From positions 99,500,149 through 99,564,148 of the forward strand of contig OY757021.1 in the NCBI GenBank assembly GCA_963580285.1: a DNA stretch of 64,000 nt, given 5' to 3'. The translations under genes were made by a program, and so were the position numbers. The notes under the pieces were generated by a model. That model searched no databases. It saw only the letters and a list, made by a program, of their open reading frames with translations, and was not told where the DNA came from. The first letter of the stretch is position 1, and each line of letters starts with the position of its first letter. This document shows, one piece after another, positions 1-64,000 of the stretch. The DNA is from Lucinisca nassula (lineage: Eukaryota; Mollusca; Bivalvia; Lucinida; Lucinidae).

Positions 1-1260
1 TTGGTCGTATTAGTTTCAGAGAACATGTACTTTGAAAAGTTGCTGGACACCTGGGGCCTAAGTCGCTGAAAGACCTTGACATTCGATTGCCTTGCTTTGC
101 CGAGCATTTTATCCCTTTTCATCAACGAGTTTAATAAATTCAATAATACACGAGCACGAATGCAAGATTCTATTTATCATATAACATTTTAACGCATTTT
201 ATTCACGATTGTTTACAAAAATGTCAATATTCCGCCATAAGTAAACGCGACGTCGTTAAGGACGTCGTACATGTAACGTTACGGGACGTATCTAGCTAAT
301 TTGCATACTTAATCCAATAGTGGATTATCGAAAATATTCCATGGCGTTATTACACTCTCAGACGCGACGTCATATGATAAAATGTTTTACTTTAGTTATC
401 TGACCTCTCGGTTAATGATCAAACACAATAGATTGACCCTTTTTGTACCAAATGGAATTTTCCTTCTTATATATGGCAGGAGGCCATTTCAAAGTTTACG
501 GGTGATAGGTTGTGTTAACTTTAAAACTTATTTGGGAAATAGCTGAACATTTTGCAAATAGTTCCGCGGCGTCTGATCTGGGCCTGCACCGTTTGCCAAT
601 TACCCGTTTGGGGGTTTCCCGTACAAAACGGGTTCAAATAAGATGATCATGAGGTGTTGATCGCTCCCCTGATTCTTGAGAATCATTTGGATCCTTTTTA
701 TAAGACAACTATACCCCTGGACCAAATATATTCAAACTTCAAAGGAATATTGTCAAGGGTGACAACCTACGTCATAGCAGAGGTGTCTTACCCATTTCAG
801 GAGCGGCAATTTTGGTGTAAATAGGGTAAATAAAATGCTTCCAACTAGATATGTACATTACGAGTCTTCAGAAAACACACTTCAGCTGGTAACGAACAAT
901 ATTTGCATCCCATCAGTGAGCTAATTCTACCTAGAAACATTGAAAAGGCTTCGATAGCTTCGTCATAAGATTTGATTCGGCGCTGTAAACAATGGTAGTT
1001 CCGACATCATTGCCAAATCAGCTTGTGTTGTGTTATTTAAAGAAAGGGCCACATTTCTGAGACATATTTCAGTATGTTTGATTCTTTTATGACGTAATGC
1101 GCCGACTGCGCCTATTTGATGTGACAAATGCCTTTTGTGTAGTCAACGCCGGCAAACCTACGAATAGTTATGACATCACTGCTCTGACGTAGGTTGTTCA
1201 CCCTGATTGTTTGGGTAACCAAATAAAGCTAAATAAATCCCTTCACTGAGAAAAATGACA
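1..1260. other. Non-coding, no recognised gene
   Basis: AT-rich non-coding DNA with no long open frame. A partial copy of the short palindromic element typified by GCGGCGTCTGATCTGGG lies near 566-600. Fragments near 735-770 (AAAGGAATATTGTC then GGTGACAACC) resemble the degenerate tandem family at 59.46-60.2 kb. Confidence 0.6.
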
Positions 1261-1625
1261 ACTAGAGCTAAAAAATAGAAAAAAAAAAAAAAAAAAACGC
1301 CAGCAGTTTGCTTTTAATGCGAACGACCCGTTAACCCTTGGGTTAGTTTGATTTAAAGTTCACAGGAATGTTGCCTATGTGGGGTCCTTCAAAAATAGCT
1401 AAAATTGTTTGAATCTGATGTAAATAAAACAACAACAAAACAAAAAAAAAAAAAAACAAAAAACAGACAAATCTTTAAACAGCAACTGTTCCTATATATC
1501 TTTCTGCCAATTTCATTCAAACTTCATATGAATGTTGCCGAGGTGACACTATATCAAATTAATTAAAACGGTTCAGCTCCAGTCAACAAACTAGCTGCCA
1601 GTGGGCCACATGACTTTCCGAAGCT
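1261..1625 (+). repeat. Degenerate tandem-repeat fragments with A-runs
   Basis: Two or three degenerate units recur here with the shared core 'cttcatatgaatgttgc ... aaatagct', the same family as the array at 59.46-60.2 kb. They are separated by two A-rich runs near 1278-1297 and 1441-1455. No coding capacity is seen. Confidence 0.5.
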
Positions 1626-1754
1626 ATGTGACACAATGCTATCAGATGGGCGACCCAGGGCCATCTTGTTCTTCTTGAAGGAAAGCAAAGTGGAAGTCCA
1701 AAAATGACTCCCTTTCATAACAATGTGGATGATATGATTGGGGTGTCGGGCTAC

Positions 1755-2042
1755 CTCCCACCGGGGGTGGAAAAATAGATTGGGCTACATCGTGCTTCCA
1801 CGCAAAGCCGAAACCGACCGCACATGAGTACTGGTAAACCGCTTGGAGGTGAGCCTGCCCAATCAAAGTTGTGCGGGTTTGACCGTTAATGCATATAAAC
1901 CCTATTGGTTTCATTGGGAGGCAGAGCTTGAGATGTCATGTCATTTCAATGTCGGGTAAAAGTTTCAAAAAATTTGAAGCAACGTCCCCAAAAGAATCTA
2001 TATAGTGTTGAGAGGGACGTTAAATCTCAAATCAAACGACAC
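1755..2042 (-). repeat. SINE family A copy, antisense
   Basis: About 290 bp matching, in reverse complement, a family seen at least eleven times in the window. Shared landmarks on this strand are GAGTACTGGTAAACCGCTT, the TATTGGTTTCATTGGG block and the terminal AAATCTCAAATCAAA tract. Short frames through it are shadows of the repeat. Confidence 0.75.
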
Positions 2043-2124
2043 AAATACTTGGAGAACATGTTCAGCTGAATTTAATGATTTTGCCTAATCCATTTTGAAT
2101 TAGTCGATGTTTATGACTGAATTG

Positions 2125-2320
2125 AATTTAAACGTCCCCGTCAACACTGTTTGGGTCATTTTGGAGGCCCTGCTTCCAATTTTGTGGGACTTTTACCTGA
2201 CATTGAGATGAAATCACATCTCAAGCACTGCCACCAAATGAAAACAAAAGGCTTATATGCATTGGACGGTCTGACTCACACCACTGCCTGGGCAGGCTTA
2301 GTCCTTCTAAGCGCTTAATC
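2125..2320 (+). repeat. SINE family A partial copy
   Basis: Contains the family's AACGTCCCCGTCAACACTGT start, the GTGGGACTTTTACC block and the GCCTGGGCAGGCTTAG block. It is truncated before the usual 3' portion. Confidence 0.65.
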
Positions 2321-2339
2321 TTGTTGTAAGTGACTTATT

Positions 2340-2415
2340 GAATGGCAAACAGTGAAGATCCAGATCAATTGGCTTTTGCAGAAGCCAACTGATCTTGATC
2401 TTCACTATTTGCCAA
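2340..2415. repeat. Short palindromic element (CAGTGAAGATC type)
   Basis: An imperfect hairpin of about 70 bp. ATGGCAAACAGTGAAGATC and an inverted copy (GATCTTCACTATTTGCCA) flank a short GC-rich tip. The same element type recurs near 3770, 20268, 61000, 62700 and 62765. Confidence 0.6.
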
Positions 2416-2574
2416 GGTGTTTTTATGACTCTTTCAAGATTATTTCACTTATTTCTAGCTAATCATTAATCAGAGGTGGGCAAAAACCGTAGTACCCTGA
2501 GAAAACCGTAGTACCCTGAGAAAACCATAACACCCTGAGTTGTATATCCTGGTTCAACAGGTCAAGGGTAAACA

Positions 2575-3390
2575 GGACGCAGAGTTCGGGATCGGATGTT
2601 GTCTGTTTATAAAACAGACAGTGAAGACAAAACCTATGAAGATCAAAAGAGATTAAATGTATGTCATAGGATCAGATGTTGTCGTCTGTTTAAAAACATA
2701 TGTATGGAGATCAAAACAGATTACATGTATGTCTCAGGATCAGATGTTGTCTGTTAAATAACCAGAAAGTGAAGACAAAACCTGGGAAGATCAAAACAGA
2801 TTACATGTATGTCTCAGGATCAGATGTTGTCTGTTTACAAAACAGATAGTGAAGACTAAACCTTGGTAGATCAAAACAGATTACATGTATGTCTCAGGAG
2901 CATGTGTTGTCTGTTAACAAAACAAATAGTGAAGACAAAACCTGTAAAGATCAAAACAGATTACATGTATGTCTCGGAATCAGGTGTTGTCTGTTTACAA
3001 GATAGTGAAGACTAAACCTTGGTAGATTAAAACATATTACATGTATGTCTCAGGATCAGGTGTTGTCTGTTTACAAAACAGATAGTGAATACAAAACCTG
3101 GGAAGATCAAAACATATTACATGTGAGTCTCAGGATCAGGTGTTGTCTGTTTACAAAACAGATAGTGAAGACAAAACCTGGGAAGATCAAAACAGATTAC
3201 ATGTATGTCTCAGGATCAGGTGTTGTCTGTTTACAAAACAGATAGGGAAGACAGCACTTGGGAAGATCAAAACAGATTACATGTATGTCTCAGGATCAGG
3301 TGTTGTCTGTTTACAAAACAGATAGTGAAGACAAAACCTGGAAAGATCAAACAAAACAGATTACATGTATGTCTCAGGATCACATGTTGT
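2575..3390 (+). repeat. 80-bp tandem repeat array, about 10 units
   Basis: The string CAGGATCAGG recurs at 3051, 3131, 3211 and 3291, an exact 80-bp period. Earlier units back to about 2575 are more diverged and carry small deletions. Because 80 is not a multiple of three, several overlapping short open frames cross the array; they are not genes. A single inverted relic unit lies at 16396-16445. Confidence 0.9.
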
Positions 3391-4460
3391 ATTTTACAGT
3401 AATGATCCTAAGTATTGGGAAAAACAGGCCCAGGCAAATGTGCAGACCCAGTTCAGAATGCTCCTGATCAGTCTGATAAGGGGTCTACACTATTTGTCAT
3501 TCTGTCTGCACCGATTGGACTCCTTGTTGGATCGTGAAAATGATCAGACACTGTACACGTAAACCACTTGTGTATATGCCTGTCAGGAGAAAGTGTGGTT
3601 GCGTAATTTGGCCGGCTGAATATGACCTAAACAGCGTCAACTGGGCCATTAAACTCCGAACAAATTATCCCCAGGAAATAATTGTCAGTCAGCATGGAAA
3701 TCGTGGAATGTCAACAGCCACTAAAACTTTCATATAACCCTTATCCAGTTGAACCATGATAACGCCTGCCTTTGCAATCAATGTAGATTCGGATCATATG
3801 GCTTCCGCAGAAGCCATCTGATCAGGATCTATACTGTCATTCAGTTTGCCAAACTGGATGAATGCATTATTTCAAGCAGTTTGGTTGGTTGATAGTCAAA
3901 AATGGGCGCGACAAATTAGTTTATTCAGCAGGATAAGAGTTAAATCAAGATTCTGTATCATCAAAGTACAGTGAAGCTTACACCAAGCTGTTGTATTAAT
4001 TAAGCGCGCTGTTTAATAATTGGATTATATATTTACTTTAGATTTTAACAGCCCTGTCAGTTAACCAGATTACACTTTTCCTGGGCAAGGGCACGGTCCA
4101 AAGTAGTTAACCCATTTTATAAAATAAAAGCCCAAAACGGGGCATAAGCAAACAGTGCAGAATGCGGCGTTTGATCAGAGTCTATATATTTACAGAAAAT
4201 TCAACCATTTTTTAAATAAATTACTAAAAAAAAAAAAAACTGTCACCCTAAATTTTGAAGTGGACACCAGTTGGGGACTCCATTCAAATCGCCTTTCTTG
4301 AATCAGCAAAAGGGACAGAATGACTATAAAATATGTCATTATCAATCTTCATGAAAGCATGTGGCTAGCTCCAGCCATCATACGTTTTTTATTTATATCC
4401 TTGGTACAGGTCGATGAATGTTTACTGAACATTACGTCACACGGGCCGGTCCATCTGTCC
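3391..4460. other. Non-coding with one short palindrome
   Basis: No gene recognised. A palindromic element lies near 3770-3850 (CATATGGCTTCCGCAGAAGCCATCTGATCAGG and flanks as two arms). A degraded copy of the same family (GCAAACAGTGCAGAATGCGG) lies near 4150. Confidence 0.5.
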
Positions 4461-4465
4461 AAGAC

Positions 4466-4780
4466 AAAGTTTAGAAAAATTACAGAATGAAGCTGCTAGG
4501 GTCGAAACAGGTGTCTTTAGTAAATCTTTATAGGGAATGTGGTTGGGTACCCTTATATGATCGGCGTAAGCAACAGAAAATGGTTTTCATGTACAAAGTT
4601 TATAACGATACAGTTCCTCCATATATAACTGATCTTATCCCCCCCCCCCCCCCCCCATAGTTAGAGAAGTATCAAATTATCCATTAAGAAATAGCAATAC
4701 TATCACAGTAACATATACTCGCGCTGAAATTTCAAAAAATCCTGTATTCCGTCTTCTATCTCTCTTTGATAATATCTTGT
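4466..4780 (+). pseudogene. LINE reverse-transcriptase C-terminal relic
   Basis: Conceptual translation gives patches typical of the end of CR1/Jockey-type LINE RTs: LQNEAAR, then CGWVPLYDRRKQQ-like and FMYKVYNDTVPPYI-like segments, then IVREVSNYPLRN. The patches lie in different frames, so the copy is frameshifted. A run of about 16 C residues at 4639-4655 interrupts it between the conserved LIPP and IVRE segments. It is a decayed, 5'-truncated fragment with no complete domain. The motifs are read directly; placing it in the CR1/Jockey group is family knowledge and fairly loose. Confidence 0.55.
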
Positions 4781-4835
4781 CTGCACAAGATAATATGTTG
4801 TCCGCACAAGATAATATCTTGTGCGCACAACTTAT
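4766..4835. repeat. ACAAGATAATATCTTGT palindromic mini-array
   Basis: Three successive units alternate CTTGTC/GTTGTC with GCACAAGATAATAT, giving interlocking palindromes centred on AGATAATATCTT. Confidence 0.7.
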
Positions 4836-5189
4836 ACAATAAACAAATCATGTCCCTTCCCGGGTTCTGTATGTATAAATGTTGTTGTTTTTTATTCTAA
4901 GATTTTTTTTTCTTTTTTGATTTTTTCCTTTTTTAATATTAGTATGTAAATCATTATTTTCGAACTTCAGCGATTCACAATAACTTCAATTTCTTAATTT
5001 CAGAATTTCATATTATACAAAAACAGTTTTGATTCTTCGGCAGTGTCGGTAGATTCATCACCCTCAGAAGCAGTCTCTGTACTTTCGCCGCTATAATCTC
5101 TAACGTCACTGTCAGAGTCCACGTGGTTAATGATACGCCCCATTTCAGCCTCAACAGCGATGCCACTTTTACAATAGTCCTGTTCATGC

Positions 5190-5446
5190 CCCCGCCCATT
5201 TGGGCTTGAAGAAATGGATGGCCTGCACGACACATCCACGCAGAGCTGAAACCGACCGCACAAGAGTACTGGTAAACCGCTTAGAGGATCTAAGCCTGCC
5301 CAGGCAAAGTGGTGCGAGTCGGCCCGCCCATGCTTATAAACCCATTGGTTTCCTCTCAATGTCTGGTTAAAGTCCAAAAATTGGAACCAACGTCTCCAAA
5401 ATGACCAATACAGTGTTGACGGGGACGATAAACCTCAAATCAAACA
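5190..5446 (-). repeat. SINE family A copy, antisense
   Basis: Full-length-like reverse-complement copy with the GTACTGGTAAACCGCTTAGA core, TTATAAACCCATTGGTTTC and the 3' TAAACCTCAAATCAAAC tract. Confidence 0.75.
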
Positions 5447-6244
5447 AAACAATAGTTCTGTTCCGTTTTTCGACATGTGTTAAGCAAGCAGACCATTCTT
5501 TTTCAACAGTGCTTCCAATGCCTTCTTCGATCAGAGCCTTGATATCTGTCATGCGAAGCTGAAAATTTCATTGGCTAATATAACAGTACAAATTTCCCCC
5601 TATTCAGATCAGGATGGTATGGTGAAAGCCGCAGAACTGTGTGCCCGTGTCTCTTCAAAAGCTGGTCAACTCGATAAGGCGGGGCTGGTTTATTTCATTT
5701 GCAAAGTTCCAAAAGCTCAGGCTTGAAAATTTCTTGCAACAGGCTGCATAAAACTGTGTATTAAAGGAAAAATAACGAAAAACAAAAATGTTATTCAAAA
5801 TTTGAGATTCAAACCTACGATCTTTGAACAACTAGTTCCTTAAAGTCTATGTATCTAACCAATACCGCCACATCGTATATCTGCAACGATGTCATATCAG
5901 AATAATATACAGCAAAGATTTTGTGAATTAAGCGAGGGAAAACTTGGTAACCCCTCCATAACGCTTTCCATTGGAATGGTCCGTTTGACGTAGTGTTCAG
6001 TAAACAGTCATCGATCTATACAAGTACAGTTGCCGGAAGATAAGTTGAAAGTGACGTCAGCGAATGTTTTTGTTGTTAAGCAATGTCCACTGTTGCAAAA
6101 CGTACAGTATAGTCGGAGGATAAGTTGAAAGTGACGTTTTAGACAATACCACCATCAATAGGTGAGACAGGGTTTTACCGTTATTATCGATAAAAATTGA
6201 ATAACCACCCGATAAAGTGAAAATAATTAAGACTCTTTTCAAGC
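5447..6244. other. Non-coding with small repeated motifs
   Basis: No gene recognised. A tRNA-like T-arm remnant (GAGATTCAAACCTACGATC, antisense) lies at 5800-5822. The motif GATAAGTTGAAAGTGACGT occurs at about 6038 and 6119, and its complement recurs near 10285 and 10432, so these stretches share a repeat family. Confidence 0.4.
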
Positions 6245-6248
6245 CAAG

Positions 6249-6360
6249 ATGAAATGGCTGAAGTGGTTAGTGTTGGGGTTGTTTTAATTATGAAATGACC
6301 ATTCGTGGTTCGATTCCTCTCCGTGTGTGTAGGTTTTTTTTTTTTTTTTTTTTGGTGTTT
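6249..6360 (+). repeat. tRNA-like SINE head followed by T-runs
   Basis: Box-A-like TGGCTGAAGTGGTTAGTG is followed about 45 nt later by box-B-like GTGGTTCGATTCC, then by long T runs that would terminate RNA polymerase III. The acceptor arm is not convincingly paired, so I read it as a tRNA-derived repeat rather than a functional tRNA. Confidence 0.5.
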
Positions 6361-6454
6361 TTTTTTTTTCTCTCATCGTGAATAGAGTTCTGCCTTTTCT
6401 TTGACGTCCTTTTAAATCGAAATTTATATTTTATGTATTCTTTTAGGTCAAAGC

Positions 6455-7262
6455 TTTTATGCCCCCCGCCATTCGAAGAATGGTGGAAGGGCATATAGCG
6501 TTGCCCCCTCTCCGTCCATCCGTCCGTTCGTTCGTCTGTCCGAAACCTAAACGCAGCCAATAACTTTCTTATTTCTGGATGGATTTTTTAATTCCTTTGT
6601 AGAAATGTTAACCATCATTAGACGATGTGTCACGTGCAAAATCCAGGTCCGTACCTCCAAGGTCAAGATCGTACTTGTTCTTATAGGTCAAAGGTAAAAA
6701 TCATTGTCCGAAACTTAAGCATGGTCAATAACTTTCTTATTTCTGAATGAATTTTGAAATAACTAGGCAGAAATGTTAGCCATCAGGAAACAATCTGCCT
6801 CACACAAAACCAAGGTCCTTAACGCCAAGGTCAAGGTCATACTTAGAGGTCAAAGATTAAAAAAAAAGGTCCTAATCTTAAACACAGTCCATAACTCAGA
6901 TATTTCTGGATGGATTTTGAAATTACTTGGCAGAAATGTTAACCTTCATGAGACGATGTGTCGTGCCCAAGACCCCGGTTGGTACCACCAAGGTCAGTGT
7001 CATACTTACACGTAAAAGGTAAAGAAAAATCTCTTTTTCTTGTGTCCGGTTATTCTGAATGGATTTGGAAATTACTGGGTAGAAATTTTAACCATCACGA
7101 TTCAGTGTGTCATGCGCAAGACCAGGTTGGTACATCCAAGGTCAAGATCATACTTACAGGTCAAAGGTAAAGAAAAGTGTGTTTTTTTATTGTGTCCGCT
7201 CAATTTCTTTGTTGTTCATGGGTGGGTTTTTAAGGCCGGGGCATCCGTGTCCTATGGACGCA
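6455..7262 (+). repeat. Degenerate tandem array (about 165-185 bp units)
   Basis: At least four units recur with the landmarks AATAACTTTCTTATTTCTG, GGCAGAAATGTTAACC, a CAAGACC segment and CAAGGTCA. The array starts with a GGTGGAAGGGCATATAGCG block and a (GTCC)n-rich stretch, and ends with GGGGCATCCGTGTCCTATGG. The open frames inside it are shadows of the repeat. Confidence 0.75.
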
Positions 7263-7289
7263 TTTCTAGTTTATTATATTTTTTATGTT

Positions 7290-9255
7290 TTTAGCTCACC
7301 AGAGCCGAAGGCTCCGGAGAGCTTATCGGATAGGCAGTTGTCCGTCGTCGTCGTCGTCGTCGTCTGCGTCAACACTTTAAAACATCTCCTCTGAAGCCAC
7401 GGGGCCGACTGGGCCCAAATTTCATCCGTAGCATCCTTGGGCTAGGGGATTGACAGTTTGTGTTTTTTATGAAAATCGGCTCCTTTGTTTGGCTGCTATG
7501 GCAACTTAGAGTTTCCATAGACTTATAATGGGGAAAATTGAAAAATGGCATTTGCTGCCAAGTCATTGCAGATATTTTGACAAAACTTTTATACAAATGT
7601 TTCTTGAGTAAACTTCTCTCAGCCCTATGCTTTTATGCCAACCTGATGGGTCCCCAAGGTTGTGCCGGGGCCATGCCCCACCCCCTCCACTTCATAAAAG
7701 GCCATATATCACAGAAACCATTCAGATCCCGATCCCTAAACCATATATATTCTTGTTCCTATTGATAAGACGCATTTAATGACACCAACTTGGGGGTCCT
7801 CAGGGATGTGCCGAGGCCATGCCCCACCCCCTCCACTTAATAAAAGGCCCAATATCTTGGAAACCATTCAGATCCCCACCCCAAAACCATATATATTCTT
7901 GTTCCTTATGATAAGACCCATTCAGTGACATCAACCTGGGAGTCCACGGGATGCGCCGGGGCCATGCCCCACCCCTTCCATTTCATATAAAGCCCAATAT
8001 CTCGGAAACCTTGCAGATCCTCGCCCCTAAACCATATATATTCTTGATCCTTATGATAAGACACATTCATTGACACCAACCTGGGGTCCTCAGGGATGCG
8101 CCGGGGCCTTGCCCCACCCCTTCACTTCACAAAAGGCCATATATCTAAGAAACTGTTCAGATCCTCACCCCTAAACCATATATATTCTTGTTCATTATGA
8201 TATGACGCATTCAGTGATACCAACCTGGGGCTCCCCAGGGATATGCTGGGGCCATGCCCCACACCCTCCATTTCATAATCTCACAACATCTCGGAAACCC
8301 TACAGATGGCTACCCCTAAACCATATATATTCTTGTTCCTTATGATAAGACACATTCATTGACACCAACCTGGGAGTCTCCCGGGGCCTTGCCCTACCCC
8401 TCCACTTCACAAAAGGCCTTATATCTCAGAAACTGTTCTTAGCCCACCATAAACCATATATATTCATCTTCCTTATGATAAGACGCATTCAGTGACACCA
8501 GCTTGGGAGTCCCTGGGGCATGCCCAGGCCATGCCCCATCGCTTTACTTCATTAAAAACCATATCTCAGAAATAGTTCAGATCCCCACCCCTAAACCATA
8601 TACTTGTTCCTTATGATAAGACTCGTTCAATCACAACAACCTGGGGCGTCTCTTTGTGCTGAGGCAATGTGCCCCGCCCTTCCTCTTCATAAAAGGCTTT
8701 ATATTCAGAAACCATTCAAATCCCCAACCCATAATCATATATGTTCTTGTTCCTTATTATTAGCACACCTACTGTAGGGGGTTGGGGGGGGGGGGTCCGC
8801 AGGGGCCATTCCTATCCTTTCCACTTCATAAAAGGGCCTCAAATCTCAGAAACCGTTCAGATTCCCACCCCTAAAGCATATATATGCTTGGTCCTTATGA
8901 TAAGACACATTTAGGGACAACAATCTTGGGCTTTCCTGTGATTAACAGGACATGCCCCAACCCCTCCACCACTTAAGAGGCCTTACAGATCCCCACTGCT
9001 AAACCATATATATTCTTGTTCCTTATGATAAGACGCATTTAGTGGTACCAACCAGGGCTCCATTGGGTCCATGCCCCACCCTCTCTACTTCATAAAGGGC
9101 CTAATGTTTCAGATACTGAGTCCACATGGGTGCTCATTTGGACATGGGGGTTCATTTGGTAGATTAAAATGATATCATATTAAACTACATGGCTGCCATT
9201 TGGCAGTGCCCATCTGAGCTCTGGTGAGCATAGTGGCCCATGGGCCTCGTTTTTT
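7290..9255 (+). mobile_element. Repeat element bounded by AGCTCACCAGAGC inverted ends
   Basis: The left end reads TTTTTAGCTCACCAGAGC and the right end reads GAGCTCTGGTGAGCATAG, which are inverted relative to each other. A (GTC)n stretch follows the left end. The interior is mostly a tandem array of about 144-bp units at 7620-9110, marked by CCATGCCCCACCCC, CTAAACCATATATATTC and CCTTATGATAAGAC. No open frame suggests a transposase. I infer a non-autonomous element expanded by internal tandem duplication; the class is unknown. Confidence 0.6.
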
Positions 9256-9650
9256 ATTTTCTTCTGATTTTATAAAGACGACACAGGTTCGATATGTGCC
9301 TGGGTTGGCGACATTATTTCGTGGAGATTGATCTTGAAATCTTTTCTACGGCCATTCTTCCCTACCACTGATTCAAGACGGGCAGTTGTCAGTTTCTGTA
9401 CCGGCTATCCGCATATGTTGGGAAAGTGTGGATATGTAAGCTGACCGGCTCAAAAATGACCTCAATATTTTTGACGTCGGTTGCTTTCAGCTGTGTCCTG
9501 GGTGGAGTCTTAAGAAATCATATCAGCAGACATTATCATTGAGACATGAGACAGACGTTTATAGCTTTGTGAGAATGTCAAACGTTGATGATTTTTGGAA
9601 TCCTGTATGAATCTATTGAAATCCGTGAAAGAAGTTCGTGTAGTAGCTTT
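9256..9650. other. No recognised feature
   Basis: Ordinary AT-rich spacer with no gene-like frame and no clear repeat match. Confidence 0.5.
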
Positions 9651-9651
9651 G

Positions 9652-9940
9652 TTTGTTTGATTTGATTTGATGTTTAACGCCCCCGTCAACATTGTAAAGG
9701 TCATTTTGGAGACGTTGCTTCCAATTTTGTGGGACTTTTACCCGACATTGAGATGAAATGACATCTCAACCCTATCGCCCAATGAAACCAATATGGTCTA
9801 TAAGCATGGACGGGCTGACTCACACCACTTTGCCTGGGCAGGCTTAGATACTCTAAGTGGTTCACCAGTACCCGTGTGGGAGTCGGTTTCAGCTCTGCGT
9901 GGAAGCATCATGCAGCCCATGGGCGGGGGCCATCGTGTAG
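9652..9940 (+). repeat. SINE family A copy
   Basis: Near full-length copy. It runs from TTTGATTTGATGTTTAACG through GTGGGACTTTTACCCGACA, GCCTGGGCAGGCTTAGA and CAGCTCTGCGTGGAAGCATC to the CATGGGCGGGG end. Confidence 0.8.
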
Positions 9941-10094
9941 TAGCTCGTCAACAGTTTCGTGACATTGTTTTGTGTTTCTTCTTCTTAGCACATAAAACAA
10001 AATTACTGATCACGGCAGAAAAAAAGGCATTGCAATATTTTAAACGATAAAAAGTATAATGTAATATTTTAAAAAGGAAAAAGAAAAAAATGTA

Positions 10095-10172
10095 ATAGTG
10101 AGGCTCGAACCCACAACTATAAAGTACAAAACTTTGATGCGCAATTAGCCGTCTTTCCACTGCACCAGTTTG
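10095..10172 (-). repeat. tRNA-like SINE head
   Basis: On the minus strand a box-A-like GGTGCAGTGGAAAGACGG and a box-B-like GTGGGTTCGAGCC are correctly spaced. The arms are imperfect and no clean acceptor stem is present. It is interpreted as a tRNA-derived repeat head. Confidence 0.45.
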
Positions 10173-10180
10173 AATGTCTA

Positions 10181-10704
10181 ACAAGGATACGACAAAATCG
10201 CATTATATTGAATATTACCGACGCTTGCTTACCTTTCGACAAACGTGGACTATGCCCAATAACAAAAACATTCGCTGACGTCACTGTCAACTTATCCTCC
10301 GACAACAGTAACGCCGCTTCGGTTACGATAATTATAACGGTACAATCTGTCTTGCCAACCAATGAAGGGTGTGATAATGAAAACGGTACAACCTGTCAAA
10401 CCTACCTGTGATGGTTTACTCTTTTACGTCACTGTCAACTTATCTTCCGACAACAGTATATAGAGAAACATGCAATAACAATAGTGATGTTAAGTGATTT
10501 ATTAAAAACACACTACAACAACAACAAAAAATCTTCTAGTCATTCTGGGCCTCCATACCAGAATCAGTTTCACCGTCCTGGCCCCGTGGTTATAAGACTT
10601 AAGTTATGCTCAACTCAAGAGAGCTGAAAATATAAAAATACAAAGAGTGAGGGTATTTTTATATTCAGTTTAGCAGTTGGTTCTGCTCATAAACTTTGAA
10701 ATAC
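10181..10704. other. Non-coding repeats
   Basis: Contains two copies of the CGTCACTGTCAACTTATC motif (about 10280 and 10427), also present in inverse form near 6040 and 6120. No gene recognised. Confidence 0.4.
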
Positions 10705-10708
10705 CATC

Positions 10709-10880
10709 AGGAAAACACGCCTATTCAAATACACTGTTAATTTTACCACCAAAACACAAGATGAAAAATTGTAATATTTTTCTTATTTCTGCTCAAAATA
10801 TAGATTTTGGGCACTCGTTAGAACCGCCTCGATGAGGTTTTTCTAACGAGTACCCACAGTCTATATTTCAGAGCACAAAA
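10709..10880. repeat. MITE-like hairpin element, ACTCGTTAGAACC family
   Basis: Begins with the GAAAACACGCCTATTCAAA end. It contains CTTATTTCTGCTC and a strong hairpin in which GCACTCGTTAGAACCGCCTC faces an inverted copy ending CTAACGAGTACCC. Related copies lie near 28836, 31040-31460, 32281 and 63870. Confidence 0.6.
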
Positions 10881-10932
10881 AGGTACAACAAGGTTTACTA
10901 TATGAAAGTTGGGTTCAAGGGGAGTCTTCTTC

Positions 10933-12240
10933 TTCTTCTTCCTGGTGAAGTGTAGGGCCCCTCTGGAGCATCGACGCACTTGGTGACTATTTACAAAGTG
11001 ACTGTGAGGCGCAAATGATGTGCAGATTAAAAGCTGGTAAAAACATGGTGTGCGTCTAATGCTGTGAGCCCAGTCCCGCCTTGAAGCTGTCCAAGGTCTG
11101 GGAGGTGGCAATGTGTTCTGGCAACTGGTTCCACAGTCGAATACCAGAAGGGAAGAAGGAGTGTCTGTGAGCATCTGTGCGACTGAAGGGCACTAGGTAA
11201 CGTAGGGAGTGACCCCTTGTCGACAGTCCTGTGGGGTGTAGGTACTCTGCAGCAGGAATGTCGATCAGTGCATGTGTAATCCTGTACACTAAAACCAGCT
11301 TGGCATCGCTTCTACGCTGCTGTAGTGTAGGCCATCCTAGAGTGGCTAACATCTGGCTGGTGCTACTGGTTCGCCTGTAGTCCCCTGTTACAAAACGTGC
11401 TGCTCGCCTCTGGATCGCTTCCAACTGGTTGATGTTCGTAGTGGTATGAGGGTCCCATGCTGGTGCTGCATACTCCATGATGGGTCTCGCCAGCGTCTTG
11501 TAGCACTGTGCCTTTATGTCTGATGGACAGCTGGTGATGTTTCTCCGGAGGAATGCAAGACTGTTGTTAGCCTTCTTGGTGACAGCATCGACATGGTCGT
11601 TCCAGAGGAGCTTTTCGTGTATGGTGGTGGCCAGGTACTTGCCGCTGGTAACTGTGGCTAAGTCATGTCCGTGTATGTTGTATGTGGTCTTAATCGGGTT
11701 TCGTTTTCTAGTGATGCGGATGGTCTCGCATTTTGTAGGGTTGAACTGCATCTGCCAGTCTGTCTCCCATTTTTCAAGCTTCCGCAGATCTTCTTGTAAG
11801 ATCGAGGCGTCTTGCTGGGTCCTGATTGTACGGTAGTGCAGGCTGTCATCAGCAAAGAGTCTTGACGTTGAGGCTACTTTTCCTGGCATGTCGTTAATAT
11901 ACAGGAGAAAGAGCAGGGGGCCAAGGACAGAGCCCTGGGGTACACCTGAAGTGACTGGAGCAGACGGAGATTCCTGACCTTCAACAAGGACTTGTTGGTG
12001 TCTTCCTGAGAGAAAGCTCTCAATCCATTGGAGGAGTTCGCCTCTGATGCCGTTGTGATGTAGCTTCTGTGCTAGTCGGCCATGTGGTACCTTGTCGAAG
12101 GCTTTGCTGAAATCCAGCAGGATGGCGTCAATTTGCTCCCCTTCCTCAATGGCAGAGGCGAGGTCCTGGATGGTAAGGACAAGCTGGCTTTCGCATGAGC
12201 GTTTCTTCCTAAAGCCATGCTGTTGGTCAAAGTTATATAG
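10933..12240 (-). mobile_element. LINE 3' fragment with uninterrupted RT reading frame
   Basis: A 5'-truncated non-LTR retrotransposon. The minus-strand frame stays open from 12240 to the stop at 11056, about 395 codons. It reads through HGFRKKRSCESQL, DFSKAFDKVPHGRL, GVPQGSVLGPLLFLLYIND and the catalytic FADDS, then into the RT thumb and C-terminal region (PIMEYAAPAWDPH, IQRRAARFV, SGIRLWNQLPEH). These motifs identify a Jockey/CR1-type LINE. The endonuclease and ORF1 parts are missing. The 3' end is an (AAG)n-type tail near 10935. The lack of stops suggests a young copy. Its truncated end abuts the long inverted repeat that starts at about 12243. Confidence 0.85.
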
Positions 12241-12242
12241 GT

Positions 12243-12996
12243 GTGTTTTTGTGATGCAAACGGTATTTTAAAACGTATGAGGAGGCTAAATTTCATTCTC
12301 GTGTAAGTTGAGCATGAAAAAGGTTAAATGACCTCGGGGCCAGTTTGTGGGTTGGCTGAAATCCCCGGAGACAGTCACAACCCTCAATCTTTAATGACAA
12401 CACCTAGGATGGAGGCTATCACTGCGGACCAACGTCGGTCTGACAGCGATACGACGGTACGACGTCGTATCGCTGTCAGTCCGTCATTGGCCCGTTACCC
12501 TTTGCTGGCTGGGATGAGTCCATTGTCATATCGTTCTAATGGTTCTTAATTGATATAATTCATAGCTCTCTGTTCTTCTGGCGGGTATTCTTGTGGGACA
12601 ATTTTATAGTGAGCCTCATCATAAGAAGAACTGCAATCAGGGCCTGCAATCAGCTCAGACACAAAGCAACCTGCTCAACTACACAGACTTGCATGAATCA
12701 GGCCCCGCCCATGGTAGCTTGAAGAAAAAGATGGGCTGCATGATACTTACACACAGAGCTGAAACCGACCCGCACACGAGTACTGGTAAACCGCTTAGAG
12801 GATCTAAGCCTGTCCAGGCAAAGCGGTGCGAGGCGGATCGTCCATGCTTATAAACCCTATTGGTTTCATAGCGCGACAGGGCTTGAGATGTCATTTGATC
12901 TCAGTGTCGGGTAATAGTCCCATAAAATTGGAAGCAACGTCTCAAAAATGACCTTTATAGTGTTGACGGGGATGTTAAACCTCAAATCAAACAAAC
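12243..12996. repeat. Left arm of long inverted repeat
   Basis: About 750 bp that reappears inverted at 15651-16397. Landmarks shared with the other arm are GAGGAGGC near the outer end, GAAATCCCCGGAGACAGTCAC, GATAGCCTCC-type sequence, GGCGGGTATTCTTGTGGGAC, and a terminal SINE A copy at the inner edge (12708-12996). It also contains a near-perfect palindrome at 12438-12482 built on CTGACAGCGATACGACG. Confidence 0.85.
12708..12996 (-). repeat. SINE family A copy, antisense, inside the inverted-repeat arm
   Basis: Reverse-complement copy with GAGTACTGGTAAACCGCTT and a 3' AAACCTCAAATCAAACAAAC tail. Its partner in the other arm is the plus-oriented copy at 15651-15945. Confidence 0.75.
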
Positions 12997-13320
12997 AAAC
13001 AAACAAAAAAAAAACGTGCATGAATCTTGAAGTTTTAGATATAATTACAAGGAGTATCAAACTATCTAAGAAGTCAACAAAAACACTACATCACGAAAAC
13101 ACGCCTATATAATTTTGACCCAATTGAACCCCACTTTTATACAGTAAAACTTCGGTTTACAGGGGTAAACCTTATTTTTCTTATAATGATTGTGGGAACA
13201 TCTCTGAGAGATTTATTCCGCTTAGGTGAACCTCATTTGAAAATGCGTTTGTCTGTTAATTATGTGTAACTAAGATTTCATGGAAACAATAGAACATAAT
13301 TGCGATATCCTACGCTCGTA

Positions 13321-14766
13321 CGAGGGCTGTTGTAACCCTCATATTGAATGATTTGAATGTTGTCGGACATATTGTAATATTTTTCAACATAATCCCCTCC
13401 AGTATCTGTACACTTTCGCCAGCGGTGTTTAAGGGCCTCAATGCGGCTTTATAGAACTCCTTTCTTAGCTGTTCAGAATGTCATCCACTGCATATATGAT
13501 TGTTTGTTTGTTTGATTTGAGGTTTAAGGTCCTCGTCAGCACTGTCAAGGTCATTTTGGAGACGTTGCTTCCAATTGTGTGGGACTTTTACCCGACATTG
13601 AGATGAAATGACGTCTCAAGCCCTGTCGCCCAATGAAACCAATAGGGTTTATAAGCATGGACGGTCCGCCTCGCACTGCTCATATGACGTCATTATCGAA
13701 CCGAAAGTGGGTGCCTGAAATAGCCATTTTTAGCTTTGGAAATATATGAAAGTCTGATGGAGCGAGATCAGGTGAATAAGGCGGAAGCCACAATCGTGAA
13801 TGGCAGCCATAGCAATCAGAAGCATTGTCCTAATGAAACAACACACCTTTAGTGATCTTTCCGCGGCGCTTAAGTTTAATATTTTCCCTTAACTGTGTCA
13901 TAAGTGAAGCATTGTGTGTGCCATTGATTGTTTGTCCATTTTGGTGATAATCCATCAGCACAATACCATCTGCATCCAACAAAGCAGAGGCCGCAACCTT
14001 CCAAGCTGATGGAACAGTCTATGCCTTATTTGACAGGAGTGAGCTAGAGCTAGGGTGCTTCTATAGCGTCGATTGTTGTTTGGCCCCTTGGATAAAATGA
14101 TAGACCCATTTTTCATCCATAGTGACAAATCTCTGCAGAAAGCTCAAAATGGTCAAGATTAGCACACGATTATGTGCGCCTGGTGTACTTCTGATCAACT
14201 GTCAGAAGTCTTGGTACCCATCGGGTCGAAAGCTTTCTCAATGCAAGACCCTCTGTCAGAATGGAATGTTCTCTTTCCTGTGACATGCCAACTCTACTGG
14301 CTATATTTCTTTCTGTGACTTCTCAGTCAGTCATTACAATATCAGGGACTTTATTGAGTGTGACTCGTCAGGCAATCATTAACATCATGGACTTTATTGA
14401 CCATTTCCGGGGTTGCAACAATGGCCATTGCCAGAACGGGGGTCATCCCCAAGGCTCTGTCTGTCGCGCTTAAATTCTGCGACCCTCCTTTTCAATGTAG
14501 CATATGAAGGGGCATCTTTCCCTTGTCTTATGGATATCCTTAGGTGTTAAACCTTTTTATGCAAATATTGGATCAATGCTCTTTCACCGATTTTGTCCAT
14601 TTTGCAAAAGCTGCTTTAGAGTGCTATCTCGTCGATATAAACTGACCAAAATGAGACCGGTTCTTTGGTACACGGCCCTATATAGTCACAGAATAGTAGG
14701 ACTTAAAAAGAACATCCATGCGTACCTTCTTAAATACGAGGTTCACAATATATCAATCAGCCCTCG
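13321..14766 (-). mobile_element. mariner-type DNA transposon, decayed, with SINE insertion
   Basis: Ends are inverted: CGAGGGCTG at the left and CAGCCCTCG at the right, each flanked by the TA dinucleotide expected for Tc1/mariner (13319-13320 and 14767-14768). Minus-strand conceptual translation gives scattered mariner transposase patches: a catalytic DEKWV-like region, a WDADGIVLIDY-like stretch, HQDNAS-like and SPDLAPSDF-like segments, and IEALKHRWRKC near the end. They are interrupted by stops and frameshifts, so no active enzyme is encoded. A SINE A copy splits it at about 13500-13680. A related locus without the mariner is visible near 27135-27250. Confidence 0.75.
13500..13680 (+). repeat. 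SINE family A partial copy inside mariner
   Basis: Starts with TTTGTTTGATTTGAGGTTTA and runs through GTGGGACTTTTACCCGACA to GGACGGTCCGCCTCGCAC. It interrupts the mariner transposase relic, so it is younger than the mariner insertion. Confidence 0.75.
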
Positions 14767-14829
14767 TATATTTAATTTCAAATTGTCTGGTTATATTCAA
14801 GCAGAATGTGAATCCCGCTAGGCAAATGA

Positions 14830-15015
14830 CATTAACTCAAAGTCGCATAAACTTTGAAGCAGCGTGGCGTAGGCAAAATGCACATGTGCCACTTCTGTTG
14901 GCACCGATATTTGTTGAATATTTTCTGGCTGGGGTGTAGGTCCGGCATTTTATACTTGAATGGGCATGTGCAGATTTGACACGTCCATGAATAATCGATT
15001 TAGCTGATTTAATGT
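14830..15015 (+). repeat. Dispersed repeat shared with 27220-27350
   Basis: CATTAACTCAAAGTCGCATAAACTT, GAAGCAGCGTGGCG and CGATATTTGTTGAATATTTTC align with the 27.2-kb region (TTAATCAACGTCGCATAAACTT and so on). This is the right part of the repeat into which the mariner inserted. Confidence 0.6.
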
Positions 15016-15344
15016 AGTCATTCCAAAACACTCCTTTTTCTGTACATGTATCAAGTGGGGGTCTACTTTCAAAAGAAGGGCTTTGCCCTGAGTGACAGAG
15101 ATTGCTCTTGGCAGCCTTTCCCTACTCACCGCTCAGAACGATTCTTACCAAGAGTCAGTAAAACAGAAAGCACTTGTTACCACCCAGGAAATCCTGCTCG
15201 TAATGCTCAGATGTGAGCTAGTAGCCGTAATAGGAGAAAAAAAGTTTTTGCTTATAACAAACTGAGCAAGCCGTAATATTCCAAAAGTTTTTGTCATTCT
15301 CAATTTCCGTTTTTTTTTGTTTGTTTGTTATATCCGCACTTTTC

Positions 15345-15620
15345 GAAGAAAAGCGGATTTACTGTAATCGGCCCCGTCCGTCAGTCCGTCCGTCAGTCCG
15401 CCAGTCAGTCCGTCCGTCCGTCCGTCCGTCAGTCAGTCCGTCAGTCAGTCAGTGCACATTTCCTCGTAACGCAAACTCCTCCTACGCCGGTCGTCGGATG
15501 GTGTTCATATTTGACAGGGTGATTGCCTGGGATGTGTAGATTACACATAAGGTTTCGGATGCTGGCTGTGACCTCCGGGGTCAAAGGTCTTATTGTAAAA
15601 GTGCGGATATTTGCGATTGG
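15345..15620 (+). repeat. CCGCACTTTTCG element with GTCC/GTCA tandem tract
   Basis: Begins TATATCCGCACTTTTCG and ends AAAAGTGCGGATAT, an inverted pair. The first third is an impure (GTCC)n/(GTCA)n tract at about 15376-15454. The short serine/proline-rich open frames here are products of that tract and not genes. Confidence 0.6.
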
Positions 15621-15650
15621 TCCCCAATCGACTTTGCTCTAGTTTCTTTC

Positions 15651-16397
15651 TTTGTTTGATTTGAGATTTAATGTCCCCGCCAACACTGTAAAGGTCATTT
15701 TGGAGACGTTGCTTCCAATTTTATGGGACTATTACCCGACATTGAGATGAAATGACATCTCAAGCCCTGTCGCGCTATGAAACCAATAGGGTTTATAAAC
15801 ATGAACGATCCGCCTCGCACCGCTTTGCCTGGGCAGGCTTAGATCCTCTAAGCGGTTTACCAGTACTCGTGTGCGGGTCGGTTTCAGCTCTGTATGTAAG
15901 TATCATGCAGCCCGTCTATGTCTTCAAGCTACCATGGGCGGGGCCTGATTCATGCAGGTCTGTGTAGTTGAACAGGTTGCTTTGTGTCTTAGCTGATTGC
16001 AGGCCCTGATGTCAGGCCTTCTTATGATGAGGCTCACTATAAAAATGTCCCACAAGAATACCCGCCAGAAGAACACAGATCTATGAATTATATCAATTAA
16101 AAAACATTCGAACAATATGACAATGGACTCATCCCAGCCAGCACAGGGTAAGGGGCCAATGACGGACTGACAGCGTTACGACGTCGTATCGCTGTCAGAC
16201 CGACGTTGGTCCGCAGTGATAGCCTCCATCCTAGGTGTGGTCATGAAAGAGTGAGGGCTGTGACTGTCTCCGGGGATTTCAGCCAACGCACAAACTGGCC
16301 CCGAGGTTATTTAACCTTTTTCATGCTCAACTCACACGAGAATGAAATTTGGCCTCCTCATAAGTTTTAAATTACCGATGGCATCACAAAACACAAT
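15651..16397. repeat. Right arm of long inverted repeat (includes SINE A)
   Basis: Inverse copy of 12243-12996. The SINE A copy occupies 15651-15945. The palindrome built on CGTCGTATCGCTGTCAG lies at about 16165-16203. The outer end reads CCTCATAAGTTTTAAATTACC then ATCACAAAACACAATC. The arms enclose about 2.65 kb that includes the mariner. Confidence 0.85.
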
Positions 16398-16445
16398 CTG
16401 TTTTGTAAACAAACAACACCTGATTCTGAGACATACATGTAATCA
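16396..16445 (-). repeat. Single relic unit of the 80-bp tandem family
   Basis: TGTTTTGTAAACAAACAACACC followed by GAGACATACATGTAATC (split across the line) is the reverse complement of the core of the 2575-3390 array. It lies directly beside the outer end of the long inverted repeat. Confidence 0.7.
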
Positions 16446-16747
16446 GACTAGCTATAGTCTTTCAAAACGAAGTGAGACGTAACTGCACTTTTAATTTTGG
16501 ACTAGTCTGTGTTTTAGGGTAAGTCGCTTTCAGTTGGGATTTTACATTTGGCGATATGGTTTTACTGAGATTCGTACTGCATCATATTAACCACTTGGCC
16601 ACGTCTTCTACATAATGGCATTATCAAAAATCTTATTTGTAATTTTAAAATCCTGCGCAAAAAGATATCCGAAACCTGCTTCCCCAAAAACTTGCAATAG
16701 TCTTGGCACGCTTGAACGTTGAACTCTCAAAGGTCTTTGATAGACTA

Positions 16748-17050
16748 TAGTCTGGCCCAGAAAACATGTACACTCCATATTTTCCCTTTCTGTGGTGTAG
16801 TCCTTGCTTCCAAAGGATAACCCTTTCTAGAACATATTTGACGTCAATACAGCTGTTGTCTGGGAATGTGTGGCGACCGTAAAAAGTCTCCTTGCCCTAC
16901 ATCATAGTCTAGATTATATTCTCTTGTCCTTTGGGATCATTGATTCCATTGCGGAATTTTGAAAATATTTGAGGGTCACTGATGAGGCCTAAATGGCTGA
17001 AACTAGCTAGTCCCCAGAAAACACGTACACTCGACTTGATAATGTCAGGG
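16748..17050 (+). repeat. Dispersed repeat, permuted relative to 27.7 kb
   Basis: Contains block A (AGTCTGGCCCAGAAAACATG to CCTTTCTAGAACATATTT), then block B (GACGTCAATACAGCTG to TGATGAGGCCTAAATGGC). At 27.7-27.97 kb the same two blocks occur in the order B then A. This is a sign of an originally tandem unit of about 270 bp. Confidence 0.7.
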
Positions 17051-17663
17051 AAATGTATCCCTGATGAACTCTTAGTACAAAAACCAGACAAATACAAACA
17101 TCATGTGAAATACATGTAAAACCATGTAAGAGAGATAACTCTGTATAACCCAAAAGTAGTAATTACAACTGAAGCCACCAAGTTGGCCGCACCAGCCCGC
17201 CAAACCGGCCAACCCCAGGGGAACCAGTCATACGAAAGAAATCCAAGACTAATTCAGATCCTTAAAACACAATGTATATTACTTCTAAACACAGGCGATG
17301 ACTACACAACGAGAAATAGCAAGTTATTTCTCTGCCTCTTTAAACACTTTAACAATGAACCTATATAATGGAAAGAAATCCAAGCTAGGATGATCACACC
17401 ACACACCAATGGTGCAAACATCACCAACCCTGACCCCAACCCACTACTGCAACCATCCAAAATAATTGCCTTATTTTTAAACATTGAACTTGCAATATAA
17501 AAAAGATATCCACATGATAAGTTATTACAACTTAATTCATAGGTCTGCTTATCCAATGACACAGATTGAAAACCCTATGAAGCAGCAACTTAAGACAACC
17601 TACATACATGTATACATGATACATGTAAACAAATCTCAGCCGGGGGTTTCAGCAAAACAGTAC

Positions 17664-18338
17664 TCATAGAAGCATATTGTCTGGAGAGACTTCTGGTGGA
17701 ATTTCTTCTGGCTCTTCTTTTAGGTGCTTTGCTAATGCCTTTGCTTCTGAGATCTGAAATCTGGAGAGTTTATCGCAAATGATGTTAGATTTGAAGCTAA
17801 TGTGCTTGCTGGAAAAGCGAAAATTGTACTTCAAACTCTTTAAGACAATAATTCGTAACATATGCATTATTGTTTTATCCTTGCTGGTTTGGTTGTTCAA
17901 ACAATGAACAATGCTCAAGTTGTCACAAATATTCAGAATAGTTTTATTCTGCCAATGAGATCCGAATAAATATACAGCCAGAGCAATGGGATATAATTCT
18001 AAAATGTTTATATGAAACTGCTTAACAGAAGCTGAGAAAGCGCCCAAAGTCCAAAATTCTTGAAAAATGCAAGCACAGCCTTTTGACCTAGCCGCGTCTG
18101 TATGCAATTGCAAAGAATTTGATGAAATAAATATATCATCTGTAATAATTGTGCACCCATTGTACTGATCAAGAAAAGAAGCCCAAACTTTAAGGTCAGC
18201 ACGCGCTGCTTTGTTAAGACGAAAAAGATGCTGCGGTTTATGAGTTCCGCATGTAAGATCATATAACCTTCTAAGAAAACACCTACCTGGTTTGATCACC
18301 CTATATGCAAAATTCAAATCCCCAAGCAGAGATTGCAA
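17664..18338 (-). pseudogene. Ngaro/DIRS-type RNase H region (end of RT/RH)
   Basis: An open stretch of about 225 codons at the C-terminal end of a tyrosine-recombinase-type retrotransposon polyprotein. It keeps the four acidic RNase H positions in context: HTDAARSKG, ILELYPIALAV, ICDNLSIVHCL and ICDKLSRFQ. The frame is open, but the RT upstream is broken by stops and shifts, so the whole is treated as a pseudogene. No tyrosine recombinase is visible downstream (toward 17100), so the element looks truncated or that part is lost. The DIRS/Ngaro assignment rests on this RH type and on the CCCH-type Gag upstream. Confidence 0.7.
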
Positions 18339-18340
18339 AT

Positions 18341-19331
18341 CCCTAAATCTTATCTTTTTCTGTGCTTATTTCTCTTCAGTAGTTGTTTCAACTCGGACAG
18401 TTTATCTTGAGGTAAACGAGCCTCTAATTTAACTGTATCCAATTCTATGCCATGAATTGGGGCACAAGTGGTAGGAAATATAGTTTTTTCCTGCTTAATG
18501 GGAATACCAATCTCGTTGCAAAAATTCAAAAATGTTTGTAAAGCATCAGCATAATCTGAAGTGCCACTCTAACCAATGAAAATAAAATCATGGATAATAT
18601 GTGACACATGGTTTACCCCCCATTTTGATTGCAAAACCCACTGAATGCCTTTAGAAATTGTCTCAAAAATTCTTACCGAGGAAGAGCCCCCATCACTAAA
18701 ACCCGCTCAAAGTAAAATTGTCCCTTCCATGCAAACCCTAATCTAGGATATTCCATAGGGCTCAAAGGAACTATTCTATAAGCTACCTCTATGTCTGCCT
18801 TTGAAATTAAAGAGCTTCCACCGCAACATCATCAAAGGTCTCTAAAGCCACAGTTGCATTCTCAGTTGGGATGAAGTGATTAACAACAGGTCCTTGAGGT
18901 CCAAAAGAAAGATCCTGGATCTAACGAAAAGAATTAGGCTCTCGTTTGGGAACCACGCCTAAAGGACTGACCTTAAAATTGTCAAAAGGAGCTGATTTAT
19001 AAGGGCCCTTAATTATATCCAATCTGAGCTCTTTCTGTAGCTTTCGTTCAATAAAATCAGGATGTGCCAGAGCTGAAGAATGGTTTGGCGAAATTTAAGA
19101 AGGCACTGAACCCACTACTCCTAAAGCAAAACCCTCAGAAAACCCCTTTATGATAAACCTCCTGTCATCCTGAGTATACCCATCTAAATACCGATCAAGC
19201 ACTTGGGCCTTTACTGGTGTTGGAAGTATCAAGGGAACCTTTATTTTGTTTTCCCTGAGATTGCTGGCTGGACTGACCAAAGTGGCCTTGGTATGGGGAC
19301 TTGGAGCACAAAGCGCCGGCGTGCTTCCCAT
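18341..19331 (-). pseudogene. Ngaro/DIRS-type reverse transcriptase, broken
   Basis: Conceptual translation in shifting frames gives, in order, DRRFIIKGFSEGFALGV, ERKLQKELRLDIIKGP, VSPLGVVPKREPNSFR followed by an in-frame stop, GPQGPVVNHFIP, then EYPRLGFAWKGQFYFE, MGAPSSVRIFE and ending RLPQDKLSELKQLLKRNK. At the catalytic centre the expected x-x-D-D pair reads as IIHDFIF, so one aspartate is lost, and a TAG stop follows it. This RT cannot be active. It continues into the RNase H region. Confidence 0.7.
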
Positions 19332-19343
19332 TACAAAGGAACA

Positions 19344-20880
19344 TTAGTGGAGTCTTGAACAATTGGGGCGGTTACATTCCCCGTTTCGTGGATAGGACCA
19401 GCAAAATCCATTTCGAAAAATCGCCCGTTGAACGGGAGTTGCTAGACCTGGCTGTGGCTGGGACACATTGATTGTTGGCTGACTTATATTTGGTCTGGAA
19501 CCCTGGGACCTAATTTGAGTCTTTCTTAGAGACTGAAACAGATGGGTTTGCACATGCAGCCTACCCCATGGTAACCTACGTTTAGCACGAAGTTGGCGAA
19601 TTTTTTTATCATATAACAACCAATTTCGCCCCCTGTGTGCCAAAGTCTGAATAATGGTCATGTATTGAAACATGCCAGAAACTTCACTTGCATATTTCCT
19701 TGCATAAATGCTAACATATAGCTGGAATGCTCTGCACCAACTTAATGTGTTATTTATTTCACGTTGTGGGGCCTTCCTTAGTGAAGTTAATGTGTTTAAT
19801 TTAGATTTCCTAACATTTATGCCGAGATTACTTGAATCTCTCCCATAATAAAGTTTTGACAGATTTACAAATTCTCTGTTCCAAATTTTCTTTTTTATAG
19901 TTTTGGAAATCTGAGGAGAAGTGGAATCAGTGAAAATTCCTAAGGCAAAAGAATCCTCAGAATCACTTAATGATGATGAACTGCATGTATCTTCATCAGA
20001 GGACGAGTGATTAAAAATGTCCAAAAGTTTCCGTCTTTTCTGCTTCCGGACCCCTATCTCATCCTCCGACGAACTTGAATCCCCACTGGAACTTTCAGAT
20101 GACTCAGATGTGTCCTCCGGTTAAGGCTGACACGATTAATCGTATAATCGATTAATCGATCGATAAATTCCACGAAAACGATTATCATTTCTGATTTGCT
20201 TTTAATCGGTTACTTGATAGGTACAATTTACTACCCAAAGTCATGCCTAAAATAGCTGGATGTGTTACAAACAGTGCAGACCCTGATGAGACGCCGCATT
20301 ATGCGGCGTCTCATCTGGGTCTACACTGTTTGCTCAGGCCTGTCTGTTCAAATATACATATGATAAAGTGCAACATATGGTAAGAGTCATGCTCAGACAG
20401 AAAGTCAGACAGGTAAAATCATGACAAAAACCTTAGCGATTACTAATCGATTATCGATCACAATGACATGACTGATAATCGATTATCTTTTCAGCTCCGA
20501 TTAGCCAGCCCTACCTCTGGTGTGCTTAATCGCCGCTTATGCTTGAGCACTCTTTTAGCCTTTGTGCTCTTCTTAGATCTGACAGACTTATGTTTCTTTT
20601 GTTTGTCCAATGACTTTGTAGGTTCCCAAACAAGACGAGACTGACGACCCAAAACCCTTGTATTTGGTGGTAATCGCTTTCTTTTCCTTTTGGACCCTAG
20701 CATACTGTAGGAGCGAAAACGACTACTCCGTAACTGACCATGCCTGCCCGGCTGTCGTTGCTGCCTGACACGAGACCGTGATTCCCGAACAGAGGTAATT
20801 TGATCTTGTAGGCGAGGAGCTGATTGGGAAACCCTGGATGTAGAGGATCCCCCAGCCACCTGATTACGGGTTCTTGTCAT
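19344..20880 (-). pseudogene. Ngaro/DIRS-type Gag-like protein, split by a MITE
   Basis: The frame starts at an ATG at 20880 with a strongly basic N-terminal part rich in Arg, Lys and Ser (GSKRKRKRLPPNTRVLGRQ, KKHKSVRSKK). It breaks at the MITE at 20122-20513 and resumes as a Ser/Asp/Glu-rich segment (SSSDEDTCSSSSLSDSED), then a helical core. It ends in a CCCH-like zinc finger (CWSYPRNGECNRPNCSRLH). The frame stops right after that finger at 19344. A second finger-like piece (LCNGKH) follows in another frame, indicating a small indel. This arrangement is typical of Gag in Ngaro/DIRS elements. It is non-functional because of the insertion and the frameshift. Confidence 0.65.
20122..20513. mobile_element. 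hAT-type MITE inside gag
   Basis: A 392-bp non-autonomous element. The ends are inverted (TAAGGCTGAC at the left; GCCAGCCCTA at the right, read on the plus strand). It is flanked by an 8-bp target duplication, CCTCCGGT at 20114-20121 and CCTCTGGT at 20514-20521 (7 of 8 match). The 8-bp duplication and the TARGGCTG ends fit the hAT superfamily. Subterminal regions are full of ATTAATCGATTA-type palindromes. A separate palindromic element (GACGCCGCATTATGCGGCGT) sits in its middle at about 20268-20335. Confidence 0.75.
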
Positions 20881-20971
20881 CCTGCGACAAAAATACAAGC
20901 AACATTATCCAGATACAGGAATGCCTAATTAACAAATATGAGGAAGCAACAACTGTCTGAAAACAAACATG

Positions 20972-21063
20972 TGAGTGAGTGAGTGTTTGGGTTTTACGTC
21001 CCACCAACAGCTAAGGTCATACGGAGACGGGACCTCGGTTTAAAGACTCATCCGAAAGTCTTA
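20972..21063 (+). repeat. SINE family B copy
   Basis: GTGAGTGAGTGAGTGTTTGG, then TTTTACGTCCCACCAACAGC, TAAGGTCATACGGAGACGGG and AAAGACTCATCCGAAAGTC. Other copies lie at 26865, 31466 and, inverted, 59525. Confidence 0.75.
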
Positions 21064-21275
21064 AAAAAAAACAAAAAACAAAAAAAACAAACATGTACTT
21101 CAGTATAAAATCTCCAGTGGCACAAATCACCCCACATCTCGATTAAGTGCTCATTTTCAGTGCAACCATGTGTTTGCATTTAACAACCCAACAACAGGTT
21201 AGGCCATGTTGATGGGACTAAGATTTAAAAACTTATTTGAAAATCTGAAAAAAAAAATCGGTGATAATGGTTTAA

Positions 21276-21440
21276 CGATGCCGCTAAACCCTGTATCTAT
21301 AGATCATTTTCGAGACGACGTTTGCAATTTTGGGGTTACTTTTACCTAACATTGAGATGAAATGACATCTCAAGCCCTGTTGCCCAATGCAACCAAAAGG
21401 GTTTATCAATGAGCATGGACGGACCAACTTGCACAGGATT
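21276..21440 (+). repeat. SINE family A fragment
   Basis: Diverged copy recognisable by TTGAGATGAAATGACATCTC, CAAGCCCTGTTGCCCAATG and the GAGCATGGACGGACC block. Confidence 0.6.
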
Positions 21441-22379
21441 AAACCTAAACCGGTTTTATTAGATGAAAAGGTTACTTAAATACTGCACAACCGACGCAAC
21501 AGCTCATTTCCTTGACTGTTGCCAAATTGTTAACGATTCCCTTGAGTTTTGCATTTTGTTATTTAAAAAGCATAAGCACAGCTTAAACTGGCACAAACCC
21601 CAATGCTTAATGAAATAAGCACTACAACAAGAATAAAATTTAAACCTAAAGTCCTTCAAAAGACATGCCCAAATGTTCGGATTTTTTTCCCCACATTTGC
21701 AAAATAATTACTGACTCTACACGTGTGGAATTAATCATTTAGAACAAGAAATTTGAAATAATGATCATGTAGCAAACTGTTGCTCAATTGTTACCTACAA
21801 ATATCTATATGTATATATATATATATATATAGTTTTTTTTTCTATATAATAAATATTTATTATTTACCCAACATTTGCACAACACCTTAAAACTACTGAC
21901 TGGCACACAATCCATAAAAAAAGCTCCACGCCTAAGGACAAGAATCCAAAATAATAAAAAAAAACACTATCATGACTGTCGCAAACTTATTATTATTAAT
22001 TTTATTAGTTATTATCATTATTTTTTTTTTAATCTGCACTATTCCTCCCTGCCCAGTGCCAATAACAGGCACACAACAACACCATGTGAATACCTCGGGT
22101 TCATTCATGAAACGCTATTTAACACAATTTTCATAAACAAAACACCAGACTAATACTATTATTTGATACTGGTCGGTTAGCAGCATGGGAAAAAAACACA
22201 TACATGAATAATCGAACAAAGATTTAGGAAAAGAAAAAGTAAGAATTGATGTACCAACTGATAACAGCATTTAAAATGGCAGCCAGCATGGGAGAAACAC
22301 ATACACGACTTGCCAACAATTTAACCCTCTCTTTAAATGGGAGTCAGTCACAACTGAATGAAATATAACAGACATATAC

Positions 22380-23036
22380 CTAATCAATGAGCTGCCAAAT
22401 TCGTCTAGATTGGCTCTCAGCCCACAACACAGCCCCTCTGACTGATGTGTAAAACTTAACCAAACCAGTCTGATTCATATGAACCCCGTCAGCACTCACA
22501 AATTCAGTCAAAAACCTCTGATTAAAATGCTGTCGGGGATGTTCCCACAAATATAAACAATCCTTATGGTGGATTCCTCTTTCAAAAGATTGTTCACTGC
22601 TGTAACTTTTTCATTGAAAGCAGTATAGTGTCCAATTCTTGGCAGCAGTTCTAACACAATAATGGTACAGACATTCTGCTGTACACAAAAATACACAAAC
22701 TCCATTATTCGGTTGAATACACACTATGGAGAAACAGTACAGACCCCAAGGTCATTACTCCCAATTGATAATACAACCCCATTTGGTTTTAAATTGACTG
22801 CTGTGTCACTCTGTTGCCACATATTATTATTTCCTTTACAATTTGCCTCCCAATGCGTCCCAAACCACCCTAACACGCGAGGACTCAAGGTTCAAATTCA
22901 ATTTATCATTTTCTGTTGCCAAGCCCCGCAGTCTGTTCAAGAACGAATCACCTAACAACAATATTGTTGTCTGTGTTACCATCCCTGCGGGCGCCGCCAT
23001 GGTGTGTAAACCGGCTGCAGACATTACACACGACAT
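22380..23036 (-). pseudogene. SGNH/GDSL hydrolase-like relic
   Basis: The minus strand opens with an ATG at 23036 and soon reads TTILLLGDSFLNRLRGL, matching the block I serine motif (GDS) of SGNH hydrolases. After several frameshifts it ends with SADGVHMNQTGLVKF, which matches the block V D-x-x-H catalytic pair, and stops at 22380. Both ends of an SGNH domain are therefore visible, with a disrupted middle. SGNH-like domains are known in some invertebrate Ngaro-type retrotransposons, and this one lies upstream of a Gag-like relic on the same strand, so I infer it belongs to the same element. Alternatively it is a separate decayed host gene. Confidence 0.55.
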
Positions 23037-23040
23037 CGAA

Positions 23041-24170
23041 AACCGATAACGTCAAGAAAACCCATTACAGGTCATAAATTATTGATCCCGCAAACAAGAA
23101 CCAATACGACAAAACAGTAAAGTTATAGATACTACTGCAAACTGTCTGAAGCCACAAAATACGACGTAAAAATGAAATTTAAATGAAAAATGACCACGAA
23201 CGACCTTCGCAGCCACTTCTTTTCTCTGACAACAAGATCTGAACCAGACGCTTCATTCTCATTGTTCAACCTGGGTCGTACTTGATTCGAGCTCAAGAAT
23301 CTTCTGAAGTACAGACTTTTAAATCAAGTGGCGCCGAAGACTGTTCGGAAGGCTCTTCAAAATCTACTTTTAAAAAGGTGGGGTGAATGGGAGGATCACG
23401 TGATTCAAGCAGAGAAGTCGCTGAATGCACTGTAGTTTGATAATGTTGAGCAGAATCTCGATGCATTTAATTCAGTCATCAAAACGATATACATCTGCAA
23501 TTTACTCGATTTTAAAATAAACCAGCTTTTATAAATGTGTTATTCATTATAAACTGTTTCGGCCCAAATTACTTCATGTACATTTATGGTCGACTTCGAC
23601 TCGAACTAAGTAGGTACTTGGGTAGCTCCCAATGACACGCGTACTAGCATTATCAGAGGAACACCTATGGTTGCTGATTTAGCAGACTGCATGGCAGCAT
23701 AACTATAAATATGTCATAGGACATTCGTTGAAACAAAAGCATCATTTATATACATGGTAAACCTCCGACGGCACCAGGAGCTCAGGTACCACTCTAGTTC
23801 CAGCCGAAGTCGCTCTATATGTATTTTAGCTGCGTCATTTTAACATAGCTTTCTATTTTAAATAATTATATTTTGCTTTAATTTAAAGACAATTATTTAT
23901 GAAATGCTTTCATTTTCACACACAAAAAAAGATAGAAAAACAATGAAGACTATTTTGCTCTATTTTTATCCCGGGAGATTCTTTCTTCCCAAAGTCACTT
24001 GATTTATCGAGGGCCTTCCGGATAACCGAGAAGACCCAGAAGACAGTGAATCAAGTCCGACCCTGCATACTACTGATAAACAAATACTACGGCCACTATT
24101 CTCTTCAGCAATTAAACTGGTGATGTTAAGAATATTGAAATCATATTTTCGTTGAAAATCTGTCTATTTT
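23041..24170. other. No recognised feature
   Basis: Ordinary non-coding sequence; no gene, RNA or repeat match within the window that I can support. Confidence 0.5.
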
Positions 24171-24171
24171 A

Positions 24172-24475
24172 AATCAGTACCTGAGTACTGACGTCAACAC
24201 TGCAGTATCAACCTCAGCACTCAGGAACTGATACTGAGCTGATGATACCCTCGGGGACGAACGAATCATCCACCAGCAGAGATACCGACCCAGTGGTTGC
24301 AATTAAGGCGTAACTATACCTTATTTAGTGACACACAGGCCTTTCTGATATTTAATCTTCATCAGTGTGTCTCAACCCCAAAGTCCTGAAACCAAAACGG
24401 GTGATGGACAAGACCCGGCAAACACAGTACTTCCCCCTCCGAGCACACACCGACCGACGTAGCTCGAAAGATAGG
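24172..24475 (+). repeat. Direct duplication, copy 1
   Basis: GTACCTGAGTACTGACGTCA through ATGATACCCTCG, the CATCCACCAGCAGAGATACC block and GTGATGGACAAGACCCGGCA recur about 575 bp downstream in the same orientation. Short frames in either strand are duplicated too and look non-genic. Confidence 0.8.
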
Positions 24476-24745
24476 TCAACTGGAGGCATCATGCTAGAGA
24501 CGCCCACCCGCGGACTTATTGGCGTTCCCCACCGAGCCAGCATCAGCAAACATGGCCCACGCTCCACGGAAGTCCCGGGCATCAGGAAGGAGATGTCCAA
24601 AGTAGCGAGACTTGCAAAATTTAAAATATAACAAAAAGTGGCAACCAAATCCGCTAAGATACATGTCTCACCTGATAAGTCAGTCTTAGTTTTAGAAAAA
24701 TTAGAATTTTATACTGCAAAAATTAAAGATATAATATAGTTATTT

Positions 24746-25030
24746 AAATCGGTACCTGAGTACTGACGTCAACACTGCAGTATAAACCTCAGCACCCAGG
24801 AACTGATACTGAGCTGATGATACCCTCGCGGGGACGAACGAATCATCCACCAGCAGAGATACCGACCCAGTGGTTGCAATTAAGGCGTAACTATACCTAA
24901 TTTAGTGACACAGAGGCCTTTCTGATATTTAATCTTCATCAGTGTGTCTCAACCCAAAGTTCTGAAACCGAAACGGATGATGGACAAGACCCGGCAAACA
25001 CAGCTTATCCCCCTCCGAGCACACAACGGC
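24746..25030 (+). repeat. Direct duplication, copy 2
   Basis: Matches 24172-24475 with few differences over about 285 bp, including both the AGTACTGACGTCAACACTGC segment and the GATGGACAAGACCCGGCAAA segment. Confidence 0.8.
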
Positions 25031-25461
25031 CGAAATGAAATGAAAATACCCTTTAACCCCACTACATATAGAAAAAAACTGGGATGTAGATTGGTAAACA
25101 TTACCTTCCTCATTTCTGTTCAAGACATGAGTACTCGTAAGAACTATGTTTAGAGTACAGATAAGAAAAAATATTGCATTTTTTTTATCAAAATCCAAAA
25201 TAAGCATTTTAGAGATATGGCATACGGATGTGCTATCCTAATTCTCCCCCAACCTTCATAGCTCTGAAAACTTCCGATTGACTTCTTTGTACATGTATGT
25301 CATAATTATACATAACAAGAGCCTATATAAACCAGAAATATTGTACTGTTCAAACCTTGGATCAGACTGTAGAAATACACAGGCTGACCTTAATTGTTCA
25401 CAAAAGGAACACACGATCAATTTATAGCTATCAACGCTGAAGACTTACGTGAAAGATTGGA

Positions 25462-25630
25462 GTGCCTGGTAATCCAGTTGGACCGTCCATGCATATAGGC
25501 CTGGTTGGTTTCCTTATGCGGCAGGGCTTGAGATGCAAATTCATCTCAATGTGGGGTAAAAGTCCCACAAAATTGAAAACAACGTCTCCAAAATTACCTA
25601 AATAGTGTTGACGGGGACGTGAAACCTCAA
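25462..25630 (-). repeat. SINE family A partial copy, antisense
   Basis: GACCGTCCATGCATATAGGC, the TTGAGATGCAAATTCATCTC region and GTGTTGACGGGGACGTGAAA identify the family. Confidence 0.65.
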
Positions 25631-25631
25631 T

Positions 25632-25802
25632 TCACGAAAACACGCCTATATAATTTTGACCCCCTTCAAACCCACTTTTATATAGTAAAACAATCTATAT
25701 TTTGAGCAGAAATAAGAAAAATATCACAATTTTTCATCTGAAATTTGTTGTTTTAGGCGATAAAATTTACAATGTATTTGAATAGGCGTGTTTTCGTAAT
25801 GT
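25632..25802. mobile_element. MITE with ACGAAAACACGCCTAT termini
   Basis: About 170 bp with inverted ends: CACGAAAACACGCCTATA at the left, ATAGGCGTGTTTTCGTAA at the right. It contains ATCTATATTTTGAGCAGAAA. Relatives with the same end occur near 10709, 13096, 32281 and 59340-59450. Confidence 0.7.
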
Positions 25803-25809
25803 CATCAAT

Positions 25810-26470
25810 GGTCATTTCTATTCTTCTTCAAGTGACCTAGTTTTTTAATCTGAATAAACCATATTTAACCTTCGTCGTAAGTGCACCAAGACAAACATTA
25901 TGATTAAGTTTGATAAAGACCGCAGCAAAGCTGTGTCGTCTGGAGGGTGACAAAGGTTTTGAAGGAATTTGACCTATTGACCTAGTTTTACATTCGATTT
26001 AACCGATATTTAATCTCGACCAAGATATAATAAAGGCAAATATTCTGCTATAGATTCATGAAGATTAAAGCAAAACTGTGGTCTCTAGTGGGTGAACAAG
26101 GTTTTAAAGTAATTTGACCTAGATATCTATTTTTTTTTTGTTTTGTTTTGTTTTGTTTTTTATCTGACATGACCAATATTTGAACATGACCAAGATGTCC
26201 TCAAGAGATACATCAAGATATACATTCTGATATAGTTTCATGAAGTCTTGATGACCTCTAGAGGTTGGACAATGTTTAAAAACGCTGTAACCTAGTGACC
26301 TACTTTTTTAATCTGACATAACCCGTATTCAAGCTAGAATATGGTATCGTAAAACAAACATTCTGTTTCATGAAGAAGCAGAACTGTGATCTCTAGAGTA
26401 TGAACAAGGCTATAAAGCAATTTTACCCAGTCATCAAGTTTTCAATCCGATTTGAACCATCTTCCAATGA
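25810..26470 (+). repeat. Degenerate tandem array (about 115-125 bp units)
   Basis: Five or so units share TGACCTAGTTTTTTAATCTG, CATATTTAAC- or CAATATTTGAACATGACC-like segments, AACATTCTG and TTTCATGAAG. No coding potential. Confidence 0.7.
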
Positions 26471-26557
26471 CCTAGATACTGACAAGACAAAATATCTAAA
26501 GTAGTGAACACACACACTAATTTTAACCAGGTTCTGCAATAGAAGTTCAGGCGCGTG

Positions 26558-26640
<83 letters not shown>
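26558..26640 (+). repeat. (GT)n microsatellite
   Basis: About 41 nearly uninterrupted TG dinucleotides. Confidence 0.95.
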
Positions 26641-26764
26641 CCAGTTTTCGCCCACCTTTGATTAAAGATGGACGCGATACAAGTGAATTCATCTTGAAAG
26701 GACCGTGAAATAAAAAAAGGAAAACGCGCATAATTGCACTGTCGTAAGCAGCTTACAGAGTGCA

Positions 26765-26864
<100 letters not shown>

Positions 26865-26969
26865 TTGGATCTTTACGTCCCACAAACAGCTAAGGTCATA
26901 CGGAGACGGATCTCGGTTCAAAGACTAATCCGAAAGTCTGGAGAATCCCGAGATCGATCCTGTAATCCC

Positions 26970-26970
<1 letters not shown>
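26865..26970 (+). repeat. SINE family B copy between two (GA)n tracts
   Basis: TTTACGTCCCACAAACAGCT, AAGGTCATACGGAGACGG and AATCCGAAAGTCTGGAGAAT then CCCGAGATCGATCCTG. It sits between the two (GA)n tracts, so it probably inserted into one original tract. Confidence 0.8.

Positions 26971-26972
<2 letters not shown>

Positions 26973-27031
<59 letters not shown>
26973..27031 (+). repeat. (GA)n microsatellite, second part
   Basis: About 29 AG dinucleotides following the SINE B copy. Confidence 0.95.
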
Positions 27032-27034
<3 letters not shown>

Positions 27035-27134
27035 CATTCCACGTATAGACGTACCTTTGAAAAATCTTGGAATTAATTATGTCTGTCTGTAAAATGAAAC
27101 TGTATGTGTATGTAATTAACTAAGAAGAAGTAAT

Positions 27135-27380
27135 TTACATGGAAACATTAGAGCATAATTGCGATAATTTGATTTTTATCTTTCTTTCAATACATATGCC
27201 TAGAAAAGTAGATTTTGTATTAAGAAGGACATGGCGTTTAATCAACGTCGCATAAACTTCAAAGCAGCATGGCGTTGCCAAAACTGCATCATTGCTGTGG
27301 GCATCGACATTTGTTGAATGTTTCCATGCCGGGGCGTAGGTAAGACATTTCATTTGATATATCAGTATAATCGATTTAGT
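27135..27380 (+). repeat. Dispersed repeat, uninterrupted version of the mariner target
   Basis: CATGGAAACATTAGAGCATA, ATTGCGATAATTTG and later GTCGCATAAACTTCAAAGCA run on without interruption. At 13.29 and 14.83 kb the two halves are separated by the mariner. Confidence 0.6.
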
Positions 27381-27639
27381 TGCTTTTATATATTGTCATG
27401 GCAGGCAATTGTTTCCAATGCATCAAACCAAATGAAGTCTTCTCTCAAAAGAAATAATTTGCCCCAAGTGACAGAAAAAATGATCTACGTGCCCTTATCC
27501 CCATTCTCCTCCGTGAGAAAATTTTATGACGCGTATGCCAACTTGCGGAAGGTGTACTATAATCACCCTGTGAGTCCTTCTTTCTGTCCGTCCGTGGTCA
27601 GTTTGTGAAAATCGCTATAAATTGTAACATTGGAATATT

Positions 27640-27980
27640 TTGATATTTTTTGGCATTCGGACAGGTATTTACAAAACCAACGTCTCATGCCAAATAACGT
27701 CATAAATAGCCTTCTAGAACATATTTATCGTCACTACAGCTGGGACTGTGTGGCGGCTGTCTCCCTGCCCTACGTCATAGTGTAGCTTATGTTTTCTTGT
27801 CCTTTGGGATCATTGGTTCAAGTGTGGAATTTTGAAAGTATTCTGGGTCACTGATGAGGCCTAAATGGCCGAAACTAGCTAGTCTGGCCCAGAAAACATG
27901 TACACTCCATATTTTCCAGTTCTGTAGTGTATTCCTTGCTTCTAAAGGATAACCCTTTCTAGAACATATTGGTATATATA
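27640..27980 (+). repeat. Dispersed repeat, permuted relative to 16.7 kb
   Basis: Block B (TCGTCACTACAGCTG to GATGAGGCCTAAATGGCC) is followed by block A (AGTCTGGCCCAGAAAACATG to CCTTTCTAGAACATATT), the opposite order to 16748-17050. The beginning (GGAATATTTTGATATTTTTTGG) also matches the repeat at 57.2-57.4 kb. Confidence 0.7.
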
Positions 27981-28455
27981 AACTCAGTAAAAAAGTTCTT
28001 ATACGTAAAATTGTTTCTGTTACTATAGTAGACTAGCTACTAGTCGGATATCATATTTTAAAGTTAATAAGTAATATTCATCTATATTTTTTTAACTTCT
28101 TTTTCCCTCTCTCATAGCAGCTTGTTTTATCTTGGGAAGTTATCCGACTAGTACAATACGAAATTGACTCCCAGAAGTGATTGGCATTTATTGCTTTCTT
28201 AATGACCCTTATCTGATTCCACAGGTTGTTAAAATTTTGGTTTCTGCAGTGTTTGTTTACATAGCTGTATTCTGAAAGATGGGGTTCTGAGTTTCAGGCA
28301 TATTTACACATCAGCATTTTAGAAGTAATCTTGAGATCAGTCTCTGTATATATTTTGATAGCAATAAAGTTTTTAACTTGTGAAAAAAATTATATTTATA
28401 TTTAATATACTGAGGTAATTGCATCACATTATCAAGTCTGTGGTGTAGTGTAAAC
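27981..28455. other. No recognised feature
   Basis: AT-rich spacer without gene or repeat evidence. Confidence 0.5.
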
Positions 28456-28554
28456 CATTTTTCTTGTTTTTTCTGCTCCAAACAGCTCAATTAGGCGGTT
28501 ATTATTATTATTTTCATTTGGTGAAGGGGTGTGTGGAGTGTGTGTGTGTGGGGG

Positions 28555-28760
28555 GGGGGGGGTACGGCTCTTTCAAGATTATTTCACTCATATACAGCCG
28601 ACCGTTAATCAGAAGGGGGGTGCGAACAGCAGAGTACCCCGAGAAAAAAGAAAACATCTGACCTTCCGTTGAGCAAGGCTCGAACCCACAGCAATGAAAG
28701 ACCTAATGATTAAGAGTCAGCGCCCTTATCCACTTGGTCACGGAGGCCCGTTCTAATTAT
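28555..28760 (-). repeat. tRNA-like SINE head with flanking repeat
   Basis: On the minus strand, 28750-28671 reads GGGCCTCCGTGACCAAGTGG, then ACTCTTAATCAT and GTGGGTTCGAGCC. The A and B boxes are in place and the anticodon-loop-like CTCTTAA is present, but the middle is too long and imperfect for a normal tRNA. The flank CTCTTTCAAGATTATTTCAC also occurs at 2426, so this is a dispersed repeat. Confidence 0.5.
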
Positions 28761-28835
28761 TATACAAAACTGTATTTGGAACAAAAATAACATAATTTAT
28801 TCTCATTCCTGCTCCAAACACTATATCTTAAGATT

Positions 28836-28882
28836 GTGGGTACTTGTTAGAACCACCTCAACGGTTTGAGGTGTTTCTAACA
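28836..28882. repeat. Hairpin of the ACTCGTTAGAACC family
   Basis: GGTACTTGTTAGAACCACCT faces AGGTGTTTCTAACAA across a short loop. Confidence 0.55.
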
Positions 28883-28959
28883 ACAATTATACATAACGAA
28901 AACAAGCCTATATAATTTGGCAAGACAATTCTTATAAGTTTCCCTGATTCTAATTTTTT

Positions 28960-29290
28960 TCTATTCGAGTACGCCCTTACGTGCATACGTTCGTTCAACT
29001 TTGTGTCCGGGCCATAACTCCTAATCCTTATTGAATATATTTGTGAAACTTTACATGCTTGGCATTCAGACGATGTGTCATGAACAAGGAAGACAACTCT
29101 TGCTTTTTTTGGGTTTTTGAATTATCTGCCCTTGACTAAGTTCCTTGTAGTAAACTGTGTCCGGGCCATAACTCCTAAACCGTACAGAATATATTTCTTG
29201 TGCTCTTGAAAATGATATCTAGAGTAAAACCGACATCAGTTGTCAGTTTGGTATTGTCAATATTATTGTAAATAAAGGTTATTTTTAAAT
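28960..29290 (+). repeat. Two-unit tandem repeat (GTGTCCGGGCCATAACTCC)
   Basis: The string GTGTCCGGGCCATAACTCCT occurs near 29003 and 29158, with similar ATTGAATATATTT-type flanks. Nothing else is seen in this stretch. Confidence 0.6.
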
Positions 29291-29394
29291 TTATCTACGC
29301 AATTATATGTTATTTTTGGATGATCTAATTTTATTTTTGGTGACTCCCTATTAATGTGATGGTATCAGGCTAAAATATACCATACCTGCACTGT

Positions 29395-29470
29395 ATCGAC
29401 GCTAGCCAAGTGGTAAAGTCACGGGCTTGTAGAGCTGAAGTATGCGGGTTCGAATCCCGCTGGGGGATGT
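29395..29470 (+). repeat. tRNA-like sequence, probable SINE head
   Basis: Box A CTAGCCAAGTGGTAAAGTC and a perfectly paired T arm GCGGGTTCGAATCCCGC, followed by a T-rich stretch. The acceptor and anticodon stems are imperfect, so it is listed as tRNA-like. Confidence 0.5.
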
Positions 29471-29950
29471 TTTTCTTTAACATATTTTTGACAAGTGCAG
29501 TTTTGTGACTAACAATCGATAAACGTTAAAATAACGTATGATCAACATGAATTAAATTATAAATTTCCAATCAATGTTAATTTCAAGTCATGTTATTGGT
29601 GTGCCTATTCTTTACTTTCACATGTCACATATAGGGTCTAGGCCAATCAGGTTCCATTGTATCAAATTATGGCATCTTGTATTTCAATTCTCTTGTACAT
29701 GTACTTGCTGGTGTTTCTTTTTTATTCACTATTATAAATCAAATGTGAAGTTGATCTTCAAAATTGTGCATGACATGTATTGAACTATAAAATAAATAGA
29801 TAACCATTCACGAAAAAATAATAATACAAAAATAATAAACAGAATTGAAAGTTAAAAAAAGAAATAATAAAAATGTAAATTCTGAAACTATTTTATAAAA
29901 AAAATCATCCCAAAAAAATAAATCATGCTTTTAATAGCTTTATGAAAAAA
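29471..29950. other. No recognised feature
   Basis: AT-rich; ends in A-rich low-complexity sequence around 29800-29900. No gene seen. Confidence 0.5.
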
Positions 29951-29954
29951 GGTT

Positions 29955-30040
29955 GTCTGCGAGGATCGAACCTGCGACCCTAAGAATACTAAACCAGTCG
30001 TTTCAGGCGCTCCTCGCTACTACTTGCGCTACTCAACTGA
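29955..30040 (-). repeat. tRNA-like SINE head
   Basis: On the minus strand GAGTAGCGCAAGTAGTAGCG is followed by GTCGCAGGTTCGATCCTCGC, a clear B-box arm. It is too long between the arms to fold as a standard tRNA. Confidence 0.45.
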
Positions 30041-30330
30041 TTTCAATTACACTGCAAAATATTAAGTGGTTTTGTGTTAGAATATACCCCGTTACGTACC
30101 TGTGGAAAACGCCGTTGTTTGTTATGATTTATAAATAGACGAGTATTTATCAACATTGAAACCATAACACCGACATAATACGGCAGGGTACCTGTACTGG
30201 TAAACAAACTAGGTCTGGCAGTGACGTCAAATCAATAACAAAGCTAAAAATAGAAAGGATTTTCCAGTATGAATTTGCGCTTGGGTTTATAGAATGAACA
30301 GGACACGCCCACTGATTATACAGCAGTCAC

Positions 30331-30400
30331 AACGGCCCAGGGGATGTCAACGCTGCTTGTCATGCTGACGGTCCGAGTTCGAATCTCATTGATTGCGTTT
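30331..30400 (+). repeat. tRNA-like SINE head
   Basis: Box-B-like GTCCGAGTTCGAATCTCA lies after AACGGCCCAGGGGATG, then a T-rich run. The cloverleaf is poor. Confidence 0.35.
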
Positions 30401-30664
30401 TTTTCATTATATATTTGTTTTATCCTTTTATAGTAAATTAAATGTTCATTGTTTCATATTTTTATATTTTACTTTGTAAATTTTGCATATATATTTTTTT
30501 TTATTTCCCTTTTTATTCATCTTCATTTCTCATACAACAAGTTTTATGCAGTCAAGTGTTATGTGCTTGAAAATGAACAAGAAATATGTTCTGTACACGT
30601 CGTAATTATCCACTTTTAGCATGCCACACGGGTAAAGCAGATTTCACATGTCGTGTGTGTGTGT

Positions 30665-30810
30665 GTGTATTACGAGGTCAAAAAAAAAAAAAAAAAAAAA
30701 AACAATGACAAAAAAAAAAAAAAAAAAAATCATTCGACACGTGGGTTTCGAACCCGCCACTTCTTGGACTTTAGAACAACCCCTCTACTCTCTCGGCCAC
30801 GAAATCCACA
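30665..30810 (-). repeat. tRNA-like SINE head with A/T-run tail
   Basis: On the minus strand TTTCGTGGCCGAGAGAGTAG, then CTAAAGTCC, then GGCGGGTTCGAAACCC and a long T run at the end (the A runs at 30678-30730 on the plus strand). This resembles a pol III unit with strong terminators. An open frame on the plus strand is a shadow. Confidence 0.5.
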
Positions 30811-30989
30811 AAGCTTCGGCGGTATGTAAATACTCTTACTCCTCGGTTTCAAGTAAGGGCCATATCATATGAATATTCGAAAAAACTAATTATGACGTAA
30901 CTGCCAGGAATTCCTTGTCGGACTATACCTTAATAATAACTTCATGTTTTACCTGTTACAATTACATATAAACCCTTTTTCTGAATGGC

Positions 30990-31460
30990 ATTTAGGCGGG
31001 GGCATCCGTGTCATATTGACACTTTTTCTGGTAAAATTTTCAATTTATTTGAATAGGCATGTATTCGTAACGGAAAAATCTATGTTTCGAACAGGAATAA
31101 CATTTTCTTTTTTTCTGGTCCAAACATAGATGTGGGTACTTGTTAGAATCTGCTCAATGAGGTGGTTTTACCATTTGTACATTCTACGGCATGTTTGGAA
31201 CAGAAATAACACTATTTTACCTTATTTCTGCTCCTAACGTTTATTGTGGAATTTGTCAGAACCACCTCATTGAGTCAGTTCTAATAAGGTTTGTTATTGG
31301 GTCTAACATTTATTTTGGTATTTGTAAGAACTGTCTCATTGAGTCGATTCTAACAAGTACACAAAATCTATGCTTGGAACAGAATTAATACTAGTTTCTT
31401 TATTTCTGTCGGAAGCTTGGATTGTGGGTACTTCTTAGTACAATCTCAATGAGGCGGTTC
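30990..31460. repeat. Cluster of ACTCGTTAGAACC-family MITE fragments
   Basis: Starts with GGCGGGGGCATCCGTGTC, then has three or more hairpin units with GGTACTTGTTAGAA/CTCATTGAG arms near 31131-31165, 31250-31290 and 31320-31360, and a further half near 31425. Rearranged copies of one element family. Confidence 0.55.
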
Positions 31461-31465
31461 TAAAA

Positions 31466-31585
31466 TGAGTGACTGTTTGAGTTTTACGTCCCACCAACAG
31501 CTAAGGTCATATGGAGATGGGACCTCGTTTTAAAGACTCATCCGAAAGTCTGGAGAAGCCCGGGATCGATCCTGCGATCCCTTGC
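31466..31585 (+). repeat. SINE family B copy
   Basis: Complete-looking: GTTTGAGTTTTACGTCCCAC to CCCGGGATCGATCCTGCGAT. It interrupts the preceding hairpin family, because TGAGGCGGTTCTAAAAT resumes as TGCGGTTCTAAAATTC on the other side. Confidence 0.8.
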
Positions 31586-31667
31586 GGTTCTAAAATTCTA
31601 GCAAGTATATACAATTTATGATTGGAACAGAAATACCAGCTTTCCTTATTTCTAATGTAAACGTATA

Positions 31668-31975
31668 TTTTCCCGCCCCGCCCATCGGGGCTTGGAGAAA
31701 TAGATTGGGCTGCAGGATGCTTCCACGCAGAGCTGATACCAACCGAACTTGAGTACTGGTAATCCGCTTAGAACATCTAAGCCTGTCCAGGAAAATTGCT
31801 GCGAGTCGGCCCGTCCATGCTTATAAACCCTTTTGGTTTCATTGGGTGGCAGGGGTTGATATGTCATTTCATCTCAATGTCGGGTAAAAGTCCCACAAAA
31901 TTGAAAGCAACGTCTCAAAATGACCTACATAGTGTTGATGGGAACGTTAAACGCCAAATCAAACAAACAAACAAA
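31668..31975 (-). repeat. SINE family A copy, antisense
   Basis: Full-length-like: CCCGCCCATCGGGGCTTGG, GAGTACTGGTAATCCGCTTA, the CATTGGGTGGCAGGG block and the 3' CGCCAAATCAAACAAAC tail. Confidence 0.8.
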
Positions 31976-32280
31976 CATAGATTTTGGGTACTTGATAGAG
32001 TGACCCAATGCTCTGAAACAGGTTGTGGGTTCTAAAATCCATGACATGGTGCTAAAACATTGATCTTTGGTTCTGTTCAGGTTGTACACATGGTATGTTT
32101 GAAGCAGTAAATAGGAAACGAAACTCCTAAATTAGCATCTAAACATTAAAAGAATGTCTCCTATAAATATGGAAGTGCCAGTCTTCATGCAAACAGTGCA
32201 GATCTTGGTAAGACGCTGATCTGAGTTTGTACTATATTATTCAGTCACTTTCCTATTCCAAAAACAATTTCATTCTTATC

Positions 32281-32590
32281 ATCACGAAAACATGCCTTTA
32301 TATTTTGATCCCCTTAAACCCCACTTTTATATAGTAAAACTGGGGTTTACAGGGTTATATATTATTTCTCTTATTTCTGCTCAAAGACATAGGTTGTGAG
32401 TACTCGTTAGAACCACCTCGGCGAGGGGGCTCGAACCACCTCGGCGAGGCGGTTCTAACGAGCACCAACAACCTATTTTTGCATAAAAAAAAGATCACAG
32501 ATTTTTTCTTCAGAAAATGAACCAATAAGAGATGTGAAAAAAATGCACTATGTTGCATGGGTGTGTTAACGTAATGTATACATACTTTAT
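32281..32590. repeat. ACGAAAACATGCC-type MITE with double hairpin
   Basis: Left end ATCACGAAAACATGCCTTTA, middle GTACTCGTTAGAACCACCTC and inverse GAGGCGGTTCTAACGAGCAC with an internal duplication (CACCTCGGCGAGG twice), right part ending GGTGTGTTAACGTAATG. Confidence 0.6.
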
Positions 32591-33835
32591 TTTGCACAAA
32601 AATCACTTTTTTCTGCATTGTGATATTTTGTTCAAACCTATAGCTGATTGAATTTTGGTGTGTGTAGCACAGTGACCCCTGACTAAAATACCAGTTTTTC
32701 TTATCAGTAGGTGATCAGTAAGGGGTACAGAAAAGCAATTAACATTTCATGACTGCAGCTGTAATCAATTAGTTCCCAACCAGAATCTTGGAAGGTAAAA
32801 TTCGCTTTGTACTAGACCTTGATGTCTGAGACAAGATTAAAGTCTAACAAGGTTTCATATTTGATAAAAACACACAGGAAGGTTGGTCATTGGCCAATAT
32901 GACATCAAGGTCTAGGAGCTAGACTATTTCTATAGCTAGTACAAATAAAAACTACACACAGTTTGTTATTTTTTGATATGAAGACTCATTTTGACGTGCA
33001 AAAGAACCATTCGTATCGTTTTCGTAAACACATCATCGTAGACTATTGCTTTAAACACCCAAGGGGTCACTATGTCATTTTCGCAGAGGAAATCATTAAA
33101 ACATGCTATGATTTAACATCACAAACTTTCCCTGTACCCTACATTTCTAAAATTTGATACATGTTACATTTCTTTAGATTCCATTTGCGTCTATTCACAA
33201 AAGATTTGGAACTTCAGTTGCATCTGCTACGAGAAACAGGCTATCACATATTGACCTCCAATTCTTAGAAGCTGTGTGCAAATGCTGCTTTCAAGGGGAA
33301 CTCCATAGAAAATCGCAATCGATAGTGCTACATGCTACATGAATTTTCTGTATTTTTTACCATCATGATGAACAGCAATAGTGGACACAAAGCGTTTTTT
33401 GAAAAAATGGCAAAAATTGATTGACAGGAATAAAAATTACAGCAGTTCGAAAATTGTTATATTTTTAATTGCAAGGGAGATAATTTGAGAATTATACAAA
33501 TTTAAACCTCGCTTATAATGCGAGATTATCAGATAATGTAAAAGTAAAGTGTTATCCGATGTTCAGAGAATATTGTTATCCATCTTAGACAAAAAGAGCT
33601 TTCTGCGCATGCGCAATGCCCATTTTCTACCAAAATCTTTCTAGGGACATATTGCAAGACAACTCTTGAGCAGAAATGTATGGACACATACAAGGTTGAG
33701 CATTCTCTAGCTGAACGTCCGAATTAAATGTCTACAGCCAAATTTAGCTCAAAATATGTCAGATATCTAGCGAGTTTCACCCGAAAGTTGGTATAGTTAC
33801 TTTTTTGACTAAGTATATTATGGAGTATAGCTTTA
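32591..33835. other. No recognised feature
   Basis: Ordinary AT-rich sequence. A 64-codon open frame at 32963-33157 has no recognisable motif. I cannot support a gene here. Confidence 0.45.
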
Positions 33836-33945
33836 AAACCGCCGTGATTATTTTGATAACATTTGACATGCGTATATATTATGAAAAGATCTAAAATGAG
33901 ATTGTCTAATCCCTAATTTCTTTATAAATAGCCTCACCAAGGCAA
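33836..33945 (+). repeat. Repeat flanking the outer Penelope-like copy (left)
   Basis: ATTTTGATAACATTTGACATG to ATAAATAGCCTCACCAAGGC. The same repeat resumes at 57147 on the other side of the nested insertion, with AATAGCCTCACCGAGGCAAA shared on both sides. This may be the target duplication of the outer retroelement. Confidence 0.55.
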
Positions 33946-35010
33946 CATATACATGTACTTTCCCACAAAAATGGCCAATTGGCTATCCAAAACAAAACAA
34001 AAAATATAAGCGATATACACACACTCAAAGACGAACCATAACAAAAGAAAAAAGACAGGCAGAAGAACCGCCTTTGAACGGTCAGTGAAACGAATTCCAA
34101 ATTCCACTGGAGGGTGTGTGGGTGGGGGCGGGGTGGCTTCAATCGATTTTATGCGGCCGCAATCCTCGCCCCTTACTTCCGTCGCGATTTAGACAAATGA
34201 TTTGTTCAGTCCGCATAGAGATCTCCTAACTCATCAGTGCAAAATATCCGAGAACACAAAAAATCAAACAACCACAGAGATAAAACAATGGTGAGGACAC
34301 GACAGCAAGAAACCTCTAAAATGCTGGAGCAGGAGAAAACCAACAGTTAGACTCCGATAGGGCCGACCAGAGACAGAGCATCAGTCACCAACCAACATTA
34401 CATAAAATTAAAGTCTAATTCTCAGTAAGCTTTTACGCTGGAACCGTCATAGAATCTCAGGCCTGTCCCACCGACGTGCAATTAAAGAGGGAAGCAAAGT
34501 TGTCAACCGTGATAGGGTTAACTACAATACATGCAGTCTGTCGTTTAACATTTATATTGTACCCAGTGTTTTTATATCGTAGAAGGTTTTTGCGAAATTT
34601 GGTACTGAAGTCATTGCAAGCACATTTTTTTTCTGAATTCATATACTATGTCACGATAAAATTCGAGTACCGATAGACATTGTTGCGGAAGCTCTAGATT
34701 TAAGTTCAATGTTGAATGTTGAAATTAAATCGGAATAACGTCTATAAAATTTTGAAAAGACTTTGCGTACTTTATGATACCGATAACCCTGCTTGAGAAG
34801 TTTGGAAGTTAACAATTTATCACGAGTGTTACATGCCTAGGCAGATTGGCAAGTCGTACTATTTGCGAAATATAAACGCCATAGGATGCCGCACGAGGAA
34901 CATCACCATCCAAGAAAGAAACATTTGCAATCTCAACATCAAAATCATCGCGTTTATCATAAATGTTGCAGGAAACAAACCTATCTACAATAGATAGATG
35001 TAAATCTAAA
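33946..35010 (-). mobile_element. Penelope-like retroelement, outer copy, 3' part
   Basis: This aligns along its length with 48936-49960 inside the Polinton, at roughly 85-90% by eye. Shared features are the TTCCCACAAAA start, CCTCGCCCCTTACTTC, ACCAACATTAC and the C-terminal coding part. Readable minus-strand coding patches include RKNLLRYKNTGYNINVKRQTA and ITVDNFASLFNCT-like sequence (34457-34642). It is interrupted at 35010/35017 by the Polinton; the remainder continues at 55990. The Penelope assignment is tentative: the RT type (GIPMGTNCAPL, YLDD) fits, but no GIY-YIG endonuclease is visible. Confidence 0.65.
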
Positions 35011-35016
35011 AACGGG
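35011..35016 (+). repeat. Polinton target-site duplication, left
   Basis: AACGGG immediately before the terminal inverted repeat, matched by AACGGG at 55984-55989. Six-base duplications are the rule for Polintons. The related uninterrupted sequence inside the element (around 49960) reads AAAAACGGGACCTCGG, showing the empty-site form. Confidence 0.97.
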
Positions 35017-35584
35017 AGTAGTATAGGGTGTCACTATGGGGACCAGATTATGGGGACCAGATTATAGGGACTGGTCCCTATAATTCTGTTGGTCCCCATA
35101 ATCTGGTCCCCATAGTGACGCCGCTTGATGTAAGCTTGACTAGGATAGAATGGGTCTTGGGGTGGTCAATAGTGTGTTAGCTGGATACCTTCCGAGATGG
35201 ACTGAGTGTTTTTGTGTTGATTACCTTGGTCCCTATAAATCTTCAGTTTCTGAAATTTATAGGGACCAAGTTTGAATTGACTTAGCCTGAAAATAACTTA
35301 GTTTTTTTGGTGATCTTTCAAGTAGATCCAGGTGTTTGTGTTGATTGCCTTGGTCCCTATAAATCTTCAGTTTTTGAAATTTATAGGGACCAAGGCTAAA
35401 ATGACTTGGTCCCTATAAATCTTCAGTTTTTGAAATTTATAGGGACCAAGCCTAAAATGACCTGGTCCCTATAAATTTGATGTTTGGTGAAATTATAGGG
35501 ACCAAGCTTGAAAATGACTTAGTCTTTTGTTGGAAATCTTTCAAGAGGTCCAGGGATACCACAAGATGGCATTATGTTGTTCTT
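35017..35584 (+). repeat. Polinton left terminal inverted repeat (568 bp)
   Basis: Begins AGTAGTATAGGGTGTCAC and ends GGCATTATGTTGTTCTT, matching in reverse complement 55416-55983. The outer 90 bp is itself palindromic: GTCACTATGGGGACCAGATT faces its inverse near 35095-35120. Further in are four hairpins built on GGTCCCTATAAAT and ATTTATAGGGACC. No coding frame lies in it. Confidence 0.95.
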
Positions 35585-35617
35585 TTGGAAATAAATTGAA
35601 ATTGAAAAAAAATGTTT

Positions 35618-35689
35618 GGCACGAATAGGGCTCGAACCTATGACCTCCTGCTTATCAGACAGGTGCTCTACCAACTGAGCTAAAGTGCC
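35618..35689 (-). tRNA. tRNA-Ile(GAT)-like gene inside the Polinton
   Basis: The minus-strand 72-nt sequence folds as a cloverleaf. The D arm GCTC/GAGC, the anticodon stem CCTGT/GCAGG around loop CTGATAA (anticodon GAT) and the T stem ATAGG/CCTAT are all fully paired. The acceptor stem pairs at five of seven positions, with mismatches at the two innermost. It is followed within a few bases by eight T residues, a pol III terminator. It lies 33 bp inside the left terminal repeat. It could be a real tRNA carried by the element or a tRNA-derived insertion; the acceptor mismatches argue for caution. Confidence 0.6.
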
Positions 35690-35740
35690 TAGATATATTT
35701 TGTATGTAATATAATTGTTTTAAACTTAAGACATTATGGT

Positions 35741-35778
35741 TATTCTTTCTTAACTGTTTGATAGCCCTGAAAAGGGCT
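35741..35778 (-). terminator. Histone-type 3' stem-loop and downstream element (gene 1)
   Basis: On the minus strand AGCCCTTTTCAGGGCT (35778-35763) is followed by ATCA and then AAGAAAGAATA (35751-35741). A six-pair stem with loop TTTC, then a purine-rich element about 11-14 nt later, matches replication-dependent histone mRNA 3' ends. The stem-loop starts 27 nt after the stop codon at 35805. No AATAAA lies between. Confidence 0.75.
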
Positions 35779-35804
35779 GTTTGGGTTTTGAATAACTTAT
35801 TCTT

Positions 35805-36200
35805 TTATCTGGTTTTCTTTTTACGTATGGGTTTGGTGGCTGCTCCAAGGCCAATAGCTGATGATGACTGCATCAGTTGTTCATCTTCATTCGCCACGAT
35901 ATTGATATGGAGTGGAATCCTAATAGGACTCATTTCTAGTGATGATGGTTGTTGAGGACGATCTTCTAACTGTTTGACTCTGTTTTTGAGCTCATTGATT
36001 TCCTTCACCAAGACTTCAATAACTTTGGGTTGAGGTTTGGATTGTTGTACTGGGGGCTGTGCATAGATCAGTTGGTTAGATGGTATTGTTGTATATTGTT
36101 GTTGTTGTAAGGTAGCATCACTACCAAATGTTTCATTGATAGCGGTTGTTAAAAGATCTGGATTTTGCAAGAGATCATCAAATGATATTGACGGTTCCAT
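35805..36200 (-). CDS. Polinton accessory protein 1, Q-rich with coiled coil
   Basis: 131 residues, not recognised. It has a Gln-rich stretch at about residues 32-60, a short predicted coiled coil at about 60-80 (VIEVLVKEINELKNRVKQLE) and a basic tail (KPIRKKKTR) that could be a nuclear signal. The ATG at 36200 is preceded by a TATA box at 36241-36232 and the AAGTAGGTCAATCC motif at 36265-36252, both on this strand. The mRNA would end in the histone-type stem-loop just downstream. It is transcribed divergently from accessory gene 2. The composition suggests a small nuclear or DNA-associated protein, but that is inference. Confidence 0.7.
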   Translation of the reverse strand: MEPSISFDDLLQNPDLLTTAINETFGSDATLQQQQYTTIPSNQLIYAQPPVQQSKPQPKVIEVLVKEINELKNRVKQLEDRPQQPSSLEMSPIRIPLHINIVANEDEQLMQSSSAIGLGAATKPIRKKKTR

Positions 36201-36231
36201 TTTTTTTCAAGAAAACTGAAGTAGGTAAAAT

Positions 36232-36265
36232 CCTTTTTATACTCTGGAGAGGGATTGACCTACTT
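36232..36265 (-). promoter_or_regulatory. TATA box and AAGTAGGTCAATCC motif of accessory gene 1
   Basis: On the minus strand AAGTAGGTCAATCC (36265-36252) lies 10 nt before TATAAAAAGG (36241-36232). The same motif and spacing precede the TATA boxes of accessory genes 3 and 4. Confidence 0.65.
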
Positions 36266-36353
36266 GCAAAAAATACTTTCTTTCACGTCCGTGTTCACTC
36301 AATAAATATCGATGCATTGCCCTACTTCGTTGCACTTCTGTGTACAATTGAAG

Positions 36354-36713
36354 ATGGCTCACAACAGTGAAATCTACTTCAAAGCTTTGGAAGAACAGAC
36401 GGAGTCACTTAAGGGTGGCGTGAGAGAATTGATGCTCTCGTTTGACATAGTCAAGCGAGAAGCTGAAGGATTATTTTCCTCGATTGACAATATGGAGAAG
36501 ATGATAGCCATAACAAAAGAGGCAGCAGAGTTGGCACATGGACAACGGTTGGATGGTGAGATGCCTGGGTCCTCTGCTGCCACACAGACGGAAGACTGGA
36601 GCCAAGAAGCGACAGAGCCTCCATTCTGTCTTTCCAGTGGGTCCAGGATTACTTATGAATCCTGGGCAACCAGATGTCCAGCCTGTGGAGGACGAACATG
36701 CTGCCAATGTTAG
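36354..36713 (+). CDS. Polinton accessory protein 2, Cys-rich tail
   Basis: 119 residues from the ATG at 36354 (context AAGATGG). An upstream in-frame ATG at 36312 would add 14 residues, but I prefer the second for its context and for the polar N-terminus that follows. The N-terminal 60 residues look helical and possibly coiled coil (KALEEQTESLKGGVRELM, IDNMEKMIAITKEAAELA). The C-terminus has five cysteines in twelve residues (CPACGGRTCCQC), which suggests metal binding. Not recognised. A canonical histone-type stem-loop begins 28 nt after its stop. It is transcribed away from accessory gene 1. Confidence 0.65.
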   Translation: MAHNSEIYFKALEEQTESLKGGVRELMLSFDIVKREAEGLFSSIDNMEKMIAITKEAAELAHGQRLDGEMPGSSAATQTEDWSQEATEPPFCLSSGSRITYESWATRCPACGGRTCCQC

Positions 36714-36740
36714 TTGTACATACCTAACAAAAAACCCAAC

Positions 36741-36760
36741 GGCCCTTTTCAGGGCCATCA
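36741..36760 (+). terminator. Histone-type 3' stem-loop (gene 2)
   Basis: GGCCCTTTTCAGGGCC at 36741-36756, flanked by CCCAAC and ATCA: six G/C-rich pairs around a TTTC loop, the consensus histone mRNA form. The element 14 nt further (GAATGAATG) is a weaker purine-rich match than at genes 1 and 3. Confidence 0.75.
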
Positions 36761-36844
36761 TATATTTTTGAATGAATGTCCTTTGATAATGTTCAATCAA
36801 GATTCCTAAGTCTGGTATTTGCTATGATGTTTCAAAACAACAAA

Positions 36845-36948
36845 CATCATTGCTACACCAAAGACGAAGAATTCTCTGATTATGATTGGCTAAGTCAATT
36901 TTTTCCGATTTAAAGTAGGTCAATCCGATGTCACTTGTATATATATAT
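36845..36948 (+). promoter_or_regulatory. Promoter of accessory gene 3
   Basis: In order: a 32-nt block at 36845-36876 (starts CATCATTGCTACACC) identical to 37299-37330; an inverted CCAAT box (ATTGG at 36885-36889); AAAGTAGGTCAATCC at 36912-36926; and a TATATATATAT box at about 36938-36947. The start codon follows at 36978. Confidence 0.65.
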
Positions 36949-36977
36949 CATTCATAGTTATTACAAACTTCATAACC

Positions 36978-37163
36978 ATGGATGAATACCCAAAGTCTGG
37001 TATTTGCAGTGAGTGTAATGCTCCAACTTATCTTGAATGTGGTAAGTGCTACGTCATTCTAAGGTATGTTGGAGAGGAACACAACTGCCCTGATGATGAC
37101 GATGGGTTCTTTGAAGACGACAGTTTGTCCATATGTGATGAGTGTCTGGAACAAAAAAACTGA
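36978..37163 (+). CDS. Polinton accessory protein 3, small acidic zinc-ribbon-like
   Basis: 61 residues with the start in a good context (ACCATGG). Cysteines fall in pairs, C10-x2-C13, C21-x2-C24 and C53-x2-C56, plus H36/C37, which suggests one or two zinc sites. The middle is strongly acidic (DDDDGFFEDD). Not recognised as a known family. A promoter with CCAAT and TATA elements lies directly upstream, and the best histone-type stem-loop with downstream element lies 27 nt after its stop. Short, but the cysteine pattern and flanking signals make it convincing. Confidence 0.7.
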   Translation: MDEYPKSGICSECNAPTYLECGKCYVILRYVGEEHNCPDDDDGFFEDDSLSICDECLEQKN

Positions 37164-37189
37164 ACCTTTAAAGGTTCTCTAGACCAAAT

Positions 37190-37227
37190 GGCCCTTTTCA
37201 GGGCCACCACTTATTCTTGAAAGAGGA
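37190..37227 (+). terminator. Histone-type 3' stem-loop and downstream element (gene 3)
   Basis: GGCCCTTTTCAGGGCC at 37190-37205 is followed by ACCA and, 13 nt later, TTGAAAGAGGA (GAAAGAGGA at 37219-37227), the U7-snRNP-binding type of element. This is the closest of the four to the textbook histone arrangement. Confidence 0.8.
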
Positions 37228-37298
37228 CCTTTTGATGATCATACAAAAGATTCCTAAGTCTGATATTGGCTATAATGATCTATGTTTCGAACATAGAC

Positions 37299-37410
37299 CA
37301 TCATTGCTACACCAAAGACGAAGAATTCTCTTAGGATGATCACGATTGGCTAAGCCAATTTGATTGGTTGTTCGATTAAAGTAGGTCAATCCTCCTACAT
37401 TGTATAAAAG
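37299..37410 (+). promoter_or_regulatory. Promoter of accessory gene 4
   Basis: A 32-nt block identical to 36845-36876. CCAAT boxes in both orientations follow (ATTGG at 37345, CCAAT at 37355, ATTGG at 37363), then AAAGTAGGTCAATCC at 37378-37392 and TATAAAAG at 37403-37410. The coding start is at 37448. Confidence 0.7.
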
Positions 37411-37447
37411 CCCTTCTGCTTTTGAGTTCTCACCATATTGTTCCAGT

Positions 37448-37651
37448 ATGACTTGGTTTAAGAAGTTACGTGCTGTCTTCCACCGAAGGAAACCAAAGGT
37501 GGAAAGACAACAGCCATGTACTGAGGAAGAGTACTGGAAGAAAGTGGAGAGGTTACAAAGCGGACTGGCTTTCCAGCAGTTCCTGGCTAGAAGGGGAGTG
37601 GGATCGGTTACCATTAAACCGATCGCTATAGTGGAGCCATTCCGTGGCTAG
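37448..37651 (+). CDS. Polinton accessory protein 4, small basic
   Basis: 67 residues from the ATG at 37448, 38 nt after the TATA box. An in-frame upstream ATG at 37400 precedes the TATA box and is unlikely to be used. The N-terminus is basic and amphipathic (MTWFKKLRAVFHRRKPK). The rest has no recognised motif. A fourth, less perfect histone-type stem-loop lies 32 nt after the stop. The gene is convergent with the zinc-knuckle gene. Confidence 0.65.
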   Translation: MTWFKKLRAVFHRRKPKVERQQPCTEEEYWKKVERLQSGLAFQQFLARRGVGSVTIKPIAIVEPFRG

Positions 37652-37682
37652 TAACTGTTTAAGTTACTAGCTACATAAGAAC

Positions 37683-37724
37683 AGTCCTTTTTAGGGCTAA
37701 CCCATGGATTTCGTTAAAGAATAA
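37683..37724 (+). terminator. Histone-like 3' stem-loop, variant (gene 4)
   Basis: AGTCCTTTTTAGGGCT at 37683-37698 forms a six-pair stem with one G-T pair and a TTTT loop. It is followed by AACCCA and then AAAGAATAA at about 37716-37724. A diverged version of the signals after genes 1-3. Confidence 0.5.
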
Positions 37725-37855
37725 CCTTTTCATAATTAACAAAGACTGGTAAACTTTTTACTGTTTTTTAATGTGTTTTAAAACTTCTTAATACAATACT
37801 ATGTTTCTTAACTATAACTATCTTATGTCTGTAACTAATGTCTATGACACTTTGT

Positions 37856-37861
37856 TTTATT
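37856..37861 (-). terminator. Poly(A) signal of the leftward gene block
   Basis: AATAAA on the minus strand, 14 nt after the stop codon of the zinc-knuckle gene. This block thus appears to use ordinary polyadenylation, unlike the neighbouring accessory genes. Confidence 0.6.
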
Positions 37862-37874
37862 CACAGTCAAATGT

Positions 37875-38417
37875 CTATTTTGTCTTTGGTTTCTTCACAC
37901 CACGAGTGTTAGAAGTTGTTCGCTTTCTTTTTCTTGATTTCTTAACACTAGTCTGGGATTGTTTCTCCTCAGTAGAAGTCTGTTTCTCTTCGGCACAAGA
38001 CTGATTGTCATCGGCACAAGACTGTTTCTCATCGGCACAAGACTGTTTGTCCTGAGGATTGTCAGATGATATTTCTTCAGTAGGTAATGTAGATGGTATG
38101 TCCAACTCATCTTGTATCAACTGCTTCTGTGGACATTCGGGTGCCCAATGATCTGGAAGTCCACATATGTAACAGTGTCCGTAGGGTAGCTTGAAGCCCG
38201 ATGTACAATCTCTTGACCAGTGTGTCGTAGCATTACATCTGAAGCAACGACCATAAGGTGTTCCCATCAGTTGTTGATCAAGAAGTGATTTTTCCAATGT
38301 TCGTAGAAGATGGATATCATATTGTTGTTTCAAAAAATTCTTTAAACTTGAACAATGGTAGTAGATACTTTCAGGATCACTATATTTCTTTGTTCTTGGA
38401 TCCCTATTGTATTCCAT
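37875..38417 (-). CDS. Two-zinc-knuckle (CCHC) nucleic-acid-binding protein
   Basis: 180 residues from the ATG at 38417. The frame extends upstream only with a GTG codon, which I reject. Two CCHC knuckles of the form C-x2-C-x4-H-x4-C are clear (CFRCNATTHWSRDC and CYICGLPDHWAPEC). After them come imperfect seven- to eight-residue repeats (KQSCADE, NQSCAEE, KQTSTEE) and a highly basic C-terminus (KKSRKRKRTT, KKPKTK) that looks like a nuclear signal. CCHC knuckles usually bind single-stranded RNA or DNA, so a role with the genome or transcripts is likely but inferred. Last gene of the leftward block, with a poly(A) signal 14 nt beyond. Confidence 0.8.
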   Translation of the reverse strand: MEYNRDPRTKKYSDPESIYYHCSSLKNFLKQQYDIHLLRTLEKSLLDQQLMGTPYGRCFRCNATTHWSRDCTSGFKLPYGHCYICGLPDHWAPECPQKQLIQDELDIPSTLPTEEISSDNPQDKQSCADEKQSCADDNQSCAEEKQTSTEEKQSQTSVKKSRKRKRTTSNTRGVKKPKTK

Positions 38418-38471
38418 CTTGTTTAAGATTTTTGAAGTTTTCACTGTGGCAGTCAGAAGTAGAATGAAGTT

Positions 38472-38792
38472 CTATTCAAGATCACTTCCTTTTATATCAT
38501 CCTTGCCTCGTGTCTTTGAATGTAAGAACTCGATCACCTTTGGATTGCCAGCTACAGATTTTTTCCAATTCTCAAATGTGATGACTGAATCTTCTAACAG
38601 TTTGTACTTAGCACAAGCCCACCACAATTTCTTGAAATCTTCAAAAGTTTCTTTTTCATTTAATTTCATCTGGATTTCTTCCATAGAAATATCTTCATGA
38701 GAAAACAGTATGTAGATGCAAAGTAGTAATCTTCTGTAAGGTTTGAATTTTATCACTTGTGTCAGAGGTACTTCAAACCACTTCTTCTCCAT
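38472..38792 (-). CDS. Polinton protein, paralogue of the next leftward gene
   Basis: 106 residues from the ATG at 38792. The open frame begins earlier at a TTG, which I do not accept. Its core (VPLTQVIKFKPYRRLLL ... FENWKKSVAGNPKVIEFLHS) aligns by eye with the upstream neighbour (VSLDQILKFEIYRLALE ... LDQWRLHVANNDEVISYIYN), with a similar pattern of Trp and hydrophobic residues. The two are probably tandem duplicates. Function unknown; helical and charged. Spacing to the genes on either side is 40 and 54 nt. Confidence 0.7.
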   Translation of the reverse strand: MEKKWFEVPLTQVIKFKPYRRLLLCIYILFSHEDISMEEIQMKLNEKETFEDFKKLWWACAKYKLLEDSVITFENWKKSVAGNPKVIEFLHSKTRGKDDIKGSDLE

Positions 38793-38832
38793 GCTGTTGA
38801 TAAAACAATGATGATCTGTGTATCGGATCAAT

Positions 38833-39258
38833 TTATATGGTCAAAGAATCCATCTGTTTGATCAAATCGTCAATATCAGTTTCCATCGGTTCCTCATCAC
38901 GGGTTTCAGAGCAGTCCATCGGTTGTTCTGATGAAGCTCTTTCAATATCCATTATCATGTTGTAAATGTAGCTGATCACCTCATCGTTGTTAGCTACATG
39001 CAAACGCCATTGATCCAGTTTCACGGGTGACTCATCCAATATGTTACTCATGAGCCAAGCTGTTCTTTTCATCTCATGTCGAAAAGACATAAATGTATCA
39101 TATCTTCTCAACCAAACATGAATGTCATCTTTAGTTTTCAAGAAATCTACATTATCTGGCTCTAACGACAAAGTTTGTTCAAGTGCAAGTCTGTAGATCT
39201 CAAATTTCAGAATTTGATCTAAAGATACAGGTAGACTTTTTCTGATAATCTTAATCAT
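38833..39258 (-). CDS. Polinton protein of unknown function, tandem paralogue
   Basis: 141 residues, ATG at 39258, only 8 nt after the stop of the preceding leftward gene, so the block is tightly packed. It has a helical core and an acidic C-terminal third (ETRDEEPMETDIDDLIKQMD). Related to the 106-residue protein downstream. I do not recognise the family. Without its own visible promoter it may be expressed from a shared transcript or by splicing. Confidence 0.75.
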   Translation of the reverse strand: MIKIIRKSLPVSLDQILKFEIYRLALEQTLSLEPDNVDFLKTKDDIHVWLRRYDTFMSFRHEMKRTAWLMSNILDESPVKLDQWRLHVANNDEVISYIYNMIMDIERASSEQPMDCSETRDEEPMETDIDDLIKQMDSLTI

Positions 39259-39266
39259 GATCTGTT

Positions 39267-39923
39267 TTAGTCAAGTACCCAGTTAGAATATTTAGTTGGG
39301 AACTTCAATACGATCTTATGTTCTTGTCTCAATTGTTCGTTTCCTAATATCACTTTATATCCTTCTTTGCTATTTATATATTCTGGCCAATAGTCGTTGA
39401 AAGTCAAACATCCCGATGGTAATATCATAAGATCTGGATTGTCCTGACTACAGAATAACTGTTTGACTTGAGCTTTGGTATATTCCTCACTCAGTATCAG
39501 ATATCCCAAAAGCATATCTCTGTAGAGAAAGCTAGATGACACATTACCATGTAGAAAGTGTTGATGAAATTTCTCAGACATGTAAAACATGTCCCGTGTG
39601 GTAAAGTTGAAGAATGTGACTAACCATCTTTTTGCTTTCTTAAGGGTTGGTTGATGTTGAAAATGAAAACGGCTAATTTGTCTATGAAACTCTAATCGTT
39701 TCTTATCTGACAAATTAGGAAGTTCATCCATGAGTAATAGTAACTGAATCATTTCATCTTGGTAAGTTATTTGAGATCCAGTGTTCTTCAACATCTTCAT
39801 TCTCATAGAAAACCAACTGTCTTGAATGCGTTCTGTAAATTCTCGGCCTTTTCCACAGTTGTACATGTTGTATGTCAAAATCATCTCCGTTATTTCCCAG
39901 GGTAGTATATGGTTGGTAGTCAT
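39267..39923 (-). CDS. Polinton protein, possible F-box-like N-terminus
   Basis: 218 residues, ATG at 39923. The N-terminus (ILPWEITEMILTYNMY) resembles the start of an F-box (LPxEIxxxIL), but the rest of that domain is not obvious. The remainder is helical with many aromatic residues (FHRQISRFHFQHQ, WLVTFFNFTTRDMFYM). Function unknown. It heads the leftward block, divergent from polymerase B. Immediately upstream of the ATG is a plausible 3' splice site (TTCTTGTTTCAG), so a leader intron is possible. Confidence 0.7.
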   Translation of the reverse strand: MTTNHILPWEITEMILTYNMYNCGKGREFTERIQDSWFSMRMKMLKNTGSQITYQDEMIQLLLLMDELPNLSDKKRLEFHRQISRFHFQHQPTLKKAKRWLVTFFNFTTRDMFYMSEKFHQHFLHGNVSSSFLYRDMLLGYLILSEEYTKAQVKQLFCSQDNPDLMILPSGCLTFNDYWPEYINSKEGYKVILGNEQLRQEHKIVLKFPTKYSNWVLD

Positions 39924-40676
39924 GATTAATCTGAAACAAGAATTTTGAAAATCGGTTAAGCCATTCGCAAGTTATAAGCATTATTGGTTTTTCGCAATAG
40001 GAATTCTAAAAATAGTAACATATGAAAAAATGATAAAAATCATTGTCATTCAGCTATTTATAGCTAAAATGGGTTCAAATAATTTTTTTTCGAAATAAAT
40101 ATAATACAAGTTTATAAATTTATACATAATTCATAGATCATATTCTTACTTTTCTTAAATTTAAAAGAAAGATAGTTTTCATATGCAAATCACAAAACCA
40201 TTTTCATATCACATTGGTTTAGGGTAGACTATATATACAAAGTGATTTCTTGTTATAAACAGGCTAGTGATCTAGCTTACTGGTCTGTGAATAAAGCATG
40301 CGTGCTGTTTCCGCCTTAGTCCGTAGATGCGAGGTTATCGAATATATGCTTAAACAGAGTAGAAGGTAGCTACGCTCAGGCTGCTTTAAGGGGACCCACG
40401 CTCACGGGAAGCCTCCGCTCTGGGAATCACTCTGGTCCATAGAGACATTCAGGTGGTTCTAAAGTGTATTCGAGATAATCTCAAATCGCCAGGAGTCCTA
40501 AGGTGCAGGGCAGCCCACTATGCAACTCACGAGTGTACCGGGGAGGAATTTGGAACCACGATGATCAACGCAAGTTGATCACGTTTCCTCTTGCAAAATT
40601 TTTCCTGAGGTCAGTATAAAAACGGATTTTTCAGGTTGAAGTTTCATAGTTCAGCATTGAACACCAAACAATCAAC
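39924..40676. other. Divergent intergenic region with a possible structured RNA
   Basis: The left half is AT-rich. From about 40226 (TATATATACAAAG) to 40581 the base composition rises and no frame is open. The segment is unlike its neighbours and contains a GCTAG/CTAGC hairpin near 40262 and a perfect 8-bp hairpin TGATCAAC-GCAA-GTTGATCA at 40562-40581 with a GNRA-type loop. The polymerase promoter (TATAAAAAC at 40615-40623) follows. This could be a noncoding transcript, a replication control region or just regulatory DNA. Confidence 0.35.
40615..40623 (+). promoter_or_regulatory. TATA box of DNA polymerase B gene
   Basis: GTATAAAAACGG 54-62 nt before the ATG at 40677. Confidence 0.6.
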
Positions 40677-43600
40677 ATGCCAAAGAGACATTGGAAGCGA
40701 ATAAGAACTCCATCCAGTTCGGGTGATGAGTCGATACCTAAGAGGCCTAAGTTGGTAGATTATTCTGACACTGAAGACGAAGATGAAGAATATGAACAAT
40801 ATTATACCATGAAACCAGTAAGACAGAGGGAGTCGAGGCGATTTAGAACAAGAGCCAATGTATACAGCGTGGACATGAAAAAGTTTCCTGAGAAAACATC
40901 ACCATTAGAATTTGTACCACGATTATTCCAACAATTGGTGGATGATATCAAGAGACATACCGAGGCACAGGGCAATGATAGAATAAGAGTTAGTATCTAC
41001 CATCCTGGACTTAAACTTGGGGTGTTCATACCCTTCACAGATGTGTCTTCATTGACTGGAGAAGCCCTGTCCCATGAAATTGAGAAAGTCTTACAGTCCA
41101 ATGAAGACTTCAGAATTGATGATGGCCAGATGTCAATGGAAGTGACACATACAAGACTCCCTGTAGGAAGTGGAAGAACCCCACTCCATTATGGACTCTA
41201 CTTTGATTCTAACAACATGAGAAAGATGAAAAGAAGTATTGTTACCATCAACAATACAGAAGACTCCATGTGTCTGGCTAGAGCTGTGGTTGTCGGCAAA
41301 TGTTATGCTGACAAAGATGAATCCCCGACCTGGAAGAAGACATGGGAACATATACGTAAATCTACCAAGTCTTTCCAGACGAGTGAAGCTAAGAAGTTGT
41401 TGGATCGAGCTCAAGTTCCACATACCAAACCTTGTGGACTTGATGAATACAAGAAGATCCAAGCTGTGTTAGCTCCTGACTACCTGATCAAAGTACATTC
41501 TCAACATGCGAAAGATGACCTTCTCTTCAAACCTGAATTCGAAATGGCCAAACAGACAAAAGTGATACATATATACTATAATGGAGACAATCATTATGAT
41601 ACTATCACCAGTATAACTGGTTTTCTAGGATGTATATACTTCTGTGAACTTTGTGACAAAGGATATAGCAATCGTGGTGATCATATGTGTCCCCATGGAT
41701 GTGACAAATGTTACAATGAGACATTATGTGCGGCAGGAGAAACTTGTTTCTGTAGGGATTGTAAAAGAAAATTTTACAGTCCTCAATGTTTTGCTCATCA
41801 TAAAAGAATCAAACCTGGACAGAAAAAGTCCATGTGTCAGTTAGTGTATAATTGTGGAAATTGTTTCAGTAGAATTATTGGGAGTAAGAAAAATCATGTT
41901 TGTCCAGGGAATCGAAAATGTAGATTTTGTAAAGAGGTCGTGGGTGCAAATCACCAGTGTTACATACAATCTTATGTTTGTAAGACTGATGGTGATGCAC
42001 CCAACAAATCTGATGATGATGAAGAAGAAACAAGTTCTTCCTCCTCAAAGTACATTTTCTTTGATTTTGAATCTTCACAAAATACTGGAGAACATAAAGT
42101 TAATTTCTGTGTAGCACATAGAGCCTGTGACCAGTGTATCCATTTACCTATCCATGAAAAGTGTAAAAATTGTAGCAAGTTCCCAGACCAAGGAAGAGAA
42201 ATGATCTTTGAAGGTCCTGGTACTTTGCATGAGTTTTGTACTTGGCTATTTCAACCTTTTAATGAAGGCTCAATTTGTATTGCACACAACTTTGGTGGAT
42301 ATGATGGTCAGTTTATTTTGAGATATCTCTTAGAGAATGGAACTTACAAACCAGAGGTGATCATGAATGGGCATACCATCATAACCATGAAAGCTGGAAA
42401 ACTTGAGTTCAAAGATTCGTTTCAGTTTTTGCACATACGTTTGGCTAGTTTCCCTGATACCTTTGGACTTAAAGAAATGAAGAAAGGTTATTTCCCACAT
42501 TTGGCAAATACTGAAGCTAACCAAAACTATGTAGGTCCATACTTTCCTGCTGAAATGTATAACCCTGGCCAGATGTCTAGCAAAGACAGAGACGACTTCT
42601 TGCAATGGCACAAGTCTAAAGTTGAATCTAATGCTATCTTTAACTTCAGGCAAGAAATGGAAGAGTATTGTCGGAGTGATGTCGATATCTTGAGGAGAGG
42701 TTGTGCTTGCTTTAGGCAACAGTTGATGGAAACAAGTGGAATTGACCCCTTTAAAGTAGCATGTACGGTGGCTCAAACTTGTTCTCTCGTTTGGAGAAAG
42801 GATCATATGCCAGAAAACTCTGTAGCTATTATTCCTCCTGAAGGCTATCCAAACCAAAAGAAATATTCGATCAAGGCTGTAAGATGGTTGCAGGTTATGG
42901 CTAAGAAAACGAACACACACATTCAATATGCATTGAATGGTGGGGAACAGAAAATTGGTGAGTTTTACGTTGATGGGTTTGACCAAGAAAATAAGAAAAT
43001 CTATGAATTTCAAGGTTGTTATTGGCATGGTTGTCAAAGATGTTATCCTGACAGACATAAGATCAATACCTACAACTGTTTGAAGATGGACACTCTTTTT
43101 TGTTCCACTTTGAGAAAGATTGAAACTCTGAAAGCTGCAGGGTATGAAGTCATACAATGTTGGGAATGTGATTTTGACAAACAGTGTAGAGAAGACAAAG
43201 AATTCCAAACTTTGGTAGAAGCTGAATTTACTAACTTGGACCCCTTGAAACCCAGAGATGCTTTGTTTGGGGGAAGGACTAATGCTACTAAATTGTACCA
43301 TGAGATTGATGAGCGTTCAGATCAAGAAATCAAGTACATTGATGTCTGTTCTCTGTACCCATACATTTGTAAATATGGTGTTTTCCCACTAGGTCATCCG
43401 GAGATTTATTCTCAAGAAGAAATTGACAAAGACAATATCCAACAATATTGTGGTCTGATCAAATGTAAAGTTCTTCCACCCAGAAACTTGTATCATCCAG
43501 TACTCCCTTACAAATGTAACAATAAACTTCTGTTTCCACTCTGTAGAACATGTGCAGAGAAGTCAGACAACTCACAACTTTGTCATCATACTAAAGCAGA

Positions 43601-44627
43601 AGATAGAGAATTGGTTGGAACTTGGGTCAGTATAGAATTATTTGAAGCCCTGAAACTTGGGTATCAACTTACTGAAATTTATGAGGTTTGGCATTTCCCT
43701 GAGACAACTCAGTATGATAAAGAAACTGGCCAAGGTGGAATCTTTGCTGGGTACATTGATACATTCCTCAAAATAAAGCAAGAAGCCAGTGGGTATCCTG
43801 ATTGGTGTAAAACTGAGGCAGACAAAGAAAAGTTCAAACAAGATTACTTTGAGGCAGAGGGAATTAGATTGGAGCATATTGAAAAGAATAAGGGTCGTAG
43901 GGCTACTGCAAAGACTGAGTTGAATAACTTGTGGGGAAAATTGGCTCAAAGAGATAATATGACTAAAACTGAATACATCTCGGAACCATCAACATACTTT
44001 GAATTGGTAAGCAATCCCATGAAAAAAGTCAAGTATGTTGATGTCTATGGTGAACAGTTTTTACATGTCAACTGGGAAGAAACAGACTCTATCATTGAAC
44101 CTCATAGTTGCAGTAATGTGGTGGTAGCATCTTTTGTGACAGCACAAGCCAGATTGAAATTGTACAGTGTTTTACACAAACTTGATACACGTGTACTCTA
44201 CTTTGACACTGACTCTGCAATCTATGTCCACAATCCCAAACTTTGGAATCCAACGATTGTGAATAATCGACTTGGGGAATGGACTGATGAGATGCCCAAT
44301 GCAAAAATCACAAAATTTGTTGGTATGGGTCCAAAGAACTATGGTTACGAGTATGTTGAAAACAATGGTGATAGAAAATCCACTTGTAAAGTGAAAGGAC
44401 TGACTTTGGATTTTAACACTTCTCAAATCATACATTTTGAGAAAATGTTAAACTGGGCAAAATCCAAAGATAGAGATTTCCGTGAAACTGTGCAATATCA
44501 ACATAAAATCAGAAAACATCCCAATAGAAAAGTGACCACTGAAAAACTTTCAAAGATTTATAGATTTACCTATGACAAACGGGTGATTGTGAAAAATGGG
44601 TACACTGTGCCATATGGTTATGAATAA
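40677..44627 (+). CDS. Protein-primed DNA polymerase B with OTU-like and nuclease-like domains
   Basis: 1316 residues. It replicates the element. An acidic/basic N-terminus is followed by an OTU-protease-like stretch: DSMCLARAV with Cys199 and DNHYDTI with His306. A Cys/His-rich zinc region occupies about 318-430. The 3'-5' exonuclease motifs are DFE (463-465), HNFGGYD (537-543) and YCRSD (664-668). An insert at about 745-835 (FYVDGFDQENKKIYEFQGCYWHG, then GYEVIQCWECDF) looks like a PD-(D/E)XK nuclease fold. Polymerase motifs are A, DVCSLYP (889-895); B, K1079 with NNLWG; and C, DTDS (1177-1180), then KNYGY. All catalytic residues appear intact. The length is usual for Polinton polymerases. 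Confidence 0.95.
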   Translation: MPKRHWKRIRTPSSSGDESIPKRPKLVDYSDTEDEDEEYEQYYTMKPVRQRESRRFRTRANVYSVDMKKFPEKTSPLEFVPRLFQQLVDDIKRHTEAQGNDRIRVSIYHPGLKLGVFIPFTDVSSLTGEALSHEIEKVLQSNEDFRIDDGQMSMEVTHTRLPVGSGRTPLHYGLYFDSNNMRKMKRSIVTINNTEDSMCLARAVVVGKCYADKDESPTWKKTWEHIRKSTKSFQTSEAKKLLDRAQVPHTKPCGLDEYKKIQAVLAPDYLIKVHSQHAKDDLLFKPEFEMAKQTKVIHIYYNGDNHYDTITSITGFLGCIYFCELCDKGYSNRGDHMCPHGCDKCYNETLCAAGETCFCRDCKRKFYSPQCFAHHKRIKPGQKKSMCQLVYNCGNCFSRIIGSKKNHVCPGNRKCRFCKEVVGANHQCYIQSYVCKTDGDAPNKSDDDEEETSSSSSKYIFFDFESSQNTGEHKVNFCVAHRACDQCIHLPIHEKCKNCSKFPDQGREMIFEGPGTLHEFCTWLFQPFNEGSICIAHNFGGYDGQFILRYLLENGTYKPEVIMNGHTIITMKAGKLEFKDSFQFLHIRLASFPDTFGLKEMKKGYFPHLANTEANQNYVGPYFPAEMYNPGQMSSKDRDDFLQWHKSKVESNAIFNFRQEMEEYCRSDVDILRRGCACFRQQLMETSGIDPFKVACTVAQTCSLVWRKDHMPENSVAIIPPEGYPNQKKYSIKAVRWLQVMAKKTNTHIQYALNGGEQKIGEFYVDGFDQENKKIYEFQGCYWHGCQRCYPDRHKINTYNCLKMDTLFCSTLRKIETLKAAGYEVIQCWECDFDKQCREDKEFQTLVEAEFTNLDPLKPRDALFGGRTNATKLYHEIDERSDQEIKYIDVCSLYPYICKYGVFPLGHPEIYSQEEIDKDNIQQYCGLIKCKVLPPRNLYHPVLPYKCNNKLLFPLCRTCAEKSDNSQLCHHTKAEDRELVGTWVSIELFEALKLGYQLTEIYEVWHFPETTQYDKETGQGGIFAGYIDTFLKIKQEASGYPDWCKTEADKEKFKQDYFEAEGIRLEHIEKNKGRRATAKTELNNLWGKLAQRDNMTKTEYISEPSTYFELVSNPMKKVKYVDVYGEQFLHVNWEETDSIIEPHSCSNVVVASFVTAQARLKLYSVLHKLDTRVLYFDTDSAIYVHNPKLWNPTIVNNRLGEWTDEMPNAKITKFVGMGPKNYGYEYVENNGDRKSTCKVKGLTLDFNTSQIIHFEKMLNWAKSKDRDFRETVQYQHKIRKHPNRKVTTEKLSKIYRFTYDKRVIVKNGYTVPYGYE

Positions 44628-44673
44628 TACCATGATATCTTAGTACATAAGATTTGTTTTACATCATTAAAAC

Positions 44674-44682
44674 TATATAAAT
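44674..44682 (+). promoter_or_regulatory. TATA box of packaging ATPase gene
   Basis: TATATAAAT 37-45 nt before the ATG at 44719. Confidence 0.55.
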
Positions 44683-44718
44683 ATACATGTTGTTCGTTGT
44701 TCTTTCTCATTACTCATC

Positions 44719-45411
44719 ATGTCAAGCATTCAGACACCAGTAGTACAAGATATTAACAGTTTGTTTTTTAAACATCCTGCTAATCTCTTTATATCAGGTC
44801 CAAGTGGATCTGGAAAAACAGAGTTTGTAAGAAAAGTAATTGAATACAAAGATGACTTGTTTGATATTCAACCACAACGTATCGTGTGGTGCTACAAAGA
44901 ATGGCAACCAACTTATAATATCTTGCAAGAACGTGAAGGATCCAACATCACATTTCTTTCTGGAATTCCCAATGACGATGATGACATTGTCAGCGATACG
45001 AGTTTGTCTCACTTGATCGTCTTTGACGATATGTTAGGAGACAAAGATGAAGAAAAAATCAAATTGTGGTTTACAAGGAAAGGGCATCATCGAAATGCAA
45101 GTGTGATATACATCACGCAAAATTTGTTTCACCAAAGTAAAGATAGTCGAACTATCAGTTTGAATGCACATTATCTCATTTTGTTTCAAAGTCCTCGAGA
45201 TAAAATGCAAGTCAAAGTTTTGGCAAAACAACTTCAATCTCCACATTTGATGTATGCTTTCAATGATGCCACATCCAAACCACATGGATACTTACTGATC
45301 GATTTGAAGCCAGATACACCAGATCTGTTGAGATTTAGAACAAATATTTTTCAAAACTGGTTTACAAAACCAAATCATCAAGGACCAGTTGTTTATTTCC
45401 CAAACATATAA
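44719..45411 (+). CDS. FtsK/HerA-A32-type genome-packaging ATPase
   Basis: 230 residues. Walker A is GPSGSGKT (27-34) and Walker B is LIVFDD (99-104), followed by a VIYITQNLFHQ segment with the polar residue expected of the A32/FtsK group. This enzyme drives DNA into capsids in related viruses and is standard in Polintons. Length and motifs are normal and no disruption is seen. Its stop codon lies inside the TATA box (TATAAAAG) of the next gene. Confidence 0.93.
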   Translation: MSSIQTPVVQDINSLFFKHPANLFISGPSGSGKTEFVRKVIEYKDDLFDIQPQRIVWCYKEWQPTYNILQEREGSNITFLSGIPNDDDDIVSDTSLSHLIVFDDMLGDKDEEKIKLWFTRKGHHRNASVIYITQNLFHQSKDSRTISLNAHYLILFQSPRDKMQVKVLAKQLQSPHLMYAFNDATSKPHGYLLIDLKPDTPDLLRFRTNIFQNWFTKPNHQGPVVYFPNI

Positions 45412-45414
45412 AAG
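45407..45414 (+). promoter_or_regulatory. TATA box overlapping the ATPase stop codon
   Basis: TATAAAAG at 45407-45414; the TAA of the ATPase gene is at 45409-45411. The next ATG is at 45450. Confidence 0.6.
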
Positions 45415-45449
45415 TGTGTGTCTGATTTGAAAATTGATCACAAGTCATT

Positions 45450-46151
45450 ATGGTTTCGAAACGAACATCAGCTAACTTGATAAGGGCACTCTACAATTTG
45501 AGTAGAGAACCAAATACTGTAAAACGCAAACAATTGCTCAATGAGGGATTACTTGAAATGATAAAATGGTTTTCTTTGGCTGCAAGAAAAATCATCGAGG
45601 GTAAAATGAAATTGCCCAAACAGACAAAGAAATTTATGGAAAAACATAAAGATGATCTCAGAAAATTAACAAGTACCATGGTCAATAGTGATGTTAAACG
45701 TAGCATCATTTTGAAACCTGGTGGAGGTGGTTTCTTGGGTGGCGTTATTATCAGAACATTAATTCGATGGGATGGTAATAAAATATTAAGACGGTTTGCC
45801 AAAAAGAAGACTTCTGTAAAGAAGTCTTCTGAAAAAAAGAAAAAACCTAGAAAAATTAATGAAAAATTTATTACTGTGAGAAAACGTCCAATTACATCAT
45901 GGCAAAGTCTTGGGATGCGATCACCTACTGAAAATGCTCGGTCTGTAACTCGTCGAAAAACCATTTCACCAAATATTGCTAGATTTCAACCACTCTATGC
46001 TGGGGAACCACATGTTTTTCAAACTGCAAGACAGTTTGGATTTGAAGCTGCAATGCGTGAAAAAGCTATGCAGGGACAAAAAATGTATAATCAACCTTTT
46101 AGAATCAATAACAGAGGTCCAAACTTGAAACTTACGAGACGCAAAATATAA
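45450..46151 (+). CDS. Conserved Polinton basic protein with Gly-rich motif (paralogue A)
   Basis: 233 residues. The N-terminal half (LLNEGLLEMIKWFSLAARKIIEGKMKL ... KPGGGGFLGG) matches by eye the smaller neighbour downstream, including the helix-rich part followed by a KxGG glycine motif and hydrophobic stretch. The C-terminal half is strongly basic (KKKTSVKKSSEKKKKPRK) with a Phe/Tyr-containing tail. Proteins like this follow the ATPase in many Polintons; the function is unknown. Basic charge and a glycine-hydrophobic patch suggest a core or minor virion protein. Confidence 0.8.
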   Translation: MVSKRTSANLIRALYNLSREPNTVKRKQLLNEGLLEMIKWFSLAARKIIEGKMKLPKQTKKFMEKHKDDLRKLTSTMVNSDVKRSIILKPGGGGFLGGVIIRTLIRWDGNKILRRFAKKKTSVKKSSEKKKKPRKINEKFITVRKRPITSWQSLGMRSPTENARSVTRRKTISPNIARFQPLYAGEPHVFQTARQFGFEAAMREKAMQGQKMYNQPFRINNRGPNLKLTRRKI

Positions 46152-46154
46152 AAG
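46147..46154 (+). promoter_or_regulatory. TATA box overlapping a stop codon
   Basis: TATAAAAG at 46147-46154, with the upstream gene's TAA at 46149-46151. The same arrangement as at 45407. Confidence 0.6.
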
Positions 46155-46196
46155 CCCATGTTCGACTGGGATTCTTCATAGTGTATCACGACAATC

Positions 46197-46595
46197 ATGA
46201 CGGCCGTACGTAAAAGGAAAACTCTGCGAAAAAAGAAAACTTCTTTGATTAATAAATATGGTCCTTTTTTAGAAGGACTTTGTCAATTACCTCCAAAATT
46301 TCGACAAAAAATAATCAATGATTCACCCAAAGAAGTGATCGATTGTGTTGGGGAATGTTGCTTAAACATTATAAAAGGCAATGTACATCTAACTAAAGCT
46401 CAGAAACAACACTTACAATCTAGAAAACAGCATGTTCGTTTGCTAAGTACAAAACAGGTCCCTGTTGCAGCAAAAAAGAAAATCATTAATCAGAAAGGCG
46501 GGGCTTTACTAGGATTGTTACTCAAACCTTTGATTGCCCCACTCATAGGATCTGTCCTTGGTGGCCTTCTTAATCCAAATCATGGAAGGGCGTAA
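46197..46595 (+). CDS. Conserved Polinton small basic protein (paralogue B)
   Basis: 132 residues. Basic N-terminus (RKRKTLRKKKTS), a helical domain (LPPKFRQKIINDSPKEVIDCV ... NVHLTKAQKQHL), then KGGALLGLLLKPLIAPLIGSVLGG, a glycine-rich hydrophobic tail that could insert in membranes. Similar in layout to the upstream protein, suggesting an ancient duplication. Family widespread in Polintons; exact role unknown. Its stop is one base before the start of the next gene. Confidence 0.8.
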   Translation: MTAVRKRKTLRKKKTSLINKYGPFLEGLCQLPPKFRQKIINDSPKEVIDCVGECCLNIIKGNVHLTKAQKQHLQSRKQHVRLLSTKQVPVAAKKKIINQKGGALLGLLLKPLIAPLIGSVLGGLLNPNHGRA

Positions 46596-46596
46596 A

Positions 46597-47373
46597 ATGG
46601 CTATTGTCCCATTCAAACTTTGGGAAGATATAAAACGTTGGAAAGAGGAACAAATTCAGAAACCTAGATTACCACCTGATCCTGAAGTTTCGGCTACTGC
46701 TAATCTTCAAAACGACTTGTCTTCTGTTATGAGTAATAATGAAATCTCGGAATCAGAAAAGTCTCAGTTGTTTGGTGAAACTTTGCATAAATTTAAGACG
46801 GCTCATAAAAAAGCTTTAAAAGAACCTTCAGTTTCCCTTTCCCAGCCTGTTCTGCAACCTAAGAAGATTGATCAGCACATTATTGACAGTGTTCCTTCCA
46901 CCATGAAAAGAAAAGCTCAGCTTTTGCTTTCTATGTTGCAAGAAAATAAAAACATAGCTTGGGATGATGATGGTACAGTCAAGATGTATGGAAAACCTAT
47001 TCCTGGTTCTAACATTATCGACTTGGTCAATGATGTGATCAGACATAGGAAAGGTATTGAGCCCACGGGTTGGCAAGCTTTTGCACAAGGGTTGAGAGAA
47101 TTGAATATTCCTCAAGATGTGGTAGGCAATAGAGAAAGATGGGAATGGATGCACGAACATCAGCTTCCTCCTCCTGAACAATCACCAGAGGATGTCTTTG
47201 TGACTCCTCCTAAAACAAAACGTCATAAAATAAGGACTCCCTATACAAAACAGCGTAAATATGATCTGCCATCAGTCAAAAAACACGTACGGCGATTAGC
47301 GAGAAAACATATAAAAGAAGAAGAAATGGAAGGTCCTTTCATACCTAAATGGTTAACCTATGATGAACAATGA
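46597..47373 (+). CDS. Conserved Polinton protein of unknown function
   Basis: 258 residues from the ATG at 46597. An in-frame ATG at 46558 would overlap the previous gene and is less likely. Segments typical of this Polinton family are VPSTMKRKAQLLLSMLQ, PIPGSNIIDLVNDVI and GWQAFAQGLRELNIPQDVVGN. The C-terminus is Pro-rich then basic. Function unknown. Its TGA overlaps the ATG of the integrase (ATGA). Confidence 0.8.
   Translation: MAIVPFKLWEDIKRWKEEQIQKPRLPPDPEVSATANLQNDLSSVMSNNEISESEKSQLFGETLHKFKTAHKKALKEPSVSLSQPVLQPKKIDQHIIDSVPSTMKRKAQLLLSMLQENKNIAWDDDGTVKMYGKPIPGSNIIDLVNDVIRHRKGIEPTGWQAFAQGLRELNIPQDVVGNRERWEWMHEHQLPPPEQSPEDVFVTPPKTKRHKIRTPYTKQRKYDLPSVKKHVRRLARKHIKEEEMEGPFIPKWLTYDEQ
47310..47317 (+). 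promoter_or_regulatory. Candidate TATA box of the integrase gene
   Basis: TATAAAAG 53-60 nt before the integrase ATG at 47370, inside the previous coding region. Confidence 0.45.
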
Positions 47374-48434
47374 AGTTTGAAAAATTATATTATGATCCTA
47401 AAAGTCCTGCTGCCTATGCTGGAGAACAAGCTTTATTCCAGTTAGCTAGAAAAACTTCTAAAAAAGTAAAACTTAAAGATGTCAGGGATTGGTTGAGGAA
47501 ACAAAAGACGTACACTTTGCATAAACCTATTCGAAGAAAATTCAAACGTCGAAAAACTGTTGTTGCAGGAATCGATTATCAATGGCAAGCAGATTTAGCA
47601 GATGTATCAAGTATGTCTAAGTTCAATGACAAACACCGATACTTGCTTTGTGTCATTGATGTATTTTCCAAATTTGCCTGGGTTGTTCCCATCAAAGATA
47701 AGACGGGTAAAACTTTGATCAAAGCATTCAAATTGATCTTGAAAAAACGAAGTCCAAAAAGCCTCCAGTCTGATAAGGGAACAGAATTTAAAAATAAAAA
47801 TTTTCAGAATTTTTTAAAGTCAAAAAAGATTCATTTTTTCACGACAGAAAATCCTGAAACTAAAGCCAGTATTGTCGAAAGATTTCAAAGAACTTTGAAA
47901 AGTCGCATGTGGAAATATTTTACACATCATCGTACGCTGAGATATATTGATGTACTTCCAAAATTAGTTCATGGTTACAACCATGCATATCATCGAAGTA
48001 TCAAATGTGCACCTGCATCTGTTACTAGCAAAAACGAAGTTGTAGTGTCAGAAAATTTATTTGGAAAGAAACAAAAACATCAAAGTCCAAAATTAAAAGT
48101 CAGTGATTATGTTCGCATTAACAAGACAAAACGTACTTTTGATAAAGGTTATTTACCAAACTGGACACAAGAGTTGTTTCAAATTTCGGCTGTGTACAAA
48201 CATCAAAATCCTGTAACCTATAAAATAGTAGATCTAGATGGCGACGTAGTTAAAGGCACTTTTTACTCGCAAGAGTTACAACGTGTAGAAAAAGATCAAA
48301 TATTCGAAATTGAATCTATCATAGATCGCAGAAAACCTAAAATTGGTAAAAAGTGGATCAAAGAAATAAAAGTTCACTGGAAAGGGTATCCATCTAAATT
48401 TGATAGTTGGATTTTAGAATCAGATCTTCTATAA
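47370..48434 (+). CDS. Retroviral-type (rve) integrase with C-terminal chromodomain
   Basis: 354 residues. The DDE catalytic triad is D75 (WQADLADVS), D135 (LQSDKGTEF) and E170 (KASIVERFQ), with 35-residue D-to-E spacing. The last 45 residues (IESIIDRRKPKIGKKWIKEIKVHWKGYPSKFDSWI) form a chromodomain, which can bind modified histone tails and may guide target choice. The enzyme inserts the element and leaves 6-bp duplications, as seen here. No disruption is visible. Confidence 0.95.
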   Translation: MKFEKLYYDPKSPAAYAGEQALFQLARKTSKKVKLKDVRDWLRKQKTYTLHKPIRRKFKRRKTVVAGIDYQWQADLADVSSMSKFNDKHRYLLCVIDVFSKFAWVVPIKDKTGKTLIKAFKLILKKRSPKSLQSDKGTEFKNKNFQNFLKSKKIHFFTTENPETKASIVERFQRTLKSRMWKYFTHHRTLRYIDVLPKLVHGYNHAYHRSIKCAPASVTSKNEVVVSENLFGKKQKHQSPKLKVSDYVRINKTKRTFDKGYLPNWTQELFQISAVYKHQNPVTYKIVDLDGDVVKGTFYSQELQRVEKDQIFEIESIIDRRKPKIGKKWIKEIKVHWKGYPSKFDSWILESDLL

Positions 48435-48445
48435 AAACCGTGAAC

Positions 48446-48733
48446 ATGAATTTCAGAAGCTCATTCGTGCGTGACACTGCTTCTTTGCAATCTGCAGACG
48501 GTAGTCAAGGAGTATTAGCAAAAAATCGCTTAACATTTTTGGCTCAAATTATTGTTGTTTATGCTATCATTATCACCTCATTGGTACAAATCAGTTTAAG
48601 AAGTCCAGACAAAGAATTGTGGTTGATATTACTCAGTAGCTCTGTTGGATACATTTTACCATCCCCAGGATTAAAATTCAAAAGACAAACTCCAATTTCA
48701 TCTTCTCTCCCTGAGGAAAAACAAAAACCATGA
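48446..48733 (+). CDS. Small two-transmembrane Polinton protein
   Basis: 95 residues from the ATG at 48446. A frame extension upstream overlaps the integrase and is rejected. Two hydrophobic segments, LTFLAQIIVVYAIIITSLVQISL and LWLILLSSSVGYILP, fit membrane helices. Similar small membrane proteins lie at this position in other animal Polintons. Its TGA overlaps the ATG of the minor capsid gene (ATGA), so the two are tightly coupled. Confidence 0.8.
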   Translation: MNFRSSFVRDTASLQSADGSQGVLAKNRLTFLAQIIVVYAIIITSLVQISLRSPDKELWLILLSSSVGYILPSPGLKFKRQTPISSSLPEEKQKP

Positions 48734-48845
48734 AAGAATTTTACTTGACATTATTAAGTGACAGTTCTTTAGACACCTTCCCACAAAATACTCAATCTAC
48801 TTTCAAAGTAGAAGTAAAACAAAGATCAGGAATTGATACAATTAA

Positions 48846-51255
48846 CTTACTCCACCCATAAAAGACACCAAAGGGAAAGAAATACAAACATTAAGCGACC
48901 AGACCATAATGGAAACCTAAACAAAGGAAGGCCATAAGGACAGTCACTTTCCCACAAAATGGCCATATGGCCATCCAAAATTAAAAGACACAAGTGATAC
49001 ACACACTAAGTAACAAACAACAACATAAATAAATCGCCACAGAAGAGCCGCCTTGGAACGGTCAGTGGAAGATTTCCACTGGGGGGCTTAAATCGACTTT
49101 ACGTGGCCACAATCCTCGCCCTTACTTCTGTTGCGATTAAGACAAATAATTTGTTCAGTCCGCATGAAGGCCTCCTAACTCATCAGTGCAACATCTCCGT
49201 GAACACAAAAATCAAAGAACCACAGAGGTGAGACAACGCTGAGGACTCGACAGCAAGAAACCACTGAAATGCTGGAGCAAAAGAAAACCAACAGTTAGAC
49301 TCCGATGGGCCCGACCAGAGACAGAGCATCAGGCACCAACCAACATTACCTTGAATTAGATCTCTCTAATTCTCAATAAGCCTTTACGTTGGAGCCGTCA
49401 TAGAATCTGAGGCCTGACCCACCGGCGTGCAATTAAAGAGGGAAGCAAAGTTGCCAACCGTGATTGGGTTAACTACCATGCATGCAGTCTGTCGTATAAT
49501 ATCCATGTTGTACCCAATCTTTTTATATCGAAGAATGATTTTACGAAATTGGGTGCTGAAGTCATTGCGGTTATATATTTTTCTGAATTTATATACTAAG
49601 TCACCATAAAATTCGGGTTCCGATAGACCTTGTTGCAGAAGAGATTTAAGTCCAATATTGAATTTTGAAATTAAATCAGAATGGCGTCTATAAAATTTTG
49701 AAAAGGCTTTGCGTAGTTTATGGTACCGATAACCCTGATTAAGGAGTTTAGCCGTTAATAATTTATTACGAGTGTTGAAGTCAGTTACATGACTACACAC
49801 TCTAGCAAATCGAATTGCGAAATATAAACGCCATAGGATGGCGCACGAGGAACATCACCATCCAAAAAAGGAAAATTTACAATCTCAAAATCAAAGTCAT
49901 CGCGTTTATCATAAATTTTGCACGAAACAAATCCATCTACAATAGATAGATGTAAATCCAAAAACGGGACCTCGGTATCAGAAGAATTTGCTTTATTTAA
50001 CTGAAGTTCTAGGGGGTAAATCTGACTGATCAAACCATCAAAATAGGTATTATCAATATTTAATAAATCATCTAAATATCTAGAAGTGGAGCTAAAAGCT
50101 TCAATAATTTCAGATTGGTTATCAATGGAAAGCGACAAAATGAAGTCTCTTTCATAACAATACAAGAACAGATCAGCCACAAGAGGTGCGCAATTAGTAC
50201 CCATCGGAATACCCACAATTTGTCTAAATAACTTAGTACCGAATCTAATATAAATATTGTCAAGTAGAAAGGTGAGGGCATCACACACTTTCTGACATGA
50301 CCAAAGTGTATAATTCTTATGCTCTTTAGAAGTGAAAAATGCATTTCTGACATTACATGCAAGATAGAGAGAATCTTCTCTGTGAAAAGCCCATTCAATT
50401 AAATCATTAAGCTTTTCTTTTATAAGATTATGAGGAAGTGTAGTGTAAAGAGTGGAAAAATCGTAAGTAGACAGACTAGAAGCACGAAAATGTCTGGATT
50501 TCAATTTATTTAAAACTTCATTCGAATTTTTTATAGACCAAAACAGATTTCTTCCTGATCTTTCAAAGACTTTATCACAATATTTAATTACATGCGTTTT
50601 AATAGCGGTAAGACAGGAAGTTAATAATTTAGAAAGTTCAGTGGTAGTGCAAGAGCTAGAATTTGCAATAAACCGTGCTTTGTAAGGTCTTTTATGAAGT
50701 TTTGGTAACCAGTATAGCGTAGGAAGCTTGTCTTGGCCTTCGTTAACACACACAGCAAACTTGGTGGCTGAAAGACAAACATGTTTATCTACTATAGCTC
50801 TCTCTTCAGCTAAAGGCTGAAGTTCATAGGCCTTAGTACCACCAAGCTCCTGCTTAAGCGTGTTAACATAGTGGAGCCGTCACACAACGACGACGTTGTT
50901 AGCGGCCTTGTCTGCAGGGGCCAAAACAAACTTCTTATGAAATTCTTGAATACCTAGTTTAAGATGACGTAAAGACGTCTTGGGCTTAGGAGGTAATAAG
51001 TTAGTATTTTGAGAATAGAAAGAAATGCGTTTATTCACTAGTTTTAAAATGCTAAGTTTCCAGTCCTTAAGGGCTTTATGCTCAACATACTCTCGCTTAC
51101 ACCATCGATTAGCGAATTCATTCAAGGAAGCAGCGATTTCATCTCTACATTTACTGAAATCAATTTTAGAAGGAAACCGATATTTCGGTCCTTTAGAAAT
51201 TATATTCCTTATCCTAGAATCAGGAATAATTTTCAAATTGCCAGTAATTACATGA
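48846..51255 (-). mobile_element. Penelope-like retroelement, inner copy (inside the Polinton)
   Basis: About 2.4 kb inserted antisense into the minor capsid gene. The boundaries are approximate, because I could not identify a clear target duplication. It is the same family as the outer copy that flanks the Polinton. Open stretches cover most of one reverse-transcriptase polypeptide, with one stop and one frameshift. Confidence 0.7.
49384..51236 (-). pseudogene. Penelope-like reverse transcriptase, lightly damaged
   Basis: Minus-strand frames 51236-50880, 50753-49785 and 49800-49384 read as consecutive parts of one protein. N-terminal region: KYRFPSKIDFSKCRDEI and KKFVLAPADKAANNVVVV, ending in a TGA. 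RT core: LPTLYWLPKLHKRPYKARFI, STYDFSTLYTTLP, VGIPMGTNCAPLVADLFLYC and the catalytic YLDDLL, with PFLDLHLS. C-terminal part after a one-base frameshift near 49790: FNTRNKLLTAKLLNQGYRYH, KFNIGLKSLL. No GIY-YIG endonuclease is seen. Penelope-like is my best assignment; a related RT group is possible. Near-intact, so the insertion is recent. Confidence 0.7.
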
Positions 51256-52043
51256 CCAGCAGCAGGATTAGATTGTCCTATTCAAATTGACAAACAAAAT
51301 TGGGAGGTAGCTTTAGCAGAAATAATAACACCAGGTGAAATCATGAATATCACAGATAAAAATAATTTTTTCTTTCTTCGATTAACAAATAATGCTTTCA
51401 TTGACATAAAGTTTGATCACTTAAGGCATGAAATTTGCAGACAAACAAAAAAATGTTCAGATTATAAAGTATCCTTTCCAACAGGAAATTATACTAGCCC
51501 TGAACATTTGATTATGGAAATGAAAAATGCACTTGAGAGTCGTATTCAAAAGATTTTGACTCAACACAACATTAAAATTCATCTTGAATACAGAAGTCAA
51601 TTAAAACGCATCAAGGTTGCTGTAGAGTATCCTTCTGGTTCAAATTACACAAATCAAATTCAGATAGTATTTCCAACACCATTAGCAATCATTTTAGGCA
51701 TCGATAAACAATTTCACGGAGAACCATTAGGCAACGATGCTGTTAAATTCAAATATGGTGTTGACTTGAATATTCATAACAGTCGCTTCTTTGTGTATTC
51801 CGATGTGGCCGGTTACACAAACATAGGACATATAACAGCTCCCATTTTAAGAGTAGTTCCATTTGCAAATACAACTGGTGAAATTCATTTCCATCAAGAA
51901 TTTCTCAACTTGCATTACGTTCCAGTGGCAAAATCCTTCATTGATCAAGTTTACATTAGTATAAAAGGCGATACAGGTAATGATATTCCATTCATTACTG
52001 GAAAGACATTGATCAAACTACACTTCAGAAAAAAAGAACAATA

Positions 52044-52487
52044 ATGCGTACTATTCATTATCATCAGTCTGGAGCAGGATTTAAAGACTTTCCCGTCTAT
52101 CGAGGTGTCTCAAGACAATATGGCCATGGTTTAGGTTCAATATTTAAAACAGCAATGCGAAGTGTTGTTCCCATTTTAAAACCTCTAGCACAAGCAGGAA
52201 TAAAAAGTGCAAAACAAGTTGCAAAAAAGGAGGGACTAGGTGCTCTTCGCGATATGTTGGAAGGTCAAAATATCAAACAAGTTTTGAAACAAAGAGGCAA
52301 ACAAAGTTTGAAATCTCTCGGAAAATCTGCTCTGGATGAATTAAGCGGGGGTATAAAATCAAAAGGCAAATCTAAAAAGAATCAGTCTAAGACTAAACGT
52401 CAAGGTGTTAAGAAGGGTCAAAAAAAGAAAAACTCAATTGCTATTCCAAAAAATCTTAAATTTCCGAAAGATATTTTCGATCAATAA
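52044..52487 (+). CDS. Basic adenovirus pVI/pX-like Polinton protein
   Basis: 147 residues, starting in a TAATG overlap with the minor capsid stop. It opens with YHQSGAGFKDFPVYRG, then a glycine- and alanine-rich amphipathic region (LKPLAQAGIKSAKQVAKKEGLGALRDM) and a very basic tail (KSKGKSKKNQSKTKRQGVKKGQKKK). The layout resembles adenoviral core/cement proteins cleaved by the viral protease. The exact match is uncertain. Its TAA overlaps the major capsid ATG. Confidence 0.75.
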   Translation: MRTIHYHQSGAGFKDFPVYRGVSRQYGHGLGSIFKTAMRSVVPILKPLAQAGIKSAKQVAKKEGLGALRDMLEGQNIKQVLKQRGKQSLKSLGKSALDELSGGIKSKGKSKKNQSKTKRQGVKKGQKKKNSIAIPKNLKFPKDIFDQ

Positions 52488-53782
52488 TGATGCAATCAGG
52501 TTCTTGTGAGTGCAGCAAAACGGAGTTGGAAATGCAATCCGTTCCTCCGACAATGACAACTATGCAAGAAACTCAGTGGACTGATTATCATCCTATCGCT
52601 TCCCTGGATAGTTATCAGGCGCCCATTGAATTTTTGGTTCCACCCCATACTGAATATTATACAGATTTATCTCAAACTTATCTTTATCTGAAATGTAGAA
52701 TCCTGAAACCAGATGGAACTAATATTGAGGACAAAAAGGTTGCCCCTATCAACAACTTCTTTCACAGTATGTTCAGTAGCATCGATTTGTACCTGAATAA
52801 TAAACTGGTCACAAGTAATATGGATACATATCCGTACAGAGCCTACATAGAAAACTTATTTTCCTTTGGAGCAGATGTCAAAGACAATCAGTTAAAAGCT
52901 GCAGAGCATTGGTATGAAGATGAACCTGGGAGATTTGAGGATTTTGAATGTGATAACATAAAAAAAGGCCGAGGTGAAGCTACAAAACAAAGTAAATCTT
53001 TGGAACTCATGGGCCGATTACATTTAGATCTGGCCATGCAAGACAAATATCTTCCGAATGGGATCGAAATCAAACTCAGACTTAACAGAGCATCTCCTCA
53101 ATTTTGTATCATGGCTGAGGATGGTTACCCTGTAGTACTCAAAATTGATGTAGCCAAACTGTCAGTGAGAAATGTACAACTTCTACCAGCAATCACAAAC
53201 GATTTGAATCAGAGCATTGCTCAACATAATGCCAAATTCCCCATCAGAAGAGTTGAGGTGAAAACATTTACCATTGGTACTGGACTCAGATCTAAAATTG
53301 AAGACCATCTGTTCCAGGGCCAACTTCCAAAACGATTGTTCATTGGCATGGTTCCTAATGAAACATTCAATGGCACGTTTCCCACGAACCCCTTTAACTT
53401 CCAACCTTTCAATCTCAGTAAATTGGATGTCACACTCGATGGACACAATATCTATGGCAGACCCTTTGAACCTAACTTCACCAGAAACGAGTATCTTCGA
53501 TCATACATGTCACTGTATCAGGCCCTGAGTAGTCGAGACCAAGTTCAGAATTGTAACATCGATTACGAGGATTACAAAGACGGATACACATTCTGGGGAT
53601 ATGACTTCACACCTGATCAAGCTGCTGACCAGAGTCATCTCCACCCTATAAAAACTGGAAACCTGAGACTAGAACTTCAGTTTGCCAATTCGCTCGCAAA
53701 GACTATCAACGTCATTGTGTATGCTGAATTTGATAATCTGATAGAAATTAACGGACTCAGAGAAGTAATCACAGACTACTGA
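52487..53782 (+). CDS. Double-jelly-roll major capsid protein
   Basis: 431 residues, ATG in a TAATGATG overlap with the upstream gene. Conserved Polinton capsid segments are IEFLVPPHTEYYTDLSQTYL, INNFFHSMFSSIDLYLNNK, YPYRAYIENLFSFG, LPNGIEIKLRLNR and NLRLELQFANSL. This is the trimeric hexon-like coat protein that defines Polintons as potential viruses. It appears intact. Confidence 0.93.
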   Translation: MMQSGSCECSKTELEMQSVPPTMTTMQETQWTDYHPIASLDSYQAPIEFLVPPHTEYYTDLSQTYLYLKCRILKPDGTNIEDKKVAPINNFFHSMFSSIDLYLNNKLVTSNMDTYPYRAYIENLFSFGADVKDNQLKAAEHWYEDEPGRFEDFECDNIKKGRGEATKQSKSLELMGRLHLDLAMQDKYLPNGIEIKLRLNRASPQFCIMAEDGYPVVLKIDVAKLSVRNVQLLPAITNDLNQSIAQHNAKFPIRRVEVKTFTIGTGLRSKIEDHLFQGQLPKRLFIGMVPNETFNGTFPTNPFNFQPFNLSKLDVTLDGHNIYGRPFEPNFTRNEYLRSYMSLYQALSSRDQVQNCNIDYEDYKDGYTFWGYDFTPDQAADQSHLHPIKTGNLRLELQFANSLAKTINVIVYAEFDNLIEINGLREVITDY

Positions 53783-53790
53783 AAAAAAAG

Positions 53791-54396
53791 ATGCATAGTG
53801 GATACTATATTGAAGAAGAACTGAGGGATTATCTACTATGGTCAGATTCTACTTCATCTGGAAATAGTATGCTACAAAAAGAATTTGAGGGATTATCAGA
53901 AGACAATGAAACACTGGGACGACAAAAATGGATTAAAGATACCCTTATACGAGCCATGAAGATCAACTTGATGACTGCTATATTTGACTATGCCCGTCAC
54001 CAGTGCCAAGGATGTAGAATAAATCATCCCAGTCAGAAATACCATGACTTATGCTTGTGGACAAAACCAAACGAATGGATAACAGACTATGGTATACATA
54101 TGCATGCCCTGAATAATCTCAACATCTACGATGTCATCCAAAAATGGGACGAGTTGCTCCTGGATGAAGTACCATCAGAAGAAAGAAGAAAAGAATATAG
54201 TGCTATGACAGGATTGGACCATTTAACACCATCTGAAAAAGTCGAAGCCTATAAAAACTGGATGTTCCTGAAAAACAGCCATAACAGATACGGAAGAAAA
54301 CCTGACTACAACGAGTGGAGAGACTTTTGGAAACAGAAATTAACAGAAGCTACTCCGTCGGAGACATCACCAGAAAAATGGACACACATGAACTGA
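53791..54396 (+). CDS. Conserved Polinton Cys/His protein downstream of the capsid gene
   Basis: 201 residues. The central RHQCQGCRINHPSQKYHDLCL offers Cys and His residues spaced for one zinc. Helical elsewhere, with Trp-rich patches (WTKPNEWITDYG, YNEWRDFWKQ). It occurs next to the capsid gene in many animal Polintons; the function is unknown. It overlaps the protease gene start by 19 nt. Confidence 0.8.
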   Translation: MHSGYYIEEELRDYLLWSDSTSSGNSMLQKEFEGLSEDNETLGRQKWIKDTLIRAMKINLMTAIFDYARHQCQGCRINHPSQKYHDLCLWTKPNEWITDYGIHMHALNNLNIYDVIQKWDELLLDEVPSEERRKEYSAMTGLDHLTPSEKVEAYKNWMFLKNSHNRYGRKPDYNEWRDFWKQKLTEATPSETSPEKWTHMN

Positions 54397-54989
54397 GGAA
54401 AATTCTATACTATATGTCTGTTAATGGAGATGTATGTGCCAAAGATCTCTTACCAGAGAAGAAACCTCTAGACATGAAAGCCTATATCATAAACACTGAC
54501 AATTCAGATGAACCAGGAGAACATTGGGTAACCGTATACTTCAGAGGCCATCAAGCTATCTACTTTGATTCTTATGGAATGCCACCAGAAGATGACTATA
54601 TTCTACCTTTCATCCAAAGAAATTCCAGAAGTTGGATTCAAAATACAGAACCATTACAAAGTCCATGGAGTAAAAACTGTGGAATGTGGTGTATATACAT
54701 TATTCATCAACTTGAAAAAGGACTAGACTTGAAGAAAGCTATTCATGGGGAACTGTATGGCACAGGAGAAGACTTATACCAAAATGACAGTGACATTGAC
54801 AGATGGTTCAGTGCTAATTATGGCAAAGTGATCTGGACACAAATTAAGTCTAATTATGGCAAATTGATCTGGACACAAAATGACATGCCAACTCCAAAGT
54901 TTCTTTACAAACATAGAATTCAAGTTTGCAAATGCTTGAGAAATACACATTGCTTATCAAAGAAATACCCCATGTATTTAATGTTGTAA
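54378..54989 (+). CDS. Adenain-type (Ulp1/C48-like) cysteine protease
   Basis: 203 residues from the ATG at 54378. A longer frame start at 54315 overlaps the previous gene more and is less likely. Catalytic residues in adenain order are H49 (GEHWVTVYF), D64 (YFDSYG), Q94 (LQSPWSKNCG) and C101 (NCGMWC). In related viruses it matures capsid proteins. Near the C-terminus a short tandem duplication (ANYGKVIWTQ then SNYGKLIWTQ; DNA about 54816-54882) adds about 11 residues before a Cys-rich tail. Otherwise intact. Confidence 0.9.
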   Translation: MDTHELRKILYYMSVNGDVCAKDLLPEKKPLDMKAYIINTDNSDEPGEHWVTVYFRGHQAIYFDSYGMPPEDDYILPFIQRNSRSWIQNTEPLQSPWSKNCGMWCIYIIHQLEKGLDLKKAIHGELYGTGEDLYQNDSDIDRWFSANYGKVIWTQIKSNYGKLIWTQNDMPTPKFLYKHRIQVCKCLRNTHCLSKKYPMYLML

Positions 54990-55415
54990 ATATGTTAAGG
55001 TTTCAAATTGTAAACGAGGACAGAGGGACGGTCCTAATCCTCTGTTCATCGTAATCAAGTTAGTTAGCGGGGCAAATAAAGTTAAAACTGTTCACCAATC
55101 TTTCTTGTCTTTTCACCCCCTCTTCATTTCGAAGAGGTAGTAGTATGTAAACTTGAGAGGGCTAGAAATAACAAACAATGACGCTTCATAGTCAAACTAA
55201 TGAAACAAAAATAGATCTTGAGATACAAGATCTATATCCAGAAGTTTGCTACTATCAAGCCTCAATATATTTGCCAAAACACTTGACGCTTGACAGTCAA
55301 GTTTCTACTGATGAAAAAATATAAAGTCTTGAGATACAAGATTTTTATTTCTCATAGAAACTTGGTACTAGATAGCCTCAATATATAAGCATGACACTAT
55401 GAAGTCTTGAGATAC
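54990..55415. other. Right-end noncoding region with hairpin repeats
   Basis: AATAAA at 55075-55080 is the poly(A) signal for the rightward genes. Beyond it the palindrome TCTTGAGATACAAGA occurs at 55216-55230, 55327-55341 and 55405-55419, about 78-111 bp apart, with AGCCTCAATATAT repeated beside two of them. No frame is open. Confidence 0.7.
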
Positions 55416-55983
55416 AAGAACAACATAATGCCATCTTGTGGTATCCCTGGACCTCTTGAAAGATTTCCAACAAAAGACTAAGTCATTTTCAAGCTTGGTC
55501 CCTATAATTTCACCAAACATCAAATTTATAGGGACCAAGTCATTTTAGGCTTGGTCCCTATAAATTTCAAAAACTGAAGATTTATAGGGACCAAGTCATT
55601 TTAGGCTTGGTCCCTATAAATTTCAAAAACTGAAGATTTATAGGGACCAAGGCAATCAACACAAACACCTGGATCTACTTGAAAGATCACCAAAAAAACT
55701 AAGTTATTTTCAGGCTAAGTCAATTCAAACTTGGTCCCTATAAATTTCAGAAACTGAAGATTTATAGGGACCAAGGTAATCAACACAAAAACACTCAGTC
55801 CATCTCGGAAGGTATCCAGCTAACACACTATTGACCACCCCAAGACCCATTCTATCCTAGTCAAGCTTACATCAAGCGGCGTCACTATGGGGACCAGATT
55901 ATGGGGACCAACAAAATTATAGGGACCAGTCCCTATAATCTGGTCCCCATAATCTGGTCCCCATAGTGACACCCTATACTACT
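55416..55983 (-). repeat. Polinton right terminal inverted repeat (568 bp)
   Basis: Reverse complement of 35017-35584 with at least three base differences by eye and no length change. It ends CACCCTATACTACT before the AACGGG duplication. Confidence 0.95.
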
Positions 55984-55989
55984 AACGGG
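55984..55989 (+). repeat. Polinton target-site duplication, right
   Basis: AACGGG, identical to 35011-35016. Confidence 0.97.
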
Positions 55990-57137
55990 ACATCGGTATC
56001 AGAAAAAATTGCTTTATTTAACTGAATTTATTTTGTGGGGAGGGGGGTAAATTTGACTGATCAAACCATCGAAATAGGTGTTGTCAAATAAATTATACAA
56101 ATACATGTATCTAGAAATCGAGCTAAAGGCTTTATCGATTTCAGATTGGTTTTCAATTGAAAGGAAGTCTCTTTCGTAACAAAACAAGAACAGATCAGCC
56201 ACAAGGAGTGCGCAATTCGTACCCAACGGAATCCCCCAAAATATGTCTATATAACTTAGTACCAAATCTTACGTAAATATTGTCAAGTAGAAAGGTGAGG
56301 GCTTCACACACTTTCTGACATGCCCATAAAGTATATTGTTTATGCTCTTCAGAAGTAAAATTATCTCTTACATTACATGCAAGATAGAGGGATTCTTTCC
56401 TATGAAATGTTCATTCATTTAAATCATTAAGTTTTTCTTTTATAAGGTTACGAGGAAGTGTAGTGTAAAGGGTGGAAAAATCATAAGTAGACAGACTTGA
56501 AGCACGAAAACGCCTGGATTTCAGTTTATTTAAAATTTCATTAGAATTTTTAGGGACCAATACAGATTTCTCCCTGATCTTTCAAAGACTTTGTCGCAAT
56601 ATTTAATCACATGTTTTTTATGGCAGTAAAACATGAAGTTAATAATTTGGAAAGTTCAGCGGTGGTATAAGAACTTGAATATGCAATAAACCGTGCTTCG
56701 TATGGTCTTCGATGAAGTTTAGGTCACCCATACGACGTAGGAAGCTTGTCGTGGCATTCTGTAACACATACAGCAAACATGGCGGCTGAATGACAAATGT
56801 GATCATCATTTACAGCCCTCTCTACAGCCAAAGGCTGCAGTTCATAGGCATTGTACTAACTACCAAGCTCTTGCTGAAGAGTGTTAACATAGTGGAGCCG
56901 TCAAATAACGACCACATTGTTAGCGGCCTTGTCTGCTGGGCCAAAACTAACTTCTTATGAAATATACTCTCGTTTACACCATCGATTACCAAATTCGTTC
57001 AAGGCAGCAGAGATTTCATCTCTACACTTAATATTGAAAATCAATTTTAGAAGGAAATCGATATTTTGGTCCTTTAGAAATTATATTTCGTATCTTACAA
57101 CAAGGAATAACTTTATACGACATTGCCAGTAATGTCA
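55990..57137 (-). mobile_element. Penelope-like retroelement, outer copy, 5' part
   Basis: Continues the outer copy broken by the Polinton. It matches 49966-51240 along its length, starting ACATCGGTATCAGAA. Readable patches include GTNCALLVADLFLFCYERDF (56014-56265), but the frame has several shifts and the catalytic region is damaged (SRYMYLYN where the inner copy has YLDDLL). It is clearly older than the inner copy. Confidence 0.7.
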
Positions 57138-57146
57138 TATTTCTAT

Positions 57147-57500
57147 ATTAATAGCCTCACCGAGGCAAAGTTTCAAAAACTGAATACAGCCATATAAATT
57201 TTAAACCACATGGAATATTTTGATACTTTTTGGCGTGCAGATGTAAAAGATTTAAACAATGAGATTGTTTGATGCCAGATAGCATCATAAATAGCCTCGT
57301 CGAGGCAAAATTTTCACTTACTGATAAAGGCGAATTACTTTCATACCGGTAAGAATATTTTGATATTTTTTCGCATGCAAATGTATATTCACAATACCTA
57401 ACAAATGATATTCTCTGAAATCAGATGTCTTCATTTTTACAAACCAATGAGTGAGATATAACTTTAAAACCACAATGAATATATTGACAATAAGACCATG
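57147..57500 (+). repeat. Tandem repeat flanking the outer Penelope-like copy (right)
   Basis: ATATTAATAGCCTCACCGAG, then two units with GGAATATTTTGATACTTTTT and CATAAATAGCCTCGTCGAGG, and a third start (AGAATATTTTGATATTTTTT). Same family as 33836-33945 and the start of 27640. Confidence 0.6.
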
Positions 57501-57795
57501 CTCTCCATGCTCCACAACATGTAGCTGCAGCGCCATTTGGGCTGTTGAATCAGAAAAAAATAGCTTCTTCCGCACAAGCTACCGAAGCAGACAGACACCT
57601 ACAGATATGAAGGCTTTTGGAGTTGACTTCTCCTAGATGAATTACGGACCAGGGCATGAGGGCTCCATCTACCCTGAATATTGTTAACAGTTAAAAGCTA
57701 CATGTATATGTGCGCAGCATAACTAAGGTGTTATATGCAGTCATGACAATGTCAGCAAACACTCCTTTATTAAACAAAACATTGCCGTCTATTTG
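57501..57795. other. No recognised feature
   Basis: Spacer without gene evidence. Confidence 0.5.
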
Positions 57796-58076
57796 TAAAT
57801 CTCAGGTCACGGGTTCGATCCCGGGCCACGACATACCAAAGTCGTTAAGAATGGTACTAGCTGCTCCTCGCTTGGCACTCAGATTAACGGGGTAGAGCTA
57901 GGACTGGTCGACCCAGTGTCAGGATAATGTGACTGGGTTTGGTATCATGTAATGTGTCTGGGACATGATACTTCAGTGAGGCAGCACTATAAAAGTGAGC
58001 ATTGAGCTCCCTGTCGCAACCAGACACCGTCGTGATATGACTGAAAAATTGTTGAAAGCGATGTTAAACCCGAATT
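57796..58076 (+). repeat. SINE family C copy
   Basis: B-box-like GTCACGGGTTCGATCCCGG at the start, then GAATGGTACTAGCTGCTCCT, GTGTCAGGATAATGTGACTG, GAGGCAGCACTATAAAAGTG and GACACCGTCGTGATATGACT, ending TTGTTGAAAGCGATGTTAAA before a (CA)n tail. A tRNA-derived SINE. Confidence 0.7.
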
Positions 58077-58089
58077 CACACACCACACA

Positions 58090-58127
<38 letters not shown>
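58077..58127 (+). repeat. (CA)n microsatellite, SINE tail
   Basis: About 20 CA repeats directly after the SINE C copy. Confidence 0.9.
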
Positions 58128-58128
<1 letters not shown>

Positions 58129-58169
58129 TTGCAGTAGGGGGCACTGCTTCAGCGAGATGATATTTATAT

Positions 58170-59195
58170 TTATCAGTTACCCAGTATATTACTTGCATTT
58201 TAACACCTTGATCTGATCAAATTATGCTATTTCAGGACCAGTGAGCTTTATCAGGTCAACATGACATTGACTTTGACTGCTGGAAAATGATATCAAATGA
58301 CAATATCAAGTTTATCAGGCTCCACTTCGAGAACGCATGTAGAATCGCTGGACAAGCCCCGCGATTCTACAAGCGTTCTCGAAGCCTTGCCTATTAAACT
58401 TGATATCAAATTACATGAATCTGGTATTCTTTCACACAAGACAAGGAAATCCGTGATTTTACCCTGGGATAGAAATTTATGTTCAGATCCTGGTGTTCCG
58501 ACCAAGGACACTAATATAAATGTGTTTCAATTCTATTCAACTGCCGGAACTACTTCCGCACTACTTTTATTTTGTAAACAATATACATGTGCGAGCTGTC
58601 AAAACTACTAACCGGAGGTATTGTGCAAGAAAAAGAATCCAATACGGGGTTCTGTTGTAGATGGGTGTTTCCAACCCTCGGGATGATCGTGCTGAGCGGA
58701 ACCTCGGTGTAGCCTCGGTTCCGCTCAGCACGGTCATCCCTCGGATTGGAAACGCTCATCTACAACAGAACCCCATATCAGATTCTTATATTCTCTATAT
58801 TCAGAATTGTGATACAACTCCTCAAGCTAAACTGTTGTTTTCATTCTCCGTTGCTTCTATAAATAGACGGAATACCAGATTCATGTCATTGGATATCAAG
58901 TTTATCAGGCAAGGCTTCGAGAACGCTTGTAGAATCGCGAGGCTTGCCGAGCGATTCTACATGCGTTCAAGTTCGAAGCCGAGCCTGATAAACTTGATAT
59001 CAAATAACACGAGACTGGTATTCTATTTATCAGTTAATCCCCTTGTACACTCTTACAAGTTTGCCAAATATTCCAGCAGTCAAGTTCATAGAATTGCAAT
59101 GTCATGTTGACCTGATAAAGCTCACTTGTCCTAAGATAGCATATCTTTATCAGGTCATGGTGTTACAATGCAATTAATATATTGGTAACTGATAA
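58170..59195. mobile_element. Hierarchical foldback element, about 1.03 kb
   Basis: The whole segment is an inverted repeat centred near 58710, from TTTATCAGTTACC at the left to GGTAACTGATAAA at the right. Each arm contains its own hairpin of about 110 bp (58302-58412 and 58893-59003) whose stems read GATATCAAGTTTATCAGG and its inverse, with tips built on TGTAGAATCGC. The centre is a third hairpin at 58645-58775 (GGTTCTGTTGTAGATG facing its inverse). The short open frames inside are symmetrical shadows. No transposase. The flanking duplication is not certain. Confidence 0.75.
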
Positions 59196-59319
59196 AATTC
59201 GTCTTTCTGTAATTTGCTTAATTTATTTTGTTTTCTTTCAGTTTTCATAACAATGGCTTTGCACGATTAATAAACAGTTTTACCACGTGTGAAATCATTG
59301 TCGTTTTTCTTAGAATGAC

Positions 59320-59450
59320 ACTTGTAGTAAGTTTGCAAAAGTTTCTGCAGAAATAAGAAAAATACGGTTTACCCTGAAAACCATAGTTTTACTACATAAA
59401 AGTGAGGTTCAAGGGCGGTAAGAATTATACAGACGTGTTTTCGTGATGAA
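59320..59450 (-). repeat. MITE fragment, ACGAAAACAC family
   Basis: Inverse copy with TGCAGAAATAAGAAAAATAC, CTACATAAAAGTGAGGTTCA and the GACGTGTTTTCGTGATG end. Confidence 0.6.
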
Positions 59451-59457
59451 TTTCAAG

Positions 59458-60230
59458 CAAACTTCATAAGAATGTTGCTTTGGTGACCATCTTCAAAAAT
59501 AGCTACGCTACTCGCCTTGTAAACCAGGGGTCGCAGGATCGTTCCCGGGCTTCTCCAGACTTTCGGATGCGTCTTGAAACCGAGGTCCCGTCTCCGTATG
59601 ACCTTAGCTGTTAGACGTAAAACTCAAACACTCACTCACTCCAATAAGCCAGAGCTAAACAACGACAAGTTTTCCTATACCTTTAGGTCAATTTAATCCA
59701 AACATCAAAGGAATGTTGCCCAGGGTCCCTTTACGCAACTAGCTGAAACGGTTTCGCTCTGATGAACAAAAACGCCACCAGAGCTGAAATTAGAAAAGAA
59801 CGTCAACAATTTGCTTTAAATGCCAACTCCTCCTAAATTCTTCGGCCATTTAGAATCATACTTCATAGAAATGTTGCTTTGGTTACCCTCTACCAAAACA
59901 GCTAAACTCATTTTGCTCCGATAAACAAAATAGGCGCAAGAGCTTATATAAACGACAACTCCTCCTTAACCCTATGGCCAATTCAATCAAACTTCACAAG
60001 AGTATTGCTTAGGTGACCTTCCACCAAACGAGAGTCACCAGACCTAAAATATGTGAAAAAAGTCAAACATTTGCTTCACATGCCAACTCCTCCTAAACAC
60101 TTCATAGAATTGTTGCTTAGATGACCCTCTGCCAATCGTTCCGTTCCAATAAATATGATGGCCACCAGAGCTAAAATTAGAAACAAAATCTTTAAACAGC
60201 AAAAATTGCTCCTACAACTTTTCAATAGGG
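59458..60230 (+). repeat. Degenerate tandem array (CTTCATAAGAATGTTGC units)
   Basis: About five units of roughly 150 bp share CTTCATAGAAATGTTGCTTT, GGTGACCNTC-like, CACCAGAGCTAAAAT and AACTCCTCCT segments. The first is split by an inverted SINE B copy. Confidence 0.65.
59525..59641 (-). repeat. SINE family B copy, antisense
   Basis: CAGGATCGTTCCCGGGCTTC, CAGACTTTCGGATGCG and GTATGACCTTAGCTGTTAGA to ACTCACTCAC. Confidence 0.75.
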
Positions 60231-60306
60231 AACAGGTAAACTATGCATTTTTTTTTCAAAATCTATTGTGGTCTTTCACATGAGGGTAGGTACAAAATGG
60301 CTGCCT

Positions 60307-60606
60307 ATGATTTGTTTGATTTGAGGTTTAACGTCCACGCCAACACTATTTAGGTCATTTTGGAGACGTTGCTTCCAATTTTGTGGGACCTTTACCCAAC
60401 ATTGAGATGAAATGGCATCTCAATCCCTGCCGCCCAATGAAACCAATAGGGTTTATAAGCATGGACGGGTGGACTCGCAGCAGTTTTCACGGGCAGGCTT
60501 AGACCTTCTAAGCGGATTACCAGTACTAATGTGCGGTCGGTATCAGCTCTGCGTGGAAGCATCGTGCAGCCCAATCTATTTCTCCAAGCCCCGATGGGCG
60601 GGGGCG
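60307..60606 (+). repeat. SINE family A copy
   Basis: Near full-length: GATTTGTTTGATTTGAGGTT, GTGGGACCTTTACCCAACA, TACCAGTACTAATGTGCGGT and the CGATGGGCGGGGGCG end. Confidence 0.8.
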
Positions 60607-61589
60607 AATGGCTGCCTATGAATTCCAGTGCTCAAGGTCATTCGAAGACCTTGGTCCTAGGTCCAAGGTCATTTGGATTGGAGGTCCCTCCAAATTTCAA
60701 AGAGCACCTAACAACGAGACAATTAAGGCCAGGCCACATGAACAAGATGGCCCCCATGTTCATATATGGCAAAACATGTAACCGACCAATGTTGATTGAG
60801 TGCAACCGGATTTAATGAATAATGACACCAGCTGAACTTGAACAATTTTCCGACAAAGTCAGATTTGGTCCCTTAGGCTTTAACCCTTATCTTGCTGAAT
60901 ATTCATTTAAGCCACACCCATTCCTGTCTATCAACCAATCAAATCACTTGATGTAATTTATTGTTACAAATTCATAAACTGAATGCCAAACAGTGTATAT
61001 CCTGATCAGATGGCTTCTTCAGAAGCCATCTGATCTGGATCTACACTGTTTTCAAAGATAGGGGTTGTCGTGAACAGCAAGATAAGGGTTAACTGGGAAA
61101 ATGGTCCAGCTTTGAAACTTAGTAATTAACTAAAGTTGACTAAATACAACCAAAGTTTCAGTAATTGCCATAGGCTGACCATGACCTATATTTGGACAAG
61201 GTCAAATTTGGTCCCTAAGGCCTTTAAAAGGGAAACGAGTTAACATGCATTTTTCGAAAACGGTTGTGATTAGGAAATGAGAGTAGGTACTTTATGAATG
61301 TTTGTGAATGCTATCAAATGCGACCTAGGCTCCAGGTGCCCAGCAACTTTCTAAAGTACATGTTCTCTGAAACTGCTAAAGACAATTTCAATTTATGCAG
61401 CTGCCTTGCGATCAATGAACAAAAGTTTGTTCAACTGGTCAAGGTCATATGACCAAAATGGCTGCCATGACCAAGTGTAATGATAAAAGAAAAATTCTCT
61501 TCAGAACCCCACGGCCGATTGCTTGAATCTTCGTGTGCAGCTCCAAGGTGACCGATTGTTGCATTTGTTTGTTTATAAAATAGCACATC
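60607..61589. other. Non-coding with one palindromic element
   Basis: At 60985-61055 GCCAAACAGTGTATATCCTG and its inverse flank GATGGCTTCTTCAGAAGCCATC. Otherwise AT-rich spacer with no gene seen. Confidence 0.5.
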
Positions 61590-62640
61590 ATGCTGGTCCT
61601 AAATCGCTCACCTGGGCTAACAGGCTCAAAGTTTCAGGAAGTTCGAATCTATACTGAAAGATTTATGGTGATGACAAGATGAAAACAGGCATTTTCAGCA
61701 TTCAAGGGGATGTTTTGTTTGTTTGTATTGGAGTTTAACGGCCCAGTCAACACTAGTTAGGTCATTTTGAGCAGGCCAGTTTACCCATCCACACTTTGCC
61801 TGGGAAGACTTTTACCTACGAGGTTAACCAGGACACTGAACATTCTTTCGCCAGAAAATTACAACTGCCCTTCTTGGACCAGCGGAAGGGAGAGAATGAC
61901 CGTAGAAAAGATCTTCACAAAAGAATGTTGCCGACCCCGTTTTGAATCGAACTCGCAATCTCCTGATCACCAGTCAGACGCGCATCCGACTGAGCTACCG
62001 AGGCCGGCATTCACGGGGATGCAACACTATGAGAGATAGGCAAACTTCACCAGTTTTCAAACGCATCCTAACTTTCATTCACGACCTCTTTATTTGCAAG
62101 TTTCAGGAAAATTCGAAAACTAAAGGATTTATGGTGATAACAAGGAAAAATAGGCGTATTCGGCAAAAAATGGGACTTTACTGTATGAGTTACGTGCCTA
62201 CAATGTCAGTTTGCAAACTCAATAGTTTTAATCCATAACTTACATATATGTAAGTTTCAGGAAGATCCGTTCAAAACTTAGGGATTAATGATGATGACAA
62301 TGTAAAAAATGGGCATTTTCAGCAATCAAAGGGGCATAACTCTATGATAAATAGGCCGACCTTTCCAGTTTTTGAACTCATCCCAGCTTTTATCCCTGAT
62401 TTACTTGTTTGTAAGTTTCTAGAAGATACGACCACAACTGGCTACGCTGATGACAATTTCAAAAACAGGCATTTTCTGCATTCAAAGGGGCGTAACTCTA
62501 TGGTTAAAAGGTTGACATCATCTGTTTCCGAACTCAATCGCGGTTGTATCCCTGCCTTACTTACGTGTCAGTTTCAAGAAGATCCGATAATCAAAACACT
62601 GAGAGTACTGGTGGGTCGATGGTCTCTGGGTGTAGTTAGG
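61590..62640 (+). repeat. Degenerate tandem array interrupted by a SINE
   Basis: Units of roughly 190-200 bp share AAGTTTCAGGAAG, GGTGATGACAAGATGAAAAC, GGCATTTTCAGCATTCAA and GGGGCATAACTCTATGATAA. The SINE at 61712-62009 splits the second unit. Open frames are not genes. Confidence 0.65.
61712..62009 (-). repeat. tRNA-derived SINE, antisense
   Basis: The 5' head at 62009 reads GGCCTCGGTAGCTCAGTCGG and GCGAGTTCGATTC, good A and B boxes. The body ends at a SINE-A-like terminus (GTTTGTATTGGAGTTTAACG) at 61712, so its tail is shared with family A. Confidence 0.65.
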
Positions 62641-63865
62641 AAAAATGGGCCTGAGCGTGGACTGTTTGGTTTAACCCTTAAACTCCTTTACTGAAAGCAA
62701 ACCGTGTAGACCCTGATCAGACGCTGCCTTTTTCGGCGCCTGACCCTTAAATTTCTATACTCTAAGCAAGCAGTGAAGACCCTGATCAGACGCCGCGTTC
62801 TGCGGCGTCTGATCTGGGTCTACACTGTTTGCCTAGCCCAACCCATGATTCCAGCCCATATTTTACAGTTAACCTTTTCACGTAAACACGCTAACCTCTC
62901 TGCGATAAAATTTTATAAATAATCTGCGTGGATTCCTACAAATCAGTGATAGTCACGTGGACTCCAGCACTAATAGAGGTTTTGTCTTTTATACCTTTGG
63001 GTCGATTGATAAACAATCGATCCAAAAACTGAAGCGGCTACAGTGATGACAAGGACAAAGGTAAGCAATTTCTGCAATCAAGGGGGACGTAACCCTATGA
63101 TAGATAAATAAGGACAAGGACTGCGGCGTCTGATCTGGACCTTCACTGTTTACCAATTACTCGTTTTGGGGTTTCTGGTACCAAATGGTTTTAAATTTTA
63201 ACTAATAAGCCAACTTTCTTTCAAAAATCAAGAGTGAATATTTGTTGTGCTTGTCATAAATTATAAAATTCCAAAACGTGTTTGTATTTTAAAATTTGAG
63301 TGCAAAACAAAAAGTCAGTTAACGCTTTGCAATCTGGACAATCGCAGCAGACGACATTTTGAAATATTTTCCTAATTTCGTAAAAAACATGATTTGATAT
63401 CTCATGCAAATTGTCTCCTAATGCAAATTTGCTTTACATGTTCAGTCCTGTTTTTCTTGGAAAAAAAAATAAGAAAAATATCAACAATTTGTCGTCTGCT
63501 GAATCATTTGTAGAGAGTGCATAAGGCTAAGCATGAGACCAGTTGGACCCGAGTTGTTTGTATCGTATGAGCCCCGCCAAGCGAATTTGAGTCTTCGAGC
63601 ATTCCGTCATGACAAATTTTAACTGCGCATGCCAAGCCATTCAGAGGGGCCAGGGATATGGCTTTCTGTCTGAAGGTTCCTCTTGATTTACTGCTTGTAT
63701 GAGCGAGCAGCGAAGGTTCTGGCGAGACTGCGCGGATGCACAGGCTCGCCTGAACCTTCTCTGCTCGCATAGGCGATAAGAACCAAAATCGCTTGACGGG
63801 GCCCGTATAGGAAACACAAACAGGTAAAGTGTGTGTTTGAGTTTTACGTCTCAGTCCGTGAAATG
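62641..63865. other. Non-coding with palindromic elements
   Basis: Two adjacent copies of the GACGCCGC palindrome (62697-62752, imperfect; 62766-62832, GATCAGACGCCGCGTTCTGC with inverse) and a half copy at 63121-63155. A long imperfect hairpin lies at 63695-63778 (GAGCGAGCAGCGAAGGTTCT facing its inverse). No gene recognised. Confidence 0.55.
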
Positions 63866-64000
63866 AAGACCCCCCTACGTGATATAGAGAAAACTGGGGT
63901 TTACGGGGGTAAACATTATTTTCCTTATTTCTGCTCCAAGACATAGGTTGTGGGTACTCGTTAGAGCCGCCTCAATGAGGCGGTTCTAACGAGCACCACA
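63866..64000. repeat. ACTCGTTAGAACC-family MITE, running off the window
   Basis: GGGGTTTACGGGGGTAAACA, CTTATTTCTGCTCCAAGACA and the hairpin GTGGGTACTCGTTAGAGCCG with inverse TGAGGCGGTTCTAACGAGCA at the very end. Confidence 0.65.

Follow-up and report, generated by a model that had tools for sequence, protein, structure and literature searches.

We think it likely, judging from sequence, that four small accessory genes of an animal Polinton share the architecture of replication-dependent histone genes and are used in S phase through host factors. The preliminary description of this DNA had proposed that Polinton genes which do not encode histones bear histone-type signals for 3' processing, and this is now well supported (least so for gene 4), as host histone genes have the same signal and other copies of the element retain it. 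The promoter link of genes 1, 3, and 4 to the host's H2A and H2B genes is new here.

The window (the whole 64-kb stretch of DNA that was analyzed) contains a complete Polinton at 35017-55983, with a 6-bp target duplication, AACGGG, flanking both ends and with terminal inverted repeat (TIR) arms of 568 nt each. Apart from genes 1-4, we annotated the following features:

35017..35584, left TIR, which starts AGTAGTATAGGG, with AACGGG alongside
35617..35689, - strand, tRNA-Ile gene with anticodon GAT, immediately inside the left TIR and followed by a T-run
37875..38417, - strand, gene 5, which has two zinc knuckles and is without a hairpin
40677..44627, + strand, DNA polymerase B (PolB) of the organellar/viral type, a core Polinton gene
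44719..45411, + strand, A32-like packaging ATPase
47370..48434, + strand, integrase (rve) with a chromodomain
52487..53782, + strand, probable major capsid protein, assigned from its position and size
54378..54989, + strand, adenovirus-type protease (Pfam score 18.7 bits, slightly under the cut-off of 21.3)
55416..55983, right TIR, 99% complementary to the left arm, with AACGGG after it

PolB, the rve integrase, and the A32-like ATPase were identified by their Pfam matches. Together with the TIRs, the target duplication, and the protease (just below threshold), they confirm that the element is a Polinton. All of these features, including the joining of rve to a chromodomain, are shared with the known Polintons (Mavericks) and adintoviruses; what differs here is that there are accessory genes with histone-type ends and H2A/H2B-type promoters.

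Genes 1-4 sit at the left end of the Polinton and have short, uninterrupted reading frames. The genes and their 3' signals are:

35741..35751, - strand, purine-rich element of gene 1, AAGAAAGAATA
35763-35778, - strand, histone-type hairpin of gene 1, AGCCCTTTTCAGGGCT
35805..36200, - strand, gene 1, 131 aa, without a Pfam match at the cut-off
36354..36713, + strand, gene 2, 119 aa, with CPAC/CCQC at the C terminus
36741-36756, + strand, histone-type hairpin of gene 2, GGCCCTTTTCAGGGCC
36771..36779, + strand, weak purine-rich element of gene 2, GAATGAATG
36978..37163, + strand, gene 3, 61 aa, acidic, with three CxxC pairs
37190-37205, + strand, histone-type hairpin of gene 3, GGCCCTTTTCAGGGCC
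37220..37228, + strand, purine-rich element of gene 3, GAAAGAGGA
37448..37651, + strand, gene 4, 67 aa, net charge +9
37683-37698, + strand, histone-type hairpin of gene 4, AGTCCTTTTTAGGGCT
37716..37724, + strand, purine-rich element of gene 4, AAAGAATAA

As first described, a 16-nt histone-type hairpin lies behind each of the four genes. The distances from stop to hairpin had been given as 27, 28, 27, and 32 nt; we measured 26, 27, 26, and 31 nt for genes 1-4, each one less, so the exact figures change while the near-constant, short spacing stands. In the host's histone genes, the hairpin lies 29-35 nt past the stop, as compared to 26-31 nt here. The pattern RGYCCTTTTYARGRCY has four exact matches in the window, versus a mean of 0.01 in dinucleotide shuffles, and none of 100 shuffles reached four. 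The hairpins fold with 6 base pairs and a 4-nt loop on all four strands (z = -3.6, -3.0, -3.2, and -1.2 for genes 1, 2, 3, and 4). At the first stem pair, two genes have G-C and the other two A-U. In 82 of 500 shuffles, covariation across the four hairpins was equally good, so by this measure the structure is not separable from chance. Also, a cassette that runs from the hairpin to the following promoter was duplicated, and hairpins 2 and 3 both derive from it, so these two are not independent.

A scan with the Rfam model Histone3 (RF00032; cut-off 34 bits), which had been suggested as a check, gave a graded result. Gene 2 scored 36.5 bits, so the hairpins are not all below the threshold; gene 3 (33.9 bits) was 0.1 bits under, gene 1 (29.5 bits) was under, and gene 4 (12.1 bits) was far under. 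Comparison with histone genes of the same genome, also suggested at the outset, found that the host's own histones bear the same 3' signal, with scores of 39.3 (H2B), 38.7 (H2A.X), 36.9 (H3-like), and 35.2 bits (H2A); an H1 gene, with two hairpins, scores 32.4 and 26.4 bits, both under the cut-off. The scores of genes 2 and 3 overlap this host range. As a control, we considered 25 stretches of viral contigs with a similar hairpin string. These strings appear to be due to chance: few of their flanks are histone-like, and of the 8 stretches that we scanned, six gave Histone3 rows and two gave none, with a best score of 25.6 bits. One hairpin string in a bacterial contig also appears to be due to chance.

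The purine-rich elements begin 11, 14, 14, and 17 nt past hairpins 1, 2, 3, and 4. Such an element had been reported for genes 1, 3, and 4, and it is clear at all three. Gene 2 also has a weaker purine-rich sequence, GAATGAATG, which had not been listed.

At the 5' side of these genes, a AGTAGGTCAATCC-type element lies 10-11 nt ahead of the TATA box of three genes. Genes 1, 3, and 4 have it in exact form, and there is no good copy for gene 2:

36252..36264, - strand, H2A/H2B-type promoter motif AGTAGGTCAATCC of gene 1, with TATAAA at 36241-36236, 10 nt on
36220..36233, + strand, on the side of gene 2, a divergent variant that matches the motif poorly, AGTAGGTAAAATCC
36914..36926, + strand, H2A/H2B-type promoter motif of gene 3, with TATATA from 36938, 11 nt on, and GATTGGCTAA upstream
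37380..37392, + strand, H2A/H2B-type promoter motif of gene 4, with TATAAAA from 37403, 10 nt on, and GATTGGCTAA upstream

In the host, the combination of motif (one mismatch allowed) and TATA is present at 15 of 17 H2A genes and 17 of 28 H2B genes, so that 11 H2B genes are without it, and it is absent from the H4 (0/14), H1 (0/3), H3-like (0/2), and H2A.X genes (0/4); these counts include double-counted genes, as 17 of the 29 loci L028-L056 have DNA in common with L076, L083, and L084, either by overlap or as near-identical array units. Canonical H3 promoters are outside this comparison because no canonical H3 start was found among the host loci examined. There were no sites with the motif plus TATA in 127,037 bases of control DNA. 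The 13-mer without TATA is present in an interspersed repeat of the host genome as well.

The signals are kept in other copies of this Polinton in the same genome; the preliminary description had proposed to look for the arrangement in other Polintons. Twelve of 19 dispersed Histone3 matches in the host genome are other copies of the element. Including the window's, there are at least 13 copies, of which 10 have three or four intact hairpins; these are lower bounds, as the genome scan scored 75 of 619,456 candidates and the window's own match was not listed. The copies differ from the window by 4-11% across the aligned part of the gene 1-4 region. Ten of the 12 other copies were found via hairpin 2, while hairpins 1 and 4 played no part in the selection of copies. 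Across the 12 copies, a single change falls within the 264 stem sites of hairpins 1 and 4, compared to 389 in 6833 (5.7%) at other non-coding sites and 624 in 3986 at third codon positions. These conservation counts omit columns 36757-37379 for six copies (L060 and L067-L071), in which an apparent hairpin 3 proved to be hairpin 2 that was mis-mapped. Gene 3 is missing from L067-L071. In a block test, the conservation of the stems is modest, in that 3.7% of randomly drawn non-coding blocks match it, and the copies have common ancestry.

Taken singly, hairpin 1 is unchanged in 10 of 11 other copies with the site, hairpin 2 in 11 of 12 (10 of these 12 were found through it), and hairpin 3 in all 6 that retain the site, although in two copies it scores 24.2 bits, which is under the best chance hairpin. 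The stem of hairpin 4 has no changes in 132 sites. All five changes in its loop are at the fourth base (U, C, or A), which also varies in histone-type hairpins elsewhere in the genome, and no Histone3 row for hairpin 4 was obtained at E <=1 in the copies scanned. Changes in the purine-rich elements number 4 in 121 sites (gene 1), 6 in 54 (gene 3), and 1 in 90 (gene 4), and those in the promoter motifs 2 in 156, 0 in 78, and 0 in 156, respectively (the last including L060, which is without gene 4). As for coding sequence, gene 1 differs between copies by 2.2%, 1.8%, and 12.2% at codon positions 1, 2, and 3, and by this comparison purifying selection is acting on positions 1 and 2.

We favor the interpretation that SLBP and U7 tie these genes to S phase. 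The genes are probably switched on while the host's DNA is being copied: host H2A/H2B transcription factors would activate them in S phase, SLBP would bind the hairpin, and U7 snRNP would pair with the downstream element. The messages would be cut a few bases past the hairpin, would be without poly(A), and would disappear at the end of S phase. The idea of S-phase timing was already in the preliminary description, and it gained support because genes 1, 3, and 4 share their promoter element with host H2A and H2B. The rest of the element may use ordinary polyadenylation, so that there would be two 3'-end systems in one element. We propose this because gene 5 (AATAAA at 37861-37856, 13 nt past the stop) and the protease gene (AATAAA 85 nt past the stop) have nearby poly(A) signals, whereas genes 1-4 have no AATAAA in the 400 nt past the stop (for gene 3, there is an ATTAAA at 211). 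The contrast is weak, as 0.47 AATAAA or ATTAAA are expected per 400 nt and 4 of the 16 other genes are also without any within 400 nt. On balance, we lean toward the broader view that this Polinton family took over the complete H2A/H2B regulatory package, both promoter and 3' end, as a regulon of small accessory genes that would be expressed only during host replication, with the rest of the element on poly(A) signals.

Alternatively, the signals might serve 3'-end formation and high expression instead of S phase, for example in oocytes or early embryos, which produce and store histone messages. An active mobile element profits most in the germ line or the embryo, and it fits this explanation that promoter and hairpin are both of the histone type. 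On the other hand, in the host the motif belongs to H2A and H2B genes of the array, which are of the replication-dependent class as judged by their hairpins, and the H2A.X genes have the motif only in a form with three mismatches. We see this explanation as possible but tentative.

It seems improbable that the flanks of host histone genes were acquired by chance and that the hairpins and promoters are passengers. The 3' end of the host's H2A.X is 79% similar to the Polinton cassette over 63 nt, which fits an origin from a histone gene, and one copy (L060) has lost hairpin 3 by deletion yet retains gene 3. But this idea is already weakened, as the signals persist in copies that have diverged from the window, as described above, and gene 1 is under purifying selection at codon positions 1 and 2. 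We find it more improbable still that the hairpins are decoys, with abundant Polinton transcripts absorbing SLBP and U7, cutting the supply of host histones, and leaving the element's DNA less packed in chromatin. The number of copies with intact hairpins would suit a decoy, but a decoy requires neither a hairpin at histone-like spacing behind each reading frame nor the histone-type promoters of three of the four genes. Finally, chance hairpins or DNA-level structures (cruciforms or terminators) are hardly credible: short hairpins are common (100 simulated windows averaged 4.15 in a relaxed scan), but the exact form is far in excess of expectation, each hairpin agrees in strand and position with its reading frame, the best of the 8 chance hairpins scanned (of 25) has 25.6 bits, and pure chance is already refuted for genes 1-3.

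In the hairpin, its distance from the stop, the 3' flank, the downstream element, and the short uninterrupted frames, genes 1-4 resemble animal replication-dependent histone genes; genes 1, 3, and 4 further resemble H2A and H2B in the promoter motif and its distance from TATA. They differ in lying within a mobile, virus-like element instead of a histone array and in encoding non-histone proteins. The latter agrees with the earlier reading of the proteins, as genes 1-4 have no histone match in Pfam; also, a protein search with genes 1 and 2 found no homologues at E 1e-3. Oncoids, which are accessory genes of animal DNA viruses, are small and lineage-specific, and gene 3 is similar in being acidic and rich in CxxC. 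In contrast, the retinoblastoma-type motif LxCxE is absent from genes 1-8 (gene 3 has only LECGK). One preprint defines Oncoids solely through short linear motifs (PMC11071296). Histone messages of another lucinid clam, Lucina pectinata, have a stem-loop near the stop, as genes 1-4 do, and some have purine-rich elements, according to a published account (PMC6210712); those genes encode histones.

Among titles and the openings of abstracts, we found no earlier report of histone-type gene ends or H2A/H2B-type promoters in Polintons or adintoviruses. We know of no other mobile element or virus that runs non-histone genes on histone-type messages, so if our reading is true, this would be the first. 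It would also reveal how Polintons couple to the host cell cycle, and it would provide a natural test of the separate contributions of promoter and hairpin to S-phase expression. Genes 1-4 would then escape from RNA libraries that are selected for poly(A).

In searches for relatives, no related DNA turned up in a viral contig collection with the capsid protein (as a single sequence and as an alignment), PolB, integrase, or ATPase as query, nor did the capsid alignment find any in a genome contig collection or the capsid protein any match in a phage collection. Paralogy between genes 6 and 7 was not found. The putative major capsid protein (431 aa) has no Pfam match; it has 970 protein-search matches, and among the 120 listed, the named homologues are from bivalves and from one genome labelled as a symbiont MAG. 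The homologues in other bivalves reach 82% identity. The tRNA-Ile gene was detected by ARAGORN in 10 of the 12 other copies of the element.

The four small genes lie at the left end of a complete Polinton, whose arms are 568 nt each and 99% complementary:

35017-55983: complete Polinton, with terminal arms and flanking AACGGG on both sides
34170-35017 and 55984-57114: flanking segments of the interspersed repeat in which the element is inserted
49119-51233: a second copy of that repeat, inside the Polinton
35617-35689, - strand: tRNA-Ile gene (anticodon GAT), just inside the left arm, with a T-run after it
Between the left arm and gene 5 (a neighbouring Polinton gene on the - strand): gene 1 (- strand, 131 aa) and genes 2, 3 and 4 (+ strand; 119, 61 and 67 aa)

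The element has Pfam matches to PolB, an A32-like ATPase and an rve-chromo integrase, and its adenovirus-type protease is just under the cut-off. A probable capsid protein (431 aa) has 970 protein-search matches, one of which is the copy in the window itself. Of the 120 matches that were listed, the named ones come from the bivalves Mercenaria, Saccostrea, Ostrea and Crassostrea, apart from one that bears the label of a MAG of Candidatus Thiodiazotropha, which is a clam symbiont. By these matches the host is probably a bivalve.

No Pfam match reaches the cut-off for any of genes 1-4. Scored by the codon usage of the core genes, genes 1-3 are each best in their own frame of the six and gene 4 is second best. 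The scores are 0.087, 0.054, 0.067 and 0.054 for genes 1-4, and only gene 1 is above the 95% level of 0.077 from random 200-nt host stretches. Differences between copies of the Polinton at codon positions 1/2/3 are 2.2/1.8/12.2% for gene 1, 14.1/8.1/25.1% for gene 2, 2.8/0.9/5.3% for gene 3 and 5.1/3.7/10.0% for gene 4. Judging from this excess at third positions, all four are protein genes, most clearly gene 1.

The preliminary description held that each of these genes is followed by a hairpin of the histone mRNA form, and this is borne out: all four match one histone-type pattern exactly, versus 0.01 expected in shuffled sequence. Each hairpin is on the strand of its gene, and 26, 27, 26 and 31 nt separate it from the stop at genes 1-4. 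By E-value, Rfam's histone 3' stem-loop model (Histone3) is the best-supported family in the window apart from tRNA. It had been proposed as a check, together with a comparison to the host's own histone genes. Hairpins 2, 3 and 1 score 36.5, 33.9 and 29.5 bits, but hairpin 4 scores just 12.1. The host genes score 39.3 and 38.6 bits (H2B), 35.2 (H2A), 38.7 (H2A.X) and 36.9 (H3-like), and the two consecutive hairpins of H1 score 26.4 and 32.4. So hairpins 1-3 fall inside the host range and hairpin 4 falls outside it. Chance hairpins in viral contigs reach 25.6 bits at best (8 of 25 scanned).

The promoters also resemble those of histone genes. Genes 1, 3 and 4 have a common motif, AGTAGGTCAATCC, followed by TATA after 10, 11 and 10 nt. 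The host H2A gene has the identical 13 bases, 11 nt and then TATATA; H2B has ATTAGGTCAATCC, 11 nt and then TATATAAGG. Further upstream, GATTGGCTA is found in H2A, gene 3 and gene 4. With up to one mismatch, the motif plus TATA is present at 15 of 17 H2A and 17 of 28 H2B genes and at none of 14 H4, 3 H1, 2 H3-like and 4 H2A.X genes, counting some genes twice where the host loci examined overlap. In all four H2A.X genes a form of the motif with three mismatches stands at this spacing, and we found no canonical H3 in the histone loci examined. Across 127,037 bases of other host DNA, the motif occurs at seven sites when up to two mismatches are allowed; none has TATA at promoter distance, with masked bases following the sole exact match. 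At gene 2 there is just a poor variant, and there is no site in the Polinton outside the promoters of genes 1-4. Each of 12 other copies has the motif (up to one mismatch) two to four times, one to three of these with TATA.

An interspersed repeat near histone genes also carries AGTAGGTCAATCC, in the context agaAGTAGGTCAATCCC and without TATA:

L059 968, - strand: 13-mer in the repeat
L075 3857, + strand: the same, followed by masked bases
L076 4726, + strand: the same
L083 6384, + strand: the same

Three of these non-histone genes have the promoters, and all four the 3' ends, of the host's replication-dependent histone genes. We think it quite probable that genes 1-4 are built like such genes and are expressed in S phase via SLBP and U7. 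The factors that act on H2A and H2B would transcribe them in S phase, SLBP and U7 would process the 3' ends, and the messages would lack poly(A) and vanish once S phase is over. The encoded proteins may make the S-phase cell ready for replication of the element, or exploit it for that purpose. Among the titles and abstract openings listed in PMC, which has most subscription journals outside it, we found no earlier description of histone-type signals on Polinton genes.

Within 400 nt after the stops of genes 1-4 there is no AATAAA; gene 3 has ATTAAA at 211 nt. Because 0.47 AATAAA or ATTAAA are expected per 400 nt, and 4 of 16 other genes also lack both there, we give weight to close signals only. 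Gene 5, tail to tail with gene 4, has AATAAA 13 nt past its stop, the protease has AATAAA at 85 nt and PolB has ATTAAA at 38 nt. PMC9756948 describes a human histone pre-mRNA in which a poly(A) signal and the downstream element overlap, and to which either of the two processing complexes can be recruited, so the Polinton could possibly use both 3'-end systems.

A Histone3 search of the 2.93-Gb host assembly listed 75 matches, so copy numbers are lower bounds. Contigs C7 and C565 account for 56 of these, and the parts of them that were examined contain the histone array. We examined all 19 dispersed loci, which comprise 12 further Polinton copies (L060, L061, L063-L071 and L073), two H2A.X genes (L058, L059), an H2B-like fragment (L074), three hairpin-bearing reading frames that do not encode histones (L057, L072, L075) and L062, whose reading frames are all shorter than 40 aa. 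The tRNA-Ile gene is at the corresponding place in 10 of the 12 copies (ARAGORN), with anticodon AAT in L060; to our knowledge, a conserved tRNA gene is unusual in a Polinton.

Rfam scores cover 11 of the 12 copies, all but L070, which was set aside for its size. In ten of them hairpin 2 scores 36.3-37.8 bits; in L065, where its stem is altered, it scores 26.1. Hairpin 1 scores 27.7-31.0 in nine and has no Histone3 row in L071, where its stem is changed. Hairpin 4 has no row at E of 1 or less in the 11 scanned. Hairpin 3 scores 37.4, 36.8, 30.0, 30.0, 24.2 and 24.2; it is absent together with gene 3 from five copies (L067-L071).

Alternatively, the element might have picked up histone-gene flanks by chance, and the hairpins and promoters would have no role. 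In L060, which looks like a decayed copy, gene 3 is kept, hairpin 3 and gene 4 are lost, and an insertion separates the gene 3 promoter from its TATA. A gene 3 without its hairpin fits such a passenger, as do the two low hairpin-3 scores, and both slightly weaken our preferred explanation; we consider chance acquisition very unlikely. The copies were detected via hairpin 2 (10 of 12) or hairpin 3 (L063 and L065), which leaves hairpins 1 and 4 as tests of conservation free of this selection. Eleven copies have hairpin 1 and 11 have hairpin 4, with 1 and 0 changes, respectively, at 132 stem sites each, versus 389/6833 at other non-coding sites, which may include other functional sites, and 624/3986 at third codon positions, in copies that have common ancestry. 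Counting against conservation, 3.7% of random non-coding blocks are equally conserved. All five changes in the hairpin 4 loop are at the fourth base (in place of U, four copies have C and one has A), which also varies among histone-type hairpins elsewhere in the host genome.

Other reading frames and genes of the host genome carry such hairpins:

L072 3087-3488, - strand: CxxC-rich reading frame (133 aa) containing LECTE
L057 3050-3415, - strand: non-histone reading frame (121 aa) with an acidic end
L075 3055-3642, - strand: GDSL/SGNH-like reading frame (195 aa), under the Pfam cut-off
L076 884-1357 and L083 2576-3049, both - strand: H3-like gene in the histone array
L084 7036-7124, - strand: tandem hairpins of H1

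The L072 frame is distantly similar to gene 3 (39% over 31 aa) and has a histone-type hairpin of its own (36.3 bits), 22 nt past its stop; when about 13 kb of DNA on each side was searched by tblastn with the proteins of the window, no Polinton genes turned up. The L057 hairpin, GGTTCTTTTCAGAACC, is 32 nt after the stop and has the highest score among the listed genome matches (39.4 bits). In L075, a histone-type hairpin is 20 nt past the stop (34.9 bits). The N-terminus of the H3-like protein is strongly altered (MARKKTTPPISRGG...), and the histone hairpin of its gene is normal. The H1 hairpins are GGTCCTTTTCAGGACC and GGCCCTTATTAGGGCC, with a downstream element after the second.
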